NCBI GenBank assembly: GCA_951799405.1
Contig: OX637335.1
Span: forward strand, 19,100,342 to 19,164,341
Direction: 5' to 3'
DNA length: 64,000 nucleotides
DNA from: Agapetus fuscipes
Lineage: Eukaryota > Arthropoda > Insecta > Trichoptera > Glossosomatidae
Shown here: in pieces, positions 1 to 64,000 of the stretch
Position numbering within the stretch: the first letter of the stretch is position 1
Layout of the letters: each line of letters starts with the position of its first letter
The notes under the pieces: generated by a model
Told to the model about the DNA's origin: nothing
The model's database searches: none
Seen by the model: the letters and a program-made list of their open reading frames with translations, nothing else
Made by a program: the position numbers and the translations under genes

Positions 1-169
1 CTTTTCGGTCAACGACATTTCAGTCACCTTTAATATATGATCCACAAACAGTTCCATCACAGCCATGTAGGTATTGATATCACAGTGCACTATAATTGAT
101 AAAAAGTATAGTAATTACAATTTTTTTTTCGGCTGCCAGTTTTCTGCGATGAAGCTGTCTATTGCACTA

Positions 170-251
170 TATTGCTTGTGACCGAAATGTCGTGTACTGA
201 AAAGTCGTCTGAACGAACTGTCATGTGACCGAATTATCCATTGCTCATGTC
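170..251. repeat. degenerate TGTCGT-phrase array, copy 1
   Basis: Short phrases such as 'ACCGAAATGTCGTG' and 'ACTGAAAAGTCGTC' follow each other every 14-20 bases with drift. The same wording recurs at 523-650, 3790-3925 and 4540-4750. No coding frame explains it. It looks like a degenerate short-period minisatellite or the inside of an unrecognised transposon. Confidence 0.55.
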
Positions 252-257
252 GTCACT

Positions 258-510
258 TTAGTGTTTACTTGTCGTATCTCCGACATAGGTAATTTCACAT
301 AAGAAAAAATGTGTTATAAAAACCAAAACCAATGTGTCTTAAAGGCAAACTGGAAATTGATTTTAAAAATATTGAATGCTCGTAAAGCTCTCACGTTATC
401 GTGTTTTGTGTTTTTTTCTTTGCTCAGATTGTTTAAAATGTGATTCTTAAGACTATGTTATTGAAAGATTATCTTTGAATCAAATGATAGATAAGTCAAA
501 CAAGCACTGG
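258..510 (+). mobile_element. MITE-like element, 'AGTGCTTGTTTG' terminal-inverted-repeat family
   Basis: The element starts TTAGTGTTTACTTGTCGTAT and ends GATAAGTCAAACAAGCACTG, which are imperfect inverted repeats. The interior (ATTTCACAT, GGAAATTGATTTT, TCTCACGTTATCG, GATTCTTAAGAC) is shared with copies at 3.3, 8.3, 18.2, 42.3-43.0, 56.1 and 59.8 kb. It has no ORF, so it is a non-autonomous inverted-repeat element of about 250 bp. The superfamily is not assigned. Confidence 0.75.
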
Positions 511-522
511 TGTTACAAGGGG

Positions 523-650
523 TCTGTGAACGAGTTGTCTGTGGCTGCGTTTTCTCAAACCGAATTGTCGTTGACCAAAAAGTCATATGGACAAACTGTT
601 GTATGAACGATAAGTCATGGATATGTTATATTTGACCGATTTGTTGTGGC
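523..650. repeat. degenerate TGTCGT-phrase array, copy 2
   Basis: Phrases of the type 'AACGAGTTGTCTGTG', 'ACCGAATTGTCGTTG', 'GGACAAACTGTTGTATG' and 'GACCGATTTGTTGTGG' run head to tail directly after the MITE at 258-510. They are the same phrases as at 4540-4750. Confidence 0.55.
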
Positions 651-809
651 ACGATAAAAAATGACGAAACGACGCTTCATGACGTGGCGAAAGGCGCAAA
701 AATGAACGAAAACTCGCTCGTTTATTTGCTGCGACACGCGTTGCTGAGCCAGCAGAACTCCAAGTATAACAATTCACGTTTAAATTCAACCACAACGTTT
801 TAACAAAAT

Positions 810-925
810 TGTACGAAAACTTAAATGCTCACACCAAGCGCTGTTTCAGCTTTATTGTAATTTTGGTAAAATGCTACGGTTGAGTTTGGGCGTAAAAATG
901 TATGCTCGGGGTATAGAACCAGGAC
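810..925 (+). repeat. dispersed repeat R5 (TACGGAAACTTAAA ... GGTTGAGTTTGG)
   Basis: An AT-rich block with the recurring order 'GTACGAAAACTTAAA', then 'ACGGTTGAGTTTGG', then 'GCTCGGGGTATAG'. Diverged versions lie at 10340-10450, 10690-10760, 14670-14800, 53380-53520 and 62770-62890. It is noncoding and its class is unknown. Confidence 0.4.
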
Positions 926-1129
926 TACTGGAAATGTGTTTGTTACAACGACTCGCTTGGATGTACTGTGAAGGCTAATGATGTTTTATTTTCGTTTTTG
1001 AAAAAAAATCCAGTATAGTAATCACGATTTTTGATCGGAAGGACCCTTGAGGAACGAATTTTTAAATTGTTAATTAGGAATTATTCAAAAAACGGTTGGC
1101 ATCAGGCTCACCAAAAATACTGTAAATAT

Positions 1130-1315
1130 TGGGTCTCTTTCACCAATGTCACCTCAGCTACAAAGAAAAGTAAGGTTTGATTTATTTTGTATTACATATG
1201 CAGCGTGTGTGAGAGTGAACTTACACGTGTCTGCTTGTTGGCATGCATTTATGATAAATCATAAAGGGAAATACATATATATATATATCTGCGTCTTGAA
1301 TTAAAGATTATTGAT
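1130..1315 (+). repeat. RTE 3'-tail repeat, degenerate copy
   Basis: It keeps 'TTTCACCAATGTCACCTC', 'GTGAACTTACACGTGTCTG' and 'GGCATGCATTTATGA', in the order seen in better copies such as 34503-34765. The 5' start and the terminal short repeat are eroded. Confidence 0.5.
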
Positions 1316-1337
1316 GTACACGTCGTTGATATCCCTC

Positions 1338-1456
1338 GACTCATAGCTTGGTATAAAGCTGACCACCCGTAATGTTCACTTATTGGTAATACACTTAATA
1401 CTCAAAATTGGTTCACTTTGCTAATGTCACCCCTTTTTCAGGGAAGGTCGGTGATC
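1338..1456 (+). repeat. RTE 3'-tail repeat, truncated copy
   Basis: It starts with a variant of 'CTTGACTTATAGGTTGGTAT', continues through 'GCTGACCACCCGT' and 'TGGTTCACTTTG', then stops in the 'CAGGGAAGGTCGG' hairpin. The following sequence is a different element. Confidence 0.6.
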
Positions 1457-1600
1457 GATCGGTCAGTTCATCCAGCCTTACAAAAACGGAGCCTTGCTTG
1501 AAAATTGGCGCATTCTTTAATGACGACCAGAACATAGAAGGCTGTTGAGGTGTGATACACACGAAAAGAGCGTTCACCAAATAAACCAACGTAATATTAT
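1456..1600 (+). mobile_element. SINE2 3' part with L2-type end
   Basis: It contains 'CATCCAGCCTTACA', 'GCCTTGCTTGA.AATTGGCGC', 'TTGAGGTGTGATACACACG' and 'AATAAACCAACGTAATATTA'. These match the 3' half of the tRNA-derived SINE at 58287-58590 and the 3' end of the L2-like LINE at 45.8 kb. The tRNA-like head is missing. Confidence 0.6.
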
Positions 1601-2740
1601 TATGGTATGATTTTACATTTGGAGGTCTGTTGACTTGCAAACAGATATTGCTCGGGTCCCACGAGACGAAAGCAAACGTACGTTTTTTTATTCCTCGTAA
1701 TTACAGTGAAATTGGGAAATTGCGCCCCGAATACTTCTGCTTTGTTTTTGCTGCGAAATTGGTATTTTTCCCAAACGCCAAATAATTGAGGGATGATTCT
1801 GACATTGCCAATTTGTGTATGAAATTTTAAAAGGCAGTAGCCTGTCGGGTCGTTATCCAGAATTATACGGTATATTTTATTATAAATGAATTTTTCAGGG
1901 GATGAAAAGCAAACTGGTTGTATTGGATTTCATGAAAAATGTAATTATATTTGGAATACTTTTTCGGTTATTAAAATTGACGTGTATGAAAATATTTTCT
2001 GTAAATTTGTTACTTGATAATATTGTATTTTGAATAATAATAAACAGACTATGTAAAAAAACATGTTATTATCTAGAATTAAATGTTAAAAAAATGATTT
2101 TGAAATAATATTTTAACGTTAAAATTAATTATCAGAATCTTGATTTTTCATAAAAAATGTTTTTAAATAGAAAAGTTTACAAAATTTAAGTCACTGAAAA
2201 AATGAGAAAGTGCATTGAAAATATACTGAAAGAATAGTGTATTATTTATTTTTTTGTATAGTGTGAAAGTATAGTATGGCAAAGTGTATTGAAAATATAT
2301 TTTCTCATGTTCAAAGTATATTGTATTTGTAAAAAAAACATTAAGTTTTTTTTTACAAATTGAGCATTTATTCCACTTTAAATACTTGCTTACGTCATTT
2401 TCATTTTGTGTTTCCTTTTTTAATGTAACTTTCTCATAAAAAATGAATTTTCACTGAGTAAATACAAAGTTTAGTTCACTAAAAATGTGGTTGGAACAGA
2501 AACTGGCTTGCAATCTGCAAGTTGAATTTTGGAAAAAAAGAATTCTCAATGCTACCCACAGTAATCAACAGTCTTTTTCTAATCTGTGCGGTAATGTAGA
2601 ACGCGTCGTGTAAGCTGCAAAAAAAGTTATTCAGTTGATTTTTGAATAAAAATATTGTATACCTTCTCATGAAAGTTTTCCTCAGTTTGACCACTATATG
2701 GTACATAGTGCTATTTTTTGTCGTCATTAATTTACCTGAT
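1600..2740. other. AT-rich stretch with no recognised gene
   Basis: Mostly A/T runs. Short frames here show no known motif. I see no inverted or direct repeat that I can delimit. Confidence 0.5.
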
Positions 2741-2744
2741 TTCA

Positions 2745-3041
2745 CAGAGTCTGAATTCAAAGCTGTGTCTCATGATATACAAGGTTTTTGATGACAAGGC
2801 TCCAAACTGCATTAAGCCACTAATTGTAGCGAAAGTTCTTATCGAAAAAGATGGCACACTTCTATCAGCAGAAAACGGAGCAGAACCCCCCGTGAGTCAA
2901 CCTATAAAGAAACCCAACTCAACCTTTGGAGTTCGTGCTTTTGCAGTGGTTGGCCCCAGTACCTGGAATTGGTTGCCATCAGATGTTGCAGGGTCAAGAG
3001 CAGTTGATGCCTTCAAGAGGGGAATAAAAACACATCTCTAA
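2745..3041 (+). pseudogene. CR1/L2-like LINE, extreme C-terminal fragment
   Basis: The translated frame reads as the C-terminal end of CR1/L2-type reverse transcriptase proteins. Markers are 'CLMIYKVFDDKAPN' (family form CLMVYKALNGLAP), 'FGVRAFAVVGPSTWNWLPSD' (family form GDRAFRVAGPVEWNRLPPG) and 'AFKRGIKTHL' before the stop. The catalytic RT core is absent. It is a 5'-truncated dead copy of a lineage different from the 44-46 kb element. The ATG at 2718 lies in non-homologous sequence and is not a genuine start. Confidence 0.7.
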
Positions 3042-3252
3042 ACCTAGTGAACAAAAAATGATTTTTGAGCTACTAGAATCCCTAGGATAAAACGCGTAAA
3101 CTCACCTCGATTGTGTAAATCGAAATCATGTACGGAAACTAAATCAATCTCAAAGAGTGCCTTCGTATACTCGATACATTTCTATGTACGCAATCAAAGC
3201 GAGTGTATGTAAATATGTTTTATACTCGGGCAAAGGTTTTGCTAAACAGTCT

Positions 3253-3470
3253 CCTTAGTGCTTGTTTGTCTTATGTTCATCAGAGGTAATTTCACAGAAA
3301 TAATGTTTGTATGTTTATTGGACCAATGCGTCATATGAAAACCACTCTCATATTATTGTGTTGCGCATTTTTTTCTTAGCTCAGGTTGTGTAGAATGTAA
3401 TTTTTAAGTCAATTTCATTGAAAGGTCATCTTTGTTTCAAATGGTGGATAAGCCAAATAAACACTGGGAG
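3253..3470 (+). mobile_element. MITE-like element, AGTGCTTGTTTG family
   Basis: The left end is CCTTAGTGCTTGTTTGTC and the right end is GGATAAGCCAAATAAACACT. The interior is collinear with 258-510, including 'GGACCAATGCGTCATATGA' and the TCTCATATTATTGTG block. Confidence 0.75.
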
Positions 3471-3789
3471 GTCGATACGATGCTGAAATAGTCACCAAAT
3501 TCATCATCATCTATTATTATCAACTTAGATACTATATGAGTTTATTCAACTGGATTATCTTACACGCCTCGTTGTCGTGTATTGCGTCGTGCGTAGGAGA
3601 TATTGATCTCTCTGAAGTTTATCTTGGGAATTCTATTCCGTGTTCACTTGTACGCGTAAGTAGGGGATGATTCCCTGAACGTTATTGTGACACACGATAC
3701 CTCTACCGTGTCTTCTAACAAAACGAAATTCAAAGAAGCTGCCTTGTTATTTTAACACTCATTTACAAAACAAGACACCGGTGAATTCA

Positions 3790-3925
3790 GCACCAAAGTC
3801 GGTTCCACAATATTTCGGTCACAGACAACTCGATCACAGATAACTCATCCACAGACACATCAGTAATAAAAAATTCGGTTGCATGACAGTTGGCCCACAC
3901 ATTTTTTGGTTAAATTGCATTTCGG
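3790..3925. repeat. degenerate TGTCGT-phrase array, copy 3, opposite strand
   Basis: 'TTCGGTCACAGACAACTCG', 'ATCACAGATAACTCATC' and 'CATTTCGGTTG' are reverse-strand forms of the phrases at 523-650 and 4540-4750. Copies 3 and 4 therefore face each other around two opposed RTE tails. Confidence 0.5.
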
Positions 3926-4009
3926 TTGATTACAAAACATGGTTTCTAAGATAGCTCTAATTTTATATAAGTTGTATATATATGTAACATTTAGGATTTA
4001 CATTAAGCT

Positions 4010-4268
4010 CCTTGACTGATAGGTTGGTACGAGGCTGACCACCCGTGCTGTAAAAATCGGTTCACTTTTGCCAATGCCACCCCGGTTCAGGGAACGGCGG
4101 CAGGAGTTGCAAGGTTTATGTCCATGTGAGGTTTTCATTATTTGTATGCACACATGCAGAATGTGTAGGCGCGAACCTACATGTGCCTGTCTGTGGGCAT
4201 GCATTTCATATGAGCCTTAAATGCTTACATATCCTTGCAGCTTAGATTATAGATATAGATTATATTAT
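4010..4268 (+). repeat. RTE 3'-tail repeat, near full length
   Basis: It runs from 'CTCCTTGACTGATAGGTTGG' through the 'CCCCGGTTCAGGG' hairpin variant and 'GCATGCATTT' to 'CTTGCAGCTTAGATTATAG' and a TATAGAT-type short tandem end. It has no ORF. It corresponds to the last 250 bases of the RTE-like LINE. Confidence 0.8.
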
Positions 4269-4269
4269 G

Positions 4270-4452
4270 CTTTTTCACTAGCAGACACGGATAAGTTCGC
4301 GATAGCACATGCCGCATGTGGACCTACAACATAGAAACCCAAATATCAAATGAACATACACCCTGCAACTATTGTTGACCTTCCCTGAAACAGGGATGAC
4401 ATTGGCAAAGTGAACAATTTACTACACCATGGGTGTTCAGCAACATACCAAG
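4270..4452 (-). repeat. RTE 3'-tail repeat, truncated, inverted next to the previous copy
   Basis: On the minus strand it reads 'ATGGTGTAGTAAATTGTTC', 'ACTTTGCCAATGTCATCCCT', 'GTTTCAGGGAAGGTCAAC' and 'GCATGTGCTATCGCGAAC'. It lies tail to tail with 4010-4268, giving a fold-back arrangement. Confidence 0.7.
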
Positions 4453-4539
4453 ATGTCCATCACAGATAACTATAATTAATGAAAACTACAGTAATTACAA
4501 AGGTTTTTTTGAGAGCAAGTTTTCTCACTACCTAAATTG

Positions 4540-4750
4540 TGTGTGATTATAATGTCGTTGACAAAAAAACGTGTGGAAGAATTGTCATGTTGCCAAATTG
4601 TCCGTGCCCGATGTGTCTGTGGTAGAATTGTTTGAGGCTGAAATGTCGTGCAACAAAAAGTCGTGTGGACAAACTGTCGTATGACTGAGTTGTCGTAGAC
4701 GAGCTGTCTGTGAACGAGTTGTCTTTAACCGATTTATCTGGACGCGGTCA
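4540..4750. repeat. degenerate TGTCGT-phrase array, copy 4 (best example)
   Basis: About ten phrases run in series, for example 'AATGTCGTTGACAAA', 'AAAGTCGTGTGGACAAACTG', 'TCGTATGACTGAGTTG', 'TCGTAGACGAGCTGTC' and 'TGAACGAGTTGTC'. Spacing is 14-20 bases. A reading frame crosses it on the minus strand but has no family signature. Confidence 0.6.
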
Positions 4751-6585
4751 AAGTCGCATAAAAACCCCATTAACTTTTTTGTTTGAAGCTCCATATAATT
4801 AAAAATATTTAAAAAAAACACGTGAAATAGAAGTTATCGACGTCGCGTACAGAATCATTAAAAACTCGTTAAAACGCGCCCGAAAATCGGATATTTCAGA
4901 TAAGAGACAGTGGGAAACAAAGTTGGGCGGATTTTTTTTTTTAATCCTTTTCAAAGCAGAAAAAAAAACTTTGACTGATTTGAGTACTTTGATTAATTGC
5001 TTCAATTAGAATCTTCTCGTTTCATTAGGGCTACATGGTTTTTATATTCATTAATGAAATCAATATTTTTGTCACAAAAAAAGTATGGGTAAGTCTCGTT
5101 TAATTTTTTTTATAATAAAAACCTTTTTGAGGGGAAAAGAAATACTTTTGATTTATGAAAAATAGAATGTGCAAAATACTCGTGCGTTAAACAATACATG
5201 ATGCAACTAGTAATGTAGACGTTTTTTTTTCTATCATTTTTATATTTCATTTTCACATTGGTTTTCTATTTACATACATTTTTTTGACAAATTTTAAAAT
5301 ATACTTGGAAAAACCGTGCATAAATTCAAATGTTTTATGTACTCATTATTTCCACATAATAGTTTGGGTCGAATCGTCTTCACTCAGCATTCACATTTTT
5401 CCCATAACTATACTGATACGAACGTTTGGATTCGATAGTACGTGAGCCTAGGCACATCGGTTGGTGTGTGTGACGTCTCTGGTATAGTGTAAAACATTGC
5501 TCTACTATAATCCATTATGGAAGTATATACCATGTTCTCGAAAATGCAGGAATTGTCTATTCCACACATATAAATACGAGCAAAGATTATGTGAGACAGA
5601 CAGTTTCTCTGGCCATTGTGACGCGAAGACCTGTAATTAGAGAGTAAAGAATCTACATCATATTGTAACCAATATTGAGAAATAAATTTAAATCCCAATT
5701 TAATAAAAAGAACCCCAAGTCAAATCAAAACAATAGTGTTACCAACTATGAAATCTAAGTACCTACGCGCACCTATACATGTACGATAGTGTGGGTAAAA
5801 CAATCTGGGAGTAGTCCATGAGGATGGTAGTGCGTAGAACGGCGTTCTGGTATGAGCAAGAAATAGAAGAATGATCTGGGATATGCGAGAAAGATCTCTG
5901 TTGTACCTATATACAGGGACTGCAATGGTAGGCAAAGCGATAAGTCGCTCCAACCATTTTGCCGTGAAGACCAATAAGAAGAGATTATCATTTTTTGAAA
6001 ATTGGGAAACAGACGGTGTTAAATAAATTCTGTTAAAATAAAGAATTGCAGTTTATTTGAAAGAGAACCCCCAAGAAAAATCATAACAAAACTTAAAAAA
6101 AATCTCAAAATTTCACTGTTAGTTTCATTCATTGCTGACATTTGCAAAGCATTAAAAAATCACTTAGAATTCGCGTTTGGATCTGATGTTTTGTTGCTAG
6201 TCATGCTGTCCACCCATCAAGTCGACCATTTGTAACACCCTCCAACCCAACCACCCTCCCACCTCCCCTCTGACACGATAAAATAGGGGCGGGGATTGTA
6301 ATTAGTGGCAGGAAATTACATTTTTATCACCTGTTCCACATGTCCAATGAAAAACCTCCATGTTACGAATTCAAACGCTGACTACGATTATTTTTCTACT
6401 CTAATCCGTAACTGAAATCCAGGAGATATTTTCACAATGTTGTATAAATGCAATATTCAAAGAGATTACAAAGGAATTTTATGTAAACGTGATAACAGAA
6501 TCCATTTGAGACTAGGTAGTAGGTACACAAAAAAGCAGTGCAGTTTTTACGATTTGAACAGTAAAAATAATAAATGATCATAGAC
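4751..6585. other. AT-rich stretch with no recognised gene
   Basis: Short frames occur at 5408-5698 and 5720-5991 (minus), but their translations show no domain, signal peptide or family motif, and two of them overlap in different frames. Nothing else can be delimited. Confidence 0.45.
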
Positions 6586-6587
6586 TT

Positions 6588-6640
6588 TTATTTTGATTAA
6601 TGTTTTCGATCATGTTGATAATCATCAGGTAAGAATAAAA
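6588..6640 (-). ncRNA. degenerate hammerhead-like core
   Basis: The minus strand reads 'ACCTGATGATTATC', then 'AACATGATCGAAAACATT'. That is a CTGATGA core, a weak ATCA/TGAT stem II, GAAA, and a near-palindromic stem III. Stem I is not convincing. Probably a decayed relative of the motifs at 15.2 and 26.7 kb. Confidence 0.3.
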
Positions 6641-6789
6641 ATCAAATGAAAAATGATCGTTTTATAGCTTGTTAGGGTTTTGTGGAAGACGCTTACTTAA
6701 ATGTATTTTTTTTATTTGACAAAAGAGCATTGGTTTGAGTTTCACAACTCAAAGGCCATTTTTATCGCCAATTAGATACTTTGTTATGG

Positions 6790-6990
6790 TGCGCCTTTAG
6801 TGAATGCCAAAAAATAAGGCATCCCTCACTCGGGGTGGCAGTCTGTTCCACTATTTTGATGCCACGACCTAGAAAGCCCGGTCTCCAAAATAAGTGCGTA
6901 TTTGACGGCGGGCTGCATGAACCTGACAGCACCTACTTTCTGCTGATCTAACAGTCGGCCTCGTACACTCTTTCTAAAGGCTGTTACATG
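6790..6990 (-). pseudogene. L2-like LINE, C-terminal fragment
   Basis: The minus strand matches the end of the L2-like ORF at 45.6-45.8 kb: 'VRGRLL' (VRRQTLRSA), 'VRFMQPAVK' (VNLVQPRRQ), 'ALILETG' (NFGDRAF) and 'NSGTDCHPE' (WNRLPPG after frameshift). It is interrupted by frameshifts and is a dead copy. Confidence 0.65.
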
Positions 6991-7149
6991 AAGGATCACA
7001 CAGTATGCTGTTAGTGTATTTATTATAAGACAATTTGCAGTGAAATAAACAGAACTACAAAAAATATTGTCATATGACTCCACAAAATAATGATTTAAAG
7101 GAGAGTTTCATATTTTTTATGAGTATCCCAATTCAAAACGTCAAACGTT

Positions 7150-7386
7150 TGTTCCTTGCTGACCACCTATGCTTAAAAAATGTTTCACTTTGCCAATGTC
7201 ACCCCTGTTTTAGGGAAAGGTGGCAAGATTTGCAGGGTGTATGTCCATTTGAGATTTGGGGTTTTATGTTGTAGGTTCACATGCGGTATGTGCAAGCGCA
7301 AACTTGTACGTGTCTTGTTGTGAGAATGCATATAATGTGAATACCCAATGTAACATATCTTTGCAACTTAGATTAGATTAGATGAG
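7150..7386 (+). repeat. RTE 3'-tail repeat, GATTA-ended subtype
   Basis: It begins inside the tail ('GCTGACCACCTATGC'), keeps 'CACTTTGCCAATGTCACCCC' and 'GCAAGCGCAAACTTGTACG', and ends 'CAACTTAGATTAGATTAGAT'. The 5-base terminal repeat (GATTA)n places it with the copies at 16.9, 34.7, 41.0 and 52.4 kb. Confidence 0.8.
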
Positions 7387-8009
7387 AACCCTTAAAAGTC
7401 TTGTTAACAATTCTCTTATATTATTTTGTTCGTAAGACCAAATGTTTGCGAATCAAAATGTTCGAAACATGAAGGATGAATGTATATTATATAATCACCG
7501 TGAGCCGATATGCATCTTTGCAATTGATTTTTTGCTTAGCCCACATACATACATAGGCGCCAGTACTAAATGCCTTTATCTGATTCATAACAATTTCATT
7601 ACGGCAAAAGAAATACAGGAAAATATTCCCTTTGTACTTGCGCCACTATTTATATAAATATTTTACGATATTTGCAGAGTGAATGGTTATACTTTTAGTG
7701 GGACTGTAAATATTTGGTATTGTGTGTACGAAGAAAATAAGCGATAACAGTGTTCACTTTGTGTTTTTACTTCTTTTTTATTAATGCTATTGGGCTTTGG
7801 GAATGTAAGTTTTTGCAAAATTTCTTATTGTATCAAAACCCATAATTTTATGTTTATCTATTGTATCAAACATATCCATTTTATTTTGAATTTAAAAAAA
7901 TAGGTCAGTGAAGAAAGTTCTCAACATTACGAAAATAAAAATTCAATTATTGTAGAAAAAATAGTGTAATTTTCACCATTTTTTTTTTCAAAAATCCTGT
8001 GCGGGAGAC

Positions 8010-8155
8010 TCCCTAGTTTTCAGAGACTCTAGAGGTCTATGACACTTTTTGTAGTATCGCAGAGGTGTTGTTTACTAGCTTGGTTGTCGCTACAAAGCGT
8101 CAATACTCAGTAAGACCCAGTTTCTGGAAGGTTGGATGGACCTTTAGTGTCTTTT
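8010..8155 (-). mobile_element. SINE2 middle/3' fragment
   Basis: On the minus strand it reads 'TCCATCCAACCTTCCAGAAA', 'CTGGGTCTTACTGAG' and 'ACGCTTTGTAGCGACAACC', parallel to 58440-58540. The adjoining 'CAGAGACTCTAGAGGTCTA' block recurs near 43262. Confidence 0.5.
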
Positions 8156-8285
8156 TTTTATAAACGAAAATACACTGAGAAGTATCTTCATTCTCTTTCC
8201 AACTAAGGAAAATTTATTTTTAAGTAAGTTGAAACGGATATAGTGTCGATTTTTGTTAAAATCATTTCTAGTCCACAGATCGTCC

Positions 8286-8512
8286 ACCCAGTGCTTGTTT
8301 GGCTTGTCTACCATTTGATTCAAATATAGCTTTTAAATTAAATGGTCTTAAGAATTGCATTTTACAGAAAAAAACTCAATAATGTTAGAGTTGTTCTAAA
8401 TGTGTTTAAAATCAATTTCGAGTTTTCATAAGACACATTGGTCTAGTACACATACAAACATTGCTCATGTGACTCATCTTTTATGGATAAAAGAGAAACA
8501 AGCACTAAGGGG
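8286..8512 (-). mobile_element. MITE-like element, AGTGCTTGTTTG family
   Basis: The ends are CCAGTGCTTGTTTGGCTTGT and AGAGAAACAAGCACTAAGG (inverted repeats). The interior is the reverse complement of 258-510, with 'TTTTCATAAGACACATTGGT' and 'ACAAACATTGCTCATGTGA'. Confidence 0.75.
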
Positions 8513-8519
8513 ATGAGAT

Positions 8520-10190
8520 ATCATAAGTCAATGTAGAGAACAGCAGGTCTAAACAAAGACGATGAAGAATTGTATGAGAATTTGTCCGTGTTCAATAATT
8601 TTACCAGTGCCTCTTGTACGTGTAACAGAGACTCACACCACACACACGCTCATACAAACGAACCTTTTTACATGTTTTTAAATTGAGCAATATTAATTCT
8701 CACATAAAACATTTGAGATTTTAATGGCACGTGTTGTAAAGGTCGGCTATATAAGTTGCCCGGCTACTCTCCTAAGTTATTGTATGGGGCCCCATACTAC
8801 ACGAAGGGATCGCGTGATACCAAACTATTTAGCTGAACCGCGGTGTTTTATATTGTACCTACGTAGGTAGTTCGTAGACCGTGATTGAATGTGTGGCGAG
8901 CAAAATGGTTTTTTGAATTTTGCACAACGTGTGATTTTTAAAATTGATTTTCCATTTTTGCAACGTTGCTAAGACGGGAACGCAACATGTGGAGAAATTT
9001 TCCTATTTTTGCTTGCAACAAATTTCTAAAACATTACCCGTACAAAGTTGTTGTTGCATTATAATTTGCTGTGATATAGTTTGTATGCAGTTTTTGTGGT
9101 TTTGTATGTTTTTTTTTGTTAAATTAGGAATATTAAAGTCATATTTTTATCGCGGATTGCATTATATCGCCAACTTAGAGGTAAAACAGATTAAGTGCTG
9201 ATTCACTGATTTGGAAAAATTGTGCATATAAAACCTTTTACTGGGTGCTACTTCTCATAGAAAGTGAACTAATTCTAAGAACTAAAGGTTTAAACTACGC
9301 GTTTTTTTACATTTTTGTGGTATTTTCTCCCGTAAAAAATAGAAACAAATTGCATTTATCTGAGAAACTCAAATAAACTCAACATGTCATTTATTCAGTT
9401 GAAAAGTATCAGTCGATATTTTCCTAAACAAGACCAAATTGAAATGTTTTTCTGACAAAACCTTGGATTCCTATCCTTTTTTTTACCTCGTACATATAAA
9501 GTCTTTATGCAGTGCGTGGGAACTTGCTTTGTTTATTGTACTTTTATTATTTTTTATTATGCGCAAAAAATTAAAAGAAAACAAGACTTTGTTTTTTGGT
9601 ACTTCATGTCCACAAGAACGTAAAAAGGATTCTCCGCCACGATAGAGAAAAAAGACTGGTTTTCTGGATTCGATTTTAGGTAGGACTGGAATTACGACCG
9701 TTGAAAAATTGACAAATATAATAACTACACAGTTAGACATTTTAACTTTTCGGATACTAGGCGAACCGTTATGGGAGAACTGGCATCATTCTCAACGTCT
9801 CGTTGACGACGCAGCCAACGTCCTCAGTAGACTTCTTCTCTGCACGACGACTGAGGATAAACATGAAATGGAATCTCATGCAATTAATTTTTTACATTTG
9901 TAAAAAAATGTTGGTACGTATTGATTGATAAATACAAATTGTATACTTTCGATCGTATACCAATTGTATACCAAGGACGTTTTATGTGACATTAACAAAT
10001 AGTTTAGATAATAATTTGAAAAAAAAAAGTTAAAAAAGAAAAACAAACACAAAACAAAAAACAAATTAATGCTGTACGTTAAAAAAGTCGTGTCTGACAT
10101 TTTTTTTCCGAAGAGTATAGTTTATGAGAGTCATAAAAAACCTGGTTGCATTCAAGAATTTAGATAAAAAAACAATTTTTGCCGGGTTGA
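8520..10190. other. AT-rich stretch with no recognised gene
   Basis: Frames at 8944-9201, 9439-9645 and 9709-9903 (plus) lack recognised domains. The piece at 9745-9860, 'GEPLWENWHHSQRLVDDAAN', has more even base composition than its surroundings and could be a short TE-derived coding remnant, but I cannot name it. Confidence 0.4.
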
Positions 10191-10339
10191 TGAAAATTAG
10201 GGGTGGATTGAGAGGTACGCCCGCCACCTGAAAGGCCCTTTGTTATGGAAATTCCTCACGCTAACCGCCTTGTTCGTACCACAGTACCGGGAACTCGTAT
10301 GAAGTCAGCTACCAGGTACTGCATCGAGAAAACAACATT

Positions 10340-10450
10340 TTCAAATTGCAAGCCTTGCCCAAGTATAAATTTTTAGCGCTTAAACTCAAACATGCAAAAA
10401 ATATATGGAAACTTAAACGGTCCCTAGAAGCGCTATTTTAAATTGTATAC
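10340..10450 (+). repeat. dispersed repeat R5 copy
   Basis: It carries 'CAAGTATAAATTTTTAGCGC', 'ATATGGAAACTTAAACGGTC' and 'CTAGAAGCGC'. A second, shorter relative follows at 10690-10760 ('ATGTACGGAAAATTGAACAG', 'TAGTGGGCGTTTTAG'). Confidence 0.35.
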
Positions 10451-10789
10451 AAAAATGCTTAAGTGATGTTTATCCTTATTTACGAATTAAAAAAATTACA
10501 CCCTTTGTATATCTGACGAACCATCGTTGGGGACGAGAGGTACCCTTTCTGTAGGTACGTAGATAAAGGATGAACTCATACATCTAAATCCAAACATCTT
10601 AAAAGTGTAATTCATTCATTTTTATATTTGTCAAATGACTGTAACTCCAATTTAAATTTGACCTTCAAATTGAACTTTCTGTCTCATACTGAAAATAAAC
10701 AAGTGTATAAAAATGTACGGAAAATTGAACAGCTCCTCTAGTGGGCGTTTTAGTCTGCACACATATTTCAATAATCCATTTGATTCCGC

Positions 10790-11243
10790 AAGATGGCGCC
10801 TTTGGCGACACAGCGTGTGCTGTCAGCTCCGCGATTGTTTTTTAAATAATAAATCAAATTAATTGTTTCGTAAAATAGTACATTTGAATTAATAATTAAG
10901 GATAAATTACAATTTTTTACTTAATATTTCATAACCCATAATACTCGTAATGAATGTAACGTTTTTGTGTAATTTGTGTTTTTAATCTGAATGACAAATA
11001 GTTTTTTTTTTTTTGTGACAATATAATTTTGCGGATTAATAATTTTAAATTTTTGACGATAATATGATATAAATATTTTAACTAATTTACTTTAAAGAAT
11101 AATGGATTTTAATGTTGTGACCAATGCTTGTGACCGGTTAATGTGATAAAAATGATTTGTGTTCAAATTTTAATGTGTCAATATTTGATTTGAATTATTG
11201 GATTTTAACGTAATAATATAAATACTTTAATATAACTTAATAA
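10790..11243. other. leader region upstream of the RTE-like ORF
   Basis: A short GC-richer piece (10790-10840, 'AAGATGGCGCCTTTGGCGAC') is followed by 400 bases of nearly pure AT sequence up to the first ATG of the RTE frame at 11244. It may contain the 5' UTR and 5' end of the element, but no boundary or target-site duplication is visible. Confidence 0.3.
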
Positions 11244-11825
11244 ATGGTGCGATCTTATACGATCAATGAACTCCTAAGTCTGAGAAGACATAGCCCTGTC
11301 TGTCACATTGAAGTGAGCGATTGTGTGCGGAGGGTAGTGCAGGGACGGGGAGGACATGTCGTGGATAGTGCTGGGGGGAGGAGGCGCAAGCGTGGCAGGC
11401 GGGCGGGACGTCGCCTGTACTGCAGGCCACCAGCTGACAACTGCGAGGACGGCGCTGCACAGCACGAGAGGGGGCGCGCAGAGACTGACAACCTCCGCCG
11501 CCCGGAAGCCGTGGGAGTGTCAAATGGCCTCTGTAGAGGCGTCAAAGCTGATTCTGTCAGGAAGGCTGAAGAAGTGTGCGAGCGACGAAAAGAATGTGTG
11601 AGAAGAAAGTATGCGAAGAAAGAGGAATGGAAGTTTGCAACGTGGAACGTGAGGGACTGGAATGACTGTAAAGAGAGGGAAATCTCAAATATTATGAAAG
11701 AGAGAGGAATAAAAGTTCTTTGTGTGACTGAGACGAAAATGATAGGAGATGGAGAAAAGGAAATGGTAAATGGTGAATTTTTTGTATGGTGTGGGGTGAA
11801 AGATGGATACAAGAGACGGGTGTAG
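11244..11825 (+). CDS. RTE-like ORF, N-terminal part with start of endonuclease (frameshifted)
   Basis: A 193-codon frame opens at ATG 11244. Residues 1-120 are basic, rich in R/K/C and of low complexity, with no family I recognise. From about residue 132 it is the beginning of an apurinic/apyrimidinic-type endonuclease: 'ATWNVRDWND', the Glu-containing 'VLCVTETKM', and 'GEFFVWCGVKDGYKRR'. The frame ends at TAG 11823, but the homologous continuation ('GVGVIIDEKAKG') lies in the +2 frame from about 11806, so one base has been lost or gained between 11800 and 11825. Together with the next frame this gives one protein of about 1,100 residues, ordinary for RTE-type elements. I infer an inactivating frameshift rather than programmed shifting, because no heptamer slip site or pseudoknot is evident. 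Confidence 0.8.
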   Translation: MVRSYTINELLSLRRHSPVCHIEVSDCVRRVVQGRGGHVVDSAGGRRRKRGRRAGRRLYCRPPADNCEDGAAQHERGRAETDNLRRPEAVGVSNGLCRGVKADSVRKAEEVCERRKECVRRKYAKKEEWKFATWNVRDWNDCKEREISNIMKERGIKVLCVTETKMIGDGEKEMVNGEFFVWCGVKDGYKRRV

Positions 11826-14566
11826 GTGTTATCATTGATGAAAAAGCGAAAGGTTGTATTACTAAGTATGAAAGAGTCTCCCCGAGAATATTGTTAGTGA
11901 GAATGAGATTTGGACGGATGAAAGTTCTACTGATTGCGTGCTACGCCCCAGTGGACTCGGAATGCAGGGTAGTGAAAGAAGAATTCTGGGAGAAAGTTAA
12001 CATTGTTATGAGACAGAAAGAAGAGAATGAAAGAACGATTCTACTAGGAGATTTTAATGGATGGGTAGGTATGAGACAAGATGATAGCGAAAATGTGGTA
12101 GGACCGAGTGGTAAAGGTGTAGCCAATGATAACGGTAGAGCGCTAATAAGCCTATGTATGGAGCATAGACTCTTTACGTCGAATACCTGGTTCAACCACA
12201 AAAGTATACATTTGTATACGTGGCAGAACAGAGCGGGCAACCGTACAATTATTGACTACATCTGTGTGGATGAAAGAATGAGAGGGGATGTAAGAGACTC
12301 TCGAGTATACCGTGGAGCTGTGCTGAACACAGACCACTATTTGCTGTGCTCGAGAATAATGATAGGAGATGTAAAAAGAAGAGCACAAAAGGAATTGGTG
12401 AGTATGAAGCGAATAAAAGTTGAAAAAATGAATGATGTAAGTATAAAAGAAATGTACAAATGTGAGGTGAATGAAAGACTTAACCACGATGAGTTAAAAA
12501 AAACAAAAGAAGAAGGATGTGTTGAAAAAATGTGGTTAAAAATGAAAGAAAATATGATTGAATGTGCGAAATCTGTTTGTGGTGAAGCGAAGGTCTGTAA
12601 AAGAAGAGGTGATGCATGGTGGAATGACGAAGTGAGAGAAGCTATTGAACAGAAGAAGAATGCTTTTAATAGATGGCTGAATGATAGGAAAAATCAAGCT
12701 CTAGAAGAGATATATAAGCAAGCAAAACGAAGAGCCAAAACCGTCGTCTTTGAGAGTAAGATGAAAATAGAAAGTAAGGAAAATGAGAGAGCGCAGCAGA
12801 ATTTCCTCACCAATAAAAAATCATTCTGGAGCTGGGTACGTGATAAAAACGAAAGTCGCGGATCAACCACCCCAGGCATTAAAAACGCTGAGGGAATCTT
12901 GCTGTGGGACGAAAGTGATGTAAGGAAGAGATGGAATGAATATTTTAAAAATTTATATGGCCAGGGCGAAAGAGACTATTATGATGTTGAATATAATGAC
13001 AGCGATGAAGAAATTGTGAAAGAGGATGTGATAATAAGTATAAAAGATCTGAAGAATGGAAAAGCTGCTGGGAATGATGGTGTGAATGCTGAGATGATCA
13101 AATGTGCTGGGGAGTGCATGGTTGAATGGATGTTTGAACTGTGCAAGATGTGTGTGAAAGAGAGTAAAGTGCCGATGGACTGGAAAAAGGCGGTCATTGT
13201 TCCTATCTACAAAGGAAAGGGTGACAAAAAGGACTGCCAAAATTTCAGGCCCATCAGTCTTCTCAGTATAGCTGGTAAAGTATTGTGTAAGGTTCTCATA
13301 AAAAAAGTGAGACTGTCTACCGGTCATGGGGTTTCTGATATCCAGACTGGCTTTATGCCAGGAAGAGGGTGTGTAGACCAGATCTTCACTCTCAGACAGA
13401 TTGTTGAAAAACATCTGGCTGTGGGTCGGAAGGTCTACACGGCTTTTGTGGATCTCGAGAAGGCTTTTGACTCGGTGGACAGAGGTATGATGTGGAAAGT
13501 ACTCCTAAAGTACGGTGTGAACGGCAAGCTTCTGAATGGAATACGCGCCATCTATGAAAATAGTTTGGCGTGTGTAAGAGTGGATGGTAAATGTAGCGAA
13601 TGGTTTGATGTTTACAAGGGAGTACGACAGGGGTGTGTAATGAGTCCGTGGTTATTTAACATAATCATGGACAATTGTATGAAAGAAGCAGAAATTTCTC
13701 ATTATGGTGTGAAAGTGGGTGAGACGAATGTTGGAGTTCTTCTCTATGCTGACGATGCCGTAGTGTTGGCTGATACAGCGGAGGAGCTCCAGATGATACT
13801 CACCAAAATGAATGATGCTTTTAGTAAGAACGGTTTAAAAGTGAATGCCAGTAAGACGAAAGTATTAGTGTTTGACAGGACTGAGGAATGCGAGGAAATT
13901 GAGATAAGACTGAATGAAACAAGAGTGGAGGTCGTGAAAGAATTTGATTATCTGGGAAGCAAGTTTGAGTCGAATGGGAAATTGACGAAAGAATTGGAAA
14001 AGCGTGCTAGTAGAGGAAGAAGTGTAATGGGAACGATTGGAAGAATTGCAAGAAATAGGAAACTTACGAAGAATATGAGATTGGCGGTCCACAATGGTAT
14101 ATTGGTTCCGACATTGATGTATGGAAGTGAGGCGTGGACAGTTAATGAATGTGAGCTGAGTAAAGTATGTACGGTTGAAATGGCTTATCTGAGAGCAATG
14201 GCTGGAAAAACACTGAATGATAGAGTACGTAATGATTGGGTGATGAACGAGTGTGGTATAAAAGAGAATATGAGAATGAAAGTACAAAAAAGTACGATGA
14301 GATGGTTCGGACATCTCGAAAGAATGGATGATGAACGACTAACGAAGAAAGTGTACAAAGGAAATGTCAGAGGAAAGCGCGGAAGGGGAAGGCCGAGGAA
14401 AGAATGGTTAGACCAAATAGGTGAGATTGCGAAAGAATGGAACCTGCAGAGTGAAAATAAGAGAAGAGTATGTATGAAAAAGGTGATGAATATTGAGGAA
14501 ATGAAAGTGGTTTGTAAGGACAGAAAAAAGTGGAGGCGCATCTGCGGAGGTACCGGCCACCCCTAG
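11786..14566 (+). CDS. RTE-like endonuclease/reverse transcriptase
   Basis: An open frame of 926 codons. The endonuclease continues at its start: 'LLGDFNGWVG' (about residues 86-95), 'TWQNRAGNRTIIDYICVD' (about 145-162) and the 'NTDHYLL' histidine motif (about 181-187). A basic linker with 'AWWNDEVREAIEQKKNAF' follows. RT blocks: 'NFRPISLLSIAGKV' (about 486-499), 'AFVDLEKAFDSVDRG' (about 553-567, first catalytic Asp), 'GVRQGCVMSPWLFN' (about 612-625) and 'LLYADDAVVL' (about 652, catalytic YADD). 'LMYGSEAWTV', 'RWFGHLERMDDERLT' and 'GKRGRGRPRKEWLDQI' form the C-terminal region typical of this group. All catalytic residues that I can place are present, so the copy looks young apart from the frameshift upstream. 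The ATG at 11786 is only the first in this frame; the true start is upstream in the other frame. Confidence 0.92.
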   Translation: MVWGERWIQETGVGVIIDEKAKGCITKYERVSPRILLVRMRFGRMKVLLIACYAPVDSECRVVKEEFWEKVNIVMRQKEENERTILLGDFNGWVGMRQDDSENVVGPSGKGVANDNGRALISLCMEHRLFTSNTWFNHKSIHLYTWQNRAGNRTIIDYICVDERMRGDVRDSRVYRGAVLNTDHYLLCSRIMIGDVKRRAQKELVSMKRIKVEKMNDVSIKEMYKCEVNERLNHDELKKTKEEGCVEKMWLKMKENMIECAKSVCGEAKVCKRRGDAWWNDEVREAIEQKKNAFNRWLNDRKNQALEEIYKQAKRRAKTVVFESKMKIESKENERAQQNFLTNKKSFWSWVRDKNESRGSTTPGIKNAEGILLWDESDVRKRWNEYFKNLYGQGERDYYDVEYNDSDEEIVKEDVIISIKDLKNGKAAGNDGVNAEMIKCAGECMVEWMFELCKMCVKESKVPMDWKKAVIVPIYKGKGDKKDCQNFRPISLLSIAGKVLCKVLIKKVRLSTGHGVSDIQTGFMPGRGCVDQIFTLRQIVEKHLAVGRKVYTAFVDLEKAFDSVDRGMMWKVLLKYGVNGKLLNGIRAIYENSLACVRVDGKCSEWFDVYKGVRQGCVMSPWLFNIIMDNCMKEAEISHYGVKVGETNVGVLLYADDAVVLADTAEELQMILTKMNDAFSKNGLKVNASKTKVLVFDRTEECEEIEIRLNETRVEVVKEFDYLGSKFESNGKLTKELEKRASRGRSVMGTIGRIARNRKLTKNMRLAVHNGILVPTLMYGSEAWTVNECELSKVCTVEMAYLRAMAGKTLNDRVRNDWVMNECGIKENMRMKVQKSTMRWFGHLERMDDERLTKKVYKGNVRGKRGRGRPRKEWLDQIGEIAKEWNLQSENKRRVCMKKVMNIEEMKVVCKDRKKWRRICGGTGHP

Positions 14567-14669
14567 TGGAACGGCGGCAGGATACAGTAACAGATTCAGT
14601 TCAAACGTAATGTTGTAAACTTGGGGTTCAAGGTTAATTAATGAAATATAGCAAAATCATATTGAAAAT

Positions 14670-14800
14670 AAATAAGCGTTTTACTAAAAAATGTATAGAA
14701 ACTAAAAAGCAACTCTATTGTGCATTTAAGTCTCAAAATTTTTTTCGCTACAACCCTATGGTTGAGTTAAACGAAAAGTTCATACTTCGAGTAAAGGCTC
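14670..14800 (+). repeat. dispersed repeat R5 copy
   Basis: 'AATGTATAGAAACTAAAAAG', 'CAACCCTATGGTTGAGTTAA' and 'TTCATACTTCGAGTAAAGG' follow the order of the copies at 810, 53380 and 62770. Confidence 0.35.
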
Positions 14801-15128
14801 GTTAAATGAAATATATGAAAGGCAGATAGTTAGTTGAAAAGTTTCACACCTCGCAATGAGCATCCGTTTATACGTACGTGTATGTTCGCGCATTTGCATG
14901 AATTGTGAATGTGCACTCCAAGTTTTAGCAAATAGCCGCTCGGCCGAGTTTGGCTGTAAAATTTAGTTTATAGATTTGCGAGAAAATTGCTGCACTGTTT
15001 TATGAGAGACTTACAAAAAAGTATTTTTAATATTTTTCAGGGTTTGGTGGTTTACACAGTGAAAGTCCATTGTATAATTAATTAAATAAATACACTGTTT
15101 TAATTCACTTATTATTTTATTTTAAATA

Positions 15129-15166
15129 TGTCAAACGTTTTCGCCTAAAAAGGTATCCTCAGGACA
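15129..15166 (-). ncRNA. hammerhead-ribozyme-like motif, left arm of C1
   Basis: Read on the minus strand: TGTC (stem I), CTGAGGA (core), TACCT/AGGC stem II with a TTTT loop and one mismatch, GAAA, then AACGTT (self-complementary stem III), T, and GACA closing stem I. The stem II mismatch suggests lower activity than the right-arm copy. Confidence 0.5.
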
Positions 15167-15208
15167 ATGACGTTTTTATCATGTGAATCAAAAGACAATG
15201 ATTGTCAT

Positions 15209-15246
15209 TGTCCTGAGGATGCCTTTTTAGGCGAAAACGTTTGACA
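15209..15246 (+). ncRNA. hammerhead-ribozyme-like motif, right arm of C1
   Basis: Stem I TGTC (15209-15212) pairs with GACA (15243-15246). The core CTGAGGA is at 15213-15219 (pattern CUGANGA). Stem II is GCCT (15221-15224) with AGGC (15229-15232) and a TTTT loop. GAA follows at 15233-15235, then AACGTT at 15236-15241, the cleavage-position base T at 15242, and stem I. Stem III is a 6-base palindrome with no loop, so it would pair well only between two RNA copies or in a dimer, as reported for short-stem-III hammerheads in Penelope-like elements and retrozymes. Cleavage is inferred, not shown. Confidence 0.6.
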
Positions 15247-15757
15247 TATTTAAAATAAAATAATAAGGGAATTAAAACAGTGTTTTTATTTAATTAATTT
15301 TACAAAAAAGTGAATGTTTCTTGAAAGCCGCTTAAAAAAAATTGTCCGTTGTTTTAAAAATATGTTTCTTGGTAAATATAATATGTCATAAAAATGACCT
15401 TAGTAATCAAGTGACATTAATGAATAAAATTACGCGTGTTTTTTGATTTGTTATCTAAAATATAAAGTTAAAATTCGTTTTAAAGCTTAAAAAATGACGT
15501 CACAAAAAAAATATAAACGAGTATTGTGTTTCATCATCAGTAAGTGTTCATTTTGATCTTGATACAAAGTATCTAATATTTGCCTGCTTTTGCATATTTA
15601 TAATCGTGATATTTTACATTGAACATCCACGAGGCAGCTCTGCCCGCAGCGCTCGAGCACAGTGGAGCGGCTCCCCTCTGGCATTCACAATGGAAGGGAG
15701 AAGTGGGTAATTATGCAAGTGAAATTTCATAACAAGAGCGACTCGACTGCAATATTC

Positions 15758-16194
15758 ATATCGACGGCTAAAAGGAAGTAGGGCATAAGCGACCTTCTGG
15801 TCAAAAACGAGCTATGAATGCCATTTACTTAAAATTTTCCGCTCTTTCTAATGCGCTAACTCCCATAGCTCTACGATGATTTTTTATGTTGTTTATGCCC
15901 AAGCAAACAAGTGCGTTTTCGAAGAATAGTTTTGGTGTAACCGACAAGATTTTGGCCTTTTTTTTGTTCTGAATGCACTTGTGACATAAAAAAATCGTAA
16001 AACATCGTAAAACCACATTAATAGGAATGCCAATAAATGCTTTCATTTTTTTTTTAATCTTAGAGTTGTTTTGATTTTAATGACATGATAAAAAAAAAGT
16101 AATGCAATTTTTCTGCAATCTCAAGCTTTAAACTGCTCTCCTGTACAATTTAGTTCATGTCGCTTATGCCTTATTACCTTGTAACCGTCGATAT
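15758..16194. mobile_element. inverted-repeat DNA element, ATATCGACGG family, copy in A
   Basis: The left terminus 'ATATCGACGGCTAAAAGGAA' continuing to GCATAAGCGAC (15758-15793) is the inverse of the right terminus 'GTCGCTTATGCC' ... 'GTAACCGTCGATAT' (16159-16194). The element is 437 bp. A minus-strand frame at 15825-16046 is conserved in the B copy but shifted, and is broken in the third copy at 55.6 kb, so coding is doubtful. Non-autonomous DNA transposon of unassigned superfamily. Confidence 0.75.
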
Positions 16195-16473
16195 TAGGTA
16201 TCCCCGATGGCGTGGGGTAAGACCGAACAACGGATACCTGCTGTGTTTTATTTGAGAGGTAAGCGAGCAGACAGACAGTGGTGCTAGGTATTCATACCGC
16301 TAATAGTATGGCCTTACTTTTGTAAAGAAATGATGTAAAATATTTCTGGACTTCGACAAAGTGACAAAAATAATAGTATCAGAAAATTGTAGAAAAAAAT
16401 ATTAGTTATATTTATTTGAAATTTTATCGGGAGTTGCTGACCAATGTCAAAGCCCGGGAGGTGAACACTTTAT

Positions 16474-16690
16474 AATTAATCTAAGTTGCATAGATAAATA
16501 GACAATGAAGGTTCAAATTTAATGCACGTCCGCACGCATACACGTTTAAGCTCGCTCTAACACCATATGCTGAAGTGTACTTACAAAATAAACCGAATCT
16601 CAAATAAAAATAAACCTTGCATTTCCTTTCTATGAAATCAGGGTGGCATGGCAAAAGTGAACCATTTATTCACAACATGGTGGGTTAATA
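16474..16690 (-). repeat. RTE 3'-tail repeat, diverged copy in A
   Basis: On the minus strand: 'AACCCACCATGTTGTGAATA', 'TGGTTCACTTTTGCCATGCC' and 'GGTTTATTTTTATTTGAG', ending 'CAACTTAGATTAATTATAA'. It is shared with B (25481-25695), so it predates the A/B duplication. Confidence 0.65.
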
Positions 16691-16784
16691 AAAATAGTAT
16701 AATAAGAAGTTATTGAAAGTCAACAAAGTCCAGAAGGTGTTTTATTTGGAACATGTGCTAATAAGAGAGAAGTACGCATGAGTG

Positions 16785-16857
16785 CGCCAATAATATCAAC
16801 AAAACCCAGTTGCTTTAAGGATGGATGAATTTTCGGCGACCGTTCCTAGGTAAGCCG
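16785..16857 (-). mobile_element. SINE2 middle fragment
   Basis: On the minus strand: 'ACGGTCGCCGAAAATTCATC', 'CATCCTTAAAGCAACTGGGT' and 'TTGATATTATTGGCGC'. It parallels 58425-58490. Also present in B at 25793-25865. Confidence 0.5.
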
Positions 16858-17112
16858 TATCTAATCTAATCTAATCTAAGTTGCAAAGATATGTATGTAA
16901 CATTGGAGATTCACATTACATGCATTCTTACAACCAGACACGTACAAGTTCGCGCTTGCACATGCCTCATGTGAACCTACAACATAAAAACCAAATCTCA
17001 AATGGACAAACACCCTGCGATTCTTTACGTCCTTCCCTGAAACAGGGGTGACATTGGTAAAGTTAACCATTTTTACAGCATGGGTGGTCAGCCGCATACC
17101 AACCTATAAGTC
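16858..17112 (-). repeat. RTE 3'-tail repeat, GATTA-ended subtype, in A
   Basis: A complete tail on the minus strand, from 'TTGACTTATAGGTTGGTATG' through 'CACCCCTGTTTCAGGGAAGG' to 'CTTAGATTAGATTAGATTAG'. The B copy is at 25866-26121. Confidence 0.85.
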
Positions 17113-17119
17113 AACCTAT

Positions 17120-17591
17120 CTATAATCTATAATCTAAGTTGCAAGGATATATTCATTCAAAGCTCTCAGATGTATGCCCACAAACAAACACGTGTAGTTC
17201 GCGCTTACAAATGCTGATTGTGTACTTACAAATAAAATCCAAACCTCAAATGAACATAAGCCCTGCAACTCTTGCCGACATTCCCTGAAACAGGGGTGAC
17301 ATTGGCAAAGTGAACCATTTTTTACAGTATGGGTGGTCAGCCTCATACCAACCTATAAGTCAAGGAATACGAGTAATAAATAACATTTAAGTATAAGAAA
17401 ACAACAAAACCTTAAAAATAAATCTTTACAAAAAAAGAAAAAAATGTCTTATGCAAAAAATGTAGCAAGCCAATAAACCAACATTAAAAATCAGCATTGC
17501 AGATTAGCCGCCACTTCTTCCTGTCATTGCATACTTCTTTCATTTCATCCAGAGTCATAACTTTTTTCATACAAGCTCTCCTTTTATTATG
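17120..17591 (-). mobile_element. 5'-truncated RTE-like insertion with target-site duplication
   Basis: The sequence ACCTAT flanks it on both sides (17114-17119 and 17592-17597). The empty site is present once in body B (26117-26122 region, 'GTCAACCTATGATTTTTT'). Reading on the minus strand: last coding codons, a 3' UTR of about 115 bases, then the complete tail ending in TATAGAT repeats. This shows directly that the 250-base tail is the end of an RTE element. It was inserted after A and B were duplicated. Confidence 0.9.
17484..17591 (-). pseudogene. RTE-like ORF, last 35 codons
   Basis: The minus strand encodes 'HNKRRACMKKVMTLDEMK' and 'EVCNDRKKWRLICNADF' followed by TAA. It matches the C-terminus of the frame at 33224-34420 residue for residue over most positions. 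Only the end of the protein is present because of 5' truncation at insertion. Confidence 0.85.
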
Positions 17592-17629
17592 ACCTATGAT
17601 TTTTTAAAAACATAAATTAGTTGTTCTAC

Positions 17630-17705
17630 GCCGGTTATGGAACCCTCAATTAACTCAAACACAAGTAGATCGGATTAACCACTAGACTACAGACTGGTTG
17701 AACTA
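17630..17705 (-). mobile_element. tRNA-like SINE head (decayed)
   Basis: On the minus strand 'GTAGTCTAGTGGTTAATCC' resembles an A box and 'GGGTTCCATAACC' resembles a B box. The spacing fits a tRNA-derived promoter. The same head occurs in B at 26155-26230. It resembles the head of the SINE at 58287. Confidence 0.5.
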
Positions 17706-17839
17706 TTTTGATACTTGGTTTATTTAATTTTACATTAAAACTTTAACTCTGAATCTTTAAAATATGTATATCAATTTAAATCCACAGTGAACCATTTTGT
17801 TTCATTTTTGTTAAACCGTGTAAACGTCTACGATTTTTC

Positions 17840-17998
17840 ATCCCTCACCGCTGGTTCGTATGCACTTTAGTTACTAGGCGCATGGGAAATTGTTTTTGGC
17901 GAAATGCAACGCTTTCACCGCCGCCATACACTTGCATATTCACGTCTTCTAGACTGCACTGAGAGTGCACTAAAAGATTTAAAAGAAAAATCAAAATG
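17840..17998 (+). pseudogene. exon-like conserved frame in A, with an in-frame stop
   Basis: The A copy of the frame seen intact at 26303-26533. Here the codon TGG of B is TAG (in 'CACTTTAGTTACTAGG'), and several codons differ non-synonymously. Composition is less AT-rich than the surroundings. No family recognised. Confidence 0.35.
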
Positions 17999-18133
17999 AA
18001 GTGCATCGATCAAAATAACATTCGACGTTCAATGCAATTTTTAAAATAACTGCATGCATGGTTTGATGGTAGATTGTAATTTATTCACATATATTAAACT
18101 GTAATGTTTTAAAATAAACATTTATTTATCTAT

Positions 18134-18199
18134 CCCTTGACTAATAAGCTGGTATGAGGCTGACCAACCATGCTGTAAAAAATGGTTCACTTTGCAAAT
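18134..18199 (+). repeat. RTE 3'-tail repeat, 66-base start only
   Basis: 'CCTTGACTAATAAGCTGGTA' to 'TGGTTCACTTTGCAAAT', cut where the MITE at 18200 is inserted. In B the same fragment (26877-26943) runs directly into the opposed tail. Confidence 0.75.
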
Positions 18200-18450
18200 C
18201 GCTGCCTTACTTGTTTGCCGTATAGACCATTCAGCTAATTTTACAAGAGCAATGTTTGCATGTGTACTGGACCAATGTGTCTTATGAAAACAGGAAATTG
18301 ATTTAAAAAATATTTAAAACAACTCTCACATTTCGAGTTTTACGTTTTTTCTTAGTTCAGATTGTGTAAAATTTGATTCTTAAGACAACTGCATTAAAAA
18401 GTCATATTTGACAGAATTGGTCTATACGGCAAACAAGAACCGGAGGTTCG
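18200..18450 (+). mobile_element. MITE-like insertion, AGTGCTTGTTTG family, with empty site in B
   Basis: Inverted ends 'CTTGTTTGCCGTATAGACCA' and 'TGGTCTATACGGCAAACAAG' are a perfect 20-base match. AAAT flanks both sides (18196-18199, 18451-18454) and occurs once at the unoccupied position in B (near 26938). The element therefore inserted into A after duplication, apparently with a 3-4 bp target duplication. Confidence 0.85.
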
Positions 18451-18486
18451 AAATGTCATCCCTGTTATACCAACCTATAATCAAGG

Positions 18487-18722
18487 AACACAAATAATCT
18501 ATAATCTACGATGCAAAGATATATTACATTTGAGATTCATATTAATTGCATTCTCATAAGTTTGCGCTTACACATGTCGCATCTGGACTAACAAAATAAC
18601 CCAACTCAAATAAATATAACTCTGCGACTCTGGCCAACCTTCCCTAAAACTAACATTGGCAAAGTTAAACATTTTTTTACAGTATTGGTGGTCAGCCTTA
18701 TACCATCCTTTAAGTCAAGGAA
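18487..18722 (-). repeat. RTE 3'-tail repeat, diverged copy in A
   Basis: The minus strand has 'CTTAAAGGATGGTATAAGGC', 'AATGTTAGTTTTAGGGAAGG' and 'CATCGTAGATTATAGATTAT'. The CCCCTGTTTCAGGG hairpin is lost. B copy at 26960-27215. Confidence 0.65.
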
Positions 18723-18924
18723 TACAAACAGTAAATAGCAATAAATAAATAAGTTAATTTAAAAAATGAAAATAATAATATTGGTTTTAACATGCACTCA
18801 CTTTTATTTGAGGGTTTTATGAGCACATTGTTTGGTTATATGCAATCCAACGTTTAGCGAAGCTTTGTATGTTCTGCTATAAGGAAGGCTGTGTTGCGGG
18901 TTACTGTTGTCCCCCTTGAGAAAA

Positions 18925-19035
18925 GCTCTCGTGGCTGAGCAGGAGGAGGGGTGGGTGAAGAGTGGGGGAGGAAATCTTGTACTCAGACAGTGGGGGGTGG
19001 GAGTTAGAGAAAGGGTTGTAGGGTAGATGAGAAGG
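18925..19035 (+). other. G-rich segment conserved between A and B
   Basis: Runs such as 'GGAGGAGGGGTGGG', 'GTGGGGGAGG' and 'CAGTGGGGGGTGGGAG' stand out in AT-rich sequence and are kept in B (27445-27520). Four or more G runs close together could form a G-quadruplex on this strand. Read on the minus strand it is a long C/T-rich stretch encoding only low-complexity residues. Confidence 0.4.
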
Positions 19036-19640
19036 AAAATGAAAGACGTGTAATGGAGAGCTTGTTGTGCGAACATTTTGGACGAATAAAATAAATAATA
19101 ATCGAAAAAATAAATACGTAAGTTTTTGAAGATAAATAAATAAACACAGATTGCGATACCACAAAATAAAGAAAACAACGTTTTTTATTAAAAATTAGTC
19201 ATCGTTAGGAGTATTTTTTTAAACGTTGTAATGTTTTGAATTACATGCATACAAATAAATTTACTTACGTCTCATTTAATAAATAAATCATTAAAAAACG
19301 TCCAAAAAAAATTTTTATATTGGAATTTTGCAATAAATAAAATATTTCAACATACAAAAATACATTATTGAATTAATTAGATTGCCATATTCATTGAATT
19401 TGCCGGCTGATATATGAGCTAATAAAAATCTTGCTTTCCACGCCAAAGAGCTAGGGTTTAATCTCAACCAAAGATATCTAACAGAAATGATGTATTCATT
19501 TATTTAAAAAAACACACAAACAAGATAACATGAAAGTGCTATACTTTAAAGTTGATGTCCATTTCGATTATGTTTATTTCAAACTCTAAATAAAAAAGAT
19601 TCACTCAGCCTCTGCTTACTTACAAGAAAATTAATTACAT

Positions 19641-19955
19641 TTGCAGCTAATTTATCTTAAGCTTGATTTGAAAAAATATCTGACCAGTTTTTATTTGATT
19701 TGTTCTCATTGCTCGTTCTTGTTCGTGAATGTTCACGCGGAAGAGGGGCACGTTGTTGGTTATGATGTGGTTACTACCAAGACTGGCTGTAGAGGGGAGG
19801 CAGTGAGATTATATGCGAGTGCATGTCCGGTAAATGTTAATTACCGGAAGAACGGTCCTGCCTCCGACCCCAGGACGATAACACCATCCTCAGATTTGAA
19901 AGACTCGTTAAGAAGCTGGGATGGGGTTTTGGGTAATGTAATCAAAGATTTATGA
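19641..19955 (+). CDS. uncharacterised conserved frame in body A
   Basis: A 104-codon frame. Its last 70 codons, from 'FVNVHAEEGHVVGYDVVTTK' to 'SDLKDSLRSWDGVLG', are GC-richer than the surroundings and almost unchanged in the B copy (28153-28446). The N-terminal third is hydrophobic (LICSHCSFLFVNV) and could be a signal-like segment, but its upstream part differs between copies. I recognise no family. It may be an exon of a captured gene or an untranslated conserved block; the two copies also differ at the very end (frame change after 'SWD'). Confidence 0.3.
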   Translation: MQLIYLKLDLKKYLTSFYLICSHCSFLFVNVHAEEGHVVGYDVVTTKTGCRGEAVRLYASACPVNVNYRKNGPASDPRTITPSSDLKDSLRSWDGVLGNVIKDL

Positions 19956-20068
19956 GCAATTGTGCTTGAAATAAGATGGTCTTTATGTTTTGTGAAGTAT
20001 GTTTACCCTAATTTAAAAAAATTAAATAAATACAGTGTTTTAATTCACTTATTATTTTATTTTAAATA

Positions 20069-20106
20069 TGTCAAACGTTTTCGCCTAAAAAGGTATCCTC
20101 AGGACA
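20069..20106 (-). ncRNA. hammerhead-ribozyme-like motif, left arm of C2
   Basis: Same layout as 15129-15166 on the minus strand: TGTC, CTGAGGA, mismatched stem II with TTTT loop, GAAA, palindromic AACGTT, T, GACA. Confidence 0.5.
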
Positions 20107-20148
20107 ATGACGTTTGTATCATGTAAATCAAAAGACAATGATTGTCAT

Positions 20149-20186
20149 TGTCCTGAGGATGCCTTTTTAGGCGAAAACGTTTGACA
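20149..20186 (+). ncRNA. hammerhead-ribozyme-like motif, right arm of C2
   Basis: Identical in every core position to 15209-15246: TGTC/GACA stem I, CTGAGGA, GCCT-TTTT-AGGC stem II, GAAA, AACGTT. Confidence 0.6.
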
Positions 20187-20214
20187 TATTTAAAATAAAA
20201 TAATAAGGGAATTA

Positions 20215-20469
20215 TTCCTTGACTTATAGGTTGGTATGAGGCTGACCACCCATACTGTAAAAAATGGTTCACTTTGCCAATGTCACCCCTGTTTCAGGGA
20301 AGGTCGGCAAAAGTTGTGGGGCTTATGTTCATTTGAGGTTTGGATTTTATTTGTAAGTACACATTCAGCATTTGTAAGCGCGAACTACACTTGTTGGTTT
20401 GTGGGCATACATCTGAGAGCTTTAAATGAATATATCCTTGCAACTTAGATTATAGATTATAGATTATAG
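20215..20469 (+). repeat. RTE 3'-tail insertion inside repeat C2
   Basis: From 'TTCCTTGACTTATAGGTTGG' to three TATAGAT-type units. C1 has the unoccupied site 'GGGAATTAAAACAG' at 15267-15280. At most one base (A) is duplicated, so this insertion left essentially no target-site duplication, unlike 17120-17591. Confidence 0.9.
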
Positions 20470-20819
20470 AAAACAGTGTTTTTATTTAATTAATTTTACA
20501 AAAAAGTGAATGTTTCTTGAAAGCCGCTTAAAAAAAATTGTCCGTTGTTTTAAAAATATGTTTCTTGGTAAATATAATACGTCATAAAAATGACCTTAGT
20601 AATCAAGTGACATTAATGAATAAAATTACGCGTGTTTTTTGATTTGTTATCTAAAATATAAAGTTAAAATTCGTTTTATAGCTTAAAAAATGACGTCACA
20701 AAAAAAATATAAACGAGTATTGTGTTTCATCATCAGTAAGTGTTCATTTTGATCTTGATACAAAGTATCTAATATTCGCCTGCTTTTGCATATTTATAAT
20801 CGCGATATTTTACATTTAA

Positions 20820-21905
20820 GGGTGATTGAGAGGTCAGCGCGCCCAACTTTGATGACCAAAATAGCCCATATTTTTTATTGTAAGGTAGCATTTTTTTTCC
20901 AGATTAAATTAACACATAAAATTAGGTATTTTTTTCCATAAAAAAACAATTCAAAATAATTTTATTTACGGAGATACCTTAAATGGAGATTTCCACTGTT
21001 CTTATGAATAAATCCTAACTTTTTTTTATTTCAAAACATTAATTTTGATTAGTTTTATTTTTTCTACTTGTTAGTTGTTTTTTTTTACTTTTCATTGATT
21101 TTTTATGATTATTTAAAAAGTACCCAAATTTTGCATACGATATTGTAGCTACATTCGTCTTTTAATGGTTTATTTTCCTTTTAGGATTTGAAGTGATATT
21201 TTTTATGTTTGTAATGCCATACTTGTTTTATTTTATCTCCCCCGATTTTTATTTATTCTGGAAAAATAAAGATTTCCATACAAAAAATGACCCGGTCGCT
21301 AGCGTCACCTGCGGCCGGTAGATGAACTGCGGAGAAAAATATTATATCTCCTTAGTTTTATGGAAGCAAGATTTATATAATGCAAAAGAGTACAATCGTT
21401 TACGTTACAACTGGACCAACTGGTTTCTCAAAAATGCATGGAAATCAAAACGCCACCTAGAGTTGCTGTTTAAGATTCCATACATTTTTTGGTTGCGCTG
21501 TATTTGCTACATTTCATACTTCGGGTACACTCGTGTATCATCGTATATTGCCGAAGATGCTCGAGTCAGCCCTCTCTTATATTGTGTGTAAGAGTATATA
21601 CATAAACGCTATAGTAGTATAATACGTACGTACATAAAAACAGTTTGCAAAGTTTAACGAAATGGCGAAAGACAGCGAAAGATCATTCAATCAGATGAAA
21701 TGAATTGTACGGAGAGCTGCACACGACTTTATAGTATTCTGATAAGTTTTTTTCCATTACATGAATATTATGAAAGTTTGTTTGAATTTCAAAGTGAAAT
21801 TCATTTAGCTCAATGATTTAGCTGGAAAGAATTCTGCTGGCTGGCCTTTTTTGTTGAATTGAAATCATTTTTTGAACCTAGCGTAGAGCAATTTGAAATT
21901 TTCAG
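20820..21905. other. AT-rich stretch; one unassigned frame
   Basis: The plus-strand frame 21322-21591 (89 codons, rich in W, Y and C) has no recognised domain. The part around 21425-21485 resembles repeat R5 ('AATGCATGGAAATCAAAACG', 'CACCTAGAG'), so it is probably noncoding TE sequence. Confidence 0.4.
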
Positions 21906-21907
21906 GC

Positions 21908-22435
21908 CTGTAATTTAGTCTAGTGGTTAACGCTGAACTGAACAGATTTCAGTCTGTTTTGAATGCGGCCGCAAGACTGATCTTCGGGATGTCCAAATTC
22001 TCTCACATCACTTCGCTGTTGAAAGAACTACATTGGCTTCGTTTCCCTGAGAGGGTTCCGTGTGTGTTTGATGGTATTTAAAGCCCTAAATGGTTTGGCT
22101 CCATCATATCTGGCAGACATATTTTCCCCCGTTGAAGTGAGTGTGAGGGGGCGGACACTTAGGTCAGCGGGGTGTCAAGCTGTCAGATTGATGCAGCCTC
22201 GCCGTCAAATACGCACTAATTTTGAGGATCGCGCTTTCCGGTTTTCGGGGCCGATGGAGTAGAACAGACTGCCACCCGGAGTGAGGGTTTCGGAATCTGT
22301 TGGCATTTTTAAGGGAGCACTGAAACGGCACCTTTTTAAAATATCTAATTCATGATTAGGAGGGCCCTTGAGGTGTGAAACACACAAAAACGGCGCTCTT
22401 TGGTCATGTAAAAAATTAAATAAATAAATTATCCT
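21908..22435 (+). pseudogene. L2-like LINE 3' fragment joined to a tRNA-like head
   Basis: A tRNA-like A-box phrase 'TTAGTCTAGTGGTTAACGC' (21917-21935) is followed directly by L2 coding sequence. That sequence is 'LNAAARLIFGMSKFSHITSL' and 'ELHWLRFPERV', then after a frameshift 'FKALNGLAPSYLADIFSPVE' and 'RTNFEDRAFRFSGPME', a TAG stop, and the L2 3' UTR with 'CCCTTGAGGTGTGAAACACA'. It parallels 45406-45870 at roughly three-quarters identity by eye. Stops and a frameshift make it nonfunctional. Confidence 0.8.
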
Positions 22436-22574
22436 CATATGTATATATATATATATATAGGTATATATGTTTAATTTTAGGTTTTCACGGATTTTCACGG
22501 ACTCGTAATCCAAAAGTCAAGATTTCGATTGGTGCAAGACAACTAAGTTCCGTCGAAATCTAACAAAAATGTCA

Positions 22575-22805
22575 TGAGTATGTGTGGCTAAGTATCCCCG
22601 AAGGGCTTCGCATGTGGCGAGGGAACCTATTTATTTTATAGGTAAGAGGGCCGGCCTTACGCCAACCACTTTGTTGATGCGAAGGCATACCAGCTCCCGT
22701 GGGGACTGGTACTTATTTCTTGTGAAGGCTGAGTACACCTTCCTGGTATTTTATTTTGGGTTAGAAATAAACACCGAACCGGAAATCATTTCTGACACCC
22801 TTATA
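22575..22805 (-). mobile_element. SINE1 (tRNA-derived), 3' two-thirds
   Basis: The minus strand has 'GGTGTTTATTTCTAACCC', 'TACCAGTCCCCACGGGAGCT', 'GGCGTAAGGCCGGCC' and 'GCGAAGCCCTTCGGGGATAC', the body of the SINE seen whole at 57029-57362. The promoter head is missing. Confidence 0.7.
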
Positions 22806-22831
22806 TTATATCAGTGGGTAATTATATAAAA

Positions 22832-23092
22832 ACGCAACTAAGCTACACATGTAGTGTAACTTCTTGCCTGCGTTATCCCCGAAGGAGTCGCATGTGGCGC
22901 TTCGGGACCTATTTTTTTTTTCAGGTAAGTGGGCCGTCCTCACACCAACCACTTTTAGTTGAAGTGGGGGTTTCCCAGCTCCCGTGAAGGGCTGGTTCTC
23001 ATTTCTTGTGAAGGCTGAGTCAAACTTTGAGATCGAACCCTTGCTCTCGGCATGGAATGCAAGCATTCTACAAATTGAGCTATCGACCTTTT
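22832..23092 (-). mobile_element. SINE1 (tRNA-derived), with head, internally deleted
   Basis: On the minus strand it starts 'GGTCGATAGCTCAATTTGTA' (A box), has a B-box-like 'GGGTTCGATCTC', then jumps to 'TGACTCAGCCTTCACAAGAA'. It ends with the 'GAGTTG'-less tail 'TTACACTACATGTGTAGCTT'. The central block with 'GGTGTTTATTTC' is deleted. Confidence 0.75.
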
Positions 23093-23262
23093 TACGAGCT
23101 TGATCGTCGTCGCTATAAAGCGCCAATTCTCAAGCAAGACCCAGTTGCTGTAAGGCCGGATGGACATTTCGTGACCGGTCATTGGTAAAGGTTTTATGAA
23201 TTTTTCAACCCAGCGAAGAGCAAATTTGAAAATATAAATGGTATATCTTTTGTGCTGCTTTT
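23093..23262 (-). mobile_element. SINE2 middle segment
   Basis: On the minus strand: 'TTCAACCCAGCG' reads in the opposite sense to 58390-58420, with 'GACCGGTCACGAAATGTCCA', 'TCCGGCCTTACAGCAACTGG' and 'GCTTGAGAATTGGCGC'. It abuts SINE1 without spacer, suggesting insertion of one into the other. Confidence 0.6.
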
Positions 23263-23580
23263 ATGCTTAGAATATATTCCATCACTTAGTTGAATTATTA
23301 GAAAAAAAACTTCATGTTGCTATTTCAATGTACACATCCAATGGTATAAAAAAGTATACTATACAGGCATATATAGCACTTGGATGCGTTGTCTTCCTTC
23401 GCACAGGGTGAAGTCCATGAGCACACACACACTGGCATATTTACTGAACACATGTACGCAGTCACGGCCTCAACAAACATTCCCTGGCTACGCAGTAATA
23501 TGAAACCTTTTTTTAACTTTAAAAATTAATAACATTTAGGAGACGAAGATGAAAAGAAAAATGAAAGTTGTATTTTTATA

Positions 23581-23810
23581 GGTAAGGAAGCCGGCCTTAC
23601 GCCAACCATTTCAGTTGAAGCGGGGGTGTCCCAGCTCCCGAGGGGGCTGGTTCTCATTTATTGTTAAGGTTGAGAAACCTTGCCGGTATTTTATTATTGA
23701 GTTGAAATAAACACCGACACGGGAAATCATTTCTGACATCCTCCGTGGGATACGAACCTCAGCTCTCGGCATGGAATGCAAGCACTCTATCAACTGAGTC
23801 ATTGGGACAT
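23581..23810 (-). mobile_element. SINE1 (tRNA-derived), head and body
   Basis: The minus strand opens 'ATGACTCAGTTGATAGAGTG' (A box), 'GAGGTTCGTATCCCACG' (B box), then 'GTGTCGGTGTTTATTTCAAC', 'GAGAACCAGCCCCCTCGGGA' and 'GGCGTAAGGCCGGC'. This is the clearest promoter pair on the minus strand. Confidence 0.8.
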
Positions 23811-23818
23811 AATCACAA

Positions 23819-24072
23819 TGTATAATCTATCATCTAAGTGGCAAAACTATGTTAACATTTATGGTTCATATTAAGTGCATGCTCACAAAAATACACTTGT
23901 AAGTTCGCATTTACAAATCGTGCATGCGCATTTACATATTAAAATCAAATCCACAAATAAACAAAAGCCCTGCAACTTTTACTGATCTTCCCTGAAACAG
24001 GGGTGACATTGGTAAAGTAAACCATTTTTTAAAGTTTGGGTGGTGAGCCTCATACCAACCTATAAGTCAAGA
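23819..24072 (-). repeat. RTE 3'-tail repeat, near full length
   Basis: Minus strand from 'TCTTGACTTATAGGTTGGTA' through 'CACCCCTGTTTCAGGGAAG' to 'CACTTAGATGATAGATTATA'. It directly follows the SINE1 head. Confidence 0.8.
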
Positions 24073-24074
24073 TA

Positions 24075-24667
24075 AACAATGAAAATGAAATATATATATA
24101 TTTTTTTCATATTTTATTTTAATACACTTGTAAAGGTCTGCAACCACTGGAGTCTACACTTTGATAAAATATGCAATGTAAAAAATACAGGGCACACACG
24201 TGTGTGCTTCTGTGTGACTATAGTGTAAACTGAACTGTAGCGTTTTATTCCAATTCTGTGAAATGTAAAACGCTCTCTAGAGACCTTATGCCAGTTTCTT
24301 TGCATTTTTGAGTAATCGGTACAGGGTGAATAATTATTTACTTATATACTTGGATATATCTGTTAACACGAACGAAAGTGAATTGTTGTAAATTTGTTTA
24401 CAAATAAAATGAATGCCTTTTTTTGTATTTGTATGTAAATAAAATAAAATAAATGCTTGTTTGTAATTAATGTATAACTTCGCTTCGCTTTCGCTTTCAT
24501 GTTATTTTATTGCTAAAAAAAACACAAAATGGTTCAGATACAATACGATCTCCTACCGACGAACTCTCAAAGCTAAACGCGGGATTTGATGCATTTTCGC
24601 GGCTACTGGATAATAGGTGGTCGTGACGGGCAAATAAATTCATATTAAAATGAAATCATACACCCTT
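24075..24667. other. AT-rich stretch with no recognised gene
   Basis: It holds a poor (TTCGCT)-like run at 24480-24500 and plain AT sequence. Nothing delimited. Confidence 0.4.
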
Positions 24668-24803
24668 AACATCCACGAGGCAGCTCTGCCCGCAGCGCTC
24701 GAGCACAGTGAAGCGGCTCCCCTCTGGCATTCACAATGGAAGGGAGAAGTGGGTAATTATGCAAGTGAAATTTCATAACAAGAGCGACTCGACTGCAATA
24801 TTC

Positions 24804-25228
24804 ATATCGACGGCTAAAAGGAAGTAGGGCATAAGCGACGTTATGGTCAAAAACGAGTTATAATGCTATTCTACTTAAAATTTTCCGCTCTTTCTAATGC
24901 GCTAACTCCCATAGCTCTACGATGATTTTTATGTTGCTTATGTCCAAGCAAACAAGTGCGTTTTCGAAGTATAGTTTTGGTGTAACCGACAAGATTTTGG
25001 CCTTTTTTTGTCCTAAATGCACTTGTGACATAAAAAAATCGTAAAACCACATTAATAGGAATGCCAATAAATGCTTTCATTTTTTTTTTAATCTTAGAGT
25101 TGTTTTGATTTTAACGACATGATAAAAAAAAAGTAATGCAATTTTTCTGCAATCTCAAGCTTTAAACTGCTCTCCTGTACAATTTAGTTCATGTCGCTTA
25201 TGCCTTATTACCTTGTAACCGTCGATAT
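24804..25228. mobile_element. inverted-repeat DNA element, ATATCGACGG family, copy in B
   Basis: Same termini as 15758-16194. A dozen bases shorter because of small deletions around 25020-25050, which shift the reading frame relative to A. Confidence 0.75.
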
Positions 25229-25480
25229 TAGGTATCCCCGATGGCGTGGGGTAAGACCGAACAACGGATACCTGCTGTGTTTTATTTGAGAGGTAAGCGA
25301 GCAGACAGACAGTGGTGCTAGGTATTCATACCGCTAATAGTATGGCCTTACTTTTGTAAAGAAATGATGTAAAATATTTCTGGACTTCGACAAAGTGACA
25401 AAAATGATAGTATCAGAAAATTGTAGAAAAAAATATTAGTTATATTTATTTGAAATTTTATCGGGAGTTGCTGACCAATG

Positions 25481-25695
25481 TCAAAGCCTGGGAGGTAAAC
25501 ACTTTATAATTAATATAAGTTGCATAGATAAATAGACGATGAAGGCTCATATTTAATGCGCGTCCGCACGCATACACGTTTAAGCTCGCTTTAACACCAT
25601 ATGCTGAAGTGTACTTACAAAATAAACGGAATTTCAAATAAAAATAAACCTTGCATTTCCTTTCTATGAAATCAGGGTGGCATGGCAAAAGTGAA
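25481..25695 (-). repeat. RTE 3'-tail repeat, diverged copy in B
   Basis: Counterpart of 16474-16690, differing by scattered substitutions. Confidence 0.65.
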
Positions 25696-25865
25696 CCATT
25701 TATTCACAACATGGTGGGTTAGTAAAAATAGTATAATAAGAAGTTATTGAAAGTCAACAAAGTCCAGAAGGTGTTTCATTTGGTACGCCTGAGAGCGCCA
25801 ATAATATAAACAAAACCCAGTTGCTTTAAGGATGGATGAATTTTCGGCGACCGTTCCTAGGTAAG

Positions 25866-26121
25866 CCGTATCTAATCTAATCTAATCTAAGTTGCAAAGA
25901 TATGTATGTAACATTGGAGATTCACATTACATGCATTCTTACAACCAAACACGTACAAGTTCACGCTTGCACATGCCTCATGTGAACCTACAACATAAAA
26001 ACCAAATGTCAAATGGACATACACCCTGCAATTCTTCCCGTCCTTCCCTGAAACAGGGGTGACATTGGTAAAGTGAACCATTTTTACAGCATGGGTGGTC
26101 AGCCGCATACCAACCTATAAG
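25866..26121 (-). repeat. RTE 3'-tail repeat, GATTA-ended subtype, in B
   Basis: Counterpart of 16858-17112. Immediately after it lies the unoccupied ACCTAT site of the RTE insertion seen in A. Confidence 0.85.
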
Positions 26122-26154
26122 TCAACCTATGATTTTTTAAAAACATAAATTAGT

Positions 26155-26230
26155 TGTTCTACGCCGGTTATGGAACCCTCAATTAACTCAAACACAAGTA
26201 GATCGGATTAACCACTAGACTACAGACTGG
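26155..26230 (-). mobile_element. tRNA-like SINE head (decayed), in B
   Basis: Counterpart of 17630-17705, with 'GTAGTCTAGTGGTTAATCC' and 'GGGTTCCATAACC' on the minus strand. Confidence 0.5.
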
Positions 26231-26302
26231 TTGAACTATTTTGATACTTGGTTTATTATATTTTACATCAAGGCTTTAATTCTGATTCTTTAAAATATAG
26301 GT

Positions 26303-26533
26303 ATGTATTTTAAAGGCACAGTGAACCATTTTGTTTCATTTTTGTTAAACCGGGTAAACGTCTACGATTTTTCATCCCTCACCGCTGGTTCGTATGCACT
26401 TTGGTTACTAGGCGCATGGGAAATTGTTTTTAGCGAAATGCAACGCTTTCACCACCGCCATACGCTTGCATATTTACGTCTTCTAGACTGCACTGAGAGT
26501 GCACTACAAGAGCTTAAAGAAAAATCAAAATAA
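26303..26533 (+). CDS. uncharacterised exon-like frame in body B
   Basis: 76 codons from ATG 26303, ending TAA. The segment 'GSYALWLLGAWEIVFSEMQR', 'FHHRHTLAYLRLLDC' and 'ALQELKEKSK' has a protein-like composition, with a hydrophobic stretch then an amphipathic basic-acidic end. In A the same frame is interrupted by TAG. Substitutions between the copies are mostly non-synonymous, which argues against strong present-day constraint. No family recognised. Confidence 0.3.
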   Translation: MYFKGTVNHFVSFLLNRVNVYDFSSLTAGSYALWLLGAWEIVFSEMQRFHHRHTLAYLRLLDCTESALQELKEKSK

Positions 26534-26653
26534 AGTGCATCGATCAAAATAACATTAAACTTTCAATGCAATTTTTAAAATAACTGCATACACGCTTGAT
26601 GGTAGTTTGTAATTTATTCACATATAATAAACTGCAATATTTAAAAAAAAACA

Positions 26654-26868
26654 TATATTAATTAAATAAACAAAGTTTTAATTCACTTTTATAATTCTTT
26701 ATTTATGTCAAGCACTTTCGCTTGTCCTGATGATGCCCTGTAGGCGAAAGTGCTTGACATAAATAAAGAATTATAAAAGTGAATTAAAATTTTGTTTATT
26801 TAATTAATATACTCGTACAATGGACTTTCACTGTGTAAACCACCAAACCGTTACAAATATTATATATT
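26654..26868. mobile_element. long-hairpin (fold-back) element in body B
   Basis: Arms 26657-26721 and 26744-26808 are near-perfect 65-base reverse complements around a 22-base loop that carries a ribozyme core. The right flank 'CAATGGACTTTCACTGTGTA' is the inverse of the left flank of C1. Body A lacks this insertion at the corresponding site (near 18116). Confidence 0.85.
26723..26759 (+). ncRNA. hammerhead-ribozyme-like motif with canonical CTGATGA core
   Basis: Stem I TGTC (26723-26726) pairs with GACA (26756-26759). The core CTGATGA is at 26727-26733. Stem II is GCC (26735-26737) with GGC (26743-26745) and a CTGTA loop. GAA is at 26746-26748, then AGTGCT (26749-26754), self-pairing with two G-U pairs as a dimeric stem III, and T at the cleavage position. 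All 13 conserved core bases that I can place are present. Confidence 0.6.
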
Positions 26869-26876
26869 AATCTATT

Positions 26877-26943
26877 CCTTGACTTATAGGCTGGTATGAG
26901 GCTGACCACCCATGCTGTAAAAAATGGTTCACTTTGCAAATGT
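26877..26943 (+). repeat. RTE 3'-tail repeat, start only, in B
   Basis: Counterpart of 18134-18199, uninterrupted. It runs into 'GTCATCCCTGTTATACCAAC' and an opposed tail. Confidence 0.75.
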
Positions 26944-27218
26944 CATCCCTGTTATACCAACCTATAAGTCAAGGAACACAAATAATCTATAACCTACGAT
27001 GCAAAGATATATTCCATTTAAGATTCAAATTAAATGCATTCAATACGCAGACACGTATAAGTTCGCGCTTACACATGCCGCATCTGGACTAACAAAATAA
27101 CCCAACTCAAATAAATATAACTCTGCGACTCTGGCCAACCTTCCCTAAAACTAACATTGGCAAAGTAAACCATTTTTTTAGAGTATGGGTGGTCAGCCGT
27201 ATACCATCCTTTAAGTTC
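26944..27218 (-). repeat. RTE 3'-tail repeat, diverged copy in B
   Basis: Counterpart of 18455-18722, with the additional 'GTCTGCGTATTG' piece at 27040-27052 that A has lost. Confidence 0.65.
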
Positions 27219-28152
27219 AGGAATACAAATAGTACCTAAATAGCAATAAATAAATAAGTTAATATTAAAAATTTAAATAATAATATTGGTTTTAACATGC
27301 ACTTACGTTTATTTGAGGGTTTTATGAGCACATTGTTTGGTTATATGCAATCCAACGTTTAGCGAAGCTTTGTATGTTCTGCTATAAGGAAGGCTGTGTT
27401 GCGGGTTACTGTTGTCCCCCTTGAGAAAAGCTCTCGTGGCTGAGCAGGATGAGGGGTGGGTGAAGAGTGGGGGAGGAAATCTTGTACTCAGACAGTGGGG
27501 GGTGGGAGTTAGAGAAAGGGTTGTAGGGGAGATGAGAAGGAAAATGAAAGACGTGTAATGGAGAGCTTGTTGTGCGAACATTTTGGACGAATAAAATAAA
27601 TAATAATCGAAAAAATAAATACGTTAGTTTTTGAAGATAAATAAATAAAAACAGATTGCGATACCACAAAATAAAGAAAACAACGTTTTTTAATAAAAAT
27701 TAGTCATCGTTAGGAGTATTTTTTAAACGTTGTAAAGTTTTGAATTACATGCATACAAGTAAATTGACTTACGTCTCATTTAATAAATAAATCATTAAAA
27801 AACGTCCAAAAAAAATCTTTTCATTGGAATTTTGCAACAAATAAAATATTTCAACATACAAAAATACATTATTGAATTAATTAGATTGCCATATTCATTG
27901 AATTTGCCGGCTGATATATGAGCTAATAAAAATCTTGCTTTCCACGCCAAAGAGCTAGGGTTTAATCTCAACCAAAGATATCTAACAGAAATGATGTATT
28001 CATTTATTTAAAAAAACACACAAACAAGATAACATGAAGGTGCTATACCATAAAGTGGATGTCCATTTCGATGATGTTTATTTCAAACTCTAATTAAAAA
28101 CTGTAAAAATTTACTCAGCCTCTGTTTTAACTTACAAGACAGTGAATTAAAT

Positions 28153-28446
28153 TTGCATATAAGTTATCCAAATTTTAAAAAATATCTGACAAGTTTTAAT
28201 TTCATTTGTTTTCATTGCTCGTTCTTGTTCGTGAATGTTCACGTGGAAAAGGGGCCAGTTGTTGGTTATGATGTGGTTACTACCAAGACTGGCTCTAGAG
28301 GGGAGGCAGTGAGATTATATGCGAGTGCATGTCCGGTAAATGTTAATTACCGGAAGAACGGTCCTGCCTCCGACCCCAGGACGATAACACCATCCTCAGA
28401 TTTGAAAGACTCGTTAAGAAGCTGGGATGAGGTTTGGGTAATGTAA
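28153..28446 (+). CDS. uncharacterised conserved frame in body B
   Basis: 97 codons. From 'LFVNVHVEKGPVVGYDVVTT' to 'SSDLKDSLRSWDEVW' it is nearly identical to 19641-19955, with Cys to Ser and His to Pro changes. No ATG is shared between the copies near the conserved block, so the start is unsupported. Unknown function. Confidence 0.3.
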   Translation: MHISYPNFKKYLTSFNFICFHCSFLFVNVHVEKGPVVGYDVVTTKTGSRGEAVRLYASACPVNVNYRKNGPASDPRTITPSSDLKDSLRSWDEVWVM

Positions 28447-28527
28447 TCAAAGATTCATGAGCAATTGTGCTTGAAATAAGATGGTCTTTATGTTTTGTGA
28501 AGCATGTTTACCCTAATTTAAAAAAAA

Positions 28528-28937
28528 ATGAAAATAGCCTGTGTTTTATTCTACTATTATTTTTTATTTATTTTCAAAGGTTATCTTAATTTTGTTTTTT
28601 TTAATTAAAATGGAGTTCTACAAAGTTTCAGCTGAAACATTAAAAAAATAGTCATGTTTACCCTTTTTCATTTTTGTCTTGATCATTGTTCAGTGATTGC
28701 AATAAAATAACATCTAGAACATTTGTTGATCAATCATTAAACATCTCCTCATGTACCCAAAATCTTGAATCAAGAGCACTTGAACTTATTTCCAAGAGTT
28801 TAGTTCGTTTAAAAATAGACACGTTAGATATGACTACGACGAAAAGTCGTGAAACTTCTTCTTCTCCACAAACTTTTTTTAAAATACGTTTTTTTAACAA
28901 CGTCAAACCACCCTGATTTTTATCGTTTTAATCATTT
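28528..28937. other. AT-rich stretch with no recognised gene
   Basis: A 76-codon frame at 28686-28916 (S/T/K-rich) shows no motif. Confidence 0.35.
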
Positions 28938-29232
28938 GCGGTGGAGAGTTCAGTTGGTTAAATACTTGTATTGCGTAATTTAAGGGTCGATCCTCATAGA
29001 GAGGGTCATAAATGATTTCCGTAAGAGTGTTTATTTCAAATTCAAAATCAAAATACTGACTGTGTTTGCTAAGTTTTAACAAAAAGGGAGAACCAGCGCA
29101 CTGGGGAGCTTAAGAAGGCCTGCTTCCTTACCTACGTGCCAAAATAAATATATTCTACTCTCCGCATGCGACTCTTTTGGGTACAATGCAGTTAAAGTGT
29201 ACACTTTATGTGGAGCTTACATAGTTGCGTCT
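28938..29232 (+). mobile_element. SINE1 (tRNA-derived), decayed full copy
   Basis: 'GAGTTCAGTTGGTTAAATAC' (A-box region), 'AAGGGTCGATCCTC' (B box), 'GTGTTTATTTCAAATTC', 'CCTGCTTCCTTACCTACG', 'CTCCGCATGCGACTCTTTTG' and 'TGTGGAGCTTACATAGTTGC' follow the order of the copy at 57029. Confidence 0.7.
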
Positions 29233-29789
29233 TATTGTGAATGAAAATGATCTTCAAATTTACCCGATTATTTTGGGTGATTCAATCATCCTTCTTTTTT
29301 AATGATCACTTCAGTACGGATGATTAACTCACTGTGGGGCATTCACTACCCTTTTGGTTGAGATAACACACGAGATTTTTGAATATAAACCCATGATCAC
29401 CCAAGAGGTTGTTAAAAAGAGTCTTGGGTACAAGATTATTTTCAATATTTCGCCACCTTAAAGATGAAACTGAATAAGTGCTGATGCACTGATTTGAGAA
29501 ATAGTGGATTAAACATTTAATTGGGGGTAACTATTCATAGTATGTAAGTGAACTCATTATGAACTAAAACTCACAAAAAACTACTTAATTACAAAATTTT
29601 CAACCTTTTGCAGTGTTTTCTTACTCAAGATGGGAGACAAGGTGAATTTATCGAGAAACCCTTGTTGTCTTAATGTGTCACATATTGAATTTTACCTTTT
29701 ATGAATCGATTTTATTTGTATTGATTTTTATTGCGTGATCAGGAAGCTTCCATTTTTAGATAAGAATGTTCATGTAAACTTCATATTTC

Positions 29790-30000
29790 CTGCGTGTTAA
29801 TGAGCTAACAGTAATTAAAAGTTCGCACTAAGACATATTTTATCCCTGAATGACTGCATGTATACCTACAAATTTAAATCCAAATTACAAATGAATATGG
29901 ACTCTGAAATTTTTGAAAAAAATCATTGACATTGGTGAAGTGTACATTTTTTTAGTTAAGGTGATCAGCCTCATATCAACCTAAAAGTCAATTAATACAA
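29790..30000 (-). repeat. RTE 3'-tail repeat, highly diverged
   Basis: The minus strand keeps 'TTGACTTTTAGGTTGATATG', 'AGGCTGATCACCTTAACT' and 'ACTTCACCAATGTCAATG'. The rest is eroded. Confidence 0.5.
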
Positions 30001-30004
30001 GTAA

Positions 30005-31615
30005 TAAATAACATGCTGATTTATAAAAGCACAGTAACCTAAAAAATCTGCAAGATAATCTAGGTATCAATTAAATAAAATGAAAATCAAAAAATAAATT
30101 AATAAGCCTTGTCGCTGAGAAAACACTATATTTTTAATTTGAATTTTGTGAAAATTCAATAGTCACACTTTATTACCCTTGATTTTACCTGTATGAGAAA
30201 GCAAAGTGAAAAAAGCTTTCCATTGCATTTTGTAATTAACTAAGCGAGTAATACGGTATTCCATTGCAATATCATTAGCCTGAAATTGATTTTCATCGGC
30301 GGCACTAAAGACACGTTTAGTATCTCGCCTTTGGCCGGAACCAAACATTCGTATGCATATTGTGAAATAACCAGTATGCCAAGTAACTCTACGTCAAAAC
30401 TTTACCAAAGCGTTTCACAGAAAACGTAGGAAAGCTCAATCACTCACTAGATGTGTTATTTTTAGTTTCGATTGATTTTTGTTTAAGTTGGCTGCATACC
30501 ATAAGGTAAAAATTGTTTTATTTTAATTCAACAATTGTAAAATGATTGTATAGGAAACATGTGTATTCGTTTTATTTTAGAAAATAATATTTTATATTTT
30601 TGTCATGACATTTTTCTTTGAAATCAGAGGGTGATTTTATATCTATTTTTACTGGAACGAAATAAAAATATTACGAATATTTAGTTGCGTGTTGTGTTTG
30701 TATGTGTGAGTTAAAATAAAATCTGTAAAGTTTATCTAAAAATAAATAGATGTTAGTTACTTATATAATTTGCATTTGATATCGATTTGTATTGTTCGAG
30801 AATGAGTGCTAGGTCGGATGTCCTAGTAAAGTCTCACATGTAACGATTCTCAATGTTTCAAGAATGATCTTTATCGTTACTATAAAACGAGGACCAAAAC
30901 TCTCTGTAGCGTCAGAAATGAAACGACCGTAGTATCGTGCAATTGTAAACTCAGTATTCGAACCGAATCTAAAATAAATTGTGCAAAAAAAAATACCGCA
31001 AATTTTATGAAATGGAACACGCGTAAACAAAATTTTTTTGTAATGAAAATTTTCGCCGTGTTTTACGCCTTGGTTGAGTTACTACGTTCTGTTTTGTACT
31101 AAGAGTACGGCAGACTATTACGGGAATCAGCTCGTAATAAGCATGTTGTGGTATAGAATTGCTTTTAAACAGGCACCAATAGTCACGCGATCGTTCAGCC
31201 AAATTATGCGCCTGAACCTCGGGACAATGGATTTGTATGGAATCACCATTACCAGGTCTGCGCCGGTACTGGCGCTTGTGGTCCGCACAACGATTCGGGA
31301 ATTATTGAACTATTGAGTTGTGAAGTCAATTAGAATTCCACGCTGGACTTGCGGATCAGATCTTGAAAGGCATTCATTAATATTGTCTTCCGCGTTGATT
31401 AATTCATAAGGATTTCGTGATTAGCTGAAAATCCCATCCAAGGAAGTGGTGTTGAAAATGAGTAATGAATTTGAAGGAATTGTTAAAGATGAAAAAAGGG
31501 GAAAAAACTTTGTTGAGGCTCTCAGATTCACAAAAAACAAAACAGCGCTCACTGAATAAATAATTTATTCACTTACTATTAATACTTTTAACGTTTTGAA
31601 TTGCACAGCACACAT
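30005..31615. other. AT-rich stretch with no recognised gene
   Basis: Frames at 30163-30348, 30809-31030 (minus) and 31074-31316 (plus) show no domain. Bases 30790-31320 are less AT-rich than their neighbours and could hold an exon, but no splice-bounded frame is convincing. Confidence 0.35.
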
Positions 31616-31619
31616 TGTT

Positions 31620-31730
31620 TTTCTTCTTTTTGATGGCCCTAAGGCTCAAATCGAGCCTTGACCTCCATCAGCCTTCTCCTCCAACTCCTATTGTCTACCG
31701 CTACGGCTTTCCAGTGACCTGCAGTGGTTG
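31620..31730 (-). mobile_element. LINE 3'-end fragment
   Basis: The minus strand has 'GAAGGCTGATGGAGGTCAAG' and 'GCTCGATTTGAGCCTTAGGG' before 'CCATCAAAAAGAAG'. This matches the common animal LINE terminus of coding end plus short 3' UTR. Assigned from memory of the family pattern, so tentative. Confidence 0.4.
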
Positions 31731-31734
31731 GTTT

Positions 31735-33085
31735 GCAATAAAACACGCTACGATTATGCAATAAAATTGATATAAAGATTAACGGTTTGTGTAGTGACAT
31801 TTGTAAAGATTCATTTTAAATGAATAATTTAAAAATAAAAAATAAACATTTAAAAAAAGTATTTCTTCACTTATCTTGATAATGGTGTGACAACGTTGAA
31901 AGCGCTTTAGGAAATAAATCAGCTTGTAATGCAAGACATTGTGCTTTATTTTTACATTAACGATTTGAAATATTTTTTACTTTTTATGGTTATTGAAACT
32001 GTATAAGCTGCTAAATGATGTAAACTTTACACACACTCTCTGTTGTTCATTTTAGAAAGAACTCCAGTTCTTTTCCCAGTAAAATTTATATATTTATTTA
32101 TTTATTTGATAAAAAGTGCCATAGATTAACTTCATTACAATGTGATCTACACATTTTGAAACATCCAAAAAGTTCTGAAGTCACACTATTGAAATTTTTG
32201 GGGAAAAGCAAACAAAAAAAAGTGATTGGTTTGCTAGTTACAAATACGTGTAGCGTTTGTCCGCTGAGAATGGATCACGCTAAAATACATTTTGACTCTG
32301 TTATTGGTAGTTTAATGAACAAATTAGTCATAAGACTTTAATAAAAAAACGATGTTAAACATGTTGTAGTTATTTTTTTCTTCGACGAATCACTTTATTG
32401 ATCTTTATTTTAACCTCTACGCCACCGAGTCGTAGATCGTAGCACCAGATAGCGCTCCTAATCAAGCGTAGACTCAACCCCACGGTGCCCGAACAGGAGG
32501 GTGAACTATGGAAGAGAGCCCTAAAGAAAGGGACGACGAGGTCCTCTATTGTCCAGCACCCATAGAATACAGAATTCCGTTTACACTCGATCGTGGCGTT
32601 TCCACAAAAATAGAAAAAATACCCCCTGTAGTATTTTTCGTATATTTTTTTTTAATTGCGCCGAATTTTTGGCTAAATATTTGTATTTAGTATATTTTTA
32701 ATAATAATAAATTACACTTTTCGGATATTATAACGAACGACCGTATTTTTCAATGTTTTTATTTGACAGAATATTCGTTGTATATGCCGAATAACTGCTT
32801 AAAATTAAAATAATATTAATTTTAGGGATTTTTAAACGCTTAAAAGTCTTTTTCCTAATATTTAGCCCGGCAGTAATTTTTGGTACTTCAATGAAACAAT
32901 AATAATAAAAACTTGATAGAACTTTACTTAGATTTTTTTTTTTTTTTTATAAAAACTTTAAAAAAAACAATACAATAATCTTGTAAAACCAAAATTTATT
33001 CATGAAAATTCAAAATGAAGTGCAAATAACTTTGAATCAATGTTTTTTTTTCTAAAATACGACAAGATTCACGTAAACCTTTTAA
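31735..33085. other. AT-rich stretch; GC-richer island at 32405-32540
   Basis: The island 'CACCGAGTCGTAGATCGTAG' to 'GAACAGGAGGGTGAACTATG' interrupts AT sequence. The frame that begins there (32508-32690) has no known motif. Confidence 0.35.
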
Positions 33086-33089
33086 TAAT

Positions 33090-33205
33090 TCCTTCTTCTT
33101 CTTCTTCTTATATTACATACTAGATCTGGTTATGGCAGAGCTCCCTTCTGTGATGCAGAAGACCAGTTGTTCATACATCTCTTAAATGGACCGGCTTAGT
33201 GGACG
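33090..33205. repeat. (CTT)n end of an unidentified LINE-type repeat
   Basis: 'CTTCTTCTTCTTCTT' is followed by 'CAGAGCTCCCTTCTGTGATG' and 'CAGAAGACCAGTTGTTCATA'. The second part recurs at 47218-47262 ('CGGAACTCCCTCCTGTGACG'), so it is a dispersed repeat, read as the minus-strand 3' end of a retroposon. Confidence 0.4.
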
Positions 33206-33223
33206 CTGATCGTCTGGTATCTC

Positions 33224-34420
33224 GTGTGCAACGATTTTATAAAATCAGTTGAAAAACAATTGTCGGTGAGGCGGAAGCTGTTCACGGCCTTTGTAGATCT
33301 GGAAAAGGCTTTTGACTCAGTAGACAGAGGTATGTTATGGGATGTTTTGAAAGCATACGGAGTGAATGGGGCTCTCCTAGGTGCGGTGCATGCAAACTAT
33401 GAAAATAGTAAGGCATGTGTTCGTATTGATGGTGAGTATAGTGAGTGGTTTGAAGTTTATAAGGGTGTGAGGCAAGGATGTGTGATGAGTCCATGGCTAT
33501 TTAACATAGTCATGGACAAGTGTGTCAGAGATGCTCGACTTAATGATTGTGGATTGACGATAGGAGAGAGCAAAGTGAGTGTTTTACTGTATGCAGATGA
33601 TGCAGTTCTTGTTTCTGATTCAGCAGTAGAATTGCAAACAATGCTCTCTAGATTGAATGAAGCTTTGTTAGGTAACCATCTGAAGTTGAATGCAAGTAAG
33701 ACGAAAGTATTGATTTTTGAAAGAGATTATGAAAGTATGAATTATGAATTTAAAATTAATGGAATGAATGTTGATGTCGTAAATGAGTTTGTATACCTGG
33801 GAAGTATGTTTGAAAAAGATGGAAGAATGACCGGTGAATTTGAAAGAAGAGTAATGAAGGGCAGGTGTGTACTGGGTGCCACAGCTTGTATCGCCAAAAA
33901 TCAAAACATATCTAAAAATGCTCGATTGGCGGTACGCAGTGGCATACTTTTACCCACCTTGATGTATGGAAGCGAGGCCTGGACGGTGAATGAAAGTGAA
34001 ATTAGTAAAGTCCATACTGTTGAAATGGACTTTCTAAGAAGTATGATTGGGAAAAAACGGAGTGACAGGGTGAGGAATGATTTTGTAAGACAAGAATGTG
34101 GTGCAAGAGAAAGTGTGAAAGTGAAGATTAAAAGAAGTTTGTTAAGATGGTTTGGGCATATGGAGAGAATGAATGAGGAAAGACTGACGAAGAAAGTAAA
34201 TGTTGGTAGAATAGATGGATGTCGTGGTAGAGGAAGACCGAGAAAGGTATGGATGGACCAAATATCCGAAATTGCGAATGAATGGAAAATCCAGAGTCAT
34301 AATAAAAGAAGAGCTTGTATGAAGAAGGTTATGACTCTGGAGGAAATGAAAGAAGTATGTAAGGATAGAAAGAAATGGCGGTTGATCTGTGATGTTGGCG
34401 GCTGGGGTTTGTTAAAGTAA
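33224..34420 (+). CDS. RTE-like reverse transcriptase, 5'-truncated ORF
   Basis: 398 codons without a stop. Homology to the 926-residue frame starts at 'VEKQLSVRRKLFTAFVDLEK' (about residues 9-28) and runs to the end. It includes 'FDSVDRGMLW' (first catalytic Asp in AFVDLEKAFD), 'GVRQGCVMSPWLFNIVMD', 'VLLYADDAVL', 'LMYGSEAWTVNES', 'RWFGHMERMNEERLTKKV', 'GRGRPRKVWMDQISEIANEW' and 'VCKDRKKWRLICDVGG'. The endonuclease and RT motif 1-2 regions are missing by truncation near 33235, and the ATG at 33224 lies in pre-existing sequence. The uninterrupted frame implies a recent insertion. Confidence 0.88.
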   Translation: MCNDFIKSVEKQLSVRRKLFTAFVDLEKAFDSVDRGMLWDVLKAYGVNGALLGAVHANYENSKACVRIDGEYSEWFEVYKGVRQGCVMSPWLFNIVMDKCVRDARLNDCGLTIGESKVSVLLYADDAVLVSDSAVELQTMLSRLNEALLGNHLKLNASKTKVLIFERDYESMNYEFKINGMNVDVVNEFVYLGSMFEKDGRMTGEFERRVMKGRCVLGATACIAKNQNISKNARLAVRSGILLPTLMYGSEAWTVNESEISKVHTVEMDFLRSMIGKKRSDRVRNDFVRQECGARESVKVKIKRSLLRWFGHMERMNEERLTKKVNVGRIDGCRGRGRPRKVWMDQISEIANEWKIQSHNKRRACMKKVMTLEEMKEVCKDRKKWRLICDVGGWGLLK

Positions 34421-34765
34421 AATTGGTTTTGTGATTTAGTTTTTTATGTCAATGTATATATTGTTATTTTATTGATTTTAAAAATGTAATTTGTCATGTA
34501 TGTTCCTTGACTTATAGGTTGTTATGCGGCTGACCACCCATACTGTAAAAAAATTGGTTCACTTTGCCAATGTCACCCCTGTTTCAGGGAAGGACGGCAA
34601 GAGTTGCAAGGCTTATGTTCATTTGAGATTGGGTTTTTATATTGTAGGTCCACATGCGGCATGTGTTAGCTCGAAATTATACATATCTGCTTGTGGGAAT
34701 GCATTTAATATAAATCTTACATGATATATATCTTTGCAGCTTAGATTAGATTAGATTAGAATCCT
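33235..34765 (+). mobile_element. 5'-truncated RTE-like LINE with long 3' UTR and GATTA tail
   Basis: Coding part, then about 80 bases of 3' UTR ('GATTTTAAAAATGTAATTTG'), then the 250-base tail, then 'TTAGATTAGATTAGATTAGA'. This copy defines the link between the RTE protein and the commonest repeat of the window. It differs from the 11.2-14.6 kb subfamily, whose stop is followed by a very short end. Confidence 0.88.
34503..34765 (+). repeat. RTE 3' tail attached to its parent ORF (reference copy)
   Basis: It contains 'CCTTGACTTATAGGTTG', 'CACCCCTGTTTCAGGG' (a perfect 5-bp stem CCCTG/CAGGG with TTT loop) and 'CTTTGCAGCTTAGATTAG'. Such a 3' hairpin plus short tandem end is the expected recognition signal for the element's own RT. 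Confidence 0.88.
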
Positions 34766-34769
34766 TTTA

Positions 34770-35335
34770 AATAACATGAAATACCTGTCGATGATATAAA
34801 TGGCGCTGACCCTTTCATTGCCAAAAATGAACCAAATTATTATGACCGATTATTCGTATTCAATTGAACCCATGCTTAGCGCATATCTAATATTTTGGTA
34901 AACGCAATGTTTGAGTAAAATCGAAGTTTTTGTACACTTGGGGTACGGACCTCTCATTGTGACCCCCAGTATTGGTTTTTACGCTTGAACGACGGTGATA
35001 TTTACGGACCGCGCGGAATGTAGGTACGATAATCAAAAATGACAAAATTCTAATAATGTAAGGAATGCTTTATAGCTGTTTCGCTTCCGGGAAAATTGAA
35101 TACATGTTTTTTTTGTGAAATAAGTATTGTACAGATAAAACATCATTCATTATTTTGTGGATGTTTATTTATGACCCTTGACCTGAATAAACATGTATAA
35201 TTGGGTAATTAATAATTATACATTTAAAATTTATATAAAAAAAATATATATATATATGAATTGAAGGTACAAATATTAGTTTCTGGCTACATAAAAATAG
35301 GCTAGTGGACAATTTGTCTCTTAACATTTTTTTTT
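34770..35335. other. AT-rich stretch with no recognised gene
   Basis: Includes an AT dinucleotide run near 35245. Nothing else delimited. Confidence 0.4.
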
Positions 35336-35339
35336 TTAA

Positions 35340-35480
35340 TCTCACACTTATTGTTTCCATCTTTTCCCTGAAACCAGGGGGCATTGGAACAAACAAACCA
35401 ATTTTGTATCAAAAACCAAGACATGAATGAACCAAGTTTTTCCAAGTAAGGGATCAGCTTCATACCAACCAATTATTTAA
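35340..35480 (-). repeat. RTE 3'-tail repeat, highly diverged
   Basis: The minus strand has 'GGTTGGTATGAAGCTGATCC', 'TTGTTTGTTCCAATGCCCCC' and 'TGGTTTCAGGGAAAAG'. Recognisable only by the order of the landmarks. Confidence 0.5.
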
Positions 35481-35689
35481 GAAACAATGTTCCTATAATT
35501 GAAGAAAATATCAAACGCTATCTTTACAATTCCAAATCAATAAAATACTCGTATCCAAGTCTGAAAAATATGACCCGACCAGAATATACAAAAATCAAGT
35601 TAATGCATAAAAATTGGACTTAATTTATTTTTTTGGGAATATATTTTTAGCTATAATCGAGTATAACCTGAAACAAAGGCGGTACAAAA

Positions 35690-35850
35690 ACGTAGGTAGG
35701 TACCCAGAGAAGGGGCGGTAGCTTTCATTACCGGCGCGCCCTTTTGTCCGCTCTTTGACGTTATTTCGATTGGACGATGGGGTCCCACATAAGCTGGGAC
35801 TTGTAGGTCCGCACCGGCTACGGATCACCCTTTTTAACCGTAGAGATCAG
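35690..35850. other. GC-richer segment, unassigned
   Basis: 'GAGAAGGGGCGGTAGC', 'CATTACCGGCGCGCCC' and 'GTCCCACATAAGCTGGGACT' (with GTCCCA/TGGGAC as an inverted pair). It may be an old TE fragment; no frame is supported. Confidence 0.3.
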
Positions 35851-36544
35851 GGTCTACGATTTGAAAGTTTGAAAATAAAAATACACGACTTTCCACCACA
35901 GTATTATTTTGAAATTGCTTGAATACCTTGAAAACCTTTAAGGATACCTTGGCACAAAATCTATTCATTTGAAAACTTGTTACTAACACATATCCAGTGT
36001 GACAACACAGAACAAGGCTCACTTTTAGTTGTACGTTAGAAGGATATTTTTGGGAATATCTGAACCTAAAATACCGTGATGGATATTGTTTTGTTCGGAA
36101 ATTACTAAAATAAAAGTAACAATAACAATTAAACTTTTATATACAAAAAAAAAACTTGGAGGTGGAATTAAATACTCAATTTTGTGAAAATAAAACTCTG
36201 TGTTTTTTTTATAATTTCTTATAAAAAAACTACATGAAGAAGACTATTGTGATATCACCTTTAGCGGTTTTTTTTTAAACGAACGAGAATATATGTTTTA
36301 CTCACACAAATGCATATTTTGACCTATCTTTTCGAGAGTCATTAATGCTCTTTTGTTTTTTTTCTACAAACTGTGCTCGCGCGCAAAACATTTTGTTACC
36401 TATGTCTCTCGCATTGATTTACTTTTCAATTTAAATAAATACAATTTACTTTTACTCGTATTAAAAACGCAATTAACACACGCACACCCATTGACTGCTA
36501 CAAAACGTGACATAAATTCGTATCCAAGTTTTGATGGTGGCGCA

Positions 36545-36740
36545 ACCCTGTCACCGTGAAGCTACCCTAAAGCCTTAAACCACCCCCATCCCCTAAGCCG
36601 GATTTTATCTCACCCCTCACACATGCAGTCCTGATAGGCACTGCGCCCCCGGCCAAAGGGCGACAGTCCCAAAATGTTAATTTTAAATTGTAACTTTTTA
36701 TCTCCTTTAACACGCCCTCTATCAAAAAGTAGCTGCGCCC
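36545..36740. other. C-rich segment, unassigned
   Basis: Runs such as 'AACCACCCCCATCCCC' and 'GCCCCCGGCCAAAGGGCG' contrast with the AT surroundings. No ORF support. Confidence 0.3.
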
Positions 36741-36864
36741 GGCCGGATATACGTGAATCGTTTTTTAATCAAATGAAACCTATAAAATATTTAAATTGTA
36801 CTTTTTTTCAGTATTAACTATAATTTTTTTTTTTATTGACTTCTTGTACAAATATCTTCCATCA

Positions 36865-37449
36865 CCATTCAGCTAGAGGAGCAAAAGCCTCTGTAGATTT
36901 GCCTCATTTTTTTCTTATTCTTCTATAGCTTTTAAATTCATTCTTATACTCCACATTTTACATACATTTCCTTCTTTATATTTGCTTTGTACATCCCATT
37001 CTTTCTCAATTTTACCAATCATATCATGTTTTACTTTTTTCGGTGTTCTTTTTCCTCTTTAAATTATTCCAAAGTCTTTCATCATCTATTCTTTTTACTT
37101 GCACAGACTATCTCAACACATTATTTTGTACCTTTACTTTCACATCCTATTTCAACTTATTTTTACGACTTTTACCCATTCATTCTTAAATCTTAGTTCT
37201 ATCTCTTAGAGTTTTTCCTTTCATACTCCTCCAGTATTTTATTTCCACAGAATATACCTTACTCATTTTGCTGTCACTCGTAGTCCATGCTTCACTTCCA
37301 TACATCAATGTGGGTGACAATATCTTCTTGAGATGTTTTTGACTCAATAACTTTGAATGACCTTCACACATTTTATTGAACATTAATTGGGAAAACGTAT
37401 GGTTTTTATAACGATGTGTTAAATTGTTTTTACCAAAATCACATTTCAA
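36865..37449 (-). pseudogene. RTE-like ORF, decayed C-terminal region
   Basis: The minus-strand frame at 37186-37449 has 'ILSPTLMYGSEAWTTSDSKM' and 'VEIKYWRSMKGKTLRDR'. After several stops the homology continues in pieces: 'TPKKVKHDMIGKIEKEWDVQ' matches GRPRKVWMDQISEIANEWKIQ, and a remnant of KAIEE matches MKEVCKD. It is old, with many stops and frameshifts. Confidence 0.75.
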
Positions 37450-37992
37450 GAACCTTTTTCAAGCTTAGTCGTCGCCATAAAGTGTCAGATTCATCAATAT
37501 CAAGCTGAATGAACGTTAACGACTGTTTTTTTTAATTCCATAGAAAATCGTAATCTGTGAATGGAAACAAAAGTTTATGGTGTAAGTCATAAGATAATAA
37601 TAAAATAACATTAAAACGTAACTAGTCCGTTTAATGAAAAAAAAAACAAAAATGACCGCTTTGACCGCACAAAACGAAAAATAGAAAACCATGGAGAAGA
37701 TGATACGGAGAGATTCGTACATTGAGAATAATTAAATATTTAATTTAGACAAAAAGAAAAGGATAAAAATATTTATCTTCTGTCAATAAATCATGCTTTT
37801 TTTAAATTTTATTCGAATAATTTCAAACTGAAGAAAATTTCCCAAAATTGAAAATACGCGAAACAGAACGGAGACGGATACTCCGTCTTTGGATAATTTG
37901 GGATACTCCCGAAAGTCATCAACATTCCAAAAACATAATAAACAACATTATTATTATTTATGAAACAAATGTCATTTACAAACTACAATTCT

Positions 37993-38021
37993 TGCCACCC
38001 CGGCTTGTGTTCGGGGTGGCT
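37993..38021. repeat. GC-rich hairpin
   Basis: 'GCCACCCCG' and 'CGGGGTGGC' are perfect reverse complements around an 11-base spacer (GCTTGTGTT region). Isolated in AT sequence. Possibly a TE end or terminator-like stem-loop; no other support. Confidence 0.4.
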
Positions 38022-38394
38022 TGTAGCGTTGATTCCTATTTGTGAACGCAACCTCTAGAAAAGTTTTTGGGGGAAACTTTGGGCATATTAAAGTCTTTAA
38101 TCATTGCCCCCTCTGCCGAAAATTTAAAACGACAAGGATGAGATAAGTCACGGGATGGTTTAAGCAAGAGGGGTGAGTTACCTTTTAAATAGAAAATACA
38201 AAGGTAAAGTAAATTAAGTATATCTTGTTTCTTTTTTAAATATTTTGGCTTTTTGTGGTTAAAAAGTATTTAAAAAAATTTAGTCTTCTCATGCATAAAA
38301 TATTATTGAATTCTGTTAAAAAACCTGTAAGATTGAACGAAGATTCTTTGTTTTTTTGTACTTTAAAACAAGTAGAATCACTCTCACTGTATAA

Positions 38395-38530
38395 TTTAAG
38401 TTGCAAAATGAATTGATTTCGTCATTTCATTGGATGAATGCGTTTTTCTTTTATAAATCCAACAATGAACAAAAGCTTTGCAACTCTTACGTCTTTCTCG
38501 TCAATGATGGATAGATTTAATAAAATACAA
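38395..38530 (-). repeat. RTE 3'-tail repeat, highly diverged
   Basis: 'TATAATTTAAGTTGCAAAAT' and 'AACAAAAGCTTTGCAACTC' follow the minus-strand order of the tail. Most landmarks are lost. Confidence 0.35.
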
Positions 38531-38621
38531 ACATTAGATTTATAAAGGAGAGTTGGCTTTTATTTATTTTATCAAAAATATATAAACACAGTTTATATTT
38601 ATTACTAACACTGTGTTTATT

Positions 38622-38650
38622 TTTGCAACGTTTTCGATCCTCAGCCCAAC
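38622..38650 (-). ncRNA. hammerhead-like relic without stem II
   Basis: The minus strand reads GGGCTGAGGATCGAAAACGTTG. CTGAGGA, GAAA and palindromic AACGTT are present, but only two bases separate core and GAAA, and the cleavage-position base is G. Predicted inactive. An ACACAGT/ACTGTGT inverted pair (38585-38618) lies alongside. Confidence 0.35.
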
Positions 38651-39589
38651 CAGGTATAATATTTGTTGTTGTTCTGTATACACATATATTTTTTAAATAA
38701 TGTACAATTTTCAGTGTTTACTCATAAACCATTAAAAAATATTGATCTTTAGTGATTTAAGCGTCAGTAAATTTGCTGTTGTTTGAATATTATTTATAAA
38801 AAAAATAATTATTATATCATGATGTAAGATTTTAAATTATGATCACGGTGTTTAGACATTTTTTGGAATGAAAAAAACGGATGTTACTGACAAAGAAGTA
38901 AAGATAAAAACAATTTTCTCTTTACACGCGGTCAGTAACATTCATTTTAATATCATGATGCTAAGAAAACCAAAAACCCTGATTCTTTTCTTTATTTGTC
39001 ACATTGTAGGTATAAAAAGTACCTGTAAAATGAAATGTTGCAAACGCCACATGCAAACTCCCCTATTGTTTTAAAAGCCTGTCACTGTATAGGTCGGTAT
39101 CTAACCCCCATACATGTAAACCCTGTTAACATCCCCCCTTCACCTTGTTTCACGATTACACTAAGCGGAGTTGTTTTGGAGCCGACACGAAGCTCGCTTG
39201 CTTTCTGTCACACAGGAATATTATAATTTGAAAAATAGCGGCGGCCCTTGAAACGATAAATCATAAATACAGCCGTTCTTTTAACAGTCAAAGAAACACT
39301 TTTCAAAAAGACTGAATCATGAGCTTTAATCCACTTTTTCATAAAAAGAGTAACTAATTTTGAATCAGGTTTAAAGCCAGTTTTTGCGTGCAAAATAGGC
39401 AGTTAAAGTGTGATTTTTTGTGTAAAAAAGATAAGGGGTTTCGCTGAGAGTATACCCAAATCTATTTGAAGACATGTAAGATATTTATGTAAATGTTAAA
39501 AAATATTTTTTCTAGGAAATTTACTTACTTACACACGCAGCAAAAGTGATTTTGGGAGGCAGTAGAACTGACCATGTCACTCCTTTATT

Positions 39590-39880
39590 GTAGAATCTTC
39601 ACTGGCTGCGTGTCCCGGAGAGAGTGGAATACAAAATGTGCCTGTTGGTATTTAAATCACTCAGAGGAACGGCCCCTTCATACTTAGCCGAACTATGTAA
39701 GCTTGACGAGATTTTTGATAAGCGGTGCACACTTCGCTCGGCGCAGAGTGATGCTATCAACAAGCTGAAAATGCCATCTCGACGGAGCAGAACGGGCATC
39801 TTCACAAGAAGAGAGTGAGCGGTGGGCGCCCTTGGGGTGGCTGGAGCCACTAAACGGCGCCCAAAATAAGAAAGAAAAAA
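39590..39880 (+). pseudogene. L2/CR1-like LINE, C-terminal fragment
   Basis: 'LHWLRVPERVEYKMCLLVFK', 'SLRGTAPSYLAELCKLDE', 'CTLRSAQSDA' and 'MPSRRSRTGIFTRRE' match the end of L2-type proteins (LHWLRFPERVVFRVCLMVYK ... ADMISPVE). The frame is lost before the expected AF.VAGP.EWN block, which is replaced by 'GGCGCCCTTGGGGTGGCTGG'. Different lineage from 44-46 kb. Confidence 0.7.
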
Positions 39881-39923
39881 AAAGAAGTCATCCAAATATA
39901 TATAAGGTGAGTTTATTCAATTT

Positions 39924-39965
39924 CACGACCGGTTTCGCAAATAACCCGTTTGCATCTTCAGGTGG
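39924..39965 (-). ncRNA. hammerhead-ribozyme-like motif, best formed in the window
   Basis: On the minus strand: stem I CAC paired with GTG, core CTGAAGA, stem II GCAAA/TTTGC (5 perfect pairs, 7-base loop CGGGTTA), GAAA, self-complementary stem III ACCGGT, then C, so the cleavage triplet is GTC, the preferred one. It follows an L2-like fragment and faces a degenerate inverted copy at 39975-40030. No larger element boundary is clear. Confidence 0.65.
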
Positions 39966-39974
39966 CTTTTGTAA

Positions 39975-40030
39975 TCACTTGGCCACTTGAAGATGAAAAC
40001 GGATTGTTAGAAAAACTGGTCGTTCAATTC
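39975..40030 (+). ncRNA. degenerate inverted partner of the 39.9 kb motif
   Basis: 'CCACTTGAAGATGAAAACGG' ... 'AGAAAAACTGGTCGTTC' parallels the minus-strand motif. The first core base is changed (TTGAAGA) and stem II is broken, so inactivity is expected. The two make an inverted pair like the C1 hairpin. Confidence 0.45.
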
Positions 40031-40712
40031 AACAAAATCACAGTAATCTCAAACAAAGTTGTTTTTATTGTTTACCTTTTAAGATGAATGATTACAAAGT
40101 GAATGCCTCTACAATCAATATATTTTATTTAATATTTTTGTAATACATACAAAGTGTGTGTATGCATTTAAGAAAAATTTAAAATATTTAAATTTATTTG
40201 TAGCTAAAATTGCAGCTGATATATCAACATAGATTAAAGATTACTCACTTCGTATTGCTTTGTGATAGATTAAAAAGGTAAAAACCAAACAATGGAGAAT
40301 GTAATACATAATTTGAAAAACTGTTTTTAGCAACAAAAACTTAACTAGAGTTTTTTGTTTTGCTAGCGAATCAAAAGCTAAAATTTCTCTTTTCTCAGCC
40401 AGTGGTGGTGAGCTGCACTATACTTAGCCGGTGTTTCTAAATTGAATTATGGTGTGCAAAATATACTCCTGAAAACTTGGCAGAATATTGTGAAGTAATT
40501 TCAGAGCATAACGCCGACGAATAAAGCTTCACTCAGTGTAATAGAGAAGCTTTTAAATTTGTTGCGATGGTTAAAGAATGAAGTATGGTGGATAATCTCA
40601 AGGTAAAGGAAAATATTTAAGAGTGTTTAAATAAATAATAAATCCATATCTTTCATCAGATATGAAATCATCAGAAATCCATATCTTTCATCACATATGT
40701 ATTATAATTTAG

Positions 40713-40999
40713 TGATTTTAAAAATGTAATTTGTCATGTATGTTCCTTGACTTATAGGTTGGTATGCGGCTGACCACCCATACTGTGAAAAAATGGTTCA
40801 CTTTGCCAATGTCACCCCTGTCTCAGGGAAGGACGGCAAGAGTTGCAGGGCTTATGTTCATTTGAGATGAGTTCTTATAATGTAGGTCCACATGTGGCAT
40901 GTGTTAGCGCGAAATTATACATGTCTGCTTATGGGAATGCATTTGATGTAAATCTTAAATGGTATATATCCTTGCAGCTTAGATTAGATTATGTTAGAT
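40713..40999 (+). repeat. RTE 3' UTR remnant plus complete GATTA tail
   Basis: It starts within the 3' UTR ('AGTGATTTTAAAAATGTAAT'), identical to 34475-34500, and continues through the whole tail to 'CTTAGATTAGATTATGTTAG'. A 5'-truncated RTE insertion cut upstream of the tail. Confidence 0.85.
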
Positions 41000-41004
41000 T
41001 AGAT

Positions 41005-41152
41005 ACTTATCCTCACTTTAACTGAAGTGGTTGGCGAAAAAGCAGCCCCCTTACCTGTAAAAATAAATAGGTTCTACTCGCCATATGCGAAACCCTTCGA
41101 GGATAACGCAGTAAAAAGTTGCACTTTATGTGTAGATTAGTTGCGCTTGTGT
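41005..41152 (+). mobile_element. SINE1 3' part
   Basis: 'TTAACTGAAGTGGTTGGCG', 'CCCCTTACCTGTAAAAATAA', 'CTCGCCATATGCGAAACCCT' and 'GCACTTTATGTGTAGATTAG'. It directly follows an RTE tail. Confidence 0.7.
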
Positions 41153-41335
41153 TAGATACTGCATATGATTTCATGTTCAACGATAATAGCCAAACAAAAA
41201 GTTTACCAACTTAAATATAAATTTCACTAAATGAAAAACTATAAATTTTAGCATCTTTAGAGTGTCTCAAAATATTACACAAAAAATAATAAAATTGCAA
41301 ATATATAACATATTTAAATTTATGGATCATAGCTT

Positions 41336-41494
41336 ATTACCTTCCAGCAGGTACATGTAAGTTCACGCTTACACATGCTGCATGTGTACGTACAAAATAA
41401 ACCATGCAAATCCTGCCACTGTTCCCTGAAACCGGGGTGGAATTGACAAAAGTGAATCATGGTGATCAGGCTCATACCAACCTATAAGTCAAGG
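41336..41494 (-). repeat. RTE 3'-tail repeat, truncated
   Basis: Minus strand: 'CCTTGACTTATAGGTTGGTA', 'CACCCCGGTTTCAGGGAAC' and 'GCATGTGTAAGCGTGAAC'. Confidence 0.75.
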
Positions 41495-41599
41495 CAGAGC
41501 ATCTCTATAAATATAATATCCGAAAAGTTGTATTACCTAACTGCCCAGTAATAATAATTGAAAATATGTCAGATGACCGCAATTCCAGCTAAAGCCTAT

Positions 41600-41770
41600 T
41601 CTTACCCCGTATTCTTTGAAGGAGTTGCAGGTGATAGTTTAAAGTTATTTATGTGTACAGTTAAGGAGCCGGCCTAGCGCCAACCACTTCAGTTGAAGTG
41701 GGAATTTCCGAGGAGGTTTGCGCTCATTTCTTGTGAACGAGTTTTGAAAAACCTTGCCGGTAGTCGGTGT
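41600..41770 (-). mobile_element. SINE1 body, decayed
   Basis: The minus strand has 'CACCGACTACCGGCAAGG', 'CACTTCAACTGAAGTGGTTG' and 'GCGCTAGGCCGGCTCC'. Confidence 0.6.
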
Positions 41771-41819
41771 TATGGCTGAGGGTGTAAGTCGCTTTTCTTG
41801 ACTAGCATTTTTTTATAAC

Positions 41820-41912
41820 GCTGGTTTGAATCGACCTTGGTTCAATAGATGCCATTGCACGCACACAAGCTTCTGCATTCGCACGAAGACAACCGGCCAG
41901 GCAAAATAGTAA
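41820..41912 (+). repeat. dispersed repeat shared with 59.5 kb
   Basis: 'CGACCTTGGTTCAATAGATG', 'CCATTGCACGC' and 'CCGGCCAGGCAAAATAG' recur as 'TGACCTTGGTTCAACAGGTG' and 'TGGCCAGGCAAAATAGG' at 59490-59590. Unknown class. Confidence 0.4.
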
Positions 41913-42225
41913 AACGTGTGCGTTGCATTCCTCTTCATAAATCTATTTAATAAAATAATCTCACAAGAAAGAACTCAAAGGAATTATGAAATCATTTCAA
42001 TCAACACCAACGATTTGTTGTTTCGACTATACCATGACACAAACAACAAAACCCCGTATATTTTAAATACTTTATTGTTCTGCATACTAAATTGTATTAC
42101 ACCGTCGTAATGTTTTCATTTTCTCCACGACTGAGTTGCTTAAGCGTTCCATTAACTGCTTTCATTGTTTTCCGAACGAGTGCAAGTCTGTTCGCTTAGT
42201 AGTGCGGGCCAGTGTGGTCGTCACA

Positions 42226-43037
42226 TGAGTGCTTGTTTGTCCTATCTCTCCAACAGAGGTTATTTCACATGTACACTTAGTTCTTGTTTGCCGTATAGAC
42301 CATTAAGCTAATTTTACATGAGCAATGTTTGCATGTGTGCTGGAAAACGGAAATTGATTTTAAAAATATTTAAAACAACTCTCGCATTATTGAGTTTTAC
42401 GTTTTTTCTTCGCTCAGATTGTCTAGAATGTGATTCTTAAGACAACTGCATTAAAAAGTCATATTTGACAAAATTGGTCTATAAGGCGAACAAGAACTGG
42501 AGGAAGCGAATAGTTGTATGTGCAATGGACCAATGTGACTTATCGTCGCCTCAGTGCTTGTTTGTCTTATGCCGACAAAAGGTAATATCACATGAGTATT
42601 GTTTATATGTGTAATGGACCAATGTGACTTAAAGTAACCTCAGTGCGTGTTTGTCTTATGTACATCAGAGGTAATTTAATATGAAAAACGTCTGTACGTA
42701 TGTTGGACCAATGTGTCTTATGAAAACTGGAAATTGTTTTTACAAATATTACAAAAAACTCCCACATTACGTATTGTACGTTTGTTCCTCAGCACAGATT
42801 GTGTAGAATATAATTTTTCAGACAACTCCTTTTAAAAGTCATCTTTGAATAAAAAGGTAGATAAGCCAAGCAAGAACTGGGAGGACCGTACGGAAACTGG
42901 AAATTGATTTTAAAAATATTAAAAAAAAACTCTCTTGTATAATCGTGTTGTAAGTTTTTTTCTTAGCTCAGATTGTGATTTTTAAGGCAATTTCATTGAA
43001 AGGTCACCATCGAATCAAATGGTAGATAAGTCAAACA
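42226..43037 (+). mobile_element. cluster of nested and tandem MITEs, AGTGCTTGTTTG family
   Basis: At least four copies: an outer one starting 42226 and resuming near 42504; a complete inner one at 42277-42503 (ends 'TTAGTTCTTGTTTGCCGTAT' and 'TAAGGCGAACAAGAACTG'); a partial at 42552-42637; a complete one at 42638-42882; and a 5'-cut one at 42890-43037. The inner copy is closest to the MITE in body A (18200-18450). Confidence 0.8.
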
Positions 43038-43254
43038 AGCACTGGACGGACGTGTTGTGTTATGGCTTACTAGCTTATATTGCCTCCTATAGAAATGGGG
43101 AGCTCGACCACCGTGCTAACAATCTTGATTCTTTCCGTGGTACACATGTATAATATTTTGGTACATTTAAACAGGGTTTTGTAATGAATATTTTCCAAGT
43201 TCAAACCCCTTTTGTCATGTATGCGTCATTTAAACAAAAAATCAGATTTTTTGC

Positions 43255-43325
43255 CTCCCCAGATTTCAGAGACTAAAGAGGGCTAAGACACTTTTTAAAG
43301 TGCAACAGAGGTGATAATGATTTAG
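43255..43325 (-). repeat. short SINE2-like fragment
   Basis: 'TCAGAGACTAAAGAGGGCTA' and 'AGACACTTTTTAAAGTGCAA' match 8025-8070. Position within the parent element unclear. Confidence 0.35.
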
Positions 43326-43454
43326 CGTATGATGTCTTGATCCTTTGTAACAGGGCTCTTAGCTGTGCAGTGCTGAATTGGCTTTGTTTATCATCCCACT
43401 CCGTTCTCCAACCTTAATCTGGCTCTTCTCCTTCCGTGAATAATAATTAAATAA

Positions 43455-43530
43455 ATAAATCAGTTACTACAAATAATATGACTTGACATCCATAGATGTC
43501 AAGTCATATTATTTGTAGTAACTGATTTAT
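43455..43530. repeat. perfect 36-bp hairpin
   Basis: Arms 43455-43490 ('ATAAATCAGTTACTACAAAT' ... 'GACTTGACATC') and 43495-43530 are exact reverse complements around a CATA loop. It is AT-rich and unlike the C1 hairpin. A tiny fold-back element or a recent inverted duplication. Confidence 0.75.
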
Positions 43531-43559
43531 CCGGTATTAACCGTAAAAGCAGCAGAAAG

Positions 43560-43938
43560 AAGAAAAATTGACGCTTTTGAAATGTGGTGCTGGAGGCGCA
43601 TGCTTCGAATCCCATGGACGGCTAGACGCACCAATGAGTCCATTCGTCGGGAGCTGCGTTTGGATGGCTTGACTCTGGCCAACATGTGTACACGCCGTAT
43701 TCTTCAGTTCTTCGGACACGTTGTCCGTGGCAATGAGGATAGCCTGGAACGACTGGTTGTGATCGGTAACTTGGAGGGGAAGAGAGGAAGAGGTAGATCC
43801 CCCACACGATGGACCGATCAAGTGAAGACAGCAGCAGGCACCTCGGTAGTTGGAGCGTTGCGGGCAGCGCAGTCGAGGGAGAGCTGGAGAAGATTGGTTG
43901 CTTCCACAAGGGTCACAACCCTCAGTAATGAGGAATAG
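43560..43938 (+). pseudogene. LINE C-terminal fragment (RTE/BovB-like)
   Basis: A frame of about 118 codons reads 'AFEMWCWRRMLRIPWTARRT' (the piece before ATG 43582 is in frame), 'NESIRRELRLDGLTLANMC', 'RRILQFFGHVVRGNEDSLER', 'GKRGRGRSPTRWTDQVKTAA', 'ESWRRLVASTR' and a stop. This is the standard C-terminal region of RTE/BovB-type LINE proteins after the RT. The RT core is absent. Different family from the 11 kb element. The frame is open, but the 5' truncation makes it a dead copy. Confidence 0.8.
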
Positions 43939-44039
43939 GATTAAGAAGAAGAGAACCGTATCTGCCCAGCCCATTCCAGTCTGAGTAGTCTTGTATAGAT
44001 TGATAATGGTATAGTTTCAGCATTAAAAAAATTACAGAT

Positions 44040-44235
44040 TCATCATAATCATCATAAGCTCGATAGCCTTGGGTGGGCGTTGGCTGAATCCAGGATTCCT
44101 TTCCATTCTCACTGGTCCATCGTTTTTGTTATCCAAGCACGTATGTTGGCCTTCACAGTATTTGAGTTGACACCTTCCATCCATCGAAATATTAACTTTC
44201 CTGGGCTGGAAGTCTCATCACTACAGTAATTCTTA
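44040..44235 (-). pseudogene. LINE C-terminal fragment with (ATG)n-like 3' end
   Basis: The minus strand reads 'FRWMEGVNSNTVKANIRAWI', a stop, 'EWKGILDSANAHPRLSSL', then 'ATGATGATTATGATG'. The DxxxWKGILESAxxHPRLSSL-type ending is a LINE C-terminus. Interrupted by a stop. Confidence 0.55.
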
Positions 44236-44256
44236 CCTACCAAATTTTAGTAATAT

Positions 44257-45810
44257 TTGTATGAAAACCTCTCAATAAAAGATGGTCGAAGTAAACACCT
44301 TATTAGACTGACAAAGTATGTATACAAAGAAAGTGTGAAAGGAAAAAGAAGGAAGGGACGACCGAGAAAAGTATGGAGTGATCAGATTGAGGAGATTGTG
44401 AAAGAATGGGATATACAAAGTGAGCGTAAAAGAAGAAAATGCATGAAAAAGGTGATGGATTATAGACCTGTGTCAAATCTGCCATTCTTGTCGAAGGTGC
44501 TGGAGCGGATTGTCTTGCGGCGGTTGGTATCCTATCTGGATGCAAGCGGCTTAATGCCTAAGAGGCAGTCTGCATACCGGAAATATCACTCAACAGAAAC
44601 CGGTATGCTCATGCTTGTATCGGATATGATATCAGCTGTGGAGTGTGGTAATCTAGCCTTACTGGCGCTTCTTGATATGAGTGCGGCCTTTGACACAGTA
44701 AGTCACCCAATTCTTATTGAGAGATTGGAGGTGTCATTTGGTTTGACCGGAGGGGCTTTGGCGTGGTTTTCTTCCTATCTGGTGGAGCGCAGACAGGCGG
44801 TGCGTATTTGTGATAGTGTTTCACCTACCTACTCGCTGTCTTCCGGGGTCCCACAGGGCTCTGTGCTGGGTCCGATCCTTTTCATATTGTATACTGCTGA
44901 GATTGAGAGTATTGTTGAAAAATGGGGCCTCATCGCACACTCATATGCAGATGACTGGCAAATATACTCTCATTCTCGGCCAGACATGGCTGAGGACCTC
45001 AGTTGCAGGGTCTCTGGGTGTATCGCGGAGGTCGGTGGGTGGATGAGGAACAATGGCCTAATCTTAAACATGGATAAGACGGAGATACTCTGGGCAGCCA
45101 CATCGAGGCGTGACCACCTTCTGGTGAATAGAGTACCACTCTCCATTGGAGGTAAGCTAATCCAGCCTTCTGATTCGGTAAGACTTCTAGGAGTCTTACT
45201 GGATCGTAACCTGACACTGGATAGGCAAATAGATGCCACAATAGCTTCTTCTTTTTTTTCGCTTCGCCAAATAAAGGCAATAAGAAAATGTCTGCCGTCA
45301 GATGCGGTTAAGACCCTGGTGAGTGCGTTTGTGATGTCTCGGATTGACTATTGCTCGACGCTTTATAGTGGTCAGCCGAAGAAACAGTTTAATCGCTTTC
45401 AATCTGTGTTGAATTCGGCAGCAAGACTCATATTCGGGATTCCCAAATTCGCTCACATCACCCCGCTGTTAAAAAAACTTCATTGGCTTCGTTTCCCGGA
45501 GAGGGTGGTCTTCCGTGTTTGTTTAATGGTATATAAAGCCATCAATGGCTTGGCCCCACCTTATCTGGCTGATATGATTTCACCTGTTGAAATGGGTGTT
45601 AGGAGGCAGACACTCAGATCTGCGGGTGATGGAGTAGTCAATTTGGTTCAGCCGCGCCGTCAGATTCGTACAAACTTCGGAGACCGCGCTTTCCGTGTTG
45701 CGGGGCCGGTGGAGTGGAACAGACTGCCACCCGGAGTGAAGAACTCCAAATCTGTGGGTGTATTTCGAGGAGCACTCAAGGCACACTTGTTTAGAAAGTC
45801 TTATCCATGA
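44257..45810 (+). CDS. chimeric frame: RTE C-terminal piece fused to L2-like reverse transcriptase
   Basis: 517 codons. Residues about 17-68 are an RTE-type C-terminal piece ('SVKGKRRKGRPRKVWSDQIE', 'EIVKEWDIQSERKRRKCMKK'). At residue 68 the frame passes without a stop into an L2/CR1-like RT: 'YRPVSNLPFLSKVLERIV', 'LLDMSAAFDTVSHPIL' (about 138-153, catalytic Asp), 'SSGVPQGSVLGPILF' (about 196-210), 'HSYADDWQIY' (YADD at 230-233) and 'NMDKTEILWAA'. It continues with 'LHWLRFPERVVFRVCLMVYK', 'AINGLAPPYLADMISP' and 'RAFRVAGPVEWNRLPPGVK', then stops. The fusion arises from insertion of the L2-like element after ATGGAT. RT catalytic residues are present; the L2 endonuclease is lost by 5' truncation. 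I infer an accidental fusion, not a selected gene. Confidence 0.9.
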   Translation: MYENLSIKDGRSKHLIRLTKYVYKESVKGKRRKGRPRKVWSDQIEEIVKEWDIQSERKRRKCMKKVMDYRPVSNLPFLSKVLERIVLRRLVSYLDASGLMPKRQSAYRKYHSTETGMLMLVSDMISAVECGNLALLALLDMSAAFDTVSHPILIERLEVSFGLTGGALAWFSSYLVERRQAVRICDSVSPTYSLSSGVPQGSVLGPILFILYTAEIESIVEKWGLIAHSYADDWQIYSHSRPDMAEDLSCRVSGCIAEVGGWMRNNGLILNMDKTEILWAATSRRDHLLVNRVPLSIGGKLIQPSDSVRLLGVLLDRNLTLDRQIDATIASSFFSLRQIKAIRKCLPSDAVKTLVSAFVMSRIDYCSTLYSGQPKKQFNRFQSVLNSAARLIFGIPKFAHITPLLKKLHWLRFPERVVFRVCLMVYKAINGLAPPYLADMISPVEMGVRRQTLRSAGDGVVNLVQPRRQIRTNFGDRAFRVAGPVEWNRLPPGVKNSKSVGVFRGALKAHLFRKSYP

Positions 45811-46012
45811 TCGGAGAGGGCCCTTGAGGTGTGACACACACAAAAACGGCGCTCTCTTATCATGTGTAATTTAAAATAAATCAGCCTGTTATTATTATTA
45901 TTATGGATATGAATGAATTGAAGGAGGTATGTAAGGATAGGAAAAAATGGAGGCAACTCTGCAGAGGCTCTGGCCACCCCTAGCGGAATGGCGACAGAGT
46001 TACAGTTACAGT
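44295..46012 (+). mobile_element. RTE-like 3' end fragment (host of the L2-like insertion)
   Basis: The left part at 44295-44460 encodes GRPRKVWSDQIEEIVKEW and so on. The right part at 45903-46012 encodes 'MDMNELKEVCKDRKKWRQLC' and 'RGSGHP', then TAG. The short 3' end 'CGGAATGGCGACAGAGTTAC' ends in AGTTAC repeats. It belongs with the 11.2-14.6 kb subfamily (GTGHP, then TAG, then GGAACGGCGGCAGG). Confidence 0.85.
44461..45902 (+). mobile_element. 5'-truncated L2-like LINE inserted in an RTE copy
   Basis: Flanked by ATGGAT at 44455-44460 and 45903-45908, a 6-bp target-site duplication. It comprises RT to C-terminus, then a 3' UTR with 'CCCTTGAGGTGTGACACACA', 'CAAAAACGGCGCTCTC' and 'AATAAATCAGCCTG', then (ATT)n. 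The interrupted RTE frame resumes exactly after the second ATGGAT. Confidence 0.92.
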
Positions 46013-46845
46013 AGTCTTCATACAAATATTCCCGATATTCGGTAGATAAAAATTACCGTGGTGACGAGACTTCCAGCCCCGGTCTCCTTCGGCTTTGTGG
46101 TGATGAGAGTATTAGGCGCTTAATGAAGTTTGCGTCATCCATTCTAATTATATGACGTAATACAAAATACAGATCCATTCATTTGGATTTCGGTTCACGT
46201 GGCACCCCTCGCCCAGACATTGTAAACCGAAGCACGCCAAGTCTTTTTTGCCTGAAACGCTCACGCTGAAATGTTTTCTTCGCACGAATTACATTTTACT
46301 TTCAATAAATAACAGCGTGTCCTCTCTCCAGCCACCAGAGAAATGCTTTAAAGCAAAATTCACACACGAGAATTCACACTCAAAGTATAAAACATATAAA
46401 ATCAAGCATTTCTTCCAAAAACTTATAAACACTGAAACGCTCACAAGAGACGTTATTAAAGTTTCTATACATCATTTAGTCAACGCTGGGGGTGAGTTTC
46501 AACATTAAGTTTTTTCTTGAAGTATTGTATCGAGTGAACCCTAAATAATCGTCCCCAGTCCTCTGCATGCCTATAAATTGGAAATTACAACGGTATAGTG
46601 ATTTTTAAACTACTGAAAAAGCAGCATTGTTTGCAGGCTACTGAAATTTATTTAATGTTTTGTGAGTGTTACGTTAACGTTACTAAAGCACTTGAATGCA
46701 AATAAATCAACAAAGGAAATACATTTTTTCAAATGAGATTGTTTCTATAAATGTTTATAAAGTAACCCAACAATTTTGTAGGTTAAACGTGAACAATGCA
46801 TGTTAGAATACATCTAAGAAAATACATTGATATACATATTGAATA
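46013..46845. other. no recognised gene
   Basis: 46030-46140 is GC-richer ('GACGAGACTTCCAGCCCCGG', and 'GACTTCCAGCCC' also occurs inverted at 44200-44215). The frame 46248-46508 (86 codons, K/N/T-rich) shows no motif. Confidence 0.35.
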
Positions 46846-46850
46846 ATTTC

Positions 46851-47055
46851 ATGATTCTTCTTCTTCTTCTTGTGCCACTTCTAACGAAGATCGGCGATTA
46901 TCATGGCTATTTTGATTTTTGATGCTGCGGCTCGAAACAGGGACTTGGTGCTTCTGCCGAACCACTGTCACAGGTTCTTCAGCCACGATGCCCTTCGGCG
47001 TCCCTGAGATCTTCTCCCCTCAATCTTACCCTGAATGATAAGATGAAGGAGACGT
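46851..47055 (-). pseudogene. LINE C-terminal fragment with (GAA)n 3' end
   Basis: The minus strand encodes 'GKIEGRRSQGRRRASWLKNL', a stop, 'QWFGRSTKSLFRAAASKIKI' and 'AMIIADLR', then 'GTGGCACAAGAAGAAGAAG'. The same fragment lies at 61543-61735. A familiar LINE ending (R..GRR..SWLKNLR.W.....LF.AA.SK..IA.MIANL.). Contains a stop. Confidence 0.65.
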
Positions 47056-47204
47056 ATATTTCATGATTGCATTGTATGAAAGGAAACCGTTACCTAGTTT
47101 GGGTTGCTTTTTTGTCTTCTAATAACGCTGTACTTATTTTTTTTTTATCTTTAATGTGCTTCACATTTTGAATATCTTGGTTAAAATATAACATCTTACT
47201 CTTT

Positions 47205-47262
47205 TTCTTATTTCAGATCTGATATCTGTTCATTGCGGAACTCCCTCCTGTGACGCAAAAGA
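47205..47262. repeat. dispersed repeat shared with 33.15 kb
   Basis: 'GATCTGATATCTGTTCATTG', 'CGGAACTCCCTCCTGTGACG' and 'CAAAAGACCAGTTGTTTTTC' match 33123-33175. Confidence 0.45.
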
Positions 47263-47397
47263 CCAGTTGTTTTTCCCAATGTTTTGGGGTGTCAATTTTA
47301 CTTCATCTGGCGATGTCCTTAGTGTCATGCATGTTTCTAATTTTTTATTTTGTATTATCAAAATAATTTATTAATATGAAGTAAAATTAAAATGACA

Positions 47398-47530
47398 TAA
47401 ACGCAAGTAAGCTACACATATCATGTTACTTCTTATCGCTGATTGAGTCACATGTGGCGATCGGGACTTATTTATTTTTATAGGTTTGGAGGACGGTCTT
47501 ACGCCAGCCCCTTCAGGGGTTATCCTGTTT
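47398..47530 (-). mobile_element. SINE1 3' part
   Basis: The minus strand has 'GGCTGGCGTAAGACCGTCC' ... 'AAATAAATAAGTCCCGATCG', 'CCACATGTGACTCAATC' and 'TAACATGATATGTGTAGCTT'. Confidence 0.6.
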
Positions 47531-47534
47531 ATTT

Positions 47535-49275
47535 TACATACAAAAAGTACTGGCTACATCTTACACTGAAAATGATTTAGAAGGTTTATTATGGTTATCA
47601 ATTAAAATATAAATTATAAATTCTAGGGCACTTTTGCATTGGATTCTGCGTCAATATGTGAGTATATGTGTCTAGCTCAGTAGTATAGTTTCCACTTAAT
47701 ACCATTGAATTATACTGAACAAGTTTGGCATCCACTAATGCCTTTCCCCACCCTTGAAGTGGGTCTCCCTTCGGTTTAATTAGTTACCCTCAGGTACTCA
47801 TAGCTACCCTCAGAAGCAAAGGCTCTGTGAAGGTTATACTCTCTGAAAAGCTCGAAGGAGGTTAATATCGACTGAAATGAGGACTCCAAATGAGTAAATT
47901 AGGCCATGCGAATACGTTGCGGAAAAGTCACAAAGCTCTTCTATTTAAAAAAGCATGCAAATCAGGTCGCTAGATGTAAAAATTAATCAAAAAAGAGCCT
48001 TGAAAGTAAAAAATATGATTTACTTTTATTATTGATGATTATTTTTTACCGAATTCAACAAATCTTTTTGTTTATAATTTCGATTAAATATTTCTGTACT
48101 CAATTTAAATATATTCAAAGTGTATGTATTTGAGTAAAATTACTGGACGTTATTAATTATTTACGATTGTATCATCGTAAAAACCTATTTATTGTCAAAG
48201 CCAAGGGTTTGTTCTTTCGCCATCAGTTTTACTTGAAGTGGGTATAGCCACTACCACCTATAGATGGCGTTGGTATAGCTCAGCTGTGCTCTCAATTTTT
48301 GTGACTCACTTTTGTGTTGCTTTTGATATAAATGTCTAAATGGTAAATATTTTTTTGTTACTCTTGGTGGGGATCAATTCTTAATTCGCTAACAAATTAC
48401 AAAAATCAATACTTTATTATTTTATTATTCATTTAATTTATTATTCGCTATACTAGAGAATCTTAGCTTTGTTTTACCAAATAATCCATCTTCTTATTGT
48501 GTCGTTCTCATATAGTATAATCTAATTATTTATAAATATTGTCCGAGAATCATAAAAGAACAGTAAGTACAATAAATATAAAATAAACACTGCAACAAAG
48601 CTATATTTAAAAAAAATCAAGGTTTCAAATTGCTTAAGAGTTTCTTTGTAATATAAGACAAAAAAAGAAGATATAAAACGGATATTTTCTAGAACAGCTT
48701 TTCAAAATTAATGCTACAATATTACGGGTGCAATTCTGTAAAGTTTAAGCGATATTTTTAAAGCGCCAGTCTTTACTATCGCTGCGAAGATTTTCCTAGA
48801 AATTTACACCGAAGCATAAAAGAAATCTTCATCCAGTATGGGGGAACTTTTCCAGGAAATGACACTCTTTCTTGAACAAGAAACATGGCTGAAATTTTGC
48901 GCACAAACTGCATATTCTGCAACGCTTTGGGTAACTGATGGCGCCAGAAAAAGAAGGCTGAAATATTGCATTCGTGTAAATCAAAGCTCTGAAAGAGGTC
49001 GCTTTCTTTTTTCCCTTTTGGTTCAGCGAATATCATAATATACGCATTCATGGACAGTGTTTCTTTTAATTTGATATTTTTGTTCTCTCAGAATCATTAT
49101 AAAGGTGTTTGCACTTGTACACTTTACAGTTTAAAAAAAAAAACGTGTAAAGACTTCATTTTTACGTGACATGAACATTTATTTTACCTTTGATTCATAC
49201 AAATTTGATGAATGGTAAATGAAATTATCGAAAACACAGCATTATTTTACCAAAGATGATTTTAACTTTGTTATG
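47535..49275. other. AT-rich stretch with no recognised gene
   Basis: Overlapping opposed frames at 48776-49051 and 48838-49038 occupy a GC-richer patch; neither has a known motif. No repeat delimited. Confidence 0.4.
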
Positions 49276-49278
49276 TAC

Positions 49279-49526
49279 TATAATCTATAATCTAAGTTGC
49301 AAGGATATATTCATTCAAAGCTCTCAGATGTATGCCCACAAACAAACACGTGTAGTTCGCGCTTACAAATGCTGATTGTGTACTTACAAATAAAATCCAA
49401 ACCTCAAATGAACATAAGCCCTGCAACTCTTGCCGACATTCCCTGAAACAGGGGTGACATTGGCAAAGTGAACCATTTTTTACAGTATGGGTGGTCAGCC
49501 TCATACCAACCTATAAGTCAAGGAAT
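49279..49526 (-). repeat. RTE 3'-tail repeat, TATAGAT-ended subtype, full length
   Basis: Nearly identical to the tail of the dated insertion at 17120-17367, including 'CATACATCTGAGAGCTTTGA' on the minus strand. A young copy. No clear target duplication around it. Confidence 0.85.
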
Positions 49527-49609
49527 AATTATGTACGATTGTTGTAAAATGTTCAATATTTGATAACTGATTGATTTGATAACAAACAACTGAAATGAAG
49601 AATAAGTGA

Positions 49610-49850
49610 AGTATGAAAGAGATCATAAGACGGAGAAGACAGCGAAGACCATACTTGCACCAGCATATATTTATGAAAAACGATAGGATCTCATGCATCT
49701 TTCTTAAAGGGATCTCCAATGGAAAAATACCCCCAAGTAGACCTCGGAAAAGATGGTTTGATAGCTGGTAGTTTGAATCACAGGAAGAACAAGCAAAACA
49801 GTTAACAGATCCTTCAGATCTAAGAAAAAGAGAAGAAAAATAAAGATATT
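49610..49850 (+). pseudogene. LINE-type coding remnant
   Basis: 'KEIIRRRRQRRPYLHQHIF' and 'RPRKRWFDSW', then a stop and 'EEQAKQLTDPSDLRKREEK', resemble a decayed LINE C-terminal region (G...RPRKRW.D). Weak; no RT block. Confidence 0.35.
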
Positions 49851-49859
49851 TGATAATCA

Positions 49860-51300
49860 GAGGATGTTCGTAATGTAACATAATTAACTGCACACGTGAA
49901 TTAACATAGACAAACTCGTGACGTCACACGGCCGAGTTTCCAGGACAAATGCAAACTAAAATTTTATTATTGGTTGGTAAAGACGATACAAGTTGTGATG
50001 TTTACTCGCCGGGAAAAAAGTTTTTCATTCAAAGTTATGCTGATTCCATTGTTATTATAATTGTTGGCCAGTTACATAAAGGTAAAAAAAATGGGTTGTA
50101 TACAAGTGATAAATTTTTTCATCAGATGAATATTTTTAATTTAAAAGAACATAAGAATCCTCGTTGAAAGATGTACTGAAGAAGGAGTTAATCATTTTTA
50201 GACAAAAAAAATCAATTAGGTTCTACACAAAAATTATAAAGCCTTCATGGAAAATGACCAGACATTTAAAAAAAAAATCTTTTCAAATTCGATCAAGTTG
50301 AATTACCTGATGTGGTCGTCATTATGTAATTTTTTTCAATCTACAAGTCACGTTTGTTTTTTTAAAACACGCAATCTTATACGTTCAGCATTTTCATAAA
50401 GTCTTGTGTGCTACATTTTTTTAAATTTATTCATGAAAGTAATTATTTTTTCATAACAAAGAAAAACGATTTTCTGAACGACCAAAATCTCTATGGAGAA
50501 ATAATAGAAAAAAATATAATTGTATCTGATATGATGATGATGATGATTTGTATAGCGCCGTTTCGCGACTACTGTCACTGCAAGGGCGCTTACTACAGGG
50601 CGCTTGAAACAGTCCATTTTGTATTTGTTTTCGTGTATGGTGAATTGAGTTAAATGTGTGTTTTTGTATATTAGAAGTTCATAAATGTAACAAACAGACA
50701 AGATAAATGTATGTGGAATACTTCAATTTGTTTAAAAATTAAAAACAAGCAATGTTGATAATTTATAAACGAAAAAATGATACATTTTTTTTTTTTATTG
50801 TACTCGTATTAACTTCGTTGTTTTAATGAAATATTAAGAAAATATATTAACAAGGGTCGTTTACAATATGAAAAAATCTACAAAATAACCCTTTTACCGA
50901 TCGATACGTTGGTTCAGTCAACATTATTAATTAATTATCGTTAACATGTTTTGATTTATTTTTTCATTTTGTCAACAATCACATTTGGTTCATAAAAAAT
51001 AACATCAACATTACAAAATGGGTTTTCAACCTAAAAATGATATCTGCCATTGTAAAGACAGATTCTTTGATTTTTTTTGGGGTAAAACTGTAGATTTTGT
51101 CATTCAAAAACAAACAATTGATCAAACGTCGAAATAATTTTTTTAGTCAAAGGTCGTTTAGTATGGATATGTCAACATTTAAAAGTGCTCGCTAATCAGT
51201 AAAATAAAACAAAATGCATCCACATAGTTTCATCTGTGACTTCATCCGTTTGTTTTACAGGTTTCTCTTTCAGACATATTTTTTGGAACTTCACAAGTAG
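49860..51300. other. AT-rich stretch with no recognised gene
   Basis: A (GAT)n run at 50530-50545 is followed by 'GTATAGCGCCGTTTCGCGAC' and 'GCAAGGGCGCTTACTACAGG', which looks like a LINE/SINE 3' end. The frame at 49949-50167 has no motif. Confidence 0.4.
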
Positions 51301-51305
51301 ATTAT

Positions 51306-51690
51306 CTTTAATCTATTATCTAAGTTGCAAGGATATATTCATTCAAAGCTCTCAGATGTATGCCCACAAACAAACACGTGTAGTGCGCGCTTACAAATGC
51401 TGATTGTGTTCTTAAAATAAAATCCAAACCTCAAATAAACATAAGCCCTACAACTTTTGCCGACCTTCCCTGACACAGGGGTGACATTGGCAAAGTGAAT
51501 ATTGTTTTACAGTTTGGATGATCAGCCTCAAACCAACCTATAAGTCAAGGAATACAAATAAAAAATGACATTTAAGTATAAAAAATGAACAAAACCTTAA
51601 AAAGAAATCTATACAAAAAAATCAATAAATTCCTATACAAAAAATGTAACAAATGAATAAACCAACATTATAAATCAACATTGCAGATTA
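51306..51690 (-). mobile_element. RTE-like LINE 3' end (tail plus 3' UTR, truncated at the stop codon)
   Basis: On the minus strand it begins at 'TAATCTGCAATGTTGATTTA', the last codons of the ORF, followed by the same 3' UTR as at 17368-17480, then the tail with a TATTAGAT-like end. 5' truncation falls just at the coding end. Confidence 0.8.
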
Positions 51691-51694
51691 GATT

Positions 51695-52180
51695 GACTAG
51701 CAAATTTGTGTTTAAAATTGAAAACAGAGTACACAATATTCAGATACATCAAAATGAATACCACCACATCATCCGATCCGTTATGAACCGGTAACGGACC
51801 GTTGCAAACAATAATTTCCTCGTTAAACCGCAGCTCGCTTCCGGTTTAGAGAGCCATCTGAATAATATAGAGCACGGAGATGAAAGGGTGGGGACAGGTT
51901 AGAACTGCACAGTGACAAAACGACACATGGTAAGCTCTCTAAGCTACACATTTAATACAATGTCTCACATAAATATCAGTATTCTTACAATTATAATTAT
52001 ATCCTACACTTATTCCATGACTTTTTTTTTTTTAGGTTCTTTATTAAAATAATATAACAAATTATATTTCCTAGGAGTTACATAAACTCATTTGGGACTT
52101 TGGACTTATACTCTTACATAATACTTATACTTGGAAAACGCACTTTATATTTGCAGTATGTACGACATTTATAGATTTTA
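51695..52180. other. no recognised gene
   Basis: A GC-richer patch at 51770-51850 ('GAACCGGTAACGGACCG', which contains an inverted CGGT/ACCG) lies in AT sequence. Confidence 0.35.
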
Positions 52181-52185
52181 TTTCC

Positions 52186-52423
52186 TTGACTTATAGGTTG
52201 GAATACGGCTGACTAACCATGTTGTAGAAAATGATTCACTTTGCCAATGTCACCCCTGTATCAAAGAGTTGCAGGGTGTATGTTCATTCGAGCTTTGGGT
52301 TTTTATGCTGTAGGTTCACATACGCTATGTGCAAGCGCGAACTTATACGTGTCTGTTTGTGAGAATGCATTTAATGTGAATCCTCTATGTAACATATCTT
52401 TGCAACTTAGATTAGATTAGATA
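52186..52423 (+). repeat. RTE 3'-tail repeat, GATTA-ended, with 15-base deletion
   Basis: 'CCTTGACTTATAGGTTGGAA' to 'CAACTTAGATTAGATTAGAT'. The hairpin is damaged: 'CACCCCTGTATCAAAGAG' replaces TTTCAGGGAAGG..GGCAAGAG. Confidence 0.8.
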
Positions 52424-52426
52424 AGA

Positions 52427-52600
52427 CACATGACATAGTGACACATTACAGAACGACACATGACAGAAGGACACGTGACAGAACATCACACGACAAAACA
52501 TCGCGAGGACAAAATAACACAGAAGATACATCACTATGACAAAACAATTCAAGGACAAAACATCACATGACAAAACATCACATGACCAAACATCACAAAC
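52427..52600. repeat. short-period phrase array, left half of an inverted pair
   Basis: About eleven 14-17 base phrases: 'GACACATGACATAGT', 'GACACATTACAGAAC', 'GACACATGACAGAAG', 'GACACGTGACAGAACATCAC', 'ACGACAAAACATCGC', 'GACAAAACATCACATGA' and others. The reverse complement of the same vocabulary is at 52795-52918. Confidence 0.7.
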
Positions 52601-52610
52601 ATTAATTTTG

Positions 52611-52700
52611 CTTCCACACGCCATATGCGGAGAATCCTTCGGTGATAACGCGGTAAGAAGTTGATCTTTTTATGCAGCTTAGCTAGGTTTTATTTAACAA
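52611..52700 (+). mobile_element. SINE1 3' end between the phrase arrays
   Basis: 'CACGCCATATGCGGAGAATC', 'CTTCGGTGATAACGCGGTAA' and 'TATGCAGCTTAGCTAGG' match the end of SINE1 (compare 41080-41140). Confidence 0.65.
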
Positions 52701-52794
52701 AGGGGCGTTAATTTTTTTTCAAGTTGTACAAAACAATATATGCATGACTTCCATTTTCTCACGTTTCACTTTTTTGCCATGCTGTTTATAATGT

Positions 52795-52918
52795 TTTCTG
52801 TTTTGTGATGTGATGTTTTGTCTAGGGATGTTTTGTCATTGAGATGTACTGTCATTATGATGTTCTGTCATATATTGTGTGTCATGTGTCATTTTGTCAC
52901 TGTGTCGTTTTAACATGG
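52795..52918. repeat. short-period phrase array, right half of the inverted pair
   Basis: 'TGTTTTGTGATGTGATGTTT', 'TGTCTAGGGATGTTTTG', 'TCATTATGATGTTCTGTCAT', 'TGTGTGTCATGTGTCATTTT' and 'GTCACTGTGTCG' are reverse complements of the phrases at 52427-52600. Together they would fold into an imperfect stem of more than 100 bases. Confidence 0.7.
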
Positions 52919-53379
52919 AACCGAAAGGGCGGGCAGTCGGACTACCCTATGGACAGAATGCCTACTTTATGATTTATCTGAAATGTTCGCTGTAAAGGGA
53001 TTTTTCACGTTGCTCCTTTGCCTCAAGCCCGTGCTGTCTGAAGTCTGAAAAAATGTTGTAATATTGAAAAAAGTTTAGACAGTTTTCACGATTCATAAAA
53101 AACAAATTTAAAATTGATTTACTGGATGAATGAAGACTTTATTTGATTTTTTTTTGCAGCATCAGGTTATTTTTTGTACAAAATAACTTTTTTATCCAAT
53201 AATGTAAATATTTTTCATAAATTTTAATTTTGTACTTTAACTGTTATTTATGTACTGTTCTTTAAAACCTGGCTGTATTTTTATGTATTCAAATTGTATC
53301 TGGCAAAACAAAATGGCTTCAAACATTTTAAAACAAGTGTCAGCCAATCAGAATGTATCATCACAATTAAGCTAAACAA

Positions 53380-53520
53380 AGCGTTTTATCAAAAAAAATG
53401 TACGGTAACTGAGAAGGCGTCTTCATTGTGCGTTTATGCTCTGTAAATTTTAAGCTAAAAGCTATGGTTGAGTACGAAATATTCAGTTTCATACTTGGGG
53501 TCCTAAAAGTAACGCTAAGT
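53380..53520 (+). repeat. dispersed repeat R5 copy
   Basis: 'AATGTACGGTAACTGAGAAG', 'AAAAGCTATGGTTGAGTACG' and 'TTTCATACTTGGGGTCC'. Confidence 0.35.
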
Positions 53521-53689
53521 AACATTACGTAGCTAAACTATTCTAAATTCAAGAGCTTTTGGTTTTGGAAAATAAAAATACGAGCTTACCAGAGGTACAA
53601 TGATCAAAACGGTACAATTATTCTCGAATATGAAATCATGCTTAAAAAACAACAAAAACCATTAAAAGATGCAAGTGGTTTAATCTTCT

Positions 53690-53830
53690 TCTTCTTCTTC
53701 TTCAGCCTGTATTGATCGTCCACTCCTGGACGTAGGCCTCCTCTCGCATTTTCCATTCGTTTCTATCCTGAGCGATCCGCATCCAGGCAAGTCCTGCACT
53801 TCTCTGAACATCGTCAGTGGTTCAATAACA
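53690..53830 (-). pseudogene. LINE C-terminal fragment with (GAA)n 3' end
   Basis: The minus strand reads 'RSAGLAWMRIAQDRNEWKMR' and 'EEAYVQEWTINTG', then a stop followed by AAGAAGAAGAAG. The 'DR..W...EEAYVQEWT' ending is a known LINE terminus. A shorter plus-strand relative is at 54505-54580 ('GGATGCCTACGTTCAGGAGT'). Confidence 0.65.
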
Positions 53831-53834
53831 AAGT

Positions 53835-54500
53835 AAATAAAAATAAAATCTGTTGCCTATTCATACAAAAAAAAATCATTTTGAAAAAGGATTTCAACTG
53901 GATTTTACTTGAATCAAAAGTCACTTAATCCTTGGTTTAAGGTTCCAACCCGTCTAATGAATAAGTGTTATTTAGTCTAAGTATTTTTTCGACTCGGCAT
54001 TCATTATTGTACAACTTTGGGACAAATGACTTTCAAAGTGAAACACAAAGCACCGGCTCGGTTCAGAACGTCGTCAAGTGTACGGCATTACAAATAAAGA
54101 CCCATAATCATCTGCAATCGGTGGAAATCTCGAATTGAAAGCAGTAATGACAGACCGGCCAGGCGGTGTAACAGTTTTTCCTTTGTTTGGGAAAGTCCGG
54201 CGAAAGTTGCGTGTCACTATTTTTCAGCGTTTTCAGGAAAACCATTTTTCGGTTGAATTTTTTTTTAAGCTGAATGGAAAAGAATGAGCATGAAAATTTT
54301 GTGAAAAGAAAAAATGATGTGTGACGCGTATTTAAAATCACATTTTTAGACGTTTGTAATTGAATGGTTGTGTGAATGAAATTGTGAAAATGATTTAGAA
54401 AATATCAATGAGATTTTCATGTTATTATGGATTATTTAATAGAGGGCAATATTGCGACTTTATTCGTATTGTTGAGGATGGCTGAACACAGCAGCCAATA
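53835..54500. other. no recognised gene
   Basis: 54060-54200 is GC-richer ('CAGACCGGCCAGGCGGTG'). The minus frame 54108-54341 has no motif. Confidence 0.35.
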
Positions 54501-54700
54501 GACAGACATGGAGAAGATAGGAGGATGCCTACGTTCAGGAGTGGACTGAGAAAGGCTGAGGAAGAAGAAAAAGATTCTAACTATTGTGAGTAATGCGTAG
54601 CATACTGACCAACGCTACCGACTCGTACCCAAAAGTCTGTGGGCTTAGTTTCCGTCGAAGTGTAAATAAACTTACTATTTTTAATAATTTAAACAATTAT

Positions 54701-54747
54701 TCCCCTGAAGATGTCTTACCTACTCGTATAAGGCGAAAACGTTTGAG
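54701..54747 (+). ncRNA. hammerhead-like motif with long stem II
   Basis: Core CTGAAGA (54705-54711). Stem II is GTCTTA (54713-54718) with TAAGGC (54729-54734), six pairs including one G-U, and a 10-base loop. GAA is at 54735-54737, then palindromic AACGTT at 54738-54743 and T. Stem I is poor (CCC opposite GAG). It shares the core layout of the C1 motif outside any hairpin. Confidence 0.5.
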
Positions 54748-54849
54748 CAAAACAGAAACACAAAGTGAATTAAATCTGTGTGTTTTATATTTAATTTGTT
54801 AAGAAATACAACAGAAAAACCCAAAAAAATATATAACTTCTTATTTTTT

Positions 54850-54965
54850 AATACATGTAGACTTTGTGAGAGTCCAAAGGTCTATCCAAGCTAAGATGCT
54901 GTAAATGGCCACAAGCAAGATTTCAGAGGTCTCTTGAGGTGTGATTAACTTACGATGTATTTTTT
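54850..54965 (+). repeat. SINE2/L2 3'-end relic
   Basis: 'AAAGGTCTATCCAAGC' and 'TTTCAGAGGTCTCTTGAGGT', then GTGATTAACTTACG. Only the 'GGTCTCTTGAGGTGTGAT' block is convincing. Confidence 0.35.
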
Positions 54966-55211
54966 GTAACCTTTCTGTATCTCATTTTTTATTATTTTTC
55001 TTTATTTCCTCTGTATTAGCTTGTAAATTGTATACGTCCAGTCACGTATTACACCCTCCGCGTGGCTTTAAGCAGACCACCATACCTGTGAATATGTATA
55101 TTACATAAATGATATACTAAAAAAAAATATCAAGTCGAAAGTAGACTTTACATACAATACACATTTTTACTATGTCATTCACCGTGTAAAGACATTTTTA
55201 AGAAATCGTCT

Positions 55212-55577
55212 TTGAAGTGCGTGCTTTTGTATGAGAATGGTATCAGATGTCGGATGGGAATGCCTTCTTGGATCCCACACGAGGGTTGCGTAGGCAGAAT
55301 TATCGTCATCTCGGGCCAAACCCTAAAGCATGGAAAACATCATCATAATTACAGGTTACGTGGATCAAACATCAAATTGGGAAGAATCACTCTGTTTGGG
55401 TGGTCCACGCATCAAATCTGCTTGCGTTTGAACAAATATTTTGGTCAAAAATACCTACATGATAATAGACGTCACGGTCTCGGTTTTATCAATATTTCTA
55501 AACGTCACGTTTTACTCATATCACAATTCAATTCAAAAATGTTTTGTGTAAATATCGACGGCAGAAAAATGGCATAA
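55212..55577 (+). CDS. unassigned 121-codon frame
   Basis: The longest frame in this stretch, rich in H, R, G and I, with no recognised domain. Its last 8 codons overlap the inverted-repeat element that starts at 55552, so the natural end, if any, is lost. Probably noncoding; listed because its base composition is more balanced than the surroundings. Confidence 0.2.
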   Translation: MKCVLLYENGIRCRMGMPSWIPHEGCVGRIIVISGQTLKHGKHHHNYRLRGSNIKLGRITLFGWSTHQICLRLNKYFGQKYLHDNRRHGLGFINISKRHVLLISQFNSKMFCVNIDGRKMA

Positions 55578-55920
55578 CTTTTTTATTTTTATCATATCGG
55601 TAATATCAAAACAGCTCTAAAACTAAAAAAAAATAAAGGCATTTATTCACATTCCTCTTAATGTGGTTTCACGATGTTTTAGGATTTTTTTAAATCACAA
55701 ACGCCTTTAGGACAAAAAAGGCCACAATCTTGTCGGTTACAGCAAAACCATACTTCGAAAACGCAATTGTTTGCTTGAGCATAAACAACAAACAAAATCA
55801 TCGTAGAGCTATAAAAGTTAACGCATTAGAAAGAGCGGAAAATTTTAAGTAGGATAGCATTCATAACTCATTTTTGACCAAAATGTCGCTTATGCCCTAC
55901 TTCCTTTTAACCGTCGATAT
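55552..55920. mobile_element. inverted-repeat DNA element, ATATCGACGG family, third copy
   Basis: It begins ATATCGACGGCAGAAAAATG and ends 'CTTTTAACCGTCGATAT'. The interior is the reverse complement of the A/B copies ('GCATTTATTC', 'CTTGTCGGTTACAGCAAAAC', 'GCATTAGAAAGAGCGGAAAA'). It lacks about 60 bases next to one terminus. It confirms the termini independently of the A/B duplication. Confidence 0.75.
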
Positions 55921-55934
55921 ATTCTTTACGAGTA

Positions 55935-56082
55935 CATGGCTTATAGGTTGGTATGCGGCTGAACACTCATGCTTTAGAAAATGGTTCACTTTACCAATGT
56001 CACTCCAGTTTCAGGGAAGGTTGGCAAGAGTTGCAGGGCGTATGTTCATTTGAGATTTTGTTTTTTATGTTGTACGTTCACA
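55935..56082 (+). repeat. RTE 3'-tail repeat, cut by a MITE
   Basis: 'GGCTTATAGGTTGGTATGCG' to 'GTTGTACGTTCACAG', then MITE sequence. Confidence 0.75.
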
Positions 56083-56084
56083 GT

Positions 56085-56207
56085 GGTTTTAAATATTTAA
56101 AAAATATATTTCCAGCTTTCATAAAACACTTTGGTCCAGTACACAGACAAACATTATTCATATAAAATCTCATCTGTTGAAGATAAGACAAGCAAACATT
56201 AAGGGGA
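56085..56207 (-). mobile_element. MITE fragment, AGTGCTTGTTTG family
   Basis: 'CATAAAACACTTTGGTCCAG', 'ACAAACATTATTCATATAAA' and 'GATAAGACAAGCAAACATTA', one end and half the interior of the family. Confidence 0.6.
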
Positions 56208-56292
56208 CGACTGGACAGCATTGGCAAAGGGAACCATTTCTTACAGTATGGGGGGTCAGCTTTATACCAACCTACATATAAGTCAAGGAAAC
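56208..56292 (-). repeat. RTE 3'-tail repeat, start only
   Basis: The minus strand has 'CCTTGACTTATATGTAGGTT', 'GACCCCCCATACTGTAAGAA' and 'CCCTTTGCCAATGCTG'. Opposed to 55935-56082 across the MITE. Confidence 0.65.
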
Positions 56293-56676
56293 ATTGTTAT
56301 ACAATGTTTAATTAAGAATTAAATAACATGAAAAAGCGTTACGCAGTGTGTGTATGTATGTTGAGTTAAAAATTTAAACAACACGCTTATTAAATTCTGT
56401 ACGAAAAAAAACCCAACACTCAAAATCCTGAAACTGTGAAAGGGAATAAGAGAGAAAGGCGTGGAATGAGAAACGACGATTAAAAATGACGATGTGCGTA
56501 TATTAAAAATGTTTTTGTGAGCAACCCCGTACGGCGTACAAAACCCACACGGACTGGGTGGGGATATTAAATGTAGAGCTTCGCACCATCAAGGGTTGCT
56601 TTATGGTGATAAGTAGCTTAGTATATTATGAAGCTTTGTTAAGCTGTATTTTTACTTATTCAATATTGTGTTAGTG

Positions 56677-56764
56677 TATGAAAAAGGTTATGACTCTACG
56701 TAAAAATGAAATAAGTTTTCAAGCTCTTAAAAAATACCGGGAGATATGCAATGTTGGTGACTAA
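56677..56764 (+). pseudogene. RTE-like ORF, last codons, decayed
   Basis: 'MKKVMTLRKNEIS' and 'LKKYREICNVGD' before TAA correspond to MKKVMTLEEMKEVCKDRKKWRLICDVGG. The end is interrupted by the inverted-repeat element starting at 56763. Confidence 0.6.
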
Positions 56765-57006
56765 GGGCCTTTTGCACCAACCTCCAATCAAAATTTGATT
56801 GAAACATCAAATTTGATTGTTAGTTCTGGTAAGGACCTCGGTTAAATATTTCTCGAAAGTTGGTAAAAATGTGATGGAATTTGAACAGGAAATATTATTC
56901 ACATCAGCTGACTTACGTATATGCAATCAATTGTTTGATTTGAAAGGGAGAAATCACACTTAATTTTGATTTTCGTCTGATTGGAGTTTGGTGCAAAGGC
57001 CCTTAG
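56763..57006. mobile_element. MITE, 'AAGGGCCTTTTGCACCAA' inverted-repeat family
   Basis: The left end CTAAGGGCCTTTTGCACCAA followed by CTCCAATCA is mirrored by the right end TGATTGGAGTTTGGTGCAAA followed by GGCCCTTAG. 244 bp, AT-rich interior, no ORF. Confidence 0.8.
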
Positions 57007-57028
57007 GTTTTTAAAATTAAGAATGTTG

Positions 57029-57362
57029 GTCCGGTCGATGGCTGAGTTGTGCAGTGTTTGCACACCATGCCGAGACCTCAGGTTCGAATCCCAGATAGTG
57101 TCGGAAATGTTTTCTCGTTTTGGTTTTTATTTCAAACCCAAAAATACCGTCAAGGCTTACTCAGCCTTCACAATAAATGAATACCAGCCCCCTCGGGAGC
57201 TGGGAAACCCCTACTTCAACTAAAGTGGTTGGCGTGAAGCTGGACCCTTACTAGTAAAAATAAACAAAAAGACACCTTCGGAGAAACGTGACAAGCTACA
57301 ACTACTACTACAACACTACTACGCTACACTATAGTTACACTATATGTGTAGCTTAGTAACGT
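57029..57362 (+). mobile_element. SINE1, complete tRNA-derived copy
   Basis: A box TGGCTGAGTTG (57039-57049) and B box GGTTCGAATCC (57081-57091) are spaced as in tRNA genes. The body has 'CCAGCCCCCTCGGGAGCTGG', 'AGTGGTTGGCGTGAAGC' and 'CTTCGGAGAAACGTGAC', ending near 'TATATGTGTAGCTTAGTAAC'. The head would not fold as a functional tRNA (no acceptor pairing). Pol III transcription is inferred. Confidence 0.85.
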
Positions 57363-57424
57363 ATGTTAATTTTAATTGTTGTATTATATTTAATAGATTT
57401 CTTTATTTCTTTACATTTTTTCCT

Positions 57425-57545
57425 TCACTTTTAGGTTGGTATGAGAATGACCAACCATTTTGTAAAAACGTATTCACTTTACCACTGTCCCCTTGTTTCT
57501 GGAAAGGGTGACAAAAGTTACAGGGTTTTTGTTCAAAAAAAATAT
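57425..57545 (+). repeat. RTE 3'-tail repeat, 5' half
   Basis: 'TTTTAGGTTGGTATGAGAAT', 'GACCAACCATTTTGTAAAAA' and 'CCCCTTGTTTCTGGAAAGGG'. Confidence 0.65.
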
Positions 57546-57549
57546 ATTG

Positions 57550-58280
57550 ATGAATGCTAAATAAATAATTGCAGTCTCTACATGCCTAATTCAATGCATA
57601 TTACTTTAGATAACCTATTTTTCAGAATTCTAAAGAAGAAAACGTTTTTGAATATTAACTCCGATTCTTTAATAACATTAAATGAAAAATCGACTTTAAA
57701 GAACGCTTAGTAATGTATATTCACATAAATATGAAATGTAATTTAATTTAATTTAAATTCATAATCCGAAACAAAAAAATCTTTCAGACCTTCCAAGGAA
57801 AATGACTCAGAGATAAATAATTCCAGCTTTTGATTTTCCTTTTCTCCAAAAAAAAACCTATTTCTGGCTATTTGTTTGTTCTGTGTTCAAATATTCTGAT
57901 TCACCCAAAGTAATGTACGGAAATGTTGTAAATAATTTCTCCTGCGCCAGGAGCAACACTCAAAAGAGAATAATAAATTTCTGTCATAAAGATTCTGTCT
58001 TTTCTTTCTTTTTGCGCTCTGTCACCTTTAGCGAATCCCCTCCCACCCGTGTGCTAAAAAAATGATTGATCTTTTTAGAGTGGGAGGCTCAGAGAACACG
58101 AAAGATTGGACAGATAATTTTTGTATGAATACGTCTTGGAAATTTGCATGAATTATAAAATAATGATAAAGGTTTTTAAGAGTACGTGACATGTTTTTCA
58201 CGTAGTCTTTTATTGTTTTTAATAAAATAAAATACGGGAGTTAACTCTTTAATGTACCTTTTCCAACATTGTCATCTTTC
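57550..58280. other. AT-rich stretch with no recognised gene
   Basis: The frame at 57883-58065 is without motif. No delimited repeat. Confidence 0.4.
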
Positions 58281-58286
58281 ATTCGA

Positions 58287-58590
58287 CCGGTCCGTAGTCT
58301 AGTGGTAACACTTCGGAATCGTAAATGGAAGGTTGTGAGTTCAAATCCCAACGGAGCGCAAAAAATATACCATTTATTTATTCAAATCTGCTCTTCGCTG
58401 GGTTGAAAAATTCATAAACATTTACCAACGACCGGTCATCAAAAGGTCCATCCAGCCTTACAGGAACTGGGTCTTGCTTGAGAATTGGCGCTTTATACAG
58501 CCACGACCAAGCTCGTAGAGGGCTTTTAAGGTGTGATACACACAAAAACAGCGCTCACCGAATAAATCAGCCTAATTTTTATTTTTTATT
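58287..58590 (+). mobile_element. SINE2, complete tRNA-derived copy with L2-type 3' end
   Basis: The head has A box TAGTCTAGTGGTAACAC and B box GAGTTCAAATCC. The middle has 'CTGCTCTTCGCTGGGTTGAA' and 'ACCGGTCATCAAAAGGTCCA'. The 3' end 'AGGGCTTTTAAGGTGTGATA', 'CACACAAAAACAGCGCTCAC' and 'AATAAATCAGCCTAATTTTT' is collinear with the L2-like LINE end at 45812-45892, so it can be mobilised by that LINE's RT. Confidence 0.85.
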
Positions 58591-58594
58591 AATT

Positions 58595-58860
58595 TCATCA
58601 TCATCATCATATTTTAAAGGCAGTGCCTTTGAGTGTCAGTAGCCATTCTTTTGAGCTGCAAATAGGGGGATACATACATTAGCCGCTTCACATTCTTGAA
58701 GTATGAAATTCATCGACTATCTCTTGTTTGTCTTCTCAAGATTTTTCTAATAAAGATGCTATTTCTAATCAGGTGACCCTAATCAAAATGTGACTATTAT
58801 TTTTTGTTCTTTCTTCTAATTCCTGCCCCATACTTTTTTGGACTTTCTTTCTTTTATATA
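58595..58860 (-). repeat. probable LINE 3' end with (ATG)n
   Basis: 'TCATCATCATCATC' is followed by 'AAGGCAGTGCCTTTGAGTGT', read on the minus strand as a LINE 3' end with trinucleotide repeat. Family not assigned; the rest is AT-rich. Confidence 0.35.
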
Positions 58861-58861
58861 T

Positions 58862-59036
58862 TATCTACATTGCAAAGATAAATTACCATGTAAGATAAAC
58901 ATTAAATGCATGCCCACACGCAGGCATATGTAAGTTTGAGCTTACAAGTGCCGCATGTGAATTTGCACATAAAAATTCTTGCCAATCTCCCCTGAAACAG
59001 GAGTGACATTGGCAAGGGGAACCATTTTCAGCATGG
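58862..59036 (-). repeat. RTE 3'-tail repeat, internally deleted
   Basis: The minus strand has 'TGGTTCCCCTTGCCAATGTC', 'ACTCCTGTTTCAGGGGAG' and 'TTTGCAATGTAGATAATAT'. Confidence 0.7.
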
Positions 59037-59630
59037 GGCTACAACATTATTGTAAGAATATTTATCTTTATGTAAGACAATGTACTAAACGTGCAGCTTA
59101 GAAGCGCTTACTAAATTAAACAAGGCGGTGTTTAGCAGTTCCCTCATTACTACAATGAGCTACAACAATACCATCACGAGCACCTTTTGTGTTGCATCTT
59201 GCAGAGCGCGGGAACTGTGCATTCCCCACTTGTACCCTGCGTTCCTGCAGAGTGCATGCATCAAAAATGAATGAGACCAAGACTAAAGTGTTGTTACTTA
59301 GAGGCAGCTCCTCCCAGAGGGGGTTGGGTGCCGGAAGCGCAGGACTATTCCAATATTCGTCCTTGGTCTGATATTGAGTGAAGTCACAAGTAAGTCGCTG
59401 GTATGGTCAAAAGGATAAGTCGCTTATACTCGAATTTGGGTTATTGAATGAAACGCATGTTTGAACCTGTACCGTGTCCTATCGGCAATGATTTTGACCT
59501 TGGTTCAACAGGTGTCATTGGGGTTATTATATGAAATAATGAATTATCAATTGATAATGTTAGCACTTGCTTCTGGCCAGGCAAAATAGGTTGGTAAATT
59601 GAATTGGTCTTTATAAAATGGTTTATACAT
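59037..59630. other. no recognised gene; repeat shared with 41.8 kb
   Basis: 59490-59590 shares 'TGACCTTGGTTCAACAGGTG' and 'GGCCAGGCAAAATAGG' with 41820-41912. The frame 59189-59371 (60 codons) lies in GC-richer sequence but shows no motif. Confidence 0.4.
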
Positions 59631-59636
59631 TTTGAA

Positions 59637-59805
59637 TACTGAGATCTCTGTAAAAAGCAAGGAGCTTAAGGGGTAAGAATGTGAGAGGGTGGCAAAAGGC
59701 TTTCTTCTGATCTCCGATGAAAAAACTAATATAAAATTGCTGATTTTTTCTTAGGTGGAGACTGAAGTCTGTGTAAGAAGTAAACATCTTAGAGGCTAGA
59801 AAGTC
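59637..59805. repeat. outlying copies of the 124-bp minisatellite unit
   Basis: 'ACTGAGATCTCTGTAAAAAG', 'CAAGGAGCTTAAGGGGTAAG', 'CTTCTGATCTCCGATGAAAA' and 'GGAGACTGAAGTCTGTGTAA' are diverged versions of the array at 60829-61305. About one and a third units. Confidence 0.7.
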
Positions 59806-59826
59806 AAAAAGTGGCCAATCATCCCC

Positions 59827-60110
59827 CCAGTGCTTGTTTGGCGTATCTGCCATTCGATTAAAATATGACCTTTCAGACATTGCCTCAGAAATCAGATTTT
59901 ATAAATACACATAAACATAAAAAACTAAAGTGTGATCTATAATCTATAATCTAAGTTGCAAGGATGTATTCATTTAAAGCTCTCAGATGTATGCCCACAA
60001 ACCAACAAGTGATAGTTGTTAAAATATTGTAAAATCAATGTCCCGTTGTCATAAGACATGTTGGTCCAGTAAACATATAAAAATTGCTCATGTGAAATCT
60101 CTGAATAATA
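59827..60110 (-). mobile_element. MITE, AGTGCTTGTTTG family, with inserted RTE tail piece
   Basis: The left end CCAGTGCTTGTTTGGCGTAT (59827-59890) and the right part 'GTCATAAGACATGTTGGTCC' to 'TTGCTCATGTGAAATC' (60020-60110) enclose an RTE tail end (59938-60018, 'TGATCTATAATCTATAATCT'). Confidence 0.65.
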
Positions 60111-60129
60111 TCTGATGCACATAATTTCA

Positions 60130-60794
60130 TAATATAAGGTCTTTATTGTTTTTTATCAATATGTACAAAGTATTACAATAAAAATAAATTTTAAAAATCT
60201 AATTACAATAAATACTCCCCAAAGTAAGCATAGCTTGTGTTTTGGGGAGGATTCCAACTTATCTTAACTTAAAATTAATCACTTAATAGATAAAAATCAT
60301 AAAAAACAAAAATAATATATACACCATTTAGTCATTTACTCAGCAAAAAACAGAAAGACAAAAAATAAAATAAAATAACATAAAGAGGTAACATGTTTAA
60401 ATAGAAAATACAGAAATAGGAATTATACATATATACACACATGTAGATATATGAAAAAAATAACAAAAATAATAATGATAAGAATAATATACAAAAAACC
60501 AATCAAATATAAACACTCAACTATTTACACCTCTTTCAAATATTTGCTGATCATGTACTTAATGGCCCTAGGATCTGCGTGCTTATCATGCTTATACCTG
60601 GAAAAAAGTGCATTGTACCACCTTACACCCAAATAATCGTAGTGATGTTGGCCGGTTGCTGTATTCTTTCTAGGAACTTTGATTAGAAGCGACTCTCTAC
60701 GCGATCTACCACTCGGGATTACAATATCCCCCGGATTATATCCGTGGATAAAGTAATCCTTATGAACTTGGTAGAGAGCCGCTCTCTTATACAA
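60130..60794 (-). pseudogene. non-LTR retrotransposon C-terminal end with 3' UTR
   Basis: Minus-strand codons 60794-60528 read 'LYQVHKDYFIHGYNPGDIVI', 'PSGRSRRESLLIKVPRKNTA', 'HHYDYLGVRWYNALFSRYKH' and 'YMISKYLKEV', then a stop. The pattern 'H.Y.....I..P..R......S......G...YN.L' is that of Jockey/CR1-group LINE C-termini. The downstream 3' UTR (60130-60520) is A-rich on the plus strand and contains a stem CCCCAAA/TTTGGGG (60218-60246). RT core absent. Confidence 0.55.
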
Positions 60795-60828
60795 TTAAGA
60801 CATATTAAGACAAACAATGAGTTTCTGC

Positions 60829-61305
60829 TGATCTTCAATGAAAAAACTAGAGTGTCAGTAAGGATTTTCCGTGGATGAAAACTGAGGCGTCTGTAAGAAG
60901 CGAGGAACTTAAGGGTTGAGAGTGTAAGATAGTGGCAGAAGAATTCTCTCCTGATCTCCGATGAAAAAATCACGAAGAATAAAGTGATTTTATAGAAGTT
61001 GAAAACTGAGGTCTCTGTAAGAAGCAAGGAACTTAAGGGTTGAGAGTGTTAGATGGTGGCAGAAGAATTCTCTCCTGATCTCCGATGAAAAAATCACGAA
61101 GAATAAAGTGATTTTATAGAAGTTGAAAACTGAGGTCTCTGTAAGAAGCAAGGAACTTAAGGGTTGAGAGTGTTAGATGGTGGCAGAAGAATTCTCTCCT
61201 GATCTCCGATGAAAAAATTACAAATAATAAACGAATTTTGAAGAAGGTGAATACAGAGGTCTCTGTAAGAAGCAAGGAGCTTAGGGGGTGGGGCTGTGGG
61301 GGGTT
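60829..61305. repeat. 124-bp minisatellite, about 3.8 units
   Basis: Unit starts at 60829, 60953, 61077 and 61201 give an exact 124-base period. Each unit runs 'GATCTCCGATGAAAAAAT' ... 'GAGGTCTCTGTAAGAAGCAA' ... 'GGCAGAAGAATTCTCTCCT'. Units 2 and 3 are almost identical. The period is not a multiple of three, so it is not a coding repeat. Confidence 0.92.
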
Positions 61306-61542
61306 CCAGGCCATGTGATGCATTGCGGAAGTCGCCGCAGCGCCGGTAGCAGGATGCTGCTAGTTTCCGGTTATAATTTTATTAGAATGGTACAATTATT
61401 CACAATGCGGCAATCAAAACTTCATGCTCCGTGTTTTTCTTGCAGTTGTAATGGTTGCTTAAAGTACAGATACAAGATATTCATTCGAATTGATTTTTAC
61501 GTTATTTATTTTCTTTTTAAGGTTTTGTTCTTTTCTCATACT

Positions 61543-61735
61543 TCTTCTTCTTGAGTCACTTCTAACGAAGATCGGCGATCGTCATAGCTATTTTGATTTT
61601 TGATACTGCGGCTCGAAATAGGGACTTGGTGCTTCTGCCGAACCACTGTCGCAGGTTCTTCAGCCACGATGTCCTTCGGCGTCCCTGAGATCTTCTCCCC
61701 TCAATCTTACCCTGAATGATAAGATGAAGGAGACG
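61543..61735 (-). pseudogene. LINE C-terminal fragment, same family as 46.9 kb
   Basis: Nearly identical to 46861-47050. The minus strand encodes 'GKIEGRRSQGRRRTSWLKNL' and 'LFRAAVSKIKIAMTIADLR'-type residues, with the (GAA)n end at 61543-61550. The stop seen at 46.9 kb is absent here (CGACAG for TGACAG). Confidence 0.65.
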
Positions 61736-61782
61736 GTACTACATACTTAAATGTTATTTATTATTTGAATTCGTTTACTTAA

Positions 61783-62013
61783 AGGTTGGTATGAAGCTGA
61801 CCACCCGTACTGTAAAAAATGGTTCACTTTGCCAATGTCACCCCTGTGTCAGGGAAGGTCGGAAAAAGTTGTAGGGCTTATGTTAATTTGAGGTTTGGAT
61901 TTTATTTGTAAGTACACATTCAGCATTTGTAAGCGCAAACTACACGTGTTTGTTTGTGGGCATGCATTTAAGAGCTTTGAATGTTAGTATATCCTTGCAA
62001 CTTAGATTATAGA
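61783..62013 (+). repeat. RTE 3'-tail repeat, TATAGAT subtype, near full length
   Basis: 'TTAAAGGTTGGTATGAAGCT' to 'CTTGCAACTTAGATTATAGA'. Intact hairpin variant CCCTGTGTCAGGG. Confidence 0.85.
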
Positions 62014-62079
62014 TTAAATATATCTAAATTTCTCAGCTTTTAAAAAATATCTATAAGTATATTTTGATAATTAAGATCT

Positions 62080-62257
62080 ACATAAAATGTATGCTCACAA
62101 GTGTGTGCAAGTTTGCGCTTACACCAACGCATGTGAATTTATAAGTTTAAAAAAACAAATTTAAAATGAAATCCTGTGCCTCTTCCCTGAAACGGGAGTA
62201 ACATTGGAAAAGTGAATCAAATTGACGATATGGGTGATCAGCTTCATGCCAGCTAAT
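62080..62257 (-). repeat. RTE 3'-tail repeat, diverged
   Basis: The minus strand has 'TGGCATGAAGCTGATCACCC', 'ACTTTTCCAATGTTACTCCC' and 'GTTTCAGGGAAGAGG'. Confidence 0.65.
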
Positions 62258-62261
62258 ACAT

Positions 62262-62465
62262 TTTTTTCCAATGCCATCCCGGTTTCAGGGAAAACGGCAG
62301 GAGAAGCACAGTTTATGTTCATGGGAAGTCTGTTTTTTCCGTATGTACATATGCATCATGTGTATGCGTAAACTCACATGTGCCTGCTTTTGGGCACGCA
62401 TAAAATTTCAGCCTTAAATGCCAATATATCTTTGCAACTTAGATAATAAATTATAGATAATATCC
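62262..62465 (+). repeat. RTE 3'-tail repeat, 3' two-thirds
   Basis: 'TTCCAATGCCATCCCGGTTT', 'CAGGGAAAACGGCAGGAG' and 'CTTTGCAACTTAGATAATAA'. It resembles the 4010 copy ('CCGGTTCAGGG', 'GGCAGGAG'), suggesting an older subfamily. Confidence 0.75.
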
Positions 62466-62469
62466 GTTG

Positions 62470-63340
62470 ATTAAACTGAACATGAAAAAAATGAAGTTTA
62501 TACTATGTGAAAAATATACAAAAAAATATCTCATTTTGTTAAGCAGACGTTTTTACTATCAAACCATCGATCCGTTCAACTATAATTCAAAATATGATTT
62601 CATTGGATTTATGATATCGATGCAATAAAGAGTATGCTCAAACCTTCAGTATTATTTTAATAGGATGCAATACGATTGTAAATGCCACATTGTGTCATTG
62701 ATTTACTGGATTTGTGATCATTGCATCGTAAAAAGATACACTCATACACCAAGTATTAATTTCTGTTAAAGTTTTACCAAAGAAATGTACGGAAACTGAA
62801 AAAGCACCTATAGTGCGAGTCTTAGTTTTGAAGCATTTTTTCTAAAACGCTTAAGTTGAGTTTTGATGTAATATTTTATACTTGGGTATTTAGGAAAATA
62901 AATCTATATTCGAATGTGTTCTGCCACGTGTGGGTTGATATGGACTTAAATTCCACATCGATATTCCCTTTATGGTATTGTTGGACTATTTGCTTTAAAA
63001 TGGTTTATCTAACATATAAATAAAATAAGCAATTTATGCGATTATATATTAATGTCCAAAAGAGAAAAAATTAAGGTATTATTGTGTATCTATTTTATGG
63101 GATTTTTGATTAATTTATTGTTGGAGTTTAAGTATAAAAAAACTAGATACGATAAACTATATAGTTGATATGGAATGATAATTGGTTGTTTTAATTTATG
63201 CTCCTAGCGGTCTTTTTTTTTATAGAAATAATTTTGTGTGCAGAATTTTTCCCTGTAAGACATACTAAATTTAATATAGATTATAAAGATAACTTTCTGG
63301 AACACTATTTTCTATCTAGGTACGCTACCAAGATTGACAG
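62470..63340. other. AT-rich stretch; R5 relic at 62770-62890
   Basis: R5 landmarks 'AAATGTACGGAAACTGAAAA', 'CGCTTAAGTTGAGTTTTGAT' and 'TATTTTATACTTGGGTA' are present. The rest is without structure. Confidence 0.4.
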
Positions 63341-63344
63341 TGTC

Positions 63345-63378
63345 TATCTATCTATAATCTATAATCTAAGCTGCAAGT
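63345..63378 (-). repeat. RTE 3'-tail repeat, terminal 34 bases
   Basis: 'CTATAATCTATAATCTAAGC' then TGCAAG is the extreme 3' end of the tail. It is followed at once by foreign sequence. Confidence 0.55.
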
Positions 63379-63399
63379 AGAGATGGAAAAAACGGCTTA

Positions 63400-63470
63400 G
63401 TAAAAAAAACGAAAAAACGCTTACGCTTTTTAAAATAAGCAGCTTAAAAAGCGTTTTTTCGTTTTTTGGG
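63400..63470. repeat. short inverted repeat, AAAAACGAAAAAACGCTT
   Basis: 'AAAAACGAAAAAACGCTT' (near 63404-63421) and 'AAGCGTTTTTTCGTTTTTT' (63450-63468) are reverse complements around 28 bases. Low-complexity A/T sequence with CG steps. Confidence 0.6.
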
Positions 63471-63847
63471 TTTATAAAGCTAAATCTGCCGTTTTTGTTT
63501 CTTACACTTTATGGTCTTAGCAAAATAGTTACAGTAATGAAAAAAATCAAGCATGTTTATTTTTTTTTATCTTAATTACAAAGCTTAAACAAAATATATA
63601 ACTTAAGAATTGCCACCACAAAAAAATATTAAAAAAAACGCGTTTTTTTACATTTTTAGCTTTTTTTTCGTGTGTGCTGAATTTCGGATTTTTATTTGCT
63701 TTTTACTTACAGAAATATACATTGTTCAGGTTCAATACTCAACATTTTTTCAATAATGTCAATAGTTTTTGAGTAAATATGGAAAAACTGAAACTACTAA
63801 ATGAATTAAATTTTAATTAAATCAAAGAACACAGCCCCTAGCCGGCC

Positions 63848-64000
63848 CTAGCCGCCATTGTTGCAAATCAACCGCCATTCCTTTCGGTCCTTACATACTT
63901 CTTTCATTTCATTCAGAGTCATAATCTTTTTCATGCACTCTCTCCTTTTGTTATGACTCTGAATATCCCATTCATTCGCTATTTCGGAAATTTGATCCAT
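63848..64000 (-). pseudogene. RTE-like ORF C-terminus, runs off the window
   Basis: The minus strand reads 'MDQISEIANEWDIQSHNKRR', 'ECMKKIMTLNEMKEVCKDRK' and 'EWRLICNNGG', then TAG (63848-63850). Same subfamily as 33224-34420. The frame is open to the window edge, so the copy may be longer and better preserved beyond it. The usual 3' UTR and tail do not follow, so its 3' end appears rearranged. Confidence 0.85.

Follow-up and report, generated by a model that had tools for sequence, protein, structure and literature searches.

A protein-less hairpin with hammerhead-like motifs and its kinship with Penelope-like loci in Agapetus fuscipes

A hairpin that encodes no protein carries a hammerhead-ribozyme-like core on each of its arms, as noticed in a sequence-only reading of the window, by which we mean the whole 64,000-nucleotide stretch analysed here (C3:19100342-19164341 of a 618-Mb assembly). 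This raises the question of what kind of element it is, and how two such cores came to face each other. The hairpin is in all likelihood (probability about 0.8) a non-autonomous, protein-less Penelope-like element consisting of two pLTRs placed head to head, with an origin by two-sided priming. Each pLTR would begin with a minimal type I hammerhead-like motif, only one of the two would carry the Penelope tail, that is, the start of the Penelope reading frame, and the whole would be framed by a target-site duplication of about 12 bp.

Anatomy of the hairpin and of its motifs

The arms of copy 1 (15070-15171 and 15204-15305) are 102 nt each, 96% complementary and 32 nt apart. Since TTACAAAAAAGT stands as a direct repeat on both sides, the insert can be delimited between its two occurrences, with the minus strand as the sense strand (Table 1). 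Read on that strand, the order is inverted arm, loop, tailed arm and tail.

Table 1. Features of the hairpin element and related motifs in the window
Feature	Position	Strand	Basis or remark
Miniature Penelope-like hairpin element, copy 1	15023..15299	-	102-nt arms, 12-bp direct repeat and genome copies built alike
Target-site duplication, left copy, TTACAAAAAAGT, 12 bp	15011..15022	.	Direct repeat
Target-site duplication, right copy, TTACAAAAAAGT, 12 bp	15300..15311	.	Direct repeat
Tail, ATACAATGGACTTTCACTGTGTAAACCACCAAACCCTGAAAAATAT, opening frame MDFHCVNHQTLKN	15030..15075	-	Single-sided in 39/39 copies; similar tail beside the motif in L068, L069, L071 and L074
Loop (head-to-head junction), 36 nt	15170..15205	.	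Variable among the 39 examined copies, 17-45 nt
Hammerhead-like motif, tailed (sense) arm; A.C pair at stem II base	15123..15169	-	Predicted cut between 15133 and 15132, minus strand
Hammerhead-like motif, inverted arm; stems I (4 bp), II (3-4 bp) and III (AACGTT)	15206..15252	+	Predicted cut after 15242
Copy 2 of the hairpin	20020..20214	-	Interrupted near 20214 by a SINE-like insertion of ~255 nt; arm resumes from 20470
Copy 3, second hairpin family	26663..26861	+	One complete hammerhead-like motif, 26720-26765; tail ~26817-26861
Copy 3 target-site duplication, ATATATTAAT	26653..26662 and 26862-26871	.	Read by eye against the empty site
Third related motif	54698..54754	+	Core retained, longer hairpin in place of stem II, stem I lost
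Hammerhead-like motif, other lineage, GCGAAACCGGTC	39917..39968	-	Head to head with a decayed partner near 39984-40030 (+)

On the plus strand the right arm reads TTGTC-CTGAGGA-T-GCC-TTTTTA-GGC-GAAA-ACGTT-T^GACA, and on the minus strand the left arm matches this core except that TACC replaces TGCC. The TGTC starting at 15129, the GACA ending at 15246 and the order of the motifs between them are as first reported; so are the opposite orientation of the two cores (right arm on the plus strand, left arm on the minus strand) and the minimal type I hammerhead-like core with its self-complementary short stem III, seen in the motif letters. The claim of a complete type I hammerhead on each arm stands for the right arm, with an extra U, and fails for the left, where TACC instead of TGCC turns the basal pair of stem II into an A.C mismatch and so leaves the core incomplete. 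Among 78 arms, just two, one each in copy 1 and L056, have the mismatched A, which is therefore not the family state. All seven aligned window motifs have an additional U between A9 and stem II, so that neither arm of copy 1 is strictly canonical. Natural hammerheads with extra bases at the site after A9 are known. The components of a type I hammerhead (a CUGANGA...GAAA core, stems I-III and NUH before the cut) are found in the right arm and in most genome copies. Pairing in stem I amounts to 4 bp only, and no internal loop is apparent there.

A transcript spanning both arms is predicted to form a long hairpin, with energies of -138.6 and -147.7 kcal/mol depending on the strand, in which the ribozyme would accordingly be hidden. 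Energy folding of the dimers that we tried did not give the hammerhead as the minimum-energy fold; dimers of the left arm and of the motif at 54.7 kb were poor.

The presence of hammerhead-like motifs in the hairpin is confirmed and lies above chance. CTGANGA-gap-GAAA occurs 16 times in the window compared to 4.3 expected. The descriptor search proposed by the sequence-only reading, with a full descriptor (stems I, II and III, NUH and at most one extra base) written once the motif had been seen, gives four matches (15213, 20153, 26727 and 39961) against a mean of 0.0067 in shuffled sequence (2 in total in 300 shuffles); two of the four are duplicate copies, and both left arms and the 54.7-kb motif fail it. 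The proposed Rfam check came out negative: there were no matches at gathering score over the window, and no hammerhead family appeared up to E = 10 on 14900-15500, 15200-15260 and 39910-39975.

In an alignment of the seven window motifs (five distinct rows), the 19 invariant letters include all 11 fixed core letters, a result that is partly circular because some motifs had been found by the core itself. Plain BLAST with the hairpin, which is not circular, also recovers copy 3 (E 6e-27) and the 54.7-kb motif (2e-6); the latter match starts in the 3′ strand of stem II, upstream of which stand, in place, CTGANGA and a different, longer stem II. Imposing the hammerhead structure on the alignment, we found that 5 of 10 pairs change on both sides, covering all three helices; none of 500 shuffles reaches five pairs and slid structures give 0 or 1. 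A motif model (R2) whose training left out the motifs at 54.7 and 39.9 kb recovers that at 54698 with E 3e-4 but that at 39917 only with 0.23. Viral and phage searches returned nothing relevant: several gave zero hits, and the 14 pattern matches obtained otherwise score at most 19.2 bits, compared to 52.8-74.1 for the window motifs, which are the training rows of the motif model itself.

Copy 2 is 98.5% identical to 15080-15274, and the block goes on as 15274-15623 = 20470-20819 (98.6%). Given these 324 nt of shared right flank beyond the insert, copy 2 is a duplicate of copy 1 rather than an independent insertion. This rules out that copies 1 and 2 are direct repeats capturing the host segment 15622-20014 in the style of Adineta. 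The junction of copy 3 falls within the motif, and its empty site lies near 18120; automated comparison recovers 8 bp of the target-site duplication ATATATTAAT. The motif at 54698..54754 is single, with no inverted partner seen. A motif-like stretch at 38618-38651 (-) has the core halves without stem II, followed by similar AT-rich letters, and is perhaps a decayed relative.

Hairpin copies and Penelope-like loci across the genome

A 251-nt query gave 82 matches in at least 40 distinct places, 40 of 1646 first-look candidates having been scored. We examined the 39 copies nearest to the query (family 1), leaving out copy 2 as a duplicate of copy 1; they comprise copy 1 itself and two sets of 19 other loci. 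All 39 have two head-to-head arms and a single-sided tail, with tail scores of 77-92 on one side versus 12-21 on the other. In 34 of the 39, a flank word of at least 10 bp (mode 12) is common to both sides, compared to 2.45% of mismatched flank pairs (n = 2000). The loops differ even between copies with identical arms (L050, L053 and L054; L057, L060 and L063), and those of L017, L024 and L044 hold pieces copied from the arm. In the frame MDFHCVNHQTLKN opened by the tail, five changes are common to at least five copies; third-position changes that leave the residue as it was make up three of them, and the other two alter it, a pattern that is at most suggestive.

Long near-perfect inverted arms, short size and a narrow duplication length are what a fold-back or MITE-like DNA transposon would show, in which case the hammerhead-like letters would be there by chance. 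But in 39 of 39 copies the insert runs about 46 nt past the arm on one side only, so that its two ends are unequal and the terminal inverted repeats are not symmetrical, and the same motif with a like tail and like duplications surrounds GIY-YIG frames, as described below. This explanation is largely refuted, and we regard it as very improbable.

For the second family, queried with copy 3, there were 85 matches (40 of 975 candidates scored), and 20 returned loci were examined. Two head-to-head arms and a single-sided tail are found in all 20, the tail being weak in L094 (42 versus 18). A flank word of at least 10 bp is present in 13 of the 20, a count that has no separate null. Junction positions are many, lying within the hammerhead or next to it, and one arm or both are cut short there. 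In L095, downstream of the motif, one arm has no differences from one subfamily and the other has one difference from another; this mixture, which none of the other 19 loci displays, could reflect later gene conversion. Taken together, loops that differ between identical arms and variable family-2 junctions suggest that every insertion forms a junction of its own, either during the event or very shortly afterwards.

A genome search for GIY-YIG (PF01541) returned at least 16 loci, 150 of 973 candidates having been scored. The motif model matches in 13 of these 16 (E 3e-11 to 8e-5); in 11 loci the motif lies downstream of the frame on the same strand. In L066, for example, a frame of 480 aa with RVT_1 (8e-13) and GIY-YIG (4e-6) lies between an inverted (minus) and a direct (plus) motif. 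By Pfam, the frame of L069 contains GIY-YIG alone, reverse transcriptase being shown in L066 only, and that of L070 matches no Pfam family.

Three loci are built in the same way as the hairpin around a coding body: L068, L069 and L071 consist of an inverted motif without tail, a 5′-truncated GIY-YIG frame and a direct motif with tail, and have target-site duplications of 11, 13 and 12 bp. The distance between their two motif starts is 651, 1102 and 1307 nt, whereas in copy 1 only the 36-nt loop separates the arms. The hairpin-like tail ..TGGACTTTCACTGTGT.. is found in L069 and L071, and L068 has it with a single-letter change. Alignments with the tailed arm of copy 1 were obtained for L079 (8e-28), L071 (2e-20), L074 (4e-20) and L069 (8e-19), and for none of 14 viral contigs, a weak control. 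No subsequent tail follows the frame-adjoining motif in L072, L073, L075 and L077; in two of these, L072 and L077, the opposite strand holds a tail-like match. Among the scored candidates (150 of 973 for GIY-YIG, 40 of 1646 for the hairpin), none was a coding element with exactly the pLTR of copy 1.

Because the same motif, a like tail and like duplications recur at GIY-YIG loci, the hairpin corresponds to the two ends of a Penelope insert that lacks its body. It has an inverted and a direct pLTR with one tail, a short duplication and a pLTR hammerhead motif as in the coding copies; without a reverse transcriptase or GIY-YIG frame of its own, it is filed as a Penelope-derived non-autonomous element and not as a Penelope. 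The link to Penelope-like elements made in the sequence-only reading therefore holds, and of the protein-less fold-back element that it described, the lack of protein stands and an unrelated fold-back does not. Against this kinship count the three loci without a motif-model match (L064, L076 and L078) and the position of the motif on the strand opposite the frame in L065 and L079.

Origin of the hairpin and role of the ribozyme

We infer that the hairpins are mobilised in trans and arise by two-sided priming. A Penelope reverse transcriptase/GIY-YIG endonuclease supplied in trans would cut AT-rich DNA in a staggered manner, and each target end would serve as a primer on uncleaved RNA, with reverse transcription beginning in the tail on one side and inside the pLTR on the other. 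Both cDNAs would extend as far as the 5′ end of the RNA, immediately upstream of the hammerhead, before being joined head to head, leaving a new loop at each insertion. Two-sided priming and the joining of two cDNAs would explain the inverted arms, the duplications and the new junctions, and the complete hammerheads in the arms imply that the templates were not cleaved there. The second ribozyme would be a by-product of joining two copies and not part of a design with one ribozyme per strand. Two independent primings leave one tail per copy unexplained unless the two sides start differently; the single-sided tail would then mean that reverse transcription begins at a different point from each target end. 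Also to be set against this origin are repair at the palindrome centre following insertion, another possible source of variable loops, and the finding of arms of mixed subfamilies in only 1 of 20 copies.

In an alternative, a master hairpin is retroposed as one RNA, with both arms and the tail, and the loops change later by breakage and repair at the palindrome centre. Such an origin needs no further assumption for one tail per copy. It is consistent with the perfect or near-perfect palindromes among the loops and with the arms of one copy usually sharing subfamily changes (mean of 1.97 differences within family-1 copies versus 8.85 between copies). It does not account well for loops that are wholly different between copies with identical arms, for family-2 junctions truncating either arm at many positions, for the two subfamilies in L095, or for GIY-YIG loci built alike around bodies of varied length. 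We consider a master hairpin unlikely and favour the joining of two cDNAs.

Next, we compared the conservation of the core with that of its surroundings. Cores as variable as their flanks, which the sequence-only reading had named as a sign against it, were not found: in 78 arms, the 11 fixed core letters have 6 changes in 858, versus 231 in 4680 at 60 flank positions (four of these columns being present in one arm only). The core rate is seven times below the flank rate, in a contrast that is overstated because many flank changes are common to subfamilies. A change present in both arms of a copy was present in its source; such changes affect 0 of 11 core sites versus 24 of 83 others (one-sided p = 0.031, with an alignment slip included among the 24). 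Private changes, in one arm only, occur at 6 of the 11 core sites. In a count of distinct changes, the core has 0 shared and 7 private ones and the other sites have 27 and 80, a difference that is not significant (p = 0.14).

Shared changes in the motif affect N7, position 17 and stems I and III, and are mostly allowed, the position being free or the pairing preserved. One subfamily is without the outermost stem I pair. In L062, both arms have a G at position 17, which the NUH rule forbids. We ruled out ACTTT as a broken stem III in one subfamily, as the raw letters read AACTGTT and the pairs are kept.

Beside coding frames, C3 or U4 of the motif is changed in 8 of the 13 motif-bearing GIY-YIG loci, as CCGA in L067, L070 and L072 and as TTGA in L068, L069, L071, L073 and L075. 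CTGANGA is kept in L065, L066, L074, L077 and L079, and L068 has a further intact motif. Some coding lineages thus seem to have spread despite damage to the core, which the examined miniatures mostly keep.

The motif may then be a hammerhead relic without a role, its letters persisting because the copies are young or because they form a primer- or protein-binding site. The damaged cores beside frames and the G at position 17 in both arms of L062 point this way, as does the p value of only 0.03 for changes in both arms. In addition, one Penelope ribozyme cleaves only with protein and is dispensable for insertion in vitro (PMC11167929). The sevenfold lower rate of change in core letters, the concentration of shared changes at hammerhead-free or pairing-preserving positions and the covariation across families all argue against a relic. 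We regard it as possible, if somewhat doubtful. More speculative, and rather unlikely in our judgement, is a parasite of Penelope whose RNA comprises approximately the hammerhead, a 75-nt repeat and the tail, and which spreads by two-sided reverse transcription, at times with two RNAs per insertion. Here the ribozyme would serve the miniature and not the coding element, since the miniature core is intact and several coding lineages have lost theirs; it might, for instance, release the miniature RNA out of read-through transcripts or detach it from the inverted arm.

Relation to known elements and other features of the window

Penelope-like pLTRs carry a minimal type I motif with almost no stem III (Cervera and de la Pena 2014; Lunse 2017, via PMC7761336 and PMC11167929), and dispersed hammerhead copies in non-coding DNA have already been reported (PMC7761336). 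The hairpins resemble pLTR hammerheads in having such a motif in a terminal repeat, and differ in that two motifs stand head to head, with no body and with an extra U after A9.

The closest build is that of Penelope inserts in Adineta vaga, for which an inverted and a direct pLTR, one short tail and duplications of 8-10 bp are described, with a frame that starts in the pLTR plus tail; solo pLTRs are mentioned as well (PMC3846280). The hairpin likewise has a pLTR pair, a single tail and a short duplication. The described Adineta inserts hold a coding body or captured DNA, whereas the body is absent here, in at least 40 family-1 places and 20 family-2 loci.

In the Anolis Poseidon element PAc, the enzyme cuts and extends both DNA strands, reverse transcription starts inside the RNA, and uncleaved RNA is the main insertion substrate (PMC11167929). 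The PAc frame begins at hammerhead stem II, and its start codon precedes the cut site by 26 nt (PMC11167929); similarly, an ATG at 15219 precedes the predicted cut in copy 1 by 24 nt. Unlike the hairpin, PAc as described there is full-length, coding and tandem (PMC11167929).

Animal retrozymes share with the hairpin a lack of coding capacity, type I hammerheads and low GC (PMC7229834). They form direct tandem repeats of some 170-400 nt and, in most invertebrates, cleave efficiently (PMC7229834), whereas the units are inverted in all 39 + 20 copies that we examined and the direct tandem repeat of a retrozyme is not found. Among titles and the opening parts of abstracts, no such hairpin miniature came up; the key papers on Penelope hammerheads may hold an earlier description.

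Inserts without a body that preserve their junctions are a natural record of how Penelope-like insertion finishes, a poorly understood step. There are 39 + 20 examined inserts in the two families and perhaps many more (1646 and 975 first-look candidates, of which 40 each were scored). The hairpins also provide a concrete origin for orphan minimal hammerheads of the kind that has been reported from the genomes of animals. Finally, miniatures that keep the core, set beside coding lineages that lost it, offer a comparative test of how much the ribozyme matters.

Several other features of the window were recorded. The duplicated block (15080-15623 / 20020-20819, ~98.5%), which contains most of the hairpin and its right flank, brackets the segment 15622-20014, and the palindrome looks as if it marked the breakpoint of this duplication. 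Segments 15622-20014 and 24668-28530 are ~93-95% identical across aligned pieces. Both carry a conserved frame ending in VVGYDVVTTKTG(C/S)RGEAVRLYASACPVNVNYRKNGPASDPRTITPSSDLKDSLRSWD, which looks like a host exon; neither frame has a Pfam match, and the second has no PDB match either. Frames with RVT_1 at 11777-14566, 33200-34420 and 44254-45810 probably belong to non-LTR elements, the first being open for 929 codons with a weak endonuclease match below cut-off. A tandem repeat at 60876-61287 has a unit of 124 nt in 3.3 copies with 93% matches. A SINE-like repeat of ~250 nt occurs at 16859-17369, 20213-20467, 34482-34760, 40722-40998, 49278-49530, 51301-51579 and 61743-62020; some of its copies adjoin TCTAA/TTAGA runs, and one is the insertion that interrupts hairpin copy 2.
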